From Accumulibacter sp. (GTDB lineage Bacteria; Pseudomonadota; Gammaproteobacteria; Burkholderiales; Rhodocyclaceae), in assembly GCA_031266435.1 (NCBI GenBank), contig JAISAZ010000019.1, forward strand, positions 1 to 41,645: DNA of 41,645 bases, read 5' to 3'. The position numbers were made by a program, and so were the translations under genes. The notes below the pieces were generated by a model, which was not told the origin of the DNA, ran no database searches, and worked only from the letters and a program-made list of their open reading frames with translations. This document shows positions 1 to 41,645 of this stretch, in pieces (positions within the stretch are counted from its first letter, which is position 1; every line of letters begins with the position of its first letter).

Positions 1-1551
1 GGCACCGACGGCTACAAGCGCGTCGGCGTCGGCGCGAGCGGCGCGCTGGGCGCGATAACGAGTTACCGCGTCGATGCCTACGGCTTTCACAACGAAGGCT
101 GGCACGATCTGGGCGAATCGCGCGGCGGAAAATTGATGAGCATGTTTCGCATCCAGCCGAACAGCGATCTGAAGTTCGACCTGATCGCCGATTACAGCCT
201 CGAACGCCCCGACCGCTACTACGGCATTCCTTGGGGGACCAACCAGCATCTCGACAAATCGCTGAAAAAGGAAAGCTACAACGCGCGCGACGCGCTCATC
301 CGCTACGAAGAACTCCGCTTGCGCGCGAAGGCCGATTGGCGCGTGAACGATTGGTTGAATATCAACAACGAGCTGTACTACCTCGAATCCAAGCGGACGT
401 GGAAGAACATCGAGTCGTACAATTTCGGCGCGGTGCCCAATACGGTGAACCGTAGCGACTATCTGTATATCCGGCACGACCTCGAACAGACCGGGAACCG
501 GCTTGAAGCCGTCGTCAAGGCGGCGCAGCACCGCGCCGTTTTCGGGTGGGAGACCGCGCGGGTCGATTTCAAGCATACGAATAATTCGCCCTACGGCGGC
601 ACTTCGGTCGTCTGGGCGTCGAACCCGGCACACGGCTATTGGAACAGCCCGGATGCGATATTGCCGAAATGGAAGACCGCGTCGACCTTCAACGCAATTT
701 ACGCCGAAGACGTGTGGAAATTCCATGATCGTTGGCAGTTGCTGGCCGGAATCCGCCGCGATTTTTCCAAGGTTTCGCGCGACAACCTCCTGGCTCCGGG
801 AGGCGCCGACGATTACAGCAATCAAAGTATCAACGGCACCGCGTGGCGTGCCGGCCTCACGCACTTTCTGACGCGCGACACCAATCTCTACGCGCAGTAC
901 AGCGCGGGACATGACCCCGTGACGGATCTGATCACATCGAATTTGATGAATGCTCGTTTCCGCCTGACGAAAGGGCGCCAGGTCGAGGCCGGGATCAAGC
1001 AGACGCTCCCGAACGGTCTCGGCGAATGGACCGCGGCCGTTTTCCGCATCGAGAAGAAGGACATCATTACTCGCGATCCGGTCAACTCGGCGCTGTCCGT
1101 CCAGGGCGGGAAGCAGCATTCGCAGGGTGTCGAATTGGGCGCTGCGGTTTCACCTGCAAAAAACTGGCGTTTTGAAGGAAACTACACGTGGCTCCAGGCG
1201 CGTCTCGATGAATTGATCGAAGCGGGGGGTGTCTCGCGCGACGGCAACCGGCCGCAACTCGTTCCGCGTCACACGGCGAACCTCTGGGGGCATTACCGCC
1301 TCGCCGAGTGGCAAGGTTCGCTGGGCTTGCGCTACGTCGGGAAACGCTTCACCTCAAACGCGAATACGACCGAAATCCCCGCCTACACGGTCGCCGACGC
1401 GAGCCTTGCGTGGCAGTACGACCGCAGGACGACTTTCCGGCTGATCGCGCGCAATCTGACGAACAAGGTCTACGCGGCGTCGAGCTACAACAGCCAGTTC
1501 ATCCTGGGCGAGCCGCGGCGTTTCGACTTGGTCGCGGAACTGAAGTTCTGA
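1..1551 (+). CDS. TonB-dependent siderophore receptor, C-terminal part (5' end outside window)
   Basis: Outer-membrane beta-barrel that takes up a ferric siderophore with energy from TonB. The reading frame is open from base 1, so the signal peptide and plug domain lie upstream of the window; 516 residues remain. The visible part is all barrel: alternating aromatic strands, a late segment RNLTNKVYAASSYNSQF and a terminal aromatic strand ending in ELKF, typical of FhuA/FpvA-type receptors. It stops one base before the start of the PepSY protein, so the two are probably co-transcribed. That pairing is common in siderophore uptake, where PepSY proteins are thought to help reduce or release iron. 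The siderophore cannot be told from sequence. The internal ATG at 133 is not a real start, because homologous sequence continues upstream of it. Confidence 0.88.
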   Translation, partial: GTDGYKRVGVGASGALGAITSYRVDAYGFHNEGWHDLGESRGGKLMSMFRIQPNSDLKFDLIADYSLERPDRYYGIPWGTNQHLDKSLKKESYNARDALIRYEELRLRAKADWRVNDWLNINNELYYLESKRTWKNIESYNFGAVPNTVNRSDYLYIRHDLEQTGNRLEAVVKAAQHRAVFGWETARVDFKHTNNSPYGGTSVVWASNPAHGYWNSPDAILPKWKTASTFNAIYAEDVWKFHDRWQLLAGIRRDFSKVSRDNLLAPGGADDYSNQSINGTAWRAGLTHFLTRDTNLYAQYSAGHDPVTDLITSNLMNARFRLTKGRQVEAGIKQTLPNGLGEWTAAVFRIEKKDIITRDPVNSALSVQGGKQHSQGVELGAAVSPAKNWRFEGNYTWLQARLDELIEAGGVSRDGNRPQLVPRHTANLWGHYRLAEWQGSLGLRYVGKRFTSNANTTEIPAYTVADASLAWQYDRRTTFRLIARNLTNKVYAASSYNSQFILGEPRRFDLVAELKF

Positions 1552-1552
1552 A

Positions 1553-3022
1553 ATGGGACGCCTCCTGCGCGGGCTGCATCTCGTCCATCGCTGGACGGGA
1601 ATCGCGCTGGGGGCCCTGATCCTTTCGTGGCTCGTTTCGGGCGTCGTCATGGTCTTCGTGCCGCGCCCGACGCTGAGCCTCGCCGAACGGCTCGCCGGTC
1701 TGCCGCCGATCGACGCGTCGGCGGTCAAGGTTTCGGCTCTGGACGCGTGGAAATCGACGGGGAGGTCGGGCTGGCCGCGAAGCGTCCGGCTCAACGCCTC
1801 CGGCGGTCGTCCGGTCTACCACTTCGAGGACGGCGAATCGCGCCGGATTTCGGTTCGCGCAGACGACGCGACGAAGATTGAAGCGCTCGACCCGCTCGAC
1901 CCGTCCGACGAGGCCGCGCTGCGCCGCATCCTTGCTCCTTACGCGGGCAAGGCGGCGATCGATTCCTTCGTCGCGGTCGAACGCGACCAGTGGTCGGTCG
2001 TCGCCAACTTCGACCCTCTGCGTCCCCTCGTCCGCGCCGAACTCGACGACGGGCGGCATTATTACGTCTCGACGCGGAGCGGCGAAGTCGTCCTCGACAC
2101 TGCGCGCGCCGAACGCGCGTGGAATTGGCTGGGGACTTTCGCGCACTGGCTCTACTTTACGGAATTGCGGCAGAATTTCGGCCTCTGGCGCGCGGTGATC
2201 CTCTGGCTCGCCGCCGCCGCGACGCTCGCGGCGCTTTCGGGTTTCTGCCTCGGTGTCGAACGCCTGAAGATTCTGAAACCCTACTCGGGCGGGCGCTTTA
2301 CGCCGTACCGCGAAAAGTGGAAACGCCTGCACCACGTGAGCGGTCTTCTCGGCGGAGTTTTTCTGCTCTCGTGGCTGTTCAGCGGCTGGCTCTCGCTCTC
2401 GCCGATGGCTTGGGCGAAAACCGCCCGGACGAGCGAAGAAGAGCGCGCGTGGCTCGCGGGCGGGGCGCTCGACGCCGAAGCCTTGCGCCGGACGCCGCCA
2501 CTCGGCGCGAAGTCGCGCGAGATCGCCTGGGCGCGATTCGATGCGCAGCCGACGGCGCTGCTTTTCGACACAGACGTCCCGGATCGCGCCGTATTCTCGG
2601 CGTCCGACACGCGCCGCACTCCGCCGCTCACCCTCGACGCGATCGCCGCGCGCGGCAAGGGCTTGAAGCCGCGCGAGAAGCTCGTTTCGGCGGATTGGCT
2701 GACCGGGCAGGACGCATATTACTACTCCCGGAACGGGCGCAAACTCGTCCTTCCCGTCGTACGTTTGCGCTTTGACGACGCCGAGAAAAGCGCCTACTAC
2801 ATCGACCCGGCGACGGGGAGCATCGTGTCTAAAATCGACCGGGGCGCGCGCGTGCAGCGCTGGCTCTACCGAGGGCTGCACCGCCTGGACTTCCCGCCTT
2901 TCGACCGGTACGAGACGGCTCGGCGCGTCCTCGTCGTGCTCGCGTCCCTACTCGGAATCCTGATGACATTGAGCGGATGCGTGCTGGGCATCAAGCGCAT
3001 CGGGCGCTTGGGTGGGAAATGA
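1553..3022 (+). CDS. PepSY-associated transmembrane protein (FoxB/PiuB-like, iron uptake)
   Basis: Inner-membrane protein of 489 residues in the PepSY_TM family. Four hydrophobic segments are visible: near residues 10-35 (after LHLVHRWTG), around 215-240, around 258-285 (after RLHHVSG) and near 455-480. Two long periplasmic regions lie between them. The histidines at the membrane edges (HLVHRW, LHHVSG, LHRLDFPPF) are the usual family signature and may hold heme or metal. Members next to siderophore receptors, such as FoxB and PiuB, are linked to reductive release of iron from siderophores in the periplasm. The ATG is one base after the receptor stop, which indicates one operon. The exact reaction is inferred from family and context. 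Confidence 0.85.
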   Translation: MGRLLRGLHLVHRWTGIALGALILSWLVSGVVMVFVPRPTLSLAERLAGLPPIDASAVKVSALDAWKSTGRSGWPRSVRLNASGGRPVYHFEDGESRRISVRADDATKIEALDPLDPSDEAALRRILAPYAGKAAIDSFVAVERDQWSVVANFDPLRPLVRAELDDGRHYYVSTRSGEVVLDTARAERAWNWLGTFAHWLYFTELRQNFGLWRAVILWLAAAATLAALSGFCLGVERLKILKPYSGGRFTPYREKWKRLHHVSGLLGGVFLLSWLFSGWLSLSPMAWAKTARTSEEERAWLAGGALDAEALRRTPPLGAKSREIAWARFDAQPTALLFDTDVPDRAVFSASDTRRTPPLTLDAIAARGKGLKPREKLVSADWLTGQDAYYYSRNGRKLVLPVVRLRFDDAEKSAYYIDPATGSIVSKIDRGARVQRWLYRGLHRLDFPPFDRYETARRVLVVLASLLGILMTLSGCVLGIKRIGRLGGK

Positions 3023-3045
3023 AATGCCTCCAGCCTTTTATTCCA

Positions 3046-3136
3046 TTTCCAGTTCATCCCTTCCATCGTCGACTTCGCCTTGCCGTACTACTTGTACTGT
3101 CTGCGGCTCGTCTTCTCGGTATGAATGAACTGGAAA
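3046..3136. repeat. 12-bp inverted repeat between convergent genes
   Basis: TTTCCAGTTCAT (3046-3057) and its exact complement ATGAACTGGAAA (3125-3136) are separated by 67 bp. They lie between the convergent ends of the PepSY gene and the small secreted-protein gene. There is no T-tract, so it is not a classic terminator. It could still fold in RNA or be a degenerate mobile-repeat remnant. Confidence 0.45.
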
Positions 3137-3147
3137 AGGAATTAGAA

Positions 3148-3405
3148 TTACTTCAGTTTCTTCGTCCAGTCGTCGTAGAACTTGCAGAGAGCGTCCATGT
3201 CGCTGGCGCTCTGAAGCGCGGGCAGGTCTTTCTGCATCGCGGTCATCGCTTGCTGATATTTCTGGGGGTCCTTCTGCGCGGCGGTCACGATGGCCTGCTG
3301 GAACGCCTGTGCCTTGGTCTGGGCTTCCTCGACCGTGCAGGCGGCGTGGGCGAGACCGACGGAGCCAAGGAAGACTGCAAGGCAGAGGAAAAATGTTTTT
3401 TTCAT
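3148..3405 (-). CDS. small secreted helical protein
   Basis: An 85-residue protein whose first 21 residues form a clear Sec signal peptide: MKKT, a hydrophobic core, then GLAHA before AC. The mature part is about 64 residues, rich in Gln, Ala and Lys and probably all alpha-helical. It has two cysteines, one just after the cleavage site and one in ALCKFYDDW, which could form a disulfide in the periplasm. An AGAGG ribosome-binding site precedes the ATG by about 7 bases. A TAAAAT -10-like box (complement of 3436-3441) lies about 30 bases upstream. It is transcribed alone, convergent with the PepSY gene. I do not recognise the family and assign no function. Confidence 0.75.
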   Translation of the reverse strand: MKKTFFLCLAVFLGSVGLAHAACTVEEAQTKAQAFQQAIVTAAQKDPQKYQQAMTAMQKDLPALQSASDMDALCKFYDDWTKKLK

Positions 3406-3466
3406 GATATGCCTCTTGTTGTTGAAGGGGTGTGTATTTTACCCGATTGTCGATTTATCGAGAGAT

Positions 3467-5050
3467 TCAGTCGTCCTTCGCCGGACGCAGCAGGCTGAAT
3501 ATCATCCCGCCGAGCAAGGCGACCCCGGCGGCGAGGAGCGCCCAAAGAACGATCCTTCGGACAGGGGTTTCGCCGTCTACCGAAAGTGTGGCGGCGGGGA
3601 CATTGGGTGAAGGCGCGCGCGCCCCGACCTCATCCGTGAGCTGTGCTCGCGCGAGGCGGCCCGACGCGACCGCCTGTTCGGCGTCGACCGGGACGAGCGA
3701 CGCGAGCGGCAGGTCCGCCGCGCGCGCGTCGGGTTTGCCGACGGCGAGCCGGTACGGCGCTTCCCCCCGCGCGAGAAAGACGAGGTCGCGCGCGGGGAGG
3801 GCGACTTCGATGACAGGAGGTTTTGCGCCGAGCTTGCCTCGCGGGTCGACCTGCATTCGCAGTTGCTTGACCGAAACGCCGGGGAGCTCGAGTTCGTTTT
3901 TAAGCTCTTCATCGCCGCCTTCCGAGAGGGACGGCAGCCGGTAAACCAAGCCGCTGGCGAGTGTGCGCCAGGCTTCGAGTTCGCGGACACGCGCGCGGGC
4001 GCGTGCGCGCTCACGGGCCCGCGTACGGCTCCTGAACGCGTCGCGGACGCGCGGCCTGCCGTGAAGCTTTTCTGCAGCCGAGGAGTCGGCGTTTGACCGC
4101 GCCGCCGTATTCGGCGGTGGGTCGCATCGCCCGGAAAAGATGACCGGCGCCAAGGCGCTGGTCTCGTCGATTACGACCGACACCCGTGCGAGCGGCGCGC
4201 ACAGCGGGAAATTCCAGACGTACTCGCCTTCGCGTCCGGCGAGGGCTTCGCCGACGAGCGGCCCTGACCACGCGAAGGGCGCGGGCGCGGTCCCGACGCT
4301 GTCGACCCTGCCCGAAAGACGCGCGCCGCGCACCCCGGCCGCGTGCTTTGCGTCCTGCCAGCGCAGCCTCAAGTAGCGAAACTTACGCCTTGGCAGATCG
4401 AATTCGCGCTGCGTAATGCTCTCGCCGTTGAAACTCAACTGTACGATTTGTCCGCTGCCGAGGCCGCGCCAATGTTCGATATCGTCGCTTCCTTCGATGG
4501 TGAAGCGGAAAAGACCTTCCTGCTTGCCGATCCAGTCGATCATCAATCGTTCCGGGACGAAATCGAGCGCGCTTGCGTCGATCAGCCAGCCGCTCAAGGT
4601 CTTTCCAGGTTGAGACGCGGCGCCCCGTCCGGTCGGGCGCGTCCCCGCTTCGGCTTCGCGGACGTCGATTTCGACGGCGCCGTCGGCGTCGCGCCGGATC
4701 CGCAGGCTGGGCGCGAGATGGAGCGAAGCCTTGCCGCCGTCGGAAGATTCGTCGGCGTAAAGCGGAAACAACCGCGCCGGCGCTTCTCGCCGATCCCGCG
4801 CGCGGCGCGTCTCGCTCTTCGTCAAGGCAAAGGGCATCGATTCGCCTTTTGCGTCGAAAATGCGTACGTCGCGCAAGTCGGAGTGCGCCGCCCGCCATTG
4901 CACGTGCGCCGGAATTTCAACGCGGTACCAGGTCGCCGCGCGCTCCGGGGCGATCCCGGTACGGTAGGCATAATCGGCGATGTCTTCCGCCGCCGAAGCG
5001 GAAAAACTCACGCCGCCGACGAGCACGAGCGCCGCCAAAGTCGATTTCAT
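3467..5050 (-). CDS. DUF3999 family exported membrane protein
   Basis: A 527-residue protein of unknown biochemical role that matches the DUF3999 type. It has a signal peptide (residues 1-20, ending SASA before AEDIADYAY), a long beta-rich periplasmic region, and one C-terminal membrane helix (VLWALLAAGVALLGGMIFSLL) followed by a short charged tail. The frame stays open far upstream to 6052. The ATG at 5050 is chosen because it gives the signal peptide and overlaps the preceding DUF2339 stop by 4 bases (ATGA), a translational-coupling arrangement. DUF3999 and DUF2339 genes are known neighbours, so the two products probably form one envelope complex. A stretch near the middle (ARSRARERARARARVRELEAW region) is unusually Arg/Ala-rich and may be a coiled linker. 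Confidence 0.82.
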   Translation of the reverse strand: MKSTLAALVLVGGVSFSASAAEDIADYAYRTGIAPERAATWYRVEIPAHVQWRAAHSDLRDVRIFDAKGESMPFALTKSETRRARDRREAPARLFPLYADESSDGGKASLHLAPSLRIRRDADGAVEIDVREAEAGTRPTGRGAASQPGKTLSGWLIDASALDFVPERLMIDWIGKQEGLFRFTIEGSDDIEHWRGLGSGQIVQLSFNGESITQREFDLPRRKFRYLRLRWQDAKHAAGVRGARLSGRVDSVGTAPAPFAWSGPLVGEALAGREGEYVWNFPLCAPLARVSVVIDETSALAPVIFSGRCDPPPNTAARSNADSSAAEKLHGRPRVRDAFRSRTRARERARARARVRELEAWRTLASGLVYRLPSLSEGGDEELKNELELPGVSVKQLRMQVDPRGKLGAKPPVIEVALPARDLVFLARGEAPYRLAVGKPDARAADLPLASLVPVDAEQAVASGRLARAQLTDEVGARAPSPNVPAATLSVDGETPVRRIVLWALLAAGVALLGGMIFSLLRPAKDD

Positions 5051-8000
5051 GTCCCTTCTCCAGTCTCCGCTTTCGGCGGAAGCGGCGAAAAATAGCCGAC
5101 GATGAGGAGCAACAAACCCACGCCGATGAAGGAAACGACGCGCGCGAGACTGCCGCGCTCGCTCAGTTCGACGAAAAAGAGTTTCGCCACGACGACGGCG
5201 GTCAATGCCGCGCCCGCCATCCAGACGCCCCGCTCGCCGCGCCGGTTGCCGCCGATCATCAGAACGAGCGCGAACAGCGCCCAGACCAGGGACCAACTCG
5301 CCTGTACGCCCATCGACGCCACCATCGCGTTGTAACGGAAGGGGACGCCGGACCAGAAATGCGCGGCGCGGCAAACCATCATCGTGAGGAAGGCCAGAAC
5401 GGTAGCGCCTCCGGCGAGCGCCGCCGTGTTTTTGAGCGACTCCGGCTCCACGCCGATTTGCGGCAGATAGTCGCGGCCCCAGCGCCAGGACGCGAAGAAC
5501 ACCAACAAGAGCCCCAGTTCGAGCGGATTTGCGAGCGGCACGTAAGGCAAGGGCGCGGCGTCGCCCGTCGAAAAACCGTTGGCGGCCCAGAACCAGGCGA
5601 ACATGAACACCGCGATCGGGAACGCGGCCTGAAAGCGGTATTCGTTCCCGAACTCCGTAAGCGGCCAAAAGCGCCCGCGTTTGCCGCTTGCGAACCATAG
5701 ATAGAGGCTCGGCGCCAACGCCCCGCCGAGCCAGGGCCACGCGCCCCCCAATCCGGCGTCCCCGCCGGCCAGGGTCTGGACCATGAAGTCGCGCCCCGCC
5801 AGCGTCAATACGCCGACGAAAATCCACGCGCCCGCGACGTGCGCACCGCTCCGCACCGCGGCGGGGTAGAGTCCGGACAGACGCCGCAAGGAAAAGAAAT
5901 GCCCGAAGAAAAACACCGTCCACGCGGGCGCGCCCAGCGCGAGCGGCCCCGCTCCGCGCGTCGTCAGCAGCCCCGTGGCCGCCGCGAGCGGCACGCCGCA
6001 CGCGAGCAACGCCAAGGCTCGCCACTGCGTTGCGTGTGCAAGCACCGCCCATAATACGGAGAAAAGAGACAAAGCGAAGAGCACCACGTATTCACGCTCG
6101 CTGCGGAGGAGGTGGGAGAAGTAGCTGCCGCCTTCCAGAGCGTCGGTAAAAGCGAAGATATGATCGACGGTCGCCCAGACCCACCAGATCATTCCCCACG
6201 CGAGCAGCACACCGGAAAGCGTGTCGATGCGTTCCGGTTCGAGCGCGTAGGCGTTGTCGCGGCGAGCGCTTGCCGGACGCGCCGCGCGCTGGTGCATGAG
6301 CCACGCGGCGACCGCTGCCGCGAACGCCAGCGCGACGGGCGCCCAGCTTCCAGAGGGCGCGAGTCGCCGGGAAAGGGCGTAGAGGAAGGAAAGGCCCGCG
6401 ACGGCTTCGATCACGGCGCCGAAATAAAGCACGAGTCCCCGACGCTGCCACAGCCCGACCCACAGCAGCAAAAGGCCGCTCATTGCCCAAGCGACGCCGA
6501 TATTGTTCCATTCGAGCACGAAGAGCGGCGCCAGGTTGATGAAGATCAATCCGGCGAGCAGGGCAAGTTCCAGTTGCCGCGCCAGCGGACGCGATCGACG
6601 CGCCATCGTGCTCACCTGCGCGACGATCTCGCTGGCGACCAGCATCAAACCGATGAGCGCCGCGCACAAGAGTCCCATCCAGTCCGCGCCAAGGACGTTC
6701 GCCTTTCCCGCCCACATCGACCCCGGACCGACGATGCCCGCCTCTCCCGCTTCCAGTTGGATCAGGAACAATACGCCGCCCAGCCCTTGAATCCCCAATC
6801 CGCAGGCGAGGAAAGCGCGCGAGTTCAGATAATGGCTGGCGAAAGTCGTCGCCAAGCCCGCGATTGCCCACGCGACGATCGTGTATTCGTAGCCGAAAGA
6901 GAGCGGCGCGATCAGATACACGAAAGCCAGACCGGCGACGGCAAACACCGGAAGGCAAACCCGATCCGCCGAAAACCCGGTCTCGCCGTCGGCGAGCGCG
7001 CGCGCGAGGGCGCGGTGGCAAAACAGCAGCGCCGCGCCGACCAAGGCCGCGCCCAGAATAGAATTCTCCAGCAAGGTGGCGCGGCCGAATTCGGTGTCTC
7101 TGAGGTAGGCCAGCGCCGACGACGCGATCAGGAGCAAGGAAAAGAACCTCGCCAGCTTTCGCTTCTGAACGAGGCTCAGCCAGTAAATGCCGGCGCCTTC
7201 GACCGCCCAGATCGCCGACGACACGCTGTGCGCGCCGTAGGCGAGCGGCGGCGTCAGCGAAGCGAAGACCACCCCCAGCGCGATACAGATTTCCTTCAGC
7301 AGGGTCACGCGCTTGCGTCCCCGCAAAAAACACGCGAGCGCAAGATAAAAGAGGCCGAGTCCCAGCGCGGAAAACGCCGAACCGAGATAAAAGCGGTCGA
7401 CGATCGCGTATTGCAAGCCGAAACCCGCCAGCGCCGGCCCGAATATCATGACGCCGTCGACGTAATCGGTCTTGCGTACCGACCAGCGCAGGATCGGGGT
7501 CCGTTCGGTTTCTTCCGGGGCGCCGTCCGCCTCGGTGAGCTTGCGGCGCGCGAACAAGAGACCGATGGAGACGTACATGAGGAAAAAGAGCAACAGAAAA
7601 GCCTCGACGCTCGCAAACTTTTCAGGCGCGTAATGCTGGATTCCCCACGCGAAACCGATGCCGAAAGTTCCGGTAAAACCGATCAGATTCAATATTCGCC
7701 ACGCCTTGAACCACGCGACGAGCAAAATCCCCGTGGAAAGCAGCGCGAAATAACTGAAGAGCGCCACGTGGTCGCCGCTGCCGGTCGACGCCAGGATCGG
7801 CGTGGCGAAGCCGCCGAACGCGGCCGCGCTCGCCAGGACGACGGCGTCCTGCACGACCGCGAGCACCGTCGCGGCGGCGGTCAGCGCCACGAGGAGCACG
7901 AATACCACCGACGGCGGCAGCAAACGATGCAGATGCATCGCGGCAAAGCACGTCAAATACAGGACGGCGATCCCCGTGCCTTGCAGGGTCAGCCCGTAAG

Positions 8001-8829
8001 CGGCGTTCTTCCGGCGCACGAGCCAGCCGAGCGCCAAGAGGGCCAGGGCGGTCGCCGCCACGCCGATATAGCGGAATTCGACCGGAATCGAGAAGTGCTC
8101 GGAAACGTAGCGCAGCAGGAACGCGAGGCCGATGAAGAGGAGCAGCACGCCGGCGTGCAGGACGGTATTGCCGCCAAGCAGAAAGTTTTTCGCTGCGGCG
8201 AAAATATTCCCCGCGAAGTCGAACCAGGCGTCGGGTATCGCAGCGCCTTGTTTAAGGCGCGCCGCGCGCGCAAGGACGGACGCCGAGGGATCGCGCGAAG
8301 ACGAGGAAGAATCCGGCAAGGCTTTCGGCATCGCCACGCCTTGCCGGAGGCGCGCCGCGTGTTCGAGGACGGCTGCCGAGGGAGAAGGCAAAGACAGGGA
8401 AGATTCGGGCAAGGGTTCCGGCGCGGGCGGAAGAGGAGGAAGAGGCGGAAGAGGCGTCGCGGGTTCGACGATCGCCTGAGTTTCCGGCGGGGTGGACGGC
8501 GCGCGGGGTGCCTCCGGCGCGGTCGCGGGAAGCGTCCGCGTGTCGATGGAAACGCGTGCACTCGCCACCGTGGGTTGCCGAGGCTCAATGCCGTCGGCGC
8601 GCGCGTCTTCCGCTACGGTTTTTTCCACGGCGCCGACGTGTGCGGTGCTCGGCGCTTCGATGTTACGCGCGGACGCTTTTTTCGCTTCGACCGAAAGCTC
8701 CAGAGACGCGACATCACGCGATAGCGAGCGCAGGGCGTCGCGTATCTTCTGGTTATCTTTTTGCAAGGCCGAAACACGATTCCAGAGAACCGCAAGCCCC
8801 GCCGCGAGCAACAAGGTCATGAACGCCAT
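5047..8829 (-). CDS. DUF2339 family polytopic membrane protein
   Basis: A 1260-residue inner-membrane protein with well over twenty hydrophobic segments from about residue 220 to the end, as in DUF2339 proteins; it is longer than the roughly 900-1000 residues I expect for the family. The N-terminus has a membrane helix (about 3-16), a coiled-coil stretch (20-55) and a long Pro/Ala-rich linker (90-150). The linker is followed by two copies of a 22-residue motif (149-170 and 180-201) built on VLxxAARLxQGxAxPxA. It overlaps the DUF3999 gene by 4 bases. The family is sometimes discussed in envelope or polysaccharide contexts, but no function is established that I can name. Confidence 0.85.
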   Translation of the reverse strand: MAFMTLLLAAGLAVLWNRVSALQKDNQKIRDALRSLSRDVASLELSVEAKKASARNIEAPSTAHVGAVEKTVAEDARADGIEPRQPTVASARVSIDTRTLPATAPEAPRAPSTPPETQAIVEPATPLPPLPPLPPAPEPLPESSLSLPSPSAAVLEHAARLRQGVAMPKALPDSSSSSRDPSASVLARAARLKQGAAIPDAWFDFAGNIFAAAKNFLLGGNTVLHAGVLLLFIGLAFLLRYVSEHFSIPVEFRYIGVAATALALLALGWLVRRKNAAYGLTLQGTGIAVLYLTCFAAMHLHRLLPPSVVFVLLVALTAAATVLAVVQDAVVLASAAAFGGFATPILASTGSGDHVALFSYFALLSTGILLVAWFKAWRILNLIGFTGTFGIGFAWGIQHYAPEKFASVEAFLLLFFLMYVSIGLLFARRKLTEADGAPEETERTPILRWSVRKTDYVDGVMIFGPALAGFGLQYAIVDRFYLGSAFSALGLGLFYLALACFLRGRKRVTLLKEICIALGVVFASLTPPLAYGAHSVSSAIWAVEGAGIYWLSLVQKRKLARFFSLLLIASSALAYLRDTEFGRATLLENSILGAALVGAALLFCHRALARALADGETGFSADRVCLPVFAVAGLAFVYLIAPLSFGYEYTIVAWAIAGLATTFASHYLNSRAFLACGLGIQGLGGVLFLIQLEAGEAGIVGPGSMWAGKANVLGADWMGLLCAALIGLMLVASEIVAQVSTMARRSRPLARQLELALLAGLIFINLAPLFVLEWNNIGVAWAMSGLLLLWVGLWQRRGLVLYFGAVIEAVAGLSFLYALSRRLAPSGSWAPVALAFAAAVAAWLMHQRAARPASARRDNAYALEPERIDTLSGVLLAWGMIWWVWATVDHIFAFTDALEGGSYFSHLLRSEREYVVLFALSLFSVLWAVLAHATQWRALALLACGVPLAAATGLLTTRGAGPLALGAPAWTVFFFGHFFSLRRLSGLYPAAVRSGAHVAGAWIFVGVLTLAGRDFMVQTLAGGDAGLGGAWPWLGGALAPSLYLWFASGKRGRFWPLTEFGNEYRFQAAFPIAVFMFAWFWAANGFSTGDAAPLPYVPLANPLELGLLLVFFASWRWGRDYLPQIGVEPESLKNTAALAGGATVLAFLTMMVCRAAHFWSGVPFRYNAMVASMGVQASWSLVWALFALVLMIGGNRRGERGVWMAGAALTAVVVAKLFFVELSERGSLARVVSFIGVGLLLLIVGYFSPLPPKAETGEGT

Positions 8830-8892
8830 TTATAACTCCGCTTCTCGATCGACCGCAGACGATATTCAGTGTTCGTCAAAAGATCGGCTCAC

Positions 8893-10158
8893 TTACGTCT
8901 CACACGCAAAATTCTGACCCGTCGAAGATACGACGCCGTGCCAAAGCGGGCTGTCGATGTCGAGCTGCTTTTTGCGCTGTTCGAGAAGCTCAATCGGAAC
9001 GTGCGTAAAGGTATCGTGCTGATGTCCGATCAAGATGCCGGTTTTCCCCGCCATCGCCGCATGGACGGCGTTGCGCGCGAAAAAATTGCACAGGATCGCG
9101 TCTTCGGCGTTTGCGGGGACGCTGCGGATCAGATAACTCGGGTCGAAATAGCGAAGCGTGCTCGGCAGGCCTTCTTCGCTCAAATAGGCCTCGATGCGCT
9201 GGCGCAGGTAAGCGCCGATATCGTTCAGCTTCGGATTCCCCGACGCGTCGAAGCGCTGCGCTTCGGTAGAAAAAAAATGTTGCCCCGCGCCTTCGGCGGC
9301 AATGACCACGGCGTGCTCCCGGTCGATGAGCCGCAGCTTCAAGGCGCTCAGGAAGCCGTTTTCTCCGTCGAGGACGAAAGGAAGTTCGGGTACCAGGGTG
9401 AAATTCACGTCCTGGCTTGCGATCGTCGCGCCCGCCGCGATGAACCCGGCGTTGCGCCCCATGACCTTGACGAGGGCGACGCCGTTTCGGACGCTGTGCG
9501 CCTCGGTGTGCGCGCAGTTGATCACCCTCGATACTTCCTCGACGGCGGTCAGATAACCGAAAGTCCGCGAAACGAAGGCGACATCGTTGTCGATCGTTTT
9601 CGGGATGCCGACGACGGCGAGTTTGTAACCGCGTCGTCGCGCCTCGTGAAAAAGTTTCGCGCCGCCGCGCTGCGTTCCGTCGCCGCCGATCGTGAAAAGA
9701 ATGTCGATCCGCCGCGCGATCAGGTTATCGACGGCGATGCGGATATCGACCGGGCCACGCGAGGTGTTGAGCACCGTTCCGCCGTCCTTGTGGATGTCTT
9801 CGACGAACTCCGGTGTCATGGGGATCGGTTTTTCGCCGACGCGCGGGTCGAGGCCGCTGTACCCGTTGCGAAACCCGAAAATGTCGCGGACGCCGTAGCG
9901 GTGGTAAAGCTCGAGGACGATCGCGCGAATGACGTTGTTCACGCCAGGGCACAGCCCGCCGCAGGTCACGATCCCGGCGCGCGTTTTCGGCGGGTCGAAA
10001 AATATTCGCCGACGCGGCCCCGCGACCTCGAAGAGGAAGTCGTCGGTCGGCGTGTCGCCGGGTTCGACGATGACGTTGTAGCGTACCCGCGCCGCGTCGT
10101 CGACGTGGAAAGACATGGGGTTGTCGAAGCGCGCTTCGCCCAGAGAAGTGATTTCCAT
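8893..10158 (-). CDS. ATP-dependent 6-phosphofructokinase (PPi-PFK-like clade)
   Basis: Phosphorylates fructose 6-phosphate to fructose 1,6-bisphosphate in glycolysis; cytoplasmic, 421 residues. Visible motifs are GGLCPG (67-72, phosphate loop), GGDGT (158-162), PKTIDND (186-192, catalytic Asp) and MGRNAG (233-238, sugar phosphate). Gly at the position that is Asp in PPi-dependent enzymes points to ATP as donor. The Lys in PKTIDND is the PPi-clade residue, giving the mixed pattern seen in plant and trypanosome type ATP-PFKs. The ATG at 10158 is chosen for its AGGGAGATTCC leader. The frame is open to 10641, but that extension lies in repeat DNA and encodes nothing family-like. It precedes the DUF2339 gene by 63 bp on the same strand. 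Confidence 0.88.
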   Translation of the reverse strand: MEITSLGEARFDNPMSFHVDDAARVRYNVIVEPGDTPTDDFLFEVAGPRRRIFFDPPKTRAGIVTCGGLCPGVNNVIRAIVLELYHRYGVRDIFGFRNGYSGLDPRVGEKPIPMTPEFVEDIHKDGGTVLNTSRGPVDIRIAVDNLIARRIDILFTIGGDGTQRGGAKLFHEARRRGYKLAVVGIPKTIDNDVAFVSRTFGYLTAVEEVSRVINCAHTEAHSVRNGVALVKVMGRNAGFIAAGATIASQDVNFTLVPELPFVLDGENGFLSALKLRLIDREHAVVIAAEGAGQHFFSTEAQRFDASGNPKLNDIGAYLRQRIEAYLSEEGLPSTLRYFDPSYLIRSVPANAEDAILCNFFARNAVHAAMAGKTGILIGHQHDTFTHVPIELLEQRKKQLDIDSPLWHGVVSSTGQNFACET

Positions 10159-10258
10159 GGAATCTCCCTGAATTCGGTGGAAGGATCGTGAGAGTATCCG
10201 CGCGAAGAGCGCGGCGGTCAAATCAAAAATTATAGGTTGGGCTGAACGGTTCTCGTAG

Positions 10259-10278
10259 GGGCACGGCGTGCCGTGCCC
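10259..10278. repeat. GGGCACGGC palindrome, copy 1
   Basis: GGGCACGGCGTGCCGTGCCC is a near-perfect 20-bp palindrome, able to form a 9-bp stem. Related copies lie at 10781-10800 and 22678-22697 (the last perfect). Each sits next to a TAGGTTGG repeat and the word TAGGGG, so they are parts of one dispersed repeat family. Confidence 0.7.
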
Positions 10279-10492
10279 TATCGGCGGTATAGGTTGGTGG
10301 TGAGCGTAGCGAACCCCAACGATTCCGCATACGTGTGAATGATGCTGGGCTTCGCTTCGCCAGAATTGGCGGTACGTGTGCCTCGCTGATGAATCCAGGG
10401 TTTTCCATTTCAATCCTCCAATATAACAATCCGCCATGGGCAGGGTGTCCTTTCGGGCCTGTGTATACGGGACCGCGCCGGCGTGGAACGCG

Positions 10493-10588
10493 CGGTCTTC
10501 GGGCATATCGGGTGTCTGCGCGCCACCGCAGGCCGAACCGGTTCCTTCGGGCGTCCCGGGTGTCTGCGTATCAACGCAGGCCGAGCAA
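10493..10588. repeat. 48-bp imperfect tandem duplication
   Basis: Two adjacent copies share TTCGGGC, then CGGGTGTCTGCG, then CGCAGGCCGA at a 48-bp period (GGGC at 10501 and 10549). A weaker third copy (TTCGGGCCTGTGTATACGGG) precedes them at 10453. TGTCTGCG...CGCAGGCC can pair within each copy to make a small hairpin. It is not coding in any family I recognise. Confidence 0.65.
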
Positions 10589-10860
10589 CCCGACCGGATG
10601 CCGCCATTGTCCGATAGGCGTGTGTTCGGTTTCCCGACCATTTGGGGATCAGGAGACAGATGTCAGGAAACAGGAGACAGAGGAAAACCGATCGGTATTT
10701 TGTTGATCTTTTCCGGCGGCGGTATGGGTTGGTGGTGAGCATTGCTACCCCCAACGTTCCGCAGGCGCATGAATAACGGTGGGCACGGCACGCCGCGCCC
10801 CTACGGCGGGATGGTATTCCGCGTGGGGTTTCGTCACTCCGGCGGCGAAGCCGCCGCTGG

Positions 10861-10919
10861 CTGATCTGTCCTCTGTCCTCTGATTCCTGATTCCTGATTC
10901 CTGATACCTGATCCCTGAT
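10861..10919. repeat. low-complexity CTGTCCT/TTCCTGA tract
   Basis: Degenerate tandem copies of CTGTCCT and TTCCTGA. It is the same sequence type as the arms of the elements at 23796-23953 and 24366-24540 and the tracts at 22514-22560 and 22785-22822. Confidence 0.7.
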
Positions 10920-10944
10920 GCTGCCTATTTCAAAAAAACGGTGT

Positions 10945-10950
10945 TAGAAT
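10945..10950 (+). promoter_or_regulatory. probable -10 box of the riboswitch transcript
   Basis: TAGAAT lies about 12 bases before the first recognisable riboswitch base, where a -10 box should be. The -35 region 17 bases further upstream is poor. Confidence 0.45.
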
Positions 10951-10959
10951 TCGTATCAG

Positions 10960-11160
10960 TTTTTGGGTGCTCCGATTGAATCCTTGGATCGGGGTGAAAC
11001 GGGAAGCCGGTGAAGTCGAAGTGTCAGCACACACTCAGACCATTCCGGCGCAGCCCCCCGCTGCTGTAGGCCAGACGACTTCGTCAAAACGCCACTGTGC
11101 AAAGCATCGCATGGGAAGGCGACGAAGAAGGAAGAAGGCAAGCCAGAAGACCGGCCCAAA
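10960..11160 (+). promoter_or_regulatory. cobalamin (adenosylcobalamin-type) riboswitch
   Basis: The conserved blocks of a B12 riboswitch appear in order: GGGTGCTCCG near the 5' end, GGGAAGCCGGTGAAG (about 11000), CCGGCGCAGCCCCCCGCTGCTGTA (about 11045-11068), GCCACTG (11091-11097), GGGAAGGCG (about 11113) and the closing AGCCAGAAGACCGGCC block (11141-11156). High B12 would be expected to shut off expression of the genes behind it, the CbiZ fusion and the first TonB receptor. About 175 bases lie between its end and the first start codon. A terminator or a start-masking hairpin could be there, but I could not identify a clear one by eye. Confidence 0.93.
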
Positions 11161-11335
11161 AATGCTTAGGTGTCCTCGGGGTAGGGGGTTAGCCGGCCGT
11201 CGCGCCAGAAGATGTTTCTCGTTCATCCTTGCACCGCGCCGCGACAACCCGCTTTCGGTTCCACCTCCTGACCGTCCCCTTCCCGTGGACACCGATTTAT
11301 CGAAGCGCAATGCCTCAACAAGGGAAGCGTTCCAG

Positions 11336-12631
11336 ATGGAAGCGACGCGGCACGGAAGTCACACAAGTCTCACCGGAAACTGTTCGGACCCTTCATCGAC
11401 CTCGCGTGACCCCGGCACGCGCTTCTCCGTATTTGCCCGTCGCGCGCTGCTTCTTGCTGTGCTGAATTTCGTCTCAACCGCGCTCCTCGCGGAAGAACGC
11501 TCCGCCGTCCCGCTCCCCGCGAATCTTGCCGCGAGCGCGCAAGTGATCGAAAACGAGCGCGACGGACTCTGGGAAAAAACGCTCGTCGTTTCTTTCCCCG
11601 AAGCGCGTCGGGCGATTTCGACGCAGGAAGGCTTCGTCATCGCGCGCGGCGCGGTCAATCACGCGATGCACCCGCTCCTGTCCCGACACTTCATGAGCGA
11701 CATGCGCGCGTGGGACGTGTATATCGACAGGATTCACGGAAAAATCGCCCGGCGCCTCAAGACGCAACGCCGCCACCTTGCGACGATGGGAACGTCGGCG
11801 GACATGGAAAACCTCGCGGTCGTGACGAAGGAATACGGTCCCTTCACCGTCACCGCGCTCGTCACCGGCGGTGCGGAAACGAACGCGCTCCGCACCGGGC
11901 TCGACGAGGGGACGCACATCGAGACCTCGCACGGAACGATCAACATCCTGCTCTTGACGAACGCGCGCCTCTCCGACGGCGCGATCGCGCGCGCGATCAT
12001 CACCGTCACCGAAGCGAAGACCGCCGCGCTCGAAGACCTGAAGGTTCCCAGCAGCTATACGAAATCCGTGCAGGCGACCGGAACCGGGACCGACGACGTC
12101 ATCGTCGTTTCGGGGACGCGGGGCCCGCGCGTCACTTACGTCGGCGGGCACAGCCGGATCGGCGAATTGATCGGCAAGGCCGCGTACGATGCCGTGATCG
12201 AAGCGCTCGGCAAGCAGAACGGATTTCTGCTCCCGGGCGCGGAAGCCTACGTGACGAAAGGCAGCCTGAAAAAACAGGCCGCGTTCGAATCCGCCGAAAA
12301 ATGGCTCTCGACGCTCGACGACGGCGAACTTGCGGCCGCGTGGGATGCCGCGTCCGCGCTTGCAAGGCGGACGAAAACCCGCGAAGCCTGGGACGAGGCA
12401 TTGACCCAATCGCGCGCCGGCCTCGGAAAGGCGATCGCGCGGAAAACGTCGCGGAATTTGCCGACGCGCGCGATCGACGGCCTGCCGCGAGGCGAATACA
12501 TGCTCCTCGAATTCGTGAGCCGTTTCGAGAACCGCGAGGACCTTGTCGAAAGAATCACCGCGCGCCAAGACGAAGACGGCATCTGGCGCGTCGTCGATTA
12601 TTCGATCGACCGTCAAGAGAGAGAGGATTGA
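11336..12631 (+). CDS. exported CbiZ-type adenosylcobinamide amidohydrolase fused to DUF4019
   Basis: A 431-residue fusion. The N-terminus has a long basic n-region, then a hydrophobic stretch at about residues 35-58 (ARRALLLAVLNFVSTALLAEE), which looks like a signal peptide or membrane anchor. Residues about 65-295 match CbiZ: GGAETNALRTG, HGTINILLLTNARLSDGA, TEAKTAAL, ATGTGTDD (247-254) and GGHSRIGELIGKA. CbiZ cleaves the amide that joins the corrin ring to its lower-ligand tail, so that foreign corrinoids can be rebuilt. Residues about 318-428 match DUF4019 (KWLSTLDDGELAAAWDAAS, then W-x-x-A-L, LPRGEYMLLEF, DGIWRVVDYSI), a domain usually found in secreted proteins. The ATG at 11336 is the last start that keeps the hydrophobic segment; the frame is open into the riboswitch, which is not coding. 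It ends one base before the receptor start. Confidence 0.82.
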   Translation: MEATRHGSHTSLTGNCSDPSSTSRDPGTRFSVFARRALLLAVLNFVSTALLAEERSAVPLPANLAASAQVIENERDGLWEKTLVVSFPEARRAISTQEGFVIARGAVNHAMHPLLSRHFMSDMRAWDVYIDRIHGKIARRLKTQRRHLATMGTSADMENLAVVTKEYGPFTVTALVTGGAETNALRTGLDEGTHIETSHGTINILLLTNARLSDGAIARAIITVTEAKTAALEDLKVPSSYTKSVQATGTGTDDVIVVSGTRGPRVTYVGGHSRIGELIGKAAYDAVIEALGKQNGFLLPGAEAYVTKGSLKKQAAFESAEKWLSTLDDGELAAAWDAASALARRTKTREAWDEALTQSRAGLGKAIARKTSRNLPTRAIDGLPRGEYMLLEFVSRFENREDLVERITARQDEDGIWRVVDYSIDRQERED

Positions 12632-12632
12632 A

Positions 12633-14885
12633 ATGAATTGCCGAAAATTACCATTTCCGGGCGTCGCAACGCTGATCGCGGCGTCGCTCGCGTGCGCGGG
12701 CGCGCGCGCCGACGAAGAACTCGGCGAAGTCGTCGTCTCCGCCGCGCGTTACGAGCAGCGGACGCTCGAAGCGCCCGCGAGCGTCACGGTCGTTTCCTCC
12801 GAGGCGCTCGAAGCGACCGGCGCCGCTCGGCCGACCGACGCCCTGACGGCGAAGGCGCCGAGCTTCTATTGGCGCGGCCCGACGGGGATCGCGGACCGTG
12901 TCAACACCGGGTCGACGCATTCCTTGCGCGGTCAGACGATGACGCGCGTGAAGATCATGCTCGACGGCGTCAGTCTCGCCGACGGCAGCGCGGGGCAGAA
13001 CCGCAGCCTGCTCGGCGTCGAGATGGACGATGTCGAACGGATCGAAGTCGTTCCGGGCGCTTCGTCGGCGCTGTACGGAAGCGACGCGATCGGCGGCGTC
13101 GTCAACATCATCACGAAAGTCCCGACGAAAGAGGAAATCAACGTCAAATACACGCGCGGCTTCGACGAGGTCAAGCGCGATGTCTATTCGGCGAGTTACC
13201 GCAACCGATGGGAAAACGGCGTCGCCGCGTCGTTCAGCGTCGGGTATGAGGACAGGGAAGGTTCGCGGAAGCAGAATCAGGTCTGGTGCAGTACGGTGGG
13301 CAGTACGGCGGCGGCAGCTACATGCCGTTCCTACGCGTCGCGGAATCCCAAGGAGGTTTCGACGAACGCGACGGGGCAGACGACGTATCTGATCGGCGAC
13401 CGTGGCGCGATCCCCTCGCGCGTTTCGCGTGTCAACGGCAAGGTCTTTTACGAACTCGACCCGAAGTCGAGGTTCTACGCCGGCTTCGGCTATTACCAGG
13501 TCAAGCTGGGTTATACGGACTACCACCAGTACGTCAGCGGCGCGCCGGTGGCGGCGTCGAGTCTGTGGAACAGCAGCAACCCGACGTACAACGACGAGCA
13601 CCGCTATTTCGCGGGCTACGACGGCAAACTCGGTCAAAACTTCGACCTGAAGGTCAATTTGAGCTACGCGAAGCAGGATTATTACTACGTCAGCGCGGGA
13701 ACCGTCGCTTCCGGCACGACGCAAGACGGAGGGCCGGGTTCGCAGATCGGCACACCGACGAACAATCTCGAAGGATCGGCGCAGCTCGGCTTCAAGCTCG
13801 GCGAAAAGCAGTATCTGATCCTCGGCGTCTCGTCGGTGCGCAACGAGTTGAACCGCAAGAGCTACAGCGTCTCCAACTGGCGGCATCCCGAAAGCCATCA
13901 CATCCGCATGACGGACCGTACCGACGCCAATAGCCGGATCGACGCGTTTTTCGTCCAGGATCAAATCTCGGTGACGAAGGCGCTGACGCTCTACGCGGGC
14001 GGGCGCTATGACCGCTGGACGACCGACGGCAAACTCTGGAATTCGACGGGGACGCTGAAAACCGACGCGTCGAAGTCGGCGTTTTCGCCGAAGCTCGCCG
14101 CCGTCTACCGCTGGGACGAGAGCTTGAGCTTCCGTACTTCGGTCGGGAAAGCCTTCCGCGCGCCGACGAACAGCGACATGTACAGCCTGAGCCGAAGCTC
14201 CGACACGTCCGGCGCGTCGAACGCGCGCGTCCTCGTTCCCGACGCGGGCGTGAAACCCGAAACGGCGACATCGATCGACTTCGGCGTCGAAAAAGCCTTG
14301 TCGGGGAACGGTGTCGTCAAGGCGGCGGTTTTCCATACCCAGCTCAAAGACATGCTCTACCGCAAGGTTTCCGCTTCCGACGGGAGCTACGACTACCTGG
14401 GCGGCGTCCCGATCACCGAATTTTCGCGGATGACCAACGCCGGAGAGGCGCGCATGAAGGGCTTCGAGTTTTCGGGCGAAGTCCCCGTGACGCCGTGGTT
14501 GCGCGCGCAGGCGAGCTACACCTGGACCGACGCGAAAATCACCAAGGACGATACCGGACTCACGTCGCTCGAAGGCAAGTACGTGATCAACGTCCCGAAG
14601 AACATGGCGAGCGTCGGCTTCGACGCCAAATGGCGCGACTGGTCGGCGAACCTGACGACGACCTACATCGGGCAGATGTACGCGCAGGCGGACAACAGCG
14701 ACCGCGAGAAAAACGTCTTCGGCGGCACGGGAAAATACCGCTTGAGCAATCTGCGTGTCGCGTACCGGATCGACAAGAACTTCAAGGCGACGCTCGCCGT
14801 CAACAACTTGTTCGACAAAAAATACTACGAGTACTATTTGATGCCCGGTCGGAACGTTTCTCTGGAAATTCGCGGTTCGTTTTAG
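12633..14885 (+). CDS. TonB-dependent receptor, BtuB-like (corrinoid uptake candidate)
   Basis: Outer-membrane receptor of 750 residues. A signal peptide (1-26, ending GARA before DEELGE) is followed by a TonB box (GEVVVSAAR) and a plug domain (APASVTVVSSEAL to ALYGSDAIGGVVNIITK). A 22-strand-type barrel follows, ending in an aromatic strand with SLEIRGSF. The ATG is one base after the CbiZ stop, so both genes share the B12 riboswitch. That is the main reason to propose cobalamin, cobinamide or another corrinoid as substrate. It is clearly paralogous to the next receptor: both share EKAL(S/P)GNGVVKAA, KDMLYRK and SNW/SDW-RHP. In the plain family view it is a BtuB/FepA-type receptor; substrate is inferred from regulation. 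Confidence 0.87.
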   Translation: MNCRKLPFPGVATLIAASLACAGARADEELGEVVVSAARYEQRTLEAPASVTVVSSEALEATGAARPTDALTAKAPSFYWRGPTGIADRVNTGSTHSLRGQTMTRVKIMLDGVSLADGSAGQNRSLLGVEMDDVERIEVVPGASSALYGSDAIGGVVNIITKVPTKEEINVKYTRGFDEVKRDVYSASYRNRWENGVAASFSVGYEDREGSRKQNQVWCSTVGSTAAAATCRSYASRNPKEVSTNATGQTTYLIGDRGAIPSRVSRVNGKVFYELDPKSRFYAGFGYYQVKLGYTDYHQYVSGAPVAASSLWNSSNPTYNDEHRYFAGYDGKLGQNFDLKVNLSYAKQDYYYVSAGTVASGTTQDGGPGSQIGTPTNNLEGSAQLGFKLGEKQYLILGVSSVRNELNRKSYSVSNWRHPESHHIRMTDRTDANSRIDAFFVQDQISVTKALTLYAGGRYDRWTTDGKLWNSTGTLKTDASKSAFSPKLAAVYRWDESLSFRTSVGKAFRAPTNSDMYSLSRSSDTSGASNARVLVPDAGVKPETATSIDFGVEKALSGNGVVKAAVFHTQLKDMLYRKVSASDGSYDYLGGVPITEFSRMTNAGEARMKGFEFSGEVPVTPWLRAQASYTWTDAKITKDDTGLTSLEGKYVINVPKNMASVGFDAKWRDWSANLTTTYIGQMYAQADNSDREKNVFGGTGKYRLSNLRVAYRIDKNFKATLAVNNLFDKKYYEYYLMPGRNVSLEIRGSF

Positions 14886-14954
14886 CGTGCGGCGAGAGAA
14901 TCCGGCCCATGAATATTTCGACGAAATGCCCTCGCATGTATTGATTCCCGTTTA

Positions 14955-14976
14955 CGCAATGATAAGCGTTCTCATT
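14955..14976 (+). promoter_or_regulatory. Fur-type box before the second receptor
   Basis: TGATAAGCGTTCTCA (14960-14974) matches the 7-1-7 Fur motif TGATAATnATTATCA at 11 of 14 positions. The flanking AATGA/TCATT arms extend the symmetry. It overlaps a possible promoter, TTTACG (14951-14956), 17-base gap, ATTAAT (14974-14979), so bound Fur-Fe2+ would block transcription. It lies 25-45 bases upstream of the start at 15001. Confidence 0.7.
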
Positions 14977-15000
14977 AATGAAAAAGGGGACGGGAATCAA

Positions 15001-17283
15001 ATGGACAGGCGACTTTATGCTATTGTAGTGGGAGGTGGGTGGCTGTTCGTGACGCTTGGCGGCGCAGACGCTCGCGCGGATGAAAGACTCGGAGACCTGG
15101 TCGTGACGGCTTCGCGGATCGAGCAGAGCACGCTGGAAGCGCCCGCGAGCATGACGGTCATCAGCGCCGACAAGATTGAGGCGTCGGGCGCCAAAAGCGT
15201 CGGCGAAGCCTTGAGCGCCCGCGTTCCGGGTTTTTTGAGCTATCACGATTACGGCGTCCATTCGCATTCGCCGCAGTTTTCGCTTCGCGGAATGGGCGAC
15301 GGGCGGACGAAGGTGATGCTCGACGGGATCAGCCTCGTCGACGGTTACAACGGCGGGACGGCCAATATGATCGGCATCACGATGAGCGATATCGAGCGCA
15401 TCGAGGTCGCTCCGGGCGCGACGTCGGCGCTTTACGGCAGCGACGCGATCGGCGGCGTCGTCAACATCATTTCAAAAGTGCCGGACAAGCGCGAAATGCG
15501 TGGGCGTTACCTGAAGGGCTTCAACGACCTCGCGCGCGACGAATACGAGGTCAGCTACCGCGACGCCTGGGAAAACGGCCTTGCGGCCTCCGTCAGCGTC
15601 CGCTACCTCGATTTCGACGGGTATAACGATACTTACGTGACCGCTTCGCCGGGGTCGGGCTCAGGTACTCCTGTCACCGGTGCGCGTCCGACGACGACGA
15701 ACTTGGGCGCGCCAGCGTATATCATCGGCGACAAGGGGCGTACGCCGGCGACGGCGCTCTATTTCAACGGAAAACTCTATTATAAGCTCGACGCAAAATC
15801 GAAGTTTTTCGCCGGGCTTCGCTATGTGAAGACCGAGCGCGATTACTCGCATTTCAACAGCTACCTGCGCGACGCGAGCGGCTCCGTCGTCAATCCGGGG
15901 TCGGGTACCACCTACGTCACCACGCCGTCGGGTGAAAGGCTGAGTCTGACAAAGACTGGGTTCTGGAATACAGTTGCGCCGAGTCAGCGCGAGGAAAAGC
16001 ACTACCATGCGGGCTACGACGGCAAGGTCGGGGACGATTTCGACTTGAAGGCCACGATCAATTATACCGATATCAAGTACTGGAGCACGAGTGCCGGCAG
16101 CGTGACCGCGACGACTTTCGACGGCGGCCCCGGAACGCAGACGAGCTCGCCGAACCAGACCCTGGAAGGCGTCGCGCAGTTGGGGCGAAAGCTCGGCGAG
16201 AAGCATTACTTCCTCGCGGGCGTCTCGATGAGCAAGGCGAAGATGGACAGCCGGATCTGGTCGGTCAGCGACTGGCGCCACCCACAGAACACGCACCTCA
16301 GCATAAACGATCAGATGAAGGGCGAGAGCATGCTGAAAGCGGTTTTCTTCCAGGATCAGTATTTCGTGACCGACGCGCTGACGCTTTACGCCGGCGCGCG
16401 TTATGATAAATGGGAGACGAGCGGTCTCAACAACCGCTACGCCGCCGCGCCTTTCGGGACTTTCGTCTCGCCGCAACGGAAAGAAAACGCGATTTCCCCG
16501 AAGCTCTCGGGCGTCTACCGCGTCTCGGATACGCTGACCTTGCGCAGCTCGGTCGGTTCGGCCTTCCGCGCGCCGACGAACTACGATCTCTACGCGAATA
16601 TCAGGACGATGTCGTATCTCCTGATGATGTCGGACCCGAACCTGAAACCCGAAAAGGCCACTTCGTGGGACGTCGGCGTCGAAAAAGCGCTCCCCGGAAA
16701 CGGCGTCGTCAAGGCGGCGGCGTACGTTTCGCGGATCAAGGACATGCTCTATCGCAAACGCACGCCGTATGACGGCGCTTATGGCGTATATTACACTGGA
16801 GCAAGCACACCAATGTATTCTACTATGGCAAATGCCGCGCGCGCGAAGGTCCAAGGGATCGAGCTTTCCGGCGAAATTCCGGTCGCGTCGTGGCTGCGCG
16901 CGTCGGCGGGCTATTCCTACACCGACGCCAAAATTACCGACGACGAGTCCGGCGCGGGGCTCGAAGGAAAGCGCGTCCCTTATATTCCGAAACATTTGTT
17001 CAATGTCGGCCTCGACGCGAAATGGCGCGAATGGCGCGGCTTCCTGTCGGCCGTTTACGTTGGCGAGCGATACGCCACCGACGCGAACAATGACGTGAAA
17101 AAATACGTCCCCGGTGCGCTCAGCGACAGATACTGGCTCGCCAACCTGCGCGTGAGCTACCAGATCGACCGGAATTTCCAGGCGGCGTTCATCGTGCATA
17201 ATCTGTTCGACAAAGAGTATTACACTTCGAACGAGCTTGCGCCGGGTCGGAGCGCGGCGATTCAGCTTCAGGCGTCGTTCTAG
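15001..17283 (+). CDS. TonB-dependent receptor, probably iron-regulated (heme/HmuR-like candidate)
   Basis: Outer-membrane receptor of 760 residues. The signal peptide ends near residue 27 (GADARA before DERLGD). A TonB box (GDLVVTASR), plug domain (ISADKIEASGAKS to ALYGSDAIGGVVNIISK) and barrel follow, ending QLQASF. The ATG at 15001 has a purine-rich leader (AAAAAGGGGACGGGAATCAA) and restores the signal peptide; earlier starts do not. A Fur-type box directly upstream suggests induction when iron is scarce. It is a diverged paralog of the preceding receptor and sits before the ExbB, DUF2149 and CobN-like genes. A heme or other metal-tetrapyrrole substrate is plausible; cobalamin remains possible because of the riboswitch-controlled neighbour. 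Confidence 0.85.
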   Translation: MDRRLYAIVVGGGWLFVTLGGADARADERLGDLVVTASRIEQSTLEAPASMTVISADKIEASGAKSVGEALSARVPGFLSYHDYGVHSHSPQFSLRGMGDGRTKVMLDGISLVDGYNGGTANMIGITMSDIERIEVAPGATSALYGSDAIGGVVNIISKVPDKREMRGRYLKGFNDLARDEYEVSYRDAWENGLAASVSVRYLDFDGYNDTYVTASPGSGSGTPVTGARPTTTNLGAPAYIIGDKGRTPATALYFNGKLYYKLDAKSKFFAGLRYVKTERDYSHFNSYLRDASGSVVNPGSGTTYVTTPSGERLSLTKTGFWNTVAPSQREEKHYHAGYDGKVGDDFDLKATINYTDIKYWSTSAGSVTATTFDGGPGTQTSSPNQTLEGVAQLGRKLGEKHYFLAGVSMSKAKMDSRIWSVSDWRHPQNTHLSINDQMKGESMLKAVFFQDQYFVTDALTLYAGARYDKWETSGLNNRYAAAPFGTFVSPQRKENAISPKLSGVYRVSDTLTLRSSVGSAFRAPTNYDLYANIRTMSYLLMMSDPNLKPEKATSWDVGVEKALPGNGVVKAAAYVSRIKDMLYRKRTPYDGAYGVYYTGASTPMYSTMANAARAKVQGIELSGEIPVASWLRASAGYSYTDAKITDDESGAGLEGKRVPYIPKHLFNVGLDAKWREWRGFLSAVYVGERYATDANNDVKKYVPGALSDRYWLANLRVSYQIDRNFQAAFIVHNLFDKEYYTSNELAPGRSAAIQLQASF

Positions 17284-17399
17284 GGGTGGGGGTTTCGAGC
17301 CGCGCTTCGCCGCGCGCTTGAAGCAGGGTTGAATTTTTCAACAGAGAAGCCGTCGGCGCGGTGCGTCGGCGGCGACCAGGAGAAAGGCAGGGAGAGGGA

Positions 17400-18014
17400 A
17401 TGGACCTCATTCGTTTTTTGGAGCAGGTGCTTTACGAAGTCTCCACGGCGCTCTACATGCCGGTCATCGCAGGGTGCGTGCTGGTGATCGTCTATACGCC
17501 GCTTTGCCTTGGGATGACGCTTTACGAGGCTTGGCAGCGCCGGCGAAAACACTTCCCGGATCGCGAAGCCTTTGAAGAACGCCTGCGCCGGCTCGAAAAA
17601 GACCTGCGCACGCACCCGAAGAACCTCGAAATCGAGGTCGAGCGCCTGCTTCAGGCCGAAGAACTGAGTTTGTCGCGTAGCCTCGACCGCGTTCGTTTCG
17701 TCATCCGCGTCGGCCCGTCGCTCGGTTTGCTGGGCACCCTGATCCCGATGGGAATTTCGCTTTCCGCGCTGGCGCAGGGGAATATTCCTGAAATGGCGGG
17801 GAATATGGTGACCGCGTTTACGACGACCGTCGCGGGTCTCGGCGCGGGGACGCTGGCGTATCTGATCGCCTTGTCGCGCGAACGCTGGGCGCGCGAAGAC
17901 CTCCGCGAAATGGCGCACTCCGCCGAACTCGCGCTGATCGCGCAGGAAAGCAGCGGTGCCGCGCCGCGACATTTACAGGAGGAGGCCGACGATGCGATTG
18001 CTGCGGCGGCGTAG
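17400..18014 (+). CDS. MotA/TolQ/ExbB-family proton channel protein
   Basis: Inner-membrane protein of 204 residues with three helices: about 15-40, about 98-120 (VGPSLGLLGTLIPMGISLSAL) and about 130-155 (NMVTAFTTTVAGLGAGTLAYLIA). The Thr-rich third helix and the GPSLGLLGTL motif are typical of ExbB/TolQ, which use proton flow to drive a partner in the periplasm. The ATG at 17400 follows AGGGAGAGGGA. It overlaps the next gene by 23 bases, so the two are translated together. Together with DUF2149 and a CobN-like gene this matches the gene set of the Bacteroidetes hmu heme locus. No TonB gene lies in the window. Confidence 0.87.
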   Translation: MDLIRFLEQVLYEVSTALYMPVIAGCVLVIVYTPLCLGMTLYEAWQRRRKHFPDREAFEERLRRLEKDLRTHPKNLEIEVERLLQAEELSLSRSLDRVRFVIRVGPSLGLLGTLIPMGISLSALAQGNIPEMAGNMVTAFTTTVAGLGAGTLAYLIALSRERWAREDLREMAHSAELALIAQESSGAAPRHLQEEADDAIAAAA

Positions 18015-18348
18015 GCGACTCGGCCTCGACGGCGGACAGCCGCTCGAAGACCCGATTTCGGGCGTGGCGAATCTGTTCGACGCGAGCGTCGTTTTCATCG
18101 TCTCGATGATGATCGCGCTCTTCATGGCGTACAACATGATGGATCTCCTGGACCCGAATTCCGAAGTCACGATGATGAAGAAGAACGCGAAGGGCGAACT
18201 CGAAATCATCACGAAGAAGGGCAACGAAATCAAGGCGTCGAAAGTGACCGACCAGAAACTTTCCGGGCGCGGAGAACGCCTCGGAACGGCGTACCGACTC
18301 GCCGACGGACGGATCGTCTATGTCCCGACCGACTCCGGGACCGAGTGA
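17992..18348 (+). CDS. DUF2149 protein, possibly an ExbD-like partner
   Basis: A 118-residue protein with a short basic N-terminus, one membrane helix (about 30-52, NLFDASVVFIVSMMIALFMAY) and a small periplasmic domain that ends YRLADGRIVYVPTDSG. An Asp just at the start of the helix is placed like the essential Asp of ExbD and TolR. The topology (N-in, one helix, small outer domain) is also the same. I infer that it forms a motor with the ExbB-like protein. The ATG at 17992 follows AGGAGGAGG, a strong ribosome-binding site. It ends 1 base before the GTG proposed for the CobN-like gene. Confidence 0.83.
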   Translation: MRLLRRRRRLGLDGGQPLEDPISGVANLFDASVVFIVSMMIALFMAYNMMDLLDPNSEVTMMKKNAKGELEIITKKGNEIKASKVTDQKLSGRGERLGTAYRLADGRIVYVPTDSGTE

Positions 18349-18349
18349 A

Positions 18350-21300
18350 GTGCGCGTCGCTCTGAGCTTTGTCCGCCGCGTCGCGGCGCTGGCGGGTCTT
18401 CTCTTTTGCGCCTTCGCGTACGCGAAGCCGCTTTCGGTGGCGATCATTCCGGGGAACTCGTCGATGCAGCCGACGATCGCTGCCGTCAAGCAGTTGAAGG
18501 CGCAAGAAAAAGCGCTCGAAGACGTGCGCTTCCACGTTCTGCCGACCGGCCTCGAAGAGCGCCACAAAAAAGCGCTCGCCGACGCCGACGTTGCGCTCGT
18601 CCATAATATGGGGCGCGAGATCGCCGCCGCCGTGACGGCGCCGGTGCGCGAGATGGCGCGGCGCGGCGCGAAAGCCTACGCCGTCGGCGCGCCGTTCGAA
18701 GAAGGCGAAAAAAAGGCGGGGCTGACGCGCGACGACGAACTCCGCGCGTATACGCAGGAAGGCGGCGTCGAAAACATCGCCGCGATGATCAAACGCCTGC
18801 TCGCGCGCGACTTCGGCTTCGATTTCGAAGTCGGCCCGCCGAAGGTATTTCCGCGCGAAGGACTCTGGAATCCCCGGACGGGGAAAATGTACGAGCGCTT
18901 CGAGGACTACGCGGCGGATTACTTCAAAGAGCGCCCCGATGGGCGCGGCCACGTCTGGGTCGCGATCATGTTTTACCGCAACATGGCGATGGGCGGGGAT
19001 TCGCCGCTTTTGCAAAGCCTCACCGACGCGCTCGAGAAGCGCGGTTTCAACGTCCTGCCCGCCTTCGGCTACCCGCCCGACGCGCTCGTCCAAAAAATGT
19101 TGCTCAGCCCGGAAGGAAAGCCGCGCGTCGCCGCCGCCGTCTCCTTCGTCTTCAAGATGGGCGGGTCGCCGAAAAAGACGACCACCGCCTTGCAGGAACT
19201 CGGCGTGCCGGCGATCAACGTCATTTCGCTCCAGAATCAGTCGCAGGAGGAATGGGAAGCGTCGCCGCTGGGGCTGACGCTCCCGGAGCGCGCGTGGCAG
19301 GTCGCCATTCCCGAACTCGTCGGCGCGATCGCGCCGACCGTCGTCGCCGCGAAAGAAGTCCGGCGCGACGAAGAGAGCGGGTTTGAATACGTCCTGGAAG
19401 TCCCGATCGACGAACGCGTCGAGCGCGCGGCAGACCGCGTCAAGAAATGGGTCAGCCTGCGCTACGAACTCAACCGGAACAAGCGCGTCGCGCTCCTCTA
19501 CTACAACTATCCGCCCGGAAAGGAAAACATCGGCGCGTCCTACCTCAACGTTCTGCCGAAGTCCTTGTGGCAGATTCTGCTTCGCCTGGAACGCGAAACA
19601 TACGACACGACCGGGCGCCCCGAAAGCGCGGAAGCCCTTTTCGAACTCTTGCGCGAGCACGGCGCCAACATGACCTCCCTGACTCCGGGCGCGCTCGAAA
19701 AGATGGTTCGCGGCGGCCACGTCGTTTTATGGCCGGTTTCCGAATACAGGAAGGCGTTCGACAAACTCCCCGAAAAGCTCCGCGACGGCATGATCCGGGG
19801 CTGGGGCGAGCCGGAAAACTTCAAGTTCATGCTCTGGCGCGACAAAAAAGGCAAACCCTATTTCGTCTTCCCCGCGCAGCGCTTCGGCAACGTGCTTTTC
19901 GCGCCGCAGCCCACGCGCGGCTGGGGCGAGGACGTTGCGAAAATGTACCACGATGTCACGCTGCCGCCGCATCACCAGTACCTCGCGTTCTACCTCTGGC
20001 TGCAAAAGGAATACAGGGCGCACGCGATGGTTCATGTGGGGACGCACGCGACGCACGAATGGCTTTCCGGCAAGGAAATCGGCTTTACCGCCGCTGACCC
20101 CGGCGAGGTGATGGTCGGCGACGTGCCGCAAGTCTATCCGTATATCGTCGACGATGTCGGCGAGGCGATCCAGGCCAAGCGGCGCGGCATGGCGACGATC
20201 GTCTCGCACATGACGCCGCCTTTCACGGTTGCGTCGCTGAACAAGGAGCTGACGATGCTTCGCGGCCTCATCGATGATTACGTCGTCTCCGCGCAGAAAA
20301 ACGAAGCCGCCGCCGACGCCAAACGCGCGGAGGTCGCCGCGCTCGCCGAAAAACTCGGCGTACTCAAGGACATCGGCAAGAAATCGCTGGAAAACGGAGA
20401 GGACGTCGAGGTGCTCGAACACTATCTGAAAGAGGTCGGTGAAGAAAAGTCGCCCTACGGCCTTCATACCTTCGGCGTCGCGCCGCCCGAAGAGCTTCGC
20501 CGGAGCACGGCTGAAGCTATTCTGAGTGTCGGCGGTGAACTCATCCCCGAAGAACGCGAACGCCGCATCGCCGAATTGTCCGCGACGATCGAAGCGTCCG
20601 CCAAGGCCGAACTCGACGCGCTCGTTGCAGGGCTTGCGGGGCGCTACATCACGCCCGGTCCGGGCGGCGACCCGATCCGCAACCCGGATTCGCTGCCGAC
20701 GGGCCGCAACCTCTATGGCTTCGACCCGACGCGGATGCCGTCACCGGGCGTCTGGGCGCGCGGCAATGCCCTCGCGGACAAATTCATCGCCGACTACCGA
20801 AAAGCGCACGACGGCGAATTCCCCGACCGCGTCGTCTTCAACCTCTGGATGACCGAAGCGATGCGGCACGAAGGCGTCACCGAGAGCGAAATCCTCGCGC
20901 TGATGGGTGTCAAACCCGTGTGGAGCGAGCGCGGGCAACTCGGCGGGGTCGAGGTCATCCCGCGTGCCGAACTCGGCCGTCCGCGCGTCGACGTCACCGT
21001 CGTTCCGTCCGGTCTCTACCGCGACGCGCTGCCGAGCCTGATGCTTTTGATCGACGAAGCGGTCAGCAAGGTCAAGGACCTCGACGAGGACGACAACCCG
21101 ATCTACGCCAACGTCGTGAAGACGGCACGCGCGCTCGAATCGCGCGGCGTCGCGCCCGAAGACGCAAAGCGCATGGCGGCGGTGCGGATATTCACCGAGG
21201 CGTCGGGCGCGTACGGAACCGGAATCAACAACGTCATCCAGGCGAGCAATACCTGGGAGGACGACGGAAAGGTCACCGACGTTTATTTCAACCGCGTCGG

Positions 21301-22411
21301 CAACCTCTTCGGCCAGGGCTACTGGGGAGAGTCTCCGGGCGGCAAGGCGCTCGCCGTCGATATTTTCAAGATGGCGTTGAAAGACGCCAAAGCCGCGATC
21401 CACGCGCGATCGAGCAATCTGTACGGAACGCTCGACAACGACGACGTTTTTCAATACCTCGGCGGGACGGCGATGGCGATCCGGCAACTCAACGGCGGCA
21501 AATCGCCCGAAACCTACATTCTCAACCTCTCCGGCGCGCAGGGCGCGGAAAAGCACGAAACGCTCGACAAATTCATCGGACGCGAAATGCGTACCCGCTA
21601 CACGAACCCGGAGTGGATCAAGGGAATGATGAAGGAAGGCTATTCGGGCGCGCGCGCCGTCATGGAAGTTACCCATAACCTCTGGGGCTGGCAGGTGACG
21701 ACGCCCGAAGCGGTCGACGGCGCCAAGTGGCAGGAAATGTATGAAACCTACGTGACCGACCGGAACGAACTCGGAATCAAGGAAATGTTCCGAGAATCCA
21801 AAAACATGCTCGCGTACCAGTCGATGGTCGACAAAATGCTCGTCGCGGTCAACAAGGGCTACTGGCAAGCCGACGCCGACGTGAAAGAGCGCCTGGAAAA
21901 ACTCAACATCGAACTGATCGCCGAAGCCGGCGTCGCGTGCGACGCGGCATCGTGCAGCAGCGCGGAAGTCGTCGCGCTCGGAGAAGCCGCCGACGCGCAA
22001 GCGATGGCGGACGCCGCGAACATGCCGGCGCCGAATGTCGCCGCGATGACCGGAGGCGTCGCGCCGCGCGCGGGATCGCCCTCTGCGGCACGCTCCGCGC
22101 CCGCGCGGAGCGCCGCCTCATCGCCGCAGGGCGCCGCGCCCGCAAGGAACGCGCCGCCGCCTCAGGGCGCGGCCACCCCTCCCCCCGCATCCGCAAATCC
22201 CCCGACGCCCGCAACACCTCCCGCGCCGACGCAGGTCGAAGGCTTCGAAGTCCAGGAAGTTCCCAAGCCCTCCGTCAACATGACGCCGGAAGAAAAAAGT
22301 CGGGCGATCCTGGGATTCGTCTTCCTCGTCTGCGCCGGCTTCTTCCTCCGCTCGCGGCGCGAAAGAAGGCTTGAAATGCTCGATTATGAACTACCCTGCC
22401 GAGCCGCATAG
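18350..22411 (+). CDS. CobN-like chelatase, exported and membrane-anchored (HmuS-like)
   Basis: A large chelatase-type protein of 1353 residues. CobN is the big subunit of aerobic cobaltochelatase; relatives include BchH/ChlH and HmuS. Here a signal peptide (1-24, RRVAALAGLLFCAFAYA before KPLSVAII) precedes the catalytic region. The CobN signature HVGTHATHEWLSGKEIG starts at about 562, with His566 and His569. A C-terminal Pro/Ala-rich linker (about 1227-1300) leads to a membrane helix (about 1317-1333) and a basic tail. The catalytic body should therefore be periplasmic. The GTG at 18350 is chosen because it starts the signal peptide and sits 1 base after the DUF2149 stop; an in-frame ATG at 18320 is also possible. 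No CobS/CobT ATPase genes are nearby. C1197 and C1202 form a CxxxxC pair. Role proposed: metal insertion into, or removal from, an imported tetrapyrrole. Confidence 0.85.
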   Translation: MRVALSFVRRVAALAGLLFCAFAYAKPLSVAIIPGNSSMQPTIAAVKQLKAQEKALEDVRFHVLPTGLEERHKKALADADVALVHNMGREIAAAVTAPVREMARRGAKAYAVGAPFEEGEKKAGLTRDDELRAYTQEGGVENIAAMIKRLLARDFGFDFEVGPPKVFPREGLWNPRTGKMYERFEDYAADYFKERPDGRGHVWVAIMFYRNMAMGGDSPLLQSLTDALEKRGFNVLPAFGYPPDALVQKMLLSPEGKPRVAAAVSFVFKMGGSPKKTTTALQELGVPAINVISLQNQSQEEWEASPLGLTLPERAWQVAIPELVGAIAPTVVAAKEVRRDEESGFEYVLEVPIDERVERAADRVKKWVSLRYELNRNKRVALLYYNYPPGKENIGASYLNVLPKSLWQILLRLERETYDTTGRPESAEALFELLREHGANMTSLTPGALEKMVRGGHVVLWPVSEYRKAFDKLPEKLRDGMIRGWGEPENFKFMLWRDKKGKPYFVFPAQRFGNVLFAPQPTRGWGEDVAKMYHDVTLPPHHQYLAFYLWLQKEYRAHAMVHVGTHATHEWLSGKEIGFTAADPGEVMVGDVPQVYPYIVDDVGEAIQAKRRGMATIVSHMTPPFTVASLNKELTMLRGLIDDYVVSAQKNEAAADAKRAEVAALAEKLGVLKDIGKKSLENGEDVEVLEHYLKEVGEEKSPYGLHTFGVAPPEELRRSTAEAILSVGGELIPEERERRIAELSATIEASAKAELDALVAGLAGRYITPGPGGDPIRNPDSLPTGRNLYGFDPTRMPSPGVWARGNALADKFIADYRKAHDGEFPDRVVFNLWMTEAMRHEGVTESEILALMGVKPVWSERGQLGGVEVIPRAELGRPRVDVTVVPSGLYRDALPSLMLLIDEAVSKVKDLDEDDNPIYANVVKTARALESRGVAPEDAKRMAAVRIFTEASGAYGTGINNVIQASNTWEDDGKVTDVYFNRVGNLFGQGYWGESPGGKALAVDIFKMALKDAKAAIHARSSNLYGTLDNDDVFQYLGGTAMAIRQLNGGKSPETYILNLSGAQGAEKHETLDKFIGREMRTRYTNPEWIKGMMKEGYSGARAVMEVTHNLWGWQVTTPEAVDGAKWQEMYETYVTDRNELGIKEMFRESKNMLAYQSMVDKMLVAVNKGYWQADADVKERLEKLNIELIAEAGVACDAASCSSAEVVALGEAADAQAMADAANMPAPNVAAMTGGVAPRAGSPSAARSAPARSAASSPQGAAPARNAPPPQGAATPPPASANPPTPATPPAPTQVEGFEVQEVPKPSVNMTPEEKSRAILGFVFLVCAGFFLRSRRERRLEMLDYELPCRAA

Positions 22412-22830
22412 GTTGGGGTGAGCGCAGCGATGCCCAACGTCTCGCTTGCGCGAAGCGCAAGCCATAAGTATGCGGAACGTTGGGCTTCGTTCCTCAGCCC
22501 AACCTATACCGCTGAAGACAGAAGACAGAAGACAGAGGACAGAAGACAGAACGGCCTTCGGCCTCAGGAATCAGATGTCAGGGATCAGATCAAGGGGAAT
22601 TCCCCTGCCCTCTCCATCATTCATACGTATGCGGAATCGTTGGGCTTCGTTCCTCAGCCCAACCTATACCGCCGTAGGGGCACGGCGCGCCGTGCCCTGT
22701 CAGGTATCAGGGATCAGAGGACAGGGGTCAGATCAGTCAGCGGCGACGTTGCCGCCGAGGAAAAGCGGAAAAACACCAATTGGTTTTCATCTGTCTCCTG
22801 TCCCCCGTCTCCTGTTTCCTGTCGTGATTG
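22411..22830. repeat. repeat cluster after the CobN-like gene
   Basis: Begins with a large imperfect inverted pair: TAGGTTGGGGTGAGCG... (22411-22440) and its reverse ...CTCAGCCCAACCTA (22473-22506), with a perfect 8-bp hairpin GCTTGCGC-GAA-GCGCAAGC (22444-22462) between. A third copy in reverse sense is at 22636-22669. A perfect 20-bp palindrome GGGCACGGCGCGCCGTGCCC lies at 22678-22697. GACAGAA/GACAGAGG tracts (22514-22560) and their complement (22785-22822) complete it. The inner symmetry of each TAGGTTGG unit (TTGGGC...GCCCAA) makes it REP-like. No gene is supported here. Confidence 0.8.
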
Positions 22831-23039
22831 ACAAGAGCCGGCAAGATTTAATACCATCTCCCCGCTTGTCCCGCGCCGTCGATTCGATTCGGCGGTGAAA
22901 TGATAAATAATTAAAACGGCGAGATCGGGGTTTCGAGCAGGCGCTTTTTTTCTGGGGGTGCGCCGCTCGTTCGACACTACCCGTCGATCGGGTTTGTCGC
23001 ATGGTGGTCTCGCGATGACGACAGTGAAAGGAGGAGGGC
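22831..23039 (+). other. upstream region of the lytic transglycosylase gene
   Basis: About 210 bases, partly AT-rich (TGATAAATAATTAAAA near 22902), that probably hold the promoter of the next gene. TTGACA occurs at 22828-22833, but no good -10 box is correctly spaced from it. No conserved RNA element was recognised. Confidence 0.35.
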
Positions 23040-23795
23040 ATGCTATCTGTATCGAGCGTGTTCCAACGGATACTTTTGCGCCGCAAGAATGTCGCTTTGT
23101 ACCTGATCCAGTACCTCGTGATCACCGGGGTGCTGTTTCTCTTCGCCTTCTTTCTCTTCCCGTCGGGCGATCCGGCGAGCGTCCCGAAAGAAATCGTCCC
23201 CGTGGCGCCGCCGCAGGTCGCGCCAGCCGCCGAGGCGGAACTCGCTCCGCTTTCTCCGCGCATGAGGGCCGCGCTCGGCTACGTCGCGCGCCGCTACCGC
23301 GTTTCGCAGGAGGCGCTGGAACCCCTGTTTGAACTGATGCAGGCCGTTTGCGAGGAACAGCGCATTGACCCGCTCCTGATCGTCGCCGTCATGGCGATCG
23401 AGTCGAGGTTCAATCCTTTCGCGGAAAGCCCGATGGGCGCGCAGGGGCTCATGCAGATCATTCCGCGCTTCCACATGGACAAGCTGCCCGAAAACGCGGG
23501 TGAAAACCCCTTCCTCGACCCCGAAATCAACGTTCGCGTCGGCGTGCGGATACTCGAAGAAGCGATCCGCCGGCGCGGAGGTCTGATCGAGGGTCTGCAA
23601 TATTACGCCGGCTCGACCGAACCGACGGCGAGCTACGCGAATCGCGTTCTTGCGGAAAAACAGCGCATCGAACAGGCATTCGGGAAGCAGAACGGAAGCG
23701 ACGCCGAAGCCCCTTCAGCCGCGACTCCCGCCGGCGCGACTCCTCCCGCCGCCACCCCTCCAACAGACGCGCCATCAAGCGCGACGAGTTCGTGA
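23040..23795 (+). CDS. membrane-anchored lytic transglycosylase (SLT domain)
   Basis: Cuts peptidoglycan glycan strands between MurNAc and GlcNAc, forming 1,6-anhydro ends; acts in the periplasm. The 251-residue protein has an N-terminal membrane helix (about 20-40), a Pro/Ala linker (45-70) and an SLT domain (about 95-215). The SLT domain includes AIESRFNPFAESPMGAQGLMQ, with Glu121 as the catalytic acid, and a later QYYAG...YANRVL segment. A C-terminal Ala/Pro/Thr-rich tail follows. The start is set by GGAGGAGGGC just before the ATG. Its stop codon is immediately followed by the first copy of a 160-bp repeat element. No secretion-system or phage neighbours are present, so a general cell-wall role is likely. 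Confidence 0.88.
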   Translation: MLSVSSVFQRILLRRKNVALYLIQYLVITGVLFLFAFFLFPSGDPASVPKEIVPVAPPQVAPAAEAELAPLSPRMRAALGYVARRYRVSQEALEPLFELMQAVCEEQRIDPLLIVAVMAIESRFNPFAESPMGAQGLMQIIPRFHMDKLPENAGENPFLDPEINVRVGVRILEEAIRRRGGLIEGLQYYAGSTEPTASYANRVLAEKQRIEQAFGKQNGSDAEAPSAATPAGATPPAATPPTDAPSSATSS

Positions 23796-23953
23796 CATCA
23801 GAGGACAGGAGGCAGAGGACGGAAGACAGAGCGGCCTTCGGCCTTTGTAGTCAGGTATCAGTAATCCGAGGGAGGCAGTCACGCGACAACAGACGACTGA
23901 AAACAGATCACAAAGCGAGCGCTCTGTCATCTGTCTTCAGTCCTCAGTCTTCT
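23796..23953. mobile_element. MITE-like element, copy 1
   Basis: About 158 bp with imperfect inverted ends made of GAGGACAG/GAAGACAGA words at the left and TCTGTC/TTCAGTCCTC at the right. It carries a small GGCCTTCGGCC hairpin and the core CAGTAATCCGAGGGAGGCAG. It is near-identical to 24366-24540. It begins right after the transglycosylase stop and ends exactly where similarity to a HigB-type toxin begins (23954). Confidence 0.65.
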
Positions 23954-24082
23954 TACTGCACGCTGGTCGAGAAACGCATCGTGATGCTACACAGCTTCAT
24001 CAAAAAGACAGACAAGACGCCGGTAGACGAGTTGCGGATCGCCGTATTACGAATGAAGGAAGCTAAAAATGTTGACGCATGA
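23954..24082 (+). pseudogene. truncated RelE/HigB-type toxin, C-terminal remnant
   Basis: The last about 40 codons of a HigB/Gp49-like mRNA-cleaving toxin: VEKRIVMLHSFIKKTDKTP, then DELRIAVLRMKEAK. The LHxFxKKTxKTP motif is the characteristic C-terminal end of this family; full-length members are about 100-120 residues. The N-terminal two thirds are missing and replaced by the repeat element ending at 23953. An ATG at 23984 could still yield a 32-residue peptide, but it would lack the toxin fold. It overlaps the antitoxin start by 14 bases, the normal toxin-first arrangement. Confidence 0.72.
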
Positions 24083-24365
24083 CGAACTGAAAACAGCGAT
24101 CCTGTCCGACCCGGTCGTTCGTGCCGAGTACGAGCGTATCGAGCGCGAGGAAATGCCGATGCTCGATGCGATCCTGAAGGCGCGAACGGAAGCGGGGCTG
24201 ACGCAGACCGAGGTTGCCAAACGTATGGGGACGAAAGCACCCGCCGTGGCGCGCCTGGAAAACGCGCTCGTTACGGGGAAACCGTCGCCCTCGCTCACCA
24301 CGCTGAAAAAATACGCGCAAGCGCTGGGCAAGAAGCTGGAAATCCGGTTTGTGAATCCGGCGTGA
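24069..24365 (+). CDS. HigA-type antitoxin, XRE-family helix-turn-helix
   Basis: A 98-residue DNA-binding antitoxin. The HTH covers about residues 40-65 (LTQTEVAKRMGTKAPAVARLENAL). An N-terminal helical part (ERIEREEMPMLDAILKARTEAG) and the C-terminal KLEIRFVNPA are typical of antitoxins paired with HigB/Gp49 toxins. AAGGA about 8 bases before the ATG supports the start. The toxin partner upstream is truncated, so this gene is an orphan. It may persist as a neutral relic, as a repressor, or as an anti-toxin to a related toxin elsewhere. Copies of one repeat element flank the pair. Confidence 0.83.
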   Translation: MLTHDELKTAILSDPVVRAEYERIEREEMPMLDAILKARTEAGLTQTEVAKRMGTKAPAVARLENALVTGKPSPSLTTLKKYAQALGKKLEIRFVNPA

Positions 24366-24540
24366 CAGCAGAGGACTGAGGACAGAGGACAGAAGACAGA
24401 GCTGCCTTCGGCCTTTGTAGTCAGGCATCAGTAATCCGAGGGAGGCAGTCACGCGACAACAGACGGCTGAAAACAGATCACCAAGCGAGCACCAGCGAGC
24501 GCTCTGTCATCTGTCTTCAGTCCTCTGTCCTCTGCCTCCC
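24366..24540. mobile_element. MITE-like element, copy 2
   Basis: Second copy of the element at 23796-23953, with roughly 34-bp imperfect inverted ends (left GAGGACAGAAGACAGAGC, right GCTCTGTCATCTGTCTTC...). It has an extra 10-bp duplication (CGAGCACCAG) inside. It starts at the antitoxin stop and ends exactly at the stop codon of the convergent EF-G-like gene. Its hairpin arms may serve as a terminator for either gene. Confidence 0.65.
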
Positions 24541-26592
24541 TCAATCGTCTTCGGGAGTAGCCGTCTTGTGTTGCGCGGCGAGTTGCTGCTGCACGTTCAC
24601 GGGGACGGGCGCATAGTGCGAGAAGAACATGACGAAAGTCCCTTTTCCTCCGGTCAGTGACTTGAGTCGCCCCTGATACCCGTCGAGTTCGGAAAGCGGA
24701 ACCTTTCCGGTAATCGCGACCATCTCGTTGCCGCGCGGTTGCGTTCCGGTCACCTGTCCGCGCTTGCCGGAGAGGTCGCCCGCGATGTCGCCGACGGTGT
24801 TTTCAGGCGCGGCGACTTCGACTTCGACGATGGGTTCGAGGATGATCGGCGACGCGGCGCGGATGGCTTCCTGGACCGCTTTCCGGCCCGCGGTGAAGAA
24901 GGCGATGTCCTTGCCGTCGACGGGGTGCGATTTTCCGTCGTGGACGATGACGCGAATGTCCTGCACCGGGAAGCCGGCGACGACGCCGTCGCTCAAGGCT
25001 TGGCGGACGCCTTTTTCGACCGAGGCCATGAAAACGCCGGGGATCACGCCGCCCTTGACTTCGTCGACGAATTCAAAGCCCGCGCCGCGCGGGAGCGGTT
25101 CGATGCGCAGCATGACTTCGCCGAACTGACCCGCGCCGCCGCTCTGCTTCTTGTGGCGGCAGTGTCCCGGCGCGTTGGCGGTGATCGTTTCGCGGTAGTC
25201 GATCTGCGGCGGCTTGGTCGACAACTCGATCTTGTATTGCTGCGCCATGCGCGAAAGCTTCGAGCGCAGGTGCATTTCGCCCAAGCCCCGGATGACGGTT
25301 TCGTTCGTCGTCGCGTGGCGTTCGACCTTGAAGCAGGGGTCTTCGATTTCGAGCTTGTGCAGAACATCGAAGAGCCGCTGTTCGTCGGCTTTTTTCTTCG
25401 TTTCGATCGCGAGGCCCTGCATGGGTTGGGGGAATTCGAGCGGATGCAGGCGGATCGCGTCCTCTTCGTGCGAGTCGTGCAGGACGCAGTCGAATTCGAT
25501 TTCGTCGACCTTGGCGATTCCGCCGATGTCGCCGGGGTAAAGAGCGTCGACGTCGACGTGGTCCTTGCCGAAAAGCCGGAAGAGGTGGCTGACCTTGAAC
25601 GGGCGTTTTGCGCTGCCGACGTAGAGCTGGCTGTCCTTCTTGATCGTGCCCTGATAGACGCGGAAGATGCCGAGCTTGCCGACGAAGGGGTCGCTGACGA
25701 CCTTGAAGACGTGGGCGAGCACGTGTTTGTCGGGGTCGGGGACGGCCTGGAATTCCGTCGCGTCGGTCGCTTCGCCCTTGAGGAAGGGCGGCGGATTGCT
25801 CTCGATGGGCGACGGCGCGAGGTGGGTGAGGACGTCGAGCAGTTGCGGGATTCCCGCGCCCGTTTTGGCGGAAACGAAGAGGATCGGAACGAGATGCCCT
25901 TCGCGCAGGGCTTTTTCGAAAGGCGCGTGGAGTTCGTCCGGCGCGGGTTCTTCGCCGTCTTCGAGGTAGCGCGCGAGGAGGTTTTCGTCCTCTTCGATGA
26001 TCTGGTCAATGAGCGCGCGGTGCGATTCCGTGACCGACTCGAAGTCGCTCTCGCCGCTGTCGTGGCCGAGGAGTTCGATGACTTCCTGACCATGGCTCGT
26101 GGGCAGGTCGAGGAGCATGCATTCGCGGCCGAAGCGCTCCTGGATGCTGGCGACGAGTTTGGGCAAGTCGATGTTTTCGGCGTCGATCTTGTTGATGACG
26201 ATCATTCGGCAGAGCTTGCGCGCACTCGCGCGCCGCAACATGCGTTCCGCCGAGAGTTCGATCCCGTTTTGCGCGTTGAGGACGACCATGACGGCGTCGA
26301 CCGCCGCGAGCGCGCCGATCGACTGTCCGGCGAATTCGGGGTAACCCGGCGCGTCGACGACGTTGACGTTGACGCCTTGCCATGAAAAACGGGCGACCGA
26401 GGAGTAAAGCGAGTGGCCGAGTTCTTTTTCCTGCGGGTCGAAGTCGCAAACCGTATTCCCCTTTTCGACCCACCCCCGGCTCTGGATCGCGCCGGTCGCG
26501 GCAAGCAAGGCTTCGACGAGCGTCGTCTTGCCGGCGGCGCCGTGACCCACAAAAGCGACTGTGCGGCAATTGGCGCTGACGTTTTGATTCAT
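24541..26592 (-). CDS. elongation factor G-like GTPase (EF-G2/FusA2 type)
   Basis: Translational GTPase of 683 residues with the EF-G domain plan. The G domain has GHGAAGKTT (16-24), DAPGYPEF (switch II, DxxG form) and NKID. It is followed by an OB-type domain II (about 290-370) and domains III-V (DYRETI, GGAGQFGEV, SPIILEPIVEVEVAAPE). EF-G moves tRNAs and mRNA through the ribosome. The second, shorter paralog in many bacteria, which lacks the strict TPGH-type switch residues, has an unclear role and may not translocate efficiently. Here the switch shows DAPG instead of DTPGH, which supports the EF-G-like class. AGGGGGAAAAT precedes the ATG. It is divergent from the decarboxylase operon. Confidence 0.87.
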   Translation of the reverse strand: MNQNVSANCRTVAFVGHGAAGKTTLVEALLAATGAIQSRGWVEKGNTVCDFDPQEKELGHSLYSSVARFSWQGVNVNVVDAPGYPEFAGQSIGALAAVDAVMVVLNAQNGIELSAERMLRRASARKLCRMIVINKIDAENIDLPKLVASIQERFGRECMLLDLPTSHGQEVIELLGHDSGESDFESVTESHRALIDQIIEEDENLLARYLEDGEEPAPDELHAPFEKALREGHLVPILFVSAKTGAGIPQLLDVLTHLAPSPIESNPPPFLKGEATDATEFQAVPDPDKHVLAHVFKVVSDPFVGKLGIFRVYQGTIKKDSQLYVGSAKRPFKVSHLFRLFGKDHVDVDALYPGDIGGIAKVDEIEFDCVLHDSHEEDAIRLHPLEFPQPMQGLAIETKKKADEQRLFDVLHKLEIEDPCFKVERHATTNETVIRGLGEMHLRSKLSRMAQQYKIELSTKPPQIDYRETITANAPGHCRHKKQSGGAGQFGEVMLRIEPLPRGAGFEFVDEVKGGVIPGVFMASVEKGVRQALSDGVVAGFPVQDIRVIVHDGKSHPVDGKDIAFFTAGRKAVQEAIRAASPIILEPIVEVEVAAPENTVGDIAGDLSGKRGQVTGTQPRGNEMVAITGKVPLSELDGYQGRLKSLTGGKGTFVMFFSHYAPVPVNVQQQLAAQHKTATPEDD

Positions 26593-26725
26593 ATTTTCCC
26601 CCTACTGATATGTCGGCTTGTCAAAAAAACCCGTTCCCGGGCAAAAACCACCCGCGTCGGATGGCGACGTCGAACAACCCTCGCCAATTCTATTACACGC
26701 CTCGACGGACAAAAAGCGGATTCGC

Positions 26726-26749
26726 AAAAAAGCGCCGGAATTCCGGCGC
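26726..26749 (-). terminator. rho-independent terminator, minus strand, orphan
   Basis: Perfect palindrome GCGCCGGAATTCCGGCGC (26732-26749) gives a 7-bp stem with an AATT loop. On the minus strand it is followed by six T's (complement of 26726-26731). No minus-strand gene lies upstream of it in the window, so it would end either an unseen small RNA or stray antisense transcription before fusA2. Confidence 0.65.
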
Positions 26750-26806
26750 CGGGGACGCTTCTGATGCGAAATCGGAAGATTAATGAGCGAAAAAAACGGC
26801 GCAGTA

Positions 26807-26835
26807 TTGACTTTGTGTGCGCGCAGGCAGAGAAT
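26807..26835 (+). promoter_or_regulatory. sigma70-type promoter of the mmd operon
   Basis: TTGACT (26807-26812), a 17-base spacer and GAGAAT (26830-26835). Transcription would start near 26842, giving a leader of about 67 bases before mmdA. Confidence 0.5.
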
Positions 26836-26908
26836 CCCATAACTGATTTCTAGTCTGCCCAATTGGGAAAATTCTTTTCAACAAGTTGTCTAGCCGGAGG
26901 GAATAGCA

Positions 26909-28459
26909 ATGGGAAACACTGAGAAAGACATTGCCACGCTGCTTGAAAAACGTAAGCTGGCAATGCTAGGTGGGGGTCAAAAGCGCATTGACGACCAGCA
27001 TAAGAAAGGCAAAAAAACCGCGCGCGAACGTATCGATTATCTCCTGGACCCAGGCTCGTTCCATGAATTTGGAACCTACGCCACCCACAGTCTGACGACT
27101 TTTGGTCTCGACAAGCAACGCTTCATCGGCGACGGCGTCGTGACCGGCTTCGGCAAGATCGGTGGGCGTCCCGTGGCTCTTTTCTCGCAGGACTTTACCG
27201 TCATGGGCGGTTCGTTCTCCGAAGTCCAGTCGCAAAAGATCAGCCGTATTGCCGACAAGGCGCTCGACGCCGGCATTCCCCTGATCGGTATCGGCGATTC
27301 GGGCGGCGCGCGTATTCAGGAAGGTGTCCGCAGCCTCGCGGCCTACGGTGAAATTTTCGTCCGTAACGTCATGTGCTCCGGTGTCATCCCGCAGCTCCAG
27401 ATCATCCTTGGCCCGTGCGCCGGCGGCGCGGTGTATTCGCCGGCTCTGATGGACTTCATCGTCATGGCGGGAACGAGCTATATGTTCCTGACGGGGCCGC
27501 AAGTCATCAAGACGGTGACGGGCGAAGAAGTCACGACGGAAGACCTGGGCGGCGCGGCCGTTCATACGGGGACCAGCGGCGTTGCGCACCTTGCCGCCGA
27601 AACCGAAGAAGAAGGCCTCGACCTCATCAAGAAACTCCTGACCTATCTGCCGCAAAACAACAACGAAGAACCCGCTCCGGTCGCCACGGACGATTCGATC
27701 GAACGTCAGGAAGTATCGCTGAACACGCTGATTCCCGACGATCCGAATTCGCCGTACGACATCCGCGACGTGATCAGCCAGGTCTTCGACCGCGACAGCT
27801 TCTTTGAAATCCAGCCCGACTGGGCGGCCAACGCCGTCGTCGGTTTCGCGCGGATGGAAGGTCGCTCCGTCGCCGTCATCGCCAATCAGCCCAGCTTCAT
27901 GGGCGGCGCGCTCGACATCAATTCGAGCGACAAGATCGCGCGCCACGTCCGTATCGCCGACGCTTTCAACATCCCGATCGTCACCTTCGTCGATTGTCCG
28001 GGATTCCTGCCGGGAACCGGCCAGGAATACGGCGGCGTCATCCGTCACGGCGCGAAGATCCTCTACGCTTACTGCGAAGCGACGGTACCGATGGTCTCGA
28101 TCGTCACACGCAAAGCCATGGGCGGCGCCTACCTCGCGATGAACTCGCGTCAGATGCGTTCCGACCTGACTTTCTCGTGGCCGTCGGGCCAGATCGCCGT
28201 CATGGGCGCCGAAGGCGCGGTCAACATCCTGTACATGAAGGATATCAAGGAAGCCGCGGATCCCAAGGCGCGCAAGGCCGAGATCATCGAGTCCTACCGC
28301 GAGGAATTCCTGAATCCGTACCGCGCGGCCGACGTCGGTCAGACCGACGACGTGATCGTACCGAGCGAAACGCGTCCGCGCCTCGCGCGCGCGCTCGAAG
28401 TTCTGCGTACCAAGGTCACCCAGAACCCGCCGCGTAAACACGGTTTGATGCCGGTTTGA
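26909..28459 (+). CDS. mmdA: methylmalonyl-CoA decarboxylase alpha subunit (carboxyltransferase)
   Basis: Moves the carboxyl group of (S)-methylmalonyl-CoA to the biotin of the carrier subunit, releasing propionyl-CoA. The 516-residue carboxyltransferase has the usual two crotonase-like halves. The N-terminal half includes GIGDSGGARIQEG and GPCAGGAVYSPAL. The C-terminal half includes FVDCPGFLPGTGQEYGG and KAMGGAYLAMNS. The same fold is used by the beta subunit of propionyl-CoA carboxylase. The downstream OadG-, BCCP- and OadB-type genes identify it as a decarboxylase. It is the first gene of four, with a GGAGGG ribosome-binding site. Expected location is the cytoplasm, bound to the membrane subunits. 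Confidence 0.92.
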   Translation: MGNTEKDIATLLEKRKLAMLGGGQKRIDDQHKKGKKTARERIDYLLDPGSFHEFGTYATHSLTTFGLDKQRFIGDGVVTGFGKIGGRPVALFSQDFTVMGGSFSEVQSQKISRIADKALDAGIPLIGIGDSGGARIQEGVRSLAAYGEIFVRNVMCSGVIPQLQIILGPCAGGAVYSPALMDFIVMAGTSYMFLTGPQVIKTVTGEEVTTEDLGGAAVHTGTSGVAHLAAETEEEGLDLIKKLLTYLPQNNNEEPAPVATDDSIERQEVSLNTLIPDDPNSPYDIRDVISQVFDRDSFFEIQPDWAANAVVGFARMEGRSVAVIANQPSFMGGALDINSSDKIARHVRIADAFNIPIVTFVDCPGFLPGTGQEYGGVIRHGAKILYAYCEATVPMVSIVTRKAMGGAYLAMNSRQMRSDLTFSWPSGQIAVMGAEGAVNILYMKDIKEAADPKARKAEIIESYREEFLNPYRAADVGQTDDVIVPSETRPRLARALEVLRTKVTQNPPRKHGLMPV

Positions 28460-28503
28460 TAGGGAGTGGTTTTTTTGTTCAACTTTTACAGTGAGGGATG
28501 TTA

Positions 28504-28884
28504 ATGCACACAGAATATTTTGCCTGGGGTCTGAAAATGACCGTCATTGGCATGGGCTTGGTCTTTGCCATGCTGGGCGTGCTGTGGGCCTTGCTTACGA
28601 TCATTCTGATGCTCGACAAGCCTGAGGAGGAAGAAGAAGAATCCTCAGCGGCGTCGGCGTCGGAAGAGGCCGAAGCAGACGAACCAGCAAGCCAACCGGC
28701 GAGTACCGGTCTGCCAGCAGACCTGGTTGCCGCGATCACCGCCGCGGTGGTCAAACACAAGGCGGCGTTGCTGGGAGGTTCCGCGCCGATCATGCGTACT
28801 ACGTGGTCAGGGAGTCAGCAAAGCAATTGGGTTATCGCTGGCCGTGCACGTCAAACTAACACTTGGACTCCGAGAGGGAAATAA
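28504..28884 (+). CDS. mmdD: methylmalonyl-CoA decarboxylase delta subunit (OadG family)
   Basis: A small membrane subunit (126 residues) that holds the complex together. One helix (about 13-36, VIGMGLVFAMLGVLWALLTIILML) is followed by an acidic Glu/Ala-rich linker (40-65) and a short C-terminal domain (LVAAITAAVVKHKAALL to TWTPRGK) thought to dock the carboxyltransferase. The ATG at 28504 is preferred to the in-frame ATG at 28498 because the GAGGG ribosome-binding site at 28493-28497 is too close to the first. The stop overlaps the next start by one base. Confidence 0.85.
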   Translation: MHTEYFAWGLKMTVIGMGLVFAMLGVLWALLTIILMLDKPEEEEEESSAASASEEAEADEPASQPASTGLPADLVAAITAAVVKHKAALLGGSAPIMRTTWSGSQQSNWVIAGRARQTNTWTPRGK

Positions 28885-29366
28885 TGCGTCGTTATACTTT
28901 GAATGTTAACAGCACCGAGTTTGTGGTCGATGTTCAGGAAACCAGTGGTGACCAATACGAGGTGTCGGTGGGTGGCCAAACGTATGCCGTAAGTCTGGCC
29001 GGCGAACAATCCGTCGCTACCGCGGCTGCGGCGGCTCCGGCTCCCGCACCTGCCGCGGCGCCCGCGGCTGCCGCTCCGGCGCCTGCGGCGGCTCCCGCAG
29101 CCGCGCCCGCTCCGGCGGTTCGCAAGGCTCCGGCCGGCGGTGGCAAGGGTGGCTCCGTGAAGGTCCCGATGCCGGGTACCATCCTCGAAGTGAACGTCAA
29201 ACCGGGCGACAAGATCGAGCGCGGTCAACAAGTCGCCATCCTCGATGCGATGAAGATGAAGAACAAGATTGGCGCGCCGAAAGCCGGCGTCGTCGCCGAT
29301 GTTCATGTCGCTCCAGGTCAAACCGTTGCGCACGGCGAGGTGATTGTAACCTTCAAGGAGGACTAA
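28884..29366 (+). CDS. mmdC: biotin carboxyl carrier subunit of methylmalonyl-CoA decarboxylase
   Basis: Carries CO2 on biotin between the alpha and beta subunits. The 160-residue protein has an N-terminal domain (1-45), a flexible Ala/Pro linker (46-80) and a biotinyl domain (90-160). The motif DAMKMKN (121-127) makes Lys124 the biotinylated residue. The linker is built of AP/AAP repeats, as in Veillonella and Propionigenium carriers. The ATG at 28884 overlaps the mmdD stop (TAATG) and follows GAGAGGGAA; a TTG further upstream (28863) is rejected. A biotin ligase must act on it; none is encoded in the window. Confidence 0.92.
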   Translation: MRRYTLNVNSTEFVVDVQETSGDQYEVSVGGQTYAVSLAGEQSVATAAAAAPAPAPAAAPAAAAPAPAAAPAAAPAPAVRKAPAGGGKGGSVKVPMPGTILEVNVKPGDKIERGQQVAILDAMKMKNKIGAPKAGVVADVHVAPGQTVAHGEVIVTFKED

Positions 29367-29367
29367 C

Positions 29368-30492
29368 ATGCTTGATCAAGAAACGATGGCCCTGTTAGCG
29401 CGCGGCCTAAGCGCGATTACATGGCAATCCTGCGTGATGCTCTGCGTCGCGTTCGCCTTGTTTTACCTGGCGATTGTCAAAGACTACGAGCCGCTGCTTC
29501 TGCTTCCGATCGGCGCGGGCTGCATGTTGGCCAACCTTCCGCTCTCCCCGGTGATGGACGAGCACGGGATGCTCAAGATTCTCTACGACATGGGCGTCGA
29601 GAACGAACTCTTCCCGCTGTTCATCTTCGTCGGTATCGGCGCGCTGACGGACTTCGGGCCTCTGCTCGAAAATCCGAAGTTCGTGCTGCTCGGCGCGGCG
29701 GGCCAGTTCGGCATCTTCCTGGTGCTGCTGGCGGCTCTCCTGCTTGGCTTCACGCAACGCGAAGCGGTTTCGATCGGCATCATCGGCGCGATTGACGGCC
29801 CGACATCGATCTACGTGAGCGGTCTTCTGGCACCACATATGCTAGGGCCAATTACCGTAGCGGCCTACAGCTATATGTCGCTGGTTCCGATCATCATGCC
29901 GCCGTGTATCTATCTGATGACGTCGAAGAGCGAACGCGCGATCCACATGGAATACAGCTCGCGGAAGATCAGCCGCTTTACGCGGATCGCCTTCCCGATC
30001 ATCGTTACCGTTGTGGTCGGTTCCTGCGTTCCGTTTGCGACGCCGCTGATCGGCACGCTGATGCTCGGAAACCTGATGAGGGAATCCGGCGCGGTCGAAC
30101 GCCTTTGCAACGCTTCGTCGAATGAAATCGCCAATACCGTGACGCTTTTCCTCGGTCTTGCGATCGGTTCGACGATGGTCGGCGAAAAGTTCATCAAGGT
30201 ACAGACCCTGTTCATCCTGATTCTGGGCCTTTTCGCTTTCGCTCTCGACTGCGTCACCGGTGTGTTCTTCGCCAAGATTCTGAACATCATCACTGGTGGC
30301 AAGGTCAACCCGATCATCGGTTCGGCGGGTATCAGCGCCTTCCCGATGGCGGCTCGTGTTTGTCAGCGCGTTGCGCAGGAAGAAGACTTTGAAAACTTCC
30401 TGCTCATGCACGCGATGGGCGCGAACGCGGCGGGTCAGGTTGCCAGCGTCGTTGCGGGCGGTGTCGTGCTCGCACTGATGGGTACTGCCTGA
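29368..30492 (+). CDS. mmdB: sodium-pumping decarboxylase beta subunit
   Basis: Membrane subunit (374 residues, about ten helices) that decarboxylates carboxybiotin and exports Na+ ions. Recognisable elements are the re-entrant region around GAIDGPTSIYVSGLLAPHMLG, the polar helix motif GSAGISAFPMAARVCQR and the late HAMGANAAGQVAS, all typical of the OadB/MmdB/GcdB family. It begins one base after the mmdC stop with GGAGGA before the ATG. The family cannot by itself be split into oxaloacetate, glutaconyl-CoA or methylmalonyl-CoA types; the type is read from mmdA and the nearby mutase. It ends before a strong terminator. Confidence 0.92.
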   Translation: MLDQETMALLARGLSAITWQSCVMLCVAFALFYLAIVKDYEPLLLLPIGAGCMLANLPLSPVMDEHGMLKILYDMGVENELFPLFIFVGIGALTDFGPLLENPKFVLLGAAGQFGIFLVLLAALLLGFTQREAVSIGIIGAIDGPTSIYVSGLLAPHMLGPITVAAYSYMSLVPIIMPPCIYLMTSKSERAIHMEYSSRKISRFTRIAFPIIVTVVVGSCVPFATPLIGTLMLGNLMRESGAVERLCNASSNEIANTVTLFLGLAIGSTMVGEKFIKVQTLFILILGLFAFALDCVTGVFFAKILNIITGGKVNPIIGSAGISAFPMAARVCQRVAQEEDFENFLLMHAMGANAAGQVASVVAGGVVLALMGTA

Positions 30493-30515
30493 ACCACAAC
30501 CCAGTCCTTTGGGAG

Positions 30516-30545
30516 AAAAAGCCCGCTTAAAGCGGGCTTTTTTTT
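30516..30545 (+). terminator. rho-independent terminator of the mmd operon
   Basis: AAAGCCCGCT-TAA-AGCGGGCTTT forms a 10-bp stem with a 3-base loop and is followed by a long T-tract (eight T's including the stem end). It lies 24 bases after the mmdB stop. Confidence 0.93.
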
Positions 30546-30668
30546 GTCCGCCATTCAAAAAAGCAAAAAATAGGAGGTTTTTTACCGAAACGAAACGTGC
30601 CGAAAATATTGGTTTTACATGGCCGGATTAGAATTTGCCGCATTCGATCCAAAAGAGAAGAGGCTCGT

Positions 30669-31838
30669 ATGCTACAACTGAAATCCATAGGCAAAAGTTT
30701 CGGCGCGACGGTCGTTCTGAAAGATATCAGCCTGAATGTTGGGCGAGGAGAGTTTATCAGTCTGCTCGGCCCATCGGGCTGCGGAAAAACAACGCTGCTA
30801 CGCATCGTCGCCGGGCTTGAATCCTTATCCATGGGGCGGGTTTTCATCGGCGGCCGCGACGTGACCGACCGCGACGCTTCCCAGCGCGACATAGCGATGG
30901 TTTTCCAATCGTACGCGCTCTACCCACACAAATCGGTCGGCGAAAACATCGCTTTCCCGATCCGCATGCACGCGCCATGGCAGGCGGCGATTCCGCTTTT
31001 TGGAAGTCTCACTCCGGCAGGCAAAGCGCTGAAAAAGGAGATAGAAATCCGCGTTCCGAAGGTAGCGCACGCTCTCGGTCTCGGCGAACTCGTGCACCGT
31101 AGACCCGCGCAACTTTCCGGCGGCCAGAAGCAACGCGTCGCGCTCGCTCGCGCCCTCGTCCGCGACCCCTTGCTTTTTTTGATGGACGAGCCGCTCTCGA
31201 ATCTCGACGCCGCCCTGCGCGCAGAAATGCGAAGCGAAATCATGGAACTGCATCGAAAAACGGGATGCACCTTCATCTACGTAACGCACGATCAGACCGA
31301 AGCAATGACGATGTCACAGCGCATCGTCCTCCTCGACAAGGGTTCAATCCGGCAAGCCGGAACGCCTCTTGAACTCTACGACAACCCAAACAATCTTTTT
31401 ACGGCGTCTTTCATCGGCTCGCCAAAGCTCAACGTTCTGCCGTATCAACACAGCCCTGGCGTTGTACGCTTGAACGGGTGCCTGATGAGGTCGCTCGAAG
31501 CGCACGAAACGGCGGCGCATTTGAAAGAAAAAGCCGCCAGCGTCGGTTTGCGCGCCGAAGCGATGAAACTCTGTGCGCCTGCGCACGCCGACGCGATTCA
31601 TTGCCGAGTCCGGCTTATCGAGCAGATGGGGAATGAAACGGTCGTTTTTGTCGAGACCGACGCGATGCCGGGGTCCCGCCTCGCGGTACGTGTCGCGCGA
31701 AGTGAGGGGAATGTCCTGAGCGAAGGCGAGGTGCTGGCGCTTCGCCCCGAGTGGTCACGCGCGCTTTTCTTCGACGTCGGAGGCGATCGCGTCCGGCTTC
31801 GGAACGTCAGGCGCCAAGCCTTCCTGGAGGCGGCGTGA
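30669..31838 (+). CDS. ABC transporter ATPase, MalK/UgpC family
   Basis: ATP-hydrolysing subunit of a CUT1-type importer for a sugar or glycerol-phosphate compound; 389 residues, cytoplasmic face. Walker A is GPSGCGKTT (34-42), Q-loop VFQSYALYP (78-86), signature LSGGQ (149-153), Walker B LLFLMDEP (168-175) and switch THD, followed by a C-terminal OB-type regulatory domain (about 240-389). There is an extra stretch of about 15 residues between the Q-loop and the signature (PWQAAIPLFGSLTPAGK), not seen in standard MalK. The ATG at 30669 is used because it begins the family core. It overlaps the permease gene by 4 bases (GTGA). Confidence 0.88.
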   Translation: MLQLKSIGKSFGATVVLKDISLNVGRGEFISLLGPSGCGKTTLLRIVAGLESLSMGRVFIGGRDVTDRDASQRDIAMVFQSYALYPHKSVGENIAFPIRMHAPWQAAIPLFGSLTPAGKALKKEIEIRVPKVAHALGLGELVHRRPAQLSGGQKQRVALARALVRDPLLFLMDEPLSNLDAALRAEMRSEIMELHRKTGCTFIYVTHDQTEAMTMSQRIVLLDKGSIRQAGTPLELYDNPNNLFTASFIGSPKLNVLPYQHSPGVVRLNGCLMRSLEAHETAAHLKEKAASVGLRAEAMKLCAPAHADAIHCRVRLIEQMGNETVVFVETDAMPGSRLAVRVARSEGNVLSEGEVLALRPEWSRALFFDVGGDRVRLRNVRRQAFLEAA

Positions 31839-32716
31839 CGAGGCCCTGGCTCGCCAAGCCGATTTTCGTTCTGCCGGCGTTGGCGGCGCTGACGATTTTT
31901 TTTCTCATGCCGTCGTTGTGCACCATCGTCATGAGCTTTAGCGACTGGAAGATCGGTCAAACGGCGGGTTTTTCCTTTATCGGCCTCACGAACTACCGTA
32001 CTTTGATTGAGAATCCCGATTTTCTCAAAAGCCTGAAAAATACGCTTCTCCTGACATCGCTCGTCGTTCCGTCCTCCTTCGTCCTCGCGCTTGGCATCGC
32101 GCTCGCGATACGGAGTGCGGGGCGCCTGGGTACCGTATGGACGACAATATATTTCCTGCCCGTTACCGCGTCGCTGGTCGCCATGTCGGTCGTTTGGCAA
32201 TGGCTTCTCCACCCAGAAGTCGGCGTCCTTGCTTTCGTCCTCTCGAAATTCGGCGTCACCGCGAAGATAAACTGGGTCAACGACGGCGACATCGTTCTTT
32301 TCACGCTCGCGTTCATCACGATCTGGCAGATGACAGGATACTATACCGTACTCTTCATCACCGGCCTGGTCCAGATTCCTTCAACCCTGTACGAAGTGGC
32401 GCGGATCGACGGCGCGCGCGGCGCGTTTTCGCGCTTTTGGCATGTCACGTGGCCCTTGCTTGGCCCTACCTCGCTTTTCGTTTTGATCGTCAGCGTAATC
32501 AAGACTTTTCAGGTCTTCGACATCGTCAAGGTGCTGACGCGCGGCGGTCCGGAAAAGGCGAGCGAAATCATGCTTTACACGATGTATCAGGAGGGATTCG
32601 CGTTTTTCCGGACGGGCATATCCGCGTCGATTGCGACACTCTATTTGGTTTTCATGCTCGCGCTGACGTTCTGCCAGGCGAAAGTCTTCGAGCGCCGTGT
32701 TCACTACGGATTCTGA
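31835..32716 (+). CDS. ABC transporter permease, UgpA/MalF-like
   Basis: One of two membrane subunits of the importer, 293 residues and about six helices. The EAA loop that contacts the ATPase is EVARIDGARGAFSRFWHVTWP. The GTG at 31835 is chosen because it overlaps the ATPase stop (GTGA), has CTGGAGG just upstream and gives the right N-terminus. An upstream in-frame ATG at 31751 would add 28 Arg-rich residues read from inside the ATPase gene. Confidence 0.87.
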   Translation: MTRPWLAKPIFVLPALAALTIFFLMPSLCTIVMSFSDWKIGQTAGFSFIGLTNYRTLIENPDFLKSLKNTLLLTSLVVPSSFVLALGIALAIRSAGRLGTVWTTIYFLPVTASLVAMSVVWQWLLHPEVGVLAFVLSKFGVTAKINWVNDGDIVLFTLAFITIWQMTGYYTVLFITGLVQIPSTLYEVARIDGARGAFSRFWHVTWPLLGPTSLFVLIVSVIKTFQVFDIVKVLTRGGPEKASEIMLYTMYQEGFAFFRTGISASIATLYLVFMLALTFCQAKVFERRVHYGF

Positions 32717-32717
32717 A

Positions 32718-33554
32718 ATGCAAAAAACGTGCACTCTTTCCGTGTTGAAGGTATACCTCCTGAACGCTTTTCTCGCTGGGGGTGCGATCGTGATGCTCGC
32801 CCCCTTTGTGTGGATGTTGAGCCTGTCGCTGAAGCCTGAAAACGAAATCTACACACCTTTCATAAAGCTTCTACCCGAAGTCTGGGATTTCGAGAATTAC
32901 CGCGAAGCCGTGAACTACGGCGAGACGGGCAAATTCGTTTTCAATGGAATCGTCGTCACGGGGAGCATCCTTCTACTTCAATACCTTACGATCATTCCGG
33001 GCGCCTACGTTCTGGCACGCAAGCGATTTCGTCTCGAAAAACTCTGCTTCGCTCTGGTACTGGCGGCGCTTATGATCCCGCAGCACATCGCGGCGATTCC
33101 CCTTTTCATGCTCATGGGCCGCCTGAGCCTGCTCAATACCTATACGGCGCTGATTCTGCCATTCATGACCAGCGCTTTCGGATTGTTTCTCCTGCGGCAA
33201 AGCTTCAAGGCGCTCCCACAGGACCTGATCGACGCTGCGCGCATCGACGGGGCGAGCGAGGCCTATGCGCTTTTTGCGATCCTCGTGCCGCAAATCTTTC
33301 CGGCGCTCGCCGCGTTTTCCGTTTTCTCGATCGTTTCGCACTGGAACGACTTTTTCTGGCCGCTCCTCGTCGTTTCCGACATGGAACTGGCGACGCCTCC
33401 GCTCGGCGTCTCGATCTTTGCGTCCGACGAAGGCGGGAACGACGTTGGGCCAATGATGGCGTCGGCGACTCTGATCGTCCTGCCGCTGATGCTCGTATTC
33501 CTCGCGGCGCGCAAGCGCTTTGTGCAAGGGATGACCATGACGGGTCTGAAATGA
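32718..33554 (+). CDS. ABC transporter permease, UgpE/MalG-like
   Basis: Second membrane subunit of the importer, 278 residues, six helices. The EAA loop reads DAARIDGASEAYALFAILVPQIFP and the C-terminus ends FVQGMTMTGLK, as in most MalG/UgpE proteins. The ATG is one base after the preceding stop. It is followed by 211 bases before the binding-protein gene. Confidence 0.88.
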   Translation: MQKTCTLSVLKVYLLNAFLAGGAIVMLAPFVWMLSLSLKPENEIYTPFIKLLPEVWDFENYREAVNYGETGKFVFNGIVVTGSILLLQYLTIIPGAYVLARKRFRLEKLCFALVLAALMIPQHIAAIPLFMLMGRLSLLNTYTALILPFMTSAFGLFLLRQSFKALPQDLIDAARIDGASEAYALFAILVPQIFPALAAFSVFSIVSHWNDFFWPLLVVSDMELATPPLGVSIFASDEGGNDVGPMMASATLIVLPLMLVFLAARKRFVQGMTMTGLK

Positions 33555-33580
33555 TGTTTTCGATCGTATCAATTCACGAC

Positions 33581-33613
33581 AGGAGGTGCAGCCATGCTTC
33601 GTAGCGCCGAGTA
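33581..33613 (+). other. strong Shine-Dalgarno with a 6-codon mini-ORF
   Basis: AGGAGGTG (33581-33588) is a near-perfect ribosome-binding site, followed at ideal spacing by ATG at 33593 and a TAA at 33611 (Met-Leu-Arg-Ser-Ala-Glu). It lies between the second permease and the binding-protein gene. It may be a leader peptide, the remains of a lost gene, or chance. Confidence 0.4.
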
Positions 33614-33765
33614 ATCCGATTCACGCATCCCCGGTGAGTTATCGACTCCCTTTACGACGCTTTTTCACTGTTCGCGTTTCGTTCAGGCCGCCGGGAAATT
33701 CAATCGGGATGAGTGCTTCGTCCGAAGTTGTCAAAGCGATTAAATTGTATTGATGAGGACAGATT

Positions 33766-35052
33766 ATGCTTTCACGTTTTTTTGGGAATATCTCGAATTG
33801 CTGCCGCAGTATTCTTGTACCGGCAGCCTTTATGCTCGTTCCCTTCGCCTGTGTGGACGCGGCGGAGACGGTGGAGATTACGGTGGCGCATCCCTACGGG
33901 AAGATTTTCCGCCCGATCCACCAGGAAATCATCAAGGAATTCAACAAGATCCATCCAAACATCAAAGTCACGCTTGAGACGCCTTACCCCGATTACGAAG
34001 AGCTTACACAACGCACGCTTGCAGGGATTTTGCAAAACAGCGCGCCGGTTCTCTCGTTTCAGGGGGTCAACCAGATTCGGCAGTACGTCGAAGCAGGGCA
34101 TGCCTACGAGCTCTCCGATTTCGTCAGGAACGATCCACGCTGGAAGGAGAAAGATGGATACTATCCGACGATGATGGCGCTCGGAAATTTCAACGGAAAA
34201 CAGTACGCGATTCCCTTTGCGATATCGACGCCGATCGTCTATTACAACGGCGGATTGCTGAAAAAAGCCGGACTCGACCCCGATTCGCCTCCCGCGACAT
34301 GGGAGGCGCTGATCGCGGCGGCAAAGAAAATCCAGGCACTGGGTCCTGAATATACCGGGATGTTTTACGATTATCAGGCGACGGGCAACTGGATGTGGCA
34401 GGCGCTGCTTTACAGCGAGGGCGGATCGATGATGGACGAGAAAGAGACGCGCGTCACGATCGCCGACGCGCCGGGTATTCGCGCGGCGAAGCTGCTGCGG
34501 CGCTTTGTGGATGAAGGCGTGATGCAGGATTGGACGCGCCTTCAGGGCGAGCAGGCTTTCATCGCAGGTCGTGTCGGGTTTTACGCCGCTTCGACCTCGT
34601 GGCTCAAGGGTGTGCAGGACAAGACCGGCGGTTTTGATATGCGTACGGCGCTTTTTCCTCCGGGAACGACGGGCCTGCGTCGCTTGCCCAACGGCGGGAA
34701 CGGCGGGATGATCATCACAAAGGACCCGGCGAAGGCCAGGGCGGCGTACGAATACGCGATGTTTGCCGCCGGCCCTGTGGGGACGGCGATCCAGGTTCGC
34801 GGTTCCGGGTATATGCCCATGCACGTGAAGGGTACGGAAGCCTTGAAGGACTTTTACGCCGCCAACCCCAATTTCAGGACATCACTGCGGCAAATTCCGA
34901 CGATATTCCGCTGGTATTCTTTCCCCGGAGGCAACACGCTGAAAATCATCGACGTGATCAAGGACAGGTTACAAGCCATCGTCGGGAAAAAGGCGAGCGC
35001 GGAAGAAGGGATCAAGACGGCATCCGACCAAGTCGCCGAACTTCTGAAATAG
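33766..35052 (+). CDS. extracellular solute-binding protein, UgpB-like (family 1)
   Basis: Periplasmic binding protein (428 residues) that delivers substrate to the two permeases. The signal peptide covers about 1-32 (LVPAAFMLVPFACVDA before AETVEITV). The mature part begins VAHPYGKIFRPIHQEIIKEFN and keeps typical features such as DYEELTQRTLAGIL, YAIPFAISTPIVYYN and GGNGGMIITKDPAKA. Close resemblance in style to UgpB suggests glycerol-3-phosphate, a glycerophosphodiester or a sugar as substrate. It is placed last of the transporter genes, 211 bases after the permease, so it may also have its own promoter and be made in excess. Confidence 0.87.
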   Translation: MLSRFFGNISNCCRSILVPAAFMLVPFACVDAAETVEITVAHPYGKIFRPIHQEIIKEFNKIHPNIKVTLETPYPDYEELTQRTLAGILQNSAPVLSFQGVNQIRQYVEAGHAYELSDFVRNDPRWKEKDGYYPTMMALGNFNGKQYAIPFAISTPIVYYNGGLLKKAGLDPDSPPATWEALIAAAKKIQALGPEYTGMFYDYQATGNWMWQALLYSEGGSMMDEKETRVTIADAPGIRAAKLLRRFVDEGVMQDWTRLQGEQAFIAGRVGFYAASTSWLKGVQDKTGGFDMRTALFPPGTTGLRRLPNGGNGGMIITKDPAKARAAYEYAMFAAGPVGTAIQVRGSGYMPMHVKGTEALKDFYAANPNFRTSLRQIPTIFRWYSFPGGNTLKIIDVIKDRLQAIVGKKASAEEGIKTASDQVAELLK

Positions 35053-35111
35053 TGTCCTGTGAGAGCTGGCGTTCAGTGGCCTCTCTCAAACCTGCATTGA
35101 TTTTCAAACCG

Positions 35112-35152
35112 TCCGCGCCGACTCGCATTAGCCTTGCGGCGGCGCGGATTTT
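35112..35152 (+). terminator. possible hairpin terminator or attenuator
   Basis: TCCGCGCCG (35112-35120) pairs exactly with CGGCGCGGA (35140-35148), with a 19-base loop and four T's after it. It falls between the binding-protein gene and the HAD gene and just before the HAD start, so it could lower expression of that gene. Confidence 0.35.
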
Positions 35153-35158
35153 CGAGTT

Positions 35159-35899
35159 GTGAGCGTCTTCCCGCTGCAGGCACGGGGCTTGATTGCCGAC
35201 ATAGATGGGGTTGTGCTCGTCGACGGGGAGGTTCTGCCGCAAACACGGGAATTGATCAGACATTACGGTGCTTCGCTCGCCTTCGTCTCGAACAATTCAA
35301 CGCATACACGCGAAAGTCTGTGCGGTGTCTTCAGAGCGGCAGGGGTCGATGTCGAAGCCGGACAGTTTTTTCTGGCCGGAACGCGGTTGATCTACTCGGC
35401 GGCGCGAGATTTTCCGGGCGGAAAAGCACTCATGCTGGCGACGGAAAGCCTGCGCGAACTCGCGCGCGAGATGGGATTGTCATCCGTTTCAGCTTCATCG
35501 TGGCGGGATGTCGATCTCGTCCTTTTATGCAGGGATACCGAGGTTTCCTACGCGCGCTTGGAAGGCGCGGCGAATGCGGTGCGCTCAGGCGCACCCCTGT
35601 ACTGCGCCAACCACGACCTCGTCCATCCGGGGAAAAGCGCCGTCTACCTGGAGACGGGATGTTTTCTGGCCTTGCTCGGCGCCGTTCATCCCGGCTTGCA
35701 GCCGCGTGTTTTCGGAAAACCCGACCCTGCCCTTGCGTTTGACGCGCTGCGCTATTTGAAGCTGAAGCCGGAGGAGTGCGTGTTCATCGGCGACAATTTG
35801 GAAACCGACGCGCCTTGCGCGCGTGCGGCGGGCATTCCCTTCCTTCACGTGGGCGGCGCGGAAGGACTTCCATTGTGGGCGTTTGTCGGTTCCGCCTGA
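35159..35899 (+). CDS. HAD-IIA family phosphatase (NagD/PGP-like)
   Basis: A small-molecule phosphatase of 246 residues. Motif I is ADIDGV (Asp14 nucleophile, Asp16), motif II is FVSNNSTHT, motif III is Lys187 in GKPDP and motif IV is GDNLETD (211-217). The IIA cap lies between motifs II and III. The start is a GTG at 35159 with no clear ribosome-binding site; no in-frame ATG gives a full motif I. Next to a UgpB-like importer it may remove phosphate from the imported compound, for example glycerol 3-phosphate. That is inferred only from position, and 4-nitrophenylphosphatase-type activity on other substrates is equally possible. Confidence 0.82.
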   Translation: MSVFPLQARGLIADIDGVVLVDGEVLPQTRELIRHYGASLAFVSNNSTHTRESLCGVFRAAGVDVEAGQFFLAGTRLIYSAARDFPGGKALMLATESLRELAREMGLSSVSASSWRDVDLVLLCRDTEVSYARLEGAANAVRSGAPLYCANHDLVHPGKSAVYLETGCFLALLGAVHPGLQPRVFGKPDPALAFDALRYLKLKPEECVFIGDNLETDAPCARAAGIPFLHVGGAEGLPLWAFVGSA

Positions 35900-35908
35900 C
35901 GGGGAGTC

Positions 35909-35937
35909 AAAAAAAACGGCGGTCATTGACCGCCGTT
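35909..35937 (-). terminator. rho-independent terminator between HAD gene and meaB
   Basis: AACGGCGGTC-ATT-GACCGCCGTT (35915-35937) is a perfect 10-bp stem. On the minus strand it is followed by eight T's, so it mainly ends the mutase-meaB transcript, 25 bases past the meaB stop. On the plus strand it has no good T-tract but may still help stop the HAD transcript. Confidence 0.88.
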
Positions 35938-35961
35938 GCTTGATACTTGAAGAATGTCTCT

Positions 35962-36972
35962 TCAGTTTCTCAGCCGGACGTAGTCGAGGAGCTTCTCGGA
36001 AGCCGCTCCGGGAGTAATCTGGCCTTGCGAGACCTGTTGCGCGACTTTGGGCAATTCCGCTTCAACGCGAGGGTCGTTTCGGAAAAGCTGCTTGAGGCCG
36101 CCTTCGATCATGCTCCACATCCAGGAAAGCGCCTGATTCCGGCGTTTTTGTTCCAGTTCGCCGGTTTTCGTCATGGTCTCGTGGAACTTTGCGATCGCTC
36201 CCCAGAATTCGTCCACACCGATCCTGTTCAAAGCGCTCAGGCCGACCACGGGCACCGTCCAGTTTGGCGAAGCCGGACGCAACATATGAAGCGCCTGCTT
36301 CCACTGTGCGATGCAAACGGCGGCGTGATGCGGGTTGAGGTCGACCTTGTTGATCGCGACGAGGTCGGCGATTTCGACGATCCCCTTCTTGATCGCCTGC
36401 AATTCATCGCCCTGATTGGGCAATTGCAGCAGGGTGAACATATCGACCATTCCGGCGACGGTCGTTTCACTCTGACCGACGCCGACGGTTTCGACGAGAA
36501 TGACGTCGTAACCCGCCGCTTCGCACGCGAGCATCGCTTCGCGGGTTTTTGCCGCGACGCCGCCCAGCGAGCCAGCCGACGGACTCGGACGAATGAAAGC
36601 TTCCTCGTGTTGGCAAAGCATCTCCATCCGCGTTTTATCACCGAGTATCGACCCCCCGGAAAGCGAGGACGAGGGATCTACGGCCAAGATCGCCAGCTTG
36701 TGACCGTGTTCGATCAGCCAGATTCCAAGAACTTCGATGAAGGTCGATTTTCCCGCGCCCGGTACACCGGAAATGCCGACACGAATGGCACGTCCGGTGT
36801 GGGGCAGGATGGATGCGACGACTTTGCGGGCGCGTTGCTGGTGAGCAAGAAGCGTAGACTCGATCAACGTAATGGTTTTCGCGAGCGGGCGACGCTTCCC
36901 GGCCAGAAGACCGTCTACAAGTTCCTGGTCTTCGGCCGACAGCGCATCGCCCGTCGAAAGTTTTGCATCCAT
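35962..36972 (-). CDS. meaB: methylmalonyl-CoA mutase-associated GTPase MeaB
   Basis: G3E-type GTPase chaperone of methylmalonyl-CoA mutase. It gates delivery of adenosylcobalamin and helps eject damaged cofactor. Motifs from the chosen start are GVPGAGKS (69-76, P-loop), DPSSSLSGGSILGDKTRM (switch region), ETVGVGQSE and NKVD. The C-terminal arm (EQKRRNQALSWMWSMI) is typical of MeaB dimerisation. Two starts are possible: ATG at 36984, right after the mutase stop, and ATG at 36972. The second is preferred because GAGGAAC lies 7-12 bases before it. The gene follows the mutase directly and shares its transcript. Length 336 residues, normal for the family. Confidence 0.9.
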   Translation of the reverse strand: MDAKLSTGDALSAEDQELVDGLLAGKRRPLAKTITLIESTLLAHQQRARKVVASILPHTGRAIRVGISGVPGAGKSTFIEVLGIWLIEHGHKLAILAVDPSSSLSGGSILGDKTRMEMLCQHEEAFIRPSPSAGSLGGVAAKTREAMLACEAAGYDVILVETVGVGQSETTVAGMVDMFTLLQLPNQGDELQAIKKGIVEIADLVAINKVDLNPHHAAVCIAQWKQALHMLRPASPNWTVPVVGLSALNRIGVDEFWGAIAKFHETMTKTGELEQKRRNQALSWMWSMIEGGLKQLFRNDPRVEAELPKVAQQVSQGQITPGAASEKLLDYVRLRN

Positions 36973-36987
36973 TTCGTTCCTCATTGC

Positions 36988-39168
36988 TTACTTGGCTGGG
37001 AAAGCCTTGTTGATTTCTTCGAGGACTTTCTTGGCGGCGTCTTCGATACGCGTTCCGGGACCAAATACGGCTTTGGCACCGGCAGCGAACACGGCCTCGT
37101 AATCCTGCGGCGGGATAACGCCGCCGACGACGACGATGATGTCATCGGAGCCCTGTTGCTTGAGCGCTTCGACGAGTTGCGGAACGAGGGTCTTGTGGCC
37201 AGCGGCGAGCGAGGAGCAGCCGATCGCATGAACGTCGTTTTCGATCGCCAGACGCGCGGCTTCTTCCGGCGTTTGGAACATCGGACCGACGTCGATATCG
37301 AAGCCCAAGTCGGCGAGAGCCGTCGCGACAACCTTGGAACCGCGATCGTGGCCGTCTTGACCGAGCTTGGCGACCATGAGGCGCGGACGGCGTCCGTGCG
37401 CTTCTTCGAACTTCTTGATATCCGCCTGGATGGCTTTCCAGCTTTCCTGAGTTTCCACGATAGCTCCATAAACGCCCGAAATGGTTTGGTTGGTGGCGCG
37501 GTAACGCCCGAAGACCTTTTCCAGAGCGTCCGAAACTTCGCCGACCGACGCGCGCAGACGAACGGCCTTGATCGTCATGTCGAGCAGGTTGCCCTTCGAC
37601 GGATCTTCGGCAACGGCGGTCAGCGCGTCGAGAGCTTCCTGAACGGCCTTGGCGTCGCGGGTCGCGCGGATCTTTTCAAGACGCGCGACTTGCGAGATAC
37701 GAACGGCGTTGTTGTCGACTTCGAGGATGTCGACCAGGTCTTCCTTCGGCAGACGGTACTTGTTGACGCCGACGATGACCTTCTTGCCGGAATCGATGAG
37801 CGCTTGGGTTTCCGCCGCGCAGCTTTCGACCTGCATCTTGGCCCAACCGGATTCGATCGCCTTGACCATGCCGCCCATCGATTGAACTTCTTCGATGATC
37901 GACCACGCCTTGTCGCCCATTTGCTGGGTCAGCGTTTCCATCAGGTAGGAACCGGCCCACGGGTCGACGACGCTGCAGATGTGCGTTTCTTCCTGGATGA
38001 TGACCTGCGTGTTCCGCGCGATACGCGACGACGTGTCGCTCGGCAGCGCGATGGCTTCGTCGAACGAATTCGTGTGCAGCGATTGCGTTCCGCCGAAAAC
38101 GGCCGAGAGGGCTTCGATCGTCGTACGGATCACGTTGTTGTACGGATCCTGTTCGGTCAGCGACCATCCAGACGTTTGCGTGTGCGTCCGCAGCATCTTC
38201 GACTTTTCTTTCTTCGCGCCGAAATTCGTCATGATGCGGTGCCACAAGAGGCGCGCGGCGCGCATCTTGGCGATTTCGAGGTAGAAGTTGATCCCGGTCG
38301 CCCAGAAGAACGACAGGCGGCCCGCGAAATCGTCGACGTCCATACCCGAAGCGATACCCGTCTTGACGTATTCGATCCCGTCGGCCAGCGTGAAGGCGAG
38401 TTCAAGCGCTTGGCTCGCGCCGGCTTCGGAGATGTGGTAGCCGGAGATCGAGATCGAATTGAACCTCGGCATGTTCTTCGCGGTGTAACGGAAGATGTCG
38501 CCGACGATGCGCATCGACGGTGCCGGCGGGTAGATGTAGGTGTTGCGAACCATGAACTCTTTCAGAATGTCATTCTGAATCGTTCCGTTCAGGTCTTTTT
38601 GTTCAACGCCCTGTTCTTCGGCGGCGATGATGTAGCCGGCCAGAATCGGCAGAACCGCGCCGTTCATCGTCATCGAGACCGAGATCTTTCCAAGCGGAAT
38701 TTCGTTGAAAAGAATCTTCATGTCTTCGACGGAGTCGATCGCAACACCGGCCTTGCCGACGTCGCCGACGACGCGTGGATTGTCGGAGTCGTAGCCGCGG
38801 TGGGTGGCAAGGTCGAAAGCGACCGAGACGCCTTGACCGCCGGTCGACAGAACCTTGCGATAGAAGGCGTTCGACGCTTCAGCGGTGGAGAAGCCCGCGT
38901 ATTGACGGATCGTCCAGGGGCGAACCGCATACATCGTGGCTTGCGGGCCACGGACGTAGGGAGGGAAGCCCGGCAGCGTGTCCGAGAATTCCAGATTCTC
39001 TAAGTCCTTCTTGGTATAAAGGGGTTTGACTTCAAGACCTTCAGGAGTGACCCATTTGACGCCTTCGAGCCACTTCGCGGGATCGGTGGAGGTTTTCGGG
39101 GCGGACTTGAGCGCGGCCTGTTTCCATTGATCCAGATTGGATGAGTCAGGTAGTTTCTCGTTAGACAT
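36988..39168 (-). CDS. scpA: methylmalonyl-CoA mutase, single-chain, B12-dependent
   Basis: Interconverts succinyl-CoA and (R)-methylmalonyl-CoA using adenosylcobalamin. The 726-residue protein has an N-terminal TIM-barrel (with [18 protein letters not shown] and GISIS-type loop residues) and a C-terminal B12-binding domain. The latter has DGHDRG at 605-610; His607 is the lower axial ligand to cobalt. Later loops are [10 protein letters not shown]-like and [11 protein letters not shown]. It is a homodimer-type enzyme, as in E. coli Sbm/ScpA. The ATG at 39168 follows AAAGGTGCTGCA; a GTG at 39183 would add 5 residues. In propionate-forming bacteria this enzyme runs from succinyl-CoA, and its product goes through an epimerase (not in window) to the Mmd decarboxylase. 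Confidence 0.93.
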
Positions 39169-39472
39169 TGCAGCACCTTTCACTGAGTAAAAAAAATGGG
39201 AGGTATCCTTATCGATATGAATGCCCGATCCCGGATTTTGCCCCGAGGAACTCCGGCTCCATTCTTCTGTTTTTGAGAATGCCTCTTGAACTCATAATGC
39301 TACTTTATCCACGGCGCGGAGGCAAGGAAAACAGCGTTTTTCAGCCCAAAAAATGAGGTGTTTCAAGGCCGACGGACGAGACGCTGCCCAATGCCGCGTA
39401 AATCATCAAACGGCGCCGCAAAAAACAGCCGGGAACGAGGAGGGGGCGCGTCGCCACGGGCGATGAAATTCC

Positions 39473-40216
39473 CTATTCCAGTACGCGTTCGATCTGGCGT
39501 TTGGGGTCGTTCAGGAATGCCTGCGTCACGAGATAGTGTTCGGTGGCCTCGTAAGCCGTCGCGGCGACGCCGTTCTCGTCGATCTGGTAGATCACCGCAT
39601 CGGGGTAGGCCATCAGGATCGGCGAATGCGTGGCGATGATGAATTGCGAACCCTGATTCAAGAGTTCGTGCAGCCGCGCCAGCAGTGCGAGCTGCCGTAC
39701 CGGAGAGAGCGCCGCTTCGGGTTCGTCGAGAATGTAGAAACCGTTGGCGGTAAAACGATTCTGAACGAGCGCGAAAAAGGATTCGCCGTGCGATTGTTCG
39801 TGCAGCGAACGAGAGCCGTACGAATCGGCGACGCCATAGCCGTCGATTGCGCTCGCCACGTTGTAGAAACTCTCGGCGCGCAGAAAAAAGTCGGTTTTGG
39901 CGCGGCGGTAGCCTCTCGCCATGCGCAGGTACTGGTACAGTGTCGAATGCGAATTCCGCGTCGAAAAGCCGAAATTCCGCGTCCCGCCTTCCGGGTTCAA
40001 GCCCCACGCGATCGCGATCGCTTCGAGCAGGGTCGATTTGCCGCTGCCGTTTTCTCCGACGAAAAAAGTCAGCTTCGGGTGTAGCGATAAAGTGTTTTCC
40101 CGAAAATGGCGCACGACCGGCAGCGAGAAGGGGTATTCGTCGAACGAGGCCACCTCGTCCACCTTCAGGCCGATCTCCAGCAAAAAATGACTCGAAGTCA
40201 GTCCGTCGCTTTTCAT
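39473..40216 (-). CDS. AAA-type ATPase, COG3910-like
   Basis: A 247-residue predicted ATPase with an SMC/RecF-like fold. The Walker A motif is GENGSGKST (54-62). The C-terminal half has GFYILDEPEAALSP (Walker B plus signature-like region) and ATHSPILMAYP (switch His). The short space between, without coiled coils, places it with single-domain AAA_21/COG3910 proteins of unclear role. Some relatives belong to abortive-infection or repair pairs, but no partner nuclease is adjacent here. It is followed by about 290 bases with no gene. The ATG is supported by agreement with the conserved N-terminus EYPFSLPVVRHF. Confidence 0.82.
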   Translation of the reverse strand: MKSDGLTSSHFLLEIGLKVDEVASFDEYPFSLPVVRHFRENTLSLHPKLTFFVGENGSGKSTLLEAIAIAWGLNPEGGTRNFGFSTRNSHSTLYQYLRMARGYRRAKTDFFLRAESFYNVASAIDGYGVADSYGSRSLHEQSHGESFFALVQNRFTANGFYILDEPEAALSPVRQLALLARLHELLNQGSQFIIATHSPILMAYPDAVIYQIDENGVAATAYEATEHYLVTQAFLNDPKRQIERVLE

Positions 40217-40268
40217 GGGGTCTCGGTGCTTTTATTCATCTGGAAAGTACGAATGCGTCTGAGAGGGA

Positions 40269-41645
40269 CTAGGGGACGGCTGTGAGATACGCCGCCGCCT
40301 TGCCGTTTTTGTTTTCCAGCGCGATGAAGAGCGGCAGACCGCCCGTGGCGTCGGGCTTCTTCGGGTTCGCCCCCGCGGCCAGGAGCGGCGGGATCGATTC
40401 CGCGAGCCGTTCGTGGCTGGCGGCGTAAGTCAGCGGCGACCAAGCGCTACCGGTGACGGCGTTGACGCCGGCCTTCACGCGGGGCGCCTTGAGAAACAAG
40501 GCGGTCAGTTGCGGATTCGAGAGGCCGGCCAGAAGGGGAGACCAGCCGTTTTTTTCTTCCCGCAGAGGGTCGGCGCCGGCTTTGAGCAGGAGCGCCGCCG
40601 CATCCGCGCACGCGGCCAGACGTTCGGGCCGACCTCGGTTGTAGGCGTCCTCGGAGAGCGAGCCGTACGACGACGCCCAATACAAAGGCGTCTGTCCCCG
40701 CCGGTCGGTCGCATCCGCAGGCGCGCCGGCGGCGAGCAAAAGGGCGACGGTTTGGGTCAGCCCATGGCTCGCGGCCATGTGGAGCACACTGGCTTCGACG
40801 GCGCCCCAAACGTTGCCGAAGCGCGAGCTCCAGCGACGCCTGACTTCTTCCGGCCCGAAATCCGAAGCCGAGAAGCGCGCGCCCGGATTGGCGCCGCGTT
40901 CGAGCAACAAGGCGACGATTTCGGGTTTGTCCCTGGGGGCGCGCGCGTTGTTGGGGTGTTCGGTGACGGCGGCGAAGAGCGCGGCGTTCATCGTGGTCAC
41001 GGTGTCGGGGCCGCGCGCGCCCGCGTCGAGGAGCGTACGCACCGTCGCCGTGTTTCCGTGCCTGACAGAGTCAGCGACGGCATCGGCGGCGGCTTCGCTC
41101 TCCGCCCCGACCGCCACGACGAGTTTGCGTGTCAGCGCGATGTCGGTCGTCGTATTCCGGGCGAGAGCGTACAGCGCGCCGCGACCGTCGTTCGTCAGAC
41201 CGCCGGCTTCGAGCAAGAGCATCGCCAGGTCGTACGCCTCCCTGCCCACGGCGATATCCAGAGCGCTCTCGCGCGTCCGGCCGGTCAGCGCGGGATTTGC
41301 CCCGGCATCGAGGAGCATTCGGGCGGCGTCGATGTTGCGGTAAAACGCGGCCTGCTGAAGCGGCGTTTTACCGCGCGGGCCGGAAGCGCCGTTGGGGTCG
41401 GCTCCGGCTTCCAGAAGCAGGCGGAAATGTTCCTTGCGGAAGACCGCCGGCTCGTCGGAGGCGAGGATGCTCAGCGCCGACCCGAGCGCGTAGGCCTCGG
41501 CCTTCAGGTCCGGCTTGTAACGCAGGACGGCGGCGAGGACCGCCGGGTTGGGGTTGTACGTCGCCTGCAACAGCGATTGGGAGCCGAGGTCCGTCACCTT
41601 GCAACCGGCTTTTATCAGAATCTCGATGACTTCCGGGTGCGGAGT
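40269..41645 (-). CDS. ankyrin-repeat protein, C-terminal part (5' end outside window)
   Basis: At least 458 residues made of ankyrin repeats, a protein-binding fold. About a dozen 33-residue units can be seen, such as GKTPLQQAAFYRNIDAARML, RRGQTPLYWASSYGSLSED and WSPLTYAASHERLAESIPPL. The frame runs off the right edge: translation continues upstream of the GTG at 41597 as HPEVIEILIKAGCKV, another repeat, so that GTG is not the real start. No signal peptide can be judged because the N-terminus is missing. Partner and role are unknown. Its stop lies 53 bases before the AAA ATPase start. Confidence 0.85.
   Translation of the reverse strand, partial: TPHPEVIEILIKAGCKVTDLGSQSLLQATYNPNPAVLAAVLRYKPDLKAEAYALGSALSILASDEPAVFRKEHFRLLLEAGADPNGASGPRGKTPLQQAAFYRNIDAARMLLDAGANPALTGRTRESALDIAVGREAYDLAMLLLEAGGLTNDGRGALYALARNTTTDIALTRKLVVAVGAESEAAADAVADSVRHGNTATVRTLLDAGARGPDTVTTMNAALFAAVTEHPNNARAPRDKPEIVALLLERGANPGARFSASDFGPEEVRRRWSSRFGNVWGAVEASVLHMAASHGLTQTVALLLAAGAPADATDRRGQTPLYWASSYGSLSEDAYNRGRPERLAACADAAALLLKAGADPLREEKNGWSPLLAGLSNPQLTALFLKAPRVKAGVNAVTGSAWSPLTYAASHERLAESIPPLLAAGANPKKPDATGGLPLFIALENKNGKAAAYLTAVP

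What the first reader, a model, noticed from the sequence alone, without database searches (positions are those of the whole stretch)
15001..22411. Candidate periplasmic tetrapyrrole chelatase/dechelatase system: TonB receptor, ExbB-like, DUF2149 and exported CobN-like protein
Seen: a CobN-family protein with an N-terminal signal peptide and a C-terminal membrane helix, packed behind an ExbB-like gene and a DUF2149 gene (overlap of 23 bases, then 1 base), downstream of a receptor. No CobS/CobT or other chelatase ATPase is present. Known: CobN is normally cytoplasmic and works with ATPase subunits. The Bacteroidetes heme locus hmuRSTUV has the same kinds of genes, and its CobN-like HmuS has been linked to anaerobic heme iron release. 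Inference: this block is a betaproteobacterial version in which a proton-driven motor powers metal removal from (or insertion into) a tetrapyrrole in the periplasm.
Basis: partly seen in the sequence, partly recalled or inferred. Interest (0 to 1): 0.85.

Follow-up and report, generated by a model that had tools for sequence, protein, structure and literature searches.

The report
B12-controlled periplasmic CobN-like salvage operon
A bacterium related to 'Accumulibacter' carries a vitamin-B12-switched set of genes that looks built to capture B12-like molecules and work on them just outside the inner membrane, using an exported relative of the cobalt-inserting enzyme CobN next to a proton motor; related gene sets are known, but what this one does to B12 is untested.

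Summary
In detail: receptor, ExbB-like, DUF2149 and an exported, C-terminally anchored CobN-family protein lie where stated. The heme reading does not hold. The operon starts earlier, with a strong cobalamin riboswitch (10948-11173, 115 bits), a CbiZ-DUF4019 protein with a leader (11336-12631) and a second receptor. The CobN-like protein lacks three HmuS hallmarks (His-Gly-Arg, His1209, Met-rich insertion) but keeps the general chelatase His/Glu (33 of 33 in its clade). CobS and CobT gave no hit in the genome. It belongs to a well-supported clade outside the HmuS, CobN and BchH sequences tested. In that clade 13 of 29 assessable loci have a B12 riboswitch within 7 kb upstream; neighbours include exported CbiZ, cbiM and cobalamin-synthesis genes. 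The predicted fold matches CobN and HmuS equally well. Best reading: a periplasmic corrinoid-salvage system whose CobN-like subunit acts on the corrin metal centre, possibly removing cobalt. That reaction is inferred, not shown. Prior art: BtuS; riboswitched hmu-like operons of Bacteroides; the pSZ77 cobN cluster. Verdict: new variant of a known kind.

The parts
10948..11173 (+). cobalamin riboswitch (RF00174), head of the operon
   Evidence: 115.1 bits, gathering score 31.5, E 1.1e-28, model 1-189 of 189; 162 bases before the cbiZ ATG
11336..12631 (+). CbiZ (adenosylcobinamide amidohydrolase) fused to DUF4019, probably exported
   Evidence: CbiZ 5e-47 over positions 2-191 of 191, DUF4019 2.4e-25; hydrophobic stretch ALLLAVLNFVSTALLA read by eye as a signal peptide
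12633..14885 (+). TonB-dependent receptor 1
   Evidence: Plug and barrel domains; 1-base spacer after cbiZ; a 75% identical receptor stands beside a CbiZ with a leader in L173, a genome of the same genus
15001..17283 (+). TonB-dependent receptor 2
   Evidence: Plug and barrel domains; none of the 25 NCBIfam models shown reached its cut-off
17400..18014 (+). ExbB/TolQ-like proton-channel subunit
   Evidence: MotA_ExbB 1.3e-13
17992..18348 (+). DUF2149, small membrane-anchored protein (ExbD-like by analogy with HmuV)
   Evidence: PF09919 3.9e-32; alignment of 31 homologues
18350..22411 (+). exported, C-terminally anchored CobN-like protein (BtuS-type), 1353 aa
   Evidence: PF02514 1025 bits; the only PF02514 gene found in the genome; alignments and trees; AlphaFold model of residues 27-1215, pLDDT 87.9, pTM 0.84

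Best explanation
This is a B12-riboswitch-controlled corrinoid-salvage operon working in the periplasm. The two receptors bring cobamides across the outer membrane. Exported CbiZ cuts off the aminopropanol-nucleotide arm, leaving a cobyric-acid-like corrin. The exported CobN-like protein binds that ring in its chelatase cavity, and the ExbB/DUF2149 proton motor drives its cycle in place of the CobS/CobT ATPase. The most likely chemistry is action on the metal centre, most probably release of cobalt (or of a wrong metal) from corrinoids, with Co2+ then imported by a CbiM-type system. Shown: the sequences, the riboswitch, linkage, conserved residues, predicted fold, no hit for CobS and CobT. Inferred: location, substrate, motor coupling and reaction. 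My estimates: corrinoid substrate 0.85, periplasmic 0.9, cobalt removal 0.35, energised hand-over without metal chemistry 0.35, insertion or exchange 0.15.
For: Riboswitch at the head of the operon. Eight riboswitches in the genome, by eye one before a methylmalonyl-CoA mutase gene and one before a cbi cluster. CbiZ in the operon. In the clade, a riboswitch within 7 kb upstream of exbB in 13 of 29 assessable loci, against 1 of 14 class-2 loci with upstream sequence (Fisher p 0.016, or 0.033 leaving L055 out) and 0 of 7 further class-2-like loci (L176, L183-L188). CbiZ in 8 of 65 scan loci plus a 34-residue fragment, with a leader by eye in 6 and a binding-protein/CbiZ fusion in one, although CbiZ is rare: 2 of 250 genomes of the order and 7 of 121 of the family, own genome included. 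B12 or cobalt genes other than cbiZ in 7 of 37 clade loci. His566, Glu605 and Asp1032 in 33 of 33. Predicted class I chelatase fold; the C-terminal domain matches CobN entry 9fpc at 31% identity and rmsd 2.0.
Against: 16 of 29 assessable clade loci show no riboswitch within 7 kb upstream. Gallionella, Methylomonas and Verrucomicrobia subdivision 3 loci show no B12 gene among the 17 queries. In L055 the riboswitch stands before a ribonucleotide reductase gene. L072 also holds a CobN of the canonical branch, to which its B12 genes may belong. CbiZ with a leader and a receptor occur without a CobN-like gene in the stretch (L173, L174), and CbiZ with a leader in L175, so the CobN-like step is separable. 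Promoter-like matches inside the region exceed shuffles (6 against 2.7, sd 1.6), one ending at 17202 before exbB, so riboswitch control of the whole block is not certain. The genome seems to have a BtuB/BtuCD/BtuF set and de novo synthesis (names partly by eye). Destroying corrinoids when B12 is short would be odd logic. Asp at 1032 is also usual in class 2 (14 of 16). The fold does not separate CobN from HmuS.
Confidence: 0.5

Rival explanations
1. Corrinoid uptake only: the CobN-like protein is a periplasmic corrinoid-binding and hand-over protein, driven by ExbB/DUF2149, with no metal chemistry.
For: B12-riboswitch control is typical of uptake genes (recalled); receptors stand in the operon; BtuC- or BtuF-type domains stand near the block in L076, L111 and L177.
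Against: The chelatase His/Glu pair is kept in 33 of 33, more than binding would need; the genome already has two FecCD permeases above cut-off.
Confidence: 0.35
2. Metal insertion or exchange: the protein puts cobalt into metal-free or wrongly metallated corrins scavenged from outside.
For: Same direction as canonical CobN; cbiM or cbiQ near several blocks; metal-free hydrogenobalamin was isolated from a Chromatium strain according to PMC7693184 (passages); insertion into exogenous cobalamin was speculated for Chlorobaculum tepidum (PMC8620254, passages).
Against: No CobS or CobT, which canonical CobN needs; metal-free corrins are probably scarce; cobalt would have to be kept in the periplasm.
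Confidence: 0.15
3. Heme dechelatase, a betaproteobacterial HmuS.
For: HmuS is the best PDB sequence match (502 bits against 424 for CobN) and second by fold (E 1.2e-73 against 1.0e-74 for CobN 7c6o); same kinds of neighbours; both receptors score best, below cut-off, with heme-receptor model TIGR01785.
Against: B12 riboswitch and CbiZ in the operon; His-Gly-Arg, His1209 and Met-rich insertion absent; Met79 position kept in 20 of 33 of the clade; the one HmuS in the trees lies outside the clade.
Confidence: 0.05
4. Canonical aerobic cobaltochelatase subunit CobN.
For: Pfam and NCBIfam models of CobN match; CobN 7c6o is the first fold match.
Against: Below the cut-off of all 9 NCBIfam models matched; no CobS or CobT hit; N- and C-terminal hydrophobic segments; outside the canonical CobN branch; an anaerobic-type cbi cluster is present (by eye).
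Confidence: 0.02

Closest known systems
BtuS family (CobN-like; Rodionov 2003 as cited in PMC6460266, passages read; the 2003 paper not seen)
   Same: Third type of CobN relative, predicted exported and membrane-anchored, linked to metalloporphyrin salvage.
   Different: B. fragilis BtuS1/2 were studied for heme iron; here the operon has a B12 riboswitch and a CbiZ with a leader.
Cobalamin-riboswitched hmu-like operons of B. fragilis NCTC 9343 (PMC10100974, passages)
   Same: Two receptor copies, no HmuY, riboswitch directly upstream; authors suggest cobalamin metabolism.
   Different: Bacteroidota; no CbiZ mentioned in the passages I read; its sequence was not fetched or compared.
hmuYRSTUV / HmuS heme dechelatase (PMC12583661: outline, passages, introduction, two structure sections, first part of discussion)
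   Same: Receptor, ExbB, DUF2149 and anchored CobN-like protein with His538/Glu577 equivalents; L117 shows the gene set in B. finegoldii.
   Different: No HmuY; His254, His1209 and Met-rich insertion missing; B12 control.
cobN-TonB cluster of Geobacter (Trichlorobacter) lovleyi plasmid pSZ77 (PMC3403914, passages)
   Same: 49% identical CobN-like protein, same ExbB-DUF2149-CobN order, next to cobalamin genes, riboswitch matches upstream. The authors report no CobS/CobT homologues and a cobalamin-related but unknown role.
   Different: No CbiZ match in the stretch examined; DUF2162 present.
Zur-regulated PA1922-PA1925 of Pseudomonas aeruginosa (PMC4542158, passages)
   Same: Receptor, CobN-like, ExbD-like and hypothetical genes. 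I take my class-2 loci to be this type from gene order; the PA genes were not fetched.
   Different: Order receptor-CobN-ExbB-DUF2149 in class 2; zinc response; a B12 riboswitch in 1 of 16 class-2 loci.

Membership tests
HmuS heme dechelatase | heme ligands Met79 and His254-Gly-Arg | tested here: not met
   Met-Gly present in the window but Met in 20 of 33 of the clade; His-Gly-Arg absent
HmuS heme dechelatase | LSLDHxxEFMGG motif with His1209 | tested here: not met
   window LDNDDVFQYLGG, Asp1032 at that place
HmuS heme dechelatase | methionine-rich insertion | tested here: not met
   HmuS residues of about 693-893 have no counterpart in the alignment
HmuS heme dechelatase | catalytic His538/Glu577 (superfamily-wide) | tested here: met
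   His566 and Glu605, 33 of 33 in the clade
canonical cobaltochelatase CobN | CobS and CobT partners | tested here: not met
   no hit for PF06213 or TIGR01650 in the own genome, 95.8% complete
canonical cobaltochelatase CobN | cytoplasmic | tested here: not met
   N- and C-terminal hydrophobic segments, by hydropathy only
canonical cobaltochelatase CobN | NCBIfam equivalog cut-off | tested here: not met
   885 bits against a cut-off of 1248 for the best model
class I chelatase large subunit | fold | tested here: met
   Foldseek: CobN 7c6o E 1.0e-74 (TM 0.80), HmuS 9d26 1.2e-73 (TM 0.82), ChlH 6ytj 6.1e-62 (TM 0.71)
BtuS-type CobN-like protein | exported, anchored CobN relative in a TonB-type operon | tested here: met
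   definition taken from PMC6460266
BtuS-type CobN-like protein | grouping with B. fragilis BtuS1 or BtuS2 in a tree | not tested
   only one Bacteroides protein (L117, hmu type) was in the trees
CbiZ amidohydrolase | full-length CbiZ domain | tested here: met
   PF01955 positions 2-191 of 191, 5e-47
CbiZ amidohydrolase | cleavage of adenosylcobinamide to cobyric acid | not testable with these tools
   needs an assay
cobalamin riboswitch | RF00174 above gathering score | tested here: met
   115.1 bits against 31.5

The most novel reading that the evidence does not exclude
A proton-motive-force-driven corrinoid decobaltase: exported CbiZ strips the nucleotide arm and the anchored CobN-like protein, driven by ExbB/DUF2149, takes cobalt out of the corrin ring in the periplasm, so that cells can mine cobalt, or clear unusable corrinoids, from the B12 analogues around them. 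I know of no demonstrated enzymatic cobalt removal from a corrin (recalled; one library search for such terms, listed four papers, none on such an enzyme judging by titles and abstract starts).
Probability: 0.3. Interest if true: 0.9.

Novelty: new variant of a known kind. Interest (0 to 1): 0.6.

Why it matters
In the records I read, CobN-like genes of this kind are annotated as cobaltochelatase. Part of this clade, in several phyla, is tied to B12 riboswitches and to CbiZ with a leader. That points to a periplasmic stage of corrinoid processing outside the salvage route I know (CbiZ as a cytoplasmic enzyme, recalled). It offers a direct test of whether a proton motor can replace an AAA+ ATPase in a class I chelatase, and of how one module came to serve heme, zinc and B12.

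Tried and rejected
Heme reading: rejected on operon head and residues. The Met79 match to HmuS was dropped as a clue because it is not conserved in the clade. Three Fisher tests were made: one search used a wrong control (0 of 14) and is not used; one search used 1 of 16, but two of those 16 (L039, L042) lack upstream sequence; one search uses 1 of 14 and is the one cited. With the 7 further class-2-like loci counted as assessable it gives p 0.003. None corrects for relatedness; four of the 29 clade loci are Methylomonas. In one search assessable loci include L079 and L115, which were not in the tree, and 9 loci with a block starting within 5 kb of the locus end were left out. From the tree I set aside L036 and L037 (same contigs as L065 and L088), L061 and L079 (thinning, or cut by the contig end), L075, L039, L102, L113 (short) and L108 (overlong). 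The first tree attempt timed out. A regular expression for riboswitches missed known ones and was abandoned. The co-occurrence of CbiZ and DUF2149 in 121 family genomes (5 of 7 against 27 of 114, p 0.014) is not used as support: in G298 and G353 the DUF2149 found is not a clade-type block beside CbiZ (L176, L179). L181 and L182 are the same contigs as L057 and L056 and are not counted twice. The AlphaFold job for the CobN-like domain finished late; its fold search does not separate CobN from HmuS. The DUF2149 structure was never obtained. A search for a 2024-2026 paper on corrin sites of CobN listed none. The family search with the protein itself failed; family models were used instead.


Full report
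WHAT IS THERE. The operon is longer than described. It begins with a cobalamin riboswitch at 10948-11173 (RF00174, 115.1 bits, full length, E 1.1e-28). Then come a CbiZ-DUF4019 protein at 11336-12631 with a hydrophobic leader, a first receptor at 12633-14885 after a 1-base spacer, the second receptor at 15001-17283, and the ExbB-DUF2149-CobN block. The largest gap between genes is 116 bases. Terminator-like patterns are not clearly above shuffles (20 against 17.3, sd 4.9), but promoter-like ones are (6 against 2.7, sd 1.6), one of them ending at 17202 shortly before exbB, so a single riboswitch-controlled transcript is likely but not shown. The gene before the riboswitch, a phosphofructokinase, runs the other way.

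GENOME. The assembly is 2.66 Mb in 121 contigs, 95.8% complete. The closest named relative is a MAG titled Accumulibacter sp. Gx485_bin129, 95% identical in the CobN-like protein. There is one PF02514 gene and no hit for CobT or CobS; ChlI/ChlD-type ATPases were not searched. There are 8 cobalamin riboswitches; by eye one precedes a methylmalonyl-CoA mutase gene, one a cbi cluster and one a tonB-exbB pair. Two FecCD permeases pass the cut-off, one beside a receptor, CobO and CbiA, the other near a BtuF-like protein (names by eye). The window itself carries methylmalonyl-CoA mutase and MeaB. So the cell apparently makes and imports B12 already, and this operon is an addition.

THE COBN-LIKE PROTEIN. 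HmuS is its best PDB sequence match (502 bits), then CobN (424) and ChlH (418). An AlphaFold model of residues 27-1215 (33 sequences, pLDDT 87.9, pTM 0.84) matches CobN 7c6o (E 1.0e-74, TM 0.80) and HmuS 9d26 (1.2e-73, TM 0.82) about equally, then ChlH (TM 0.71); the C-terminal domain fits CobN entry 9fpc (31% identity, rmsd 2.0) and ChlH fragments. So the fold does not decide the substrate. Against HmuS: the Met79-Gly80 pair is present in the window, but Met occurs there in 20 of 33 clade members; His254-Gly-Arg is absent; the Met-rich insertion has no counterpart; His1209 is replaced by Asp. His566 and Glu605, equivalents of HmuS His538 and Glu577, are kept in 33 of 33, and an extra His569 in 32 of 33. 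At the His1209 place, 8 of 9 canonical CobN have Asp (Gly in one), 2 of 3 BchH have His (Gln in one, L133, which I class as BchH from its bch neighbours although its record calls it CobN) and the Bacteroides HmuS has His. Asp is also usual in the class-2 set (14 of 16: 15 class-2 proteins and L089) and among Methanosarcina relatives (10 of 14), so it speaks against a porphyrin-type site more than for a corrin one.

TREE. A FastTree tree of 85 proteins puts the window in a 33-member group with support 1.0, with loci titled Rhodocyclales genera, Gallionella, Methylomonas, Deltaproteobacteria, Nitrospira and Verrucomicrobia. An IQ-TREE run of 47 of these recovers the group with SH-aLRT 100; the one HmuS lies outside with its own position unresolved (17), and several splits inside are weak (22, 25, 46). 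Canonical CobN and BchH are elsewhere.

NEIGHBOURHOOD. ExbB-DUF2149-CobN order is kept in the clade loci whose fetched stretch covers all three genes, except L072, where other sequence lies between. Riboswitches lie within 7 kb upstream of exbB in 13 of 29 assessable clade loci, including Methylacidiphilum, several Deltaproteobacteria and the T. lovleyi plasmid; 16 have none, and in L055 the riboswitch precedes a ribonucleotide reductase gene. Among 16 class-2 loci (receptor-CobN-ExbB-DUF2149), 14 with upstream sequence, one (L049) has a riboswitch; Fisher p 0.016, or 0.033 without L055. Seven further class-2-like loci have none. Relatedness is not corrected for. Among 17 B12-related queries, matches other than CbiZ stand in 7 of 37 clade loci (L058, L060, L066, L067, L072, L076, L116), in 1 of 16 class-2 loci (L049) and in 1 of 29 other loci (L050); L072 also holds a canonical-branch CobN.

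CBIZ WITH A LEADER. CbiZ homologues occur in 8 of the 65 scan loci plus a 34-residue fragment in L066. A leader is visible by eye in L052, L053, L055, L058, L060 and L078; L111 is a periplasmic-binding-protein/CbiZ fusion; L077 is unclear; a second copy in L058 has no leader. In the family sample a CbiZ with a leader also stands with a 75% identical receptor in L173, in a riboswitched cluster with receptor, BtuC, CobO and CbiA in L174, and 3 kb after a riboswitch in L175, each without a CobN-like gene in the stretch; the genome of L175 has a class-2-like one elsewhere (L176). CbiZ is rare: 2 of 250 genomes of the order, 7 of 121 of the family, own genome included.

HOW IT MOST LIKELY WORKS. 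The riboswitch makes this a B12-shortage operon. Receptors import cobamides; CbiZ trims them; the CobN-like protein handles the bare corrin; ExbB/DUF2149 supplies energy. Kept catalytic residues, the HmuS precedent (PMC12583661) and cobalt-transport genes near some blocks (L058, L066, L116) favour metal chemistry, and among the options removal of cobalt or a wrong metal. Regulatory logic and the existing Btu system speak as well for energised hand-over. I hold removal and hand-over about equal and commit to removal as the reading to test first. The late fold result did not change these odds.

PRIOR ART. BtuS as a third CobN type is credited to Rodionov 2003 in PMC6460266 (passages; the 2003 paper not seen). 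Riboswitched hmu-like operons in B. fragilis were noted in PMC10100974 (passages). pSZ77 cobN without cobST was judged cobalamin-related in PMC3403914 (passages). The Zur-regulated PA1922-1925 genes are in PMC4542158 (passages). Searches listed 4 of 4 papers, 20 of 30, 15 of 112, 2 of 2, 2 of 2 and 12 of 17. Among those listed, from titles, abstract starts or passages read, none describes an exported CbiZ paired with an exported CobN-like protein; unlisted papers were not seen, and the library holds only openly licensed ones.

Noticed in passing
L111:5275-7323: Fusion of a periplasmic binding protein domain (Peripla_BP_2) with CbiZ in a deltaproteobacterial MAG, an independent hint that CbiZ can work outside the cytoplasm.
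   Followed up: partly
window 35962-39183 (-) and 26909-30492 (+): Methylmalonyl-CoA mutase with MeaB, and a Na+-pumping decarboxylase beta subunit after an ORF that looks by eye like a carboxyltransferase: B12-dependent propionate metabolism on the same contig.
   Followed up: no
L174:6720-14941 (-): Riboswitched cluster of receptor, BtuC, CobO, CbiZ with a leader and CbiA, without a CobN-like match.
   Followed up: partly
L086, L087, L096: Firmicutes CobN-like genes with an ExbB-like neighbour and a B12 riboswitch match upstream; a separate branch of the tree.
   Followed up: no
L048:6998-7890: DUF2149 and ExbB-like genes without a CobN-like match in the 17-kb stretch.
   Followed up: no
window 23881-23958: Near-palindromic stretch matched by a plant microRNA model on both strands far below its gathering score.
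   Followed up: no
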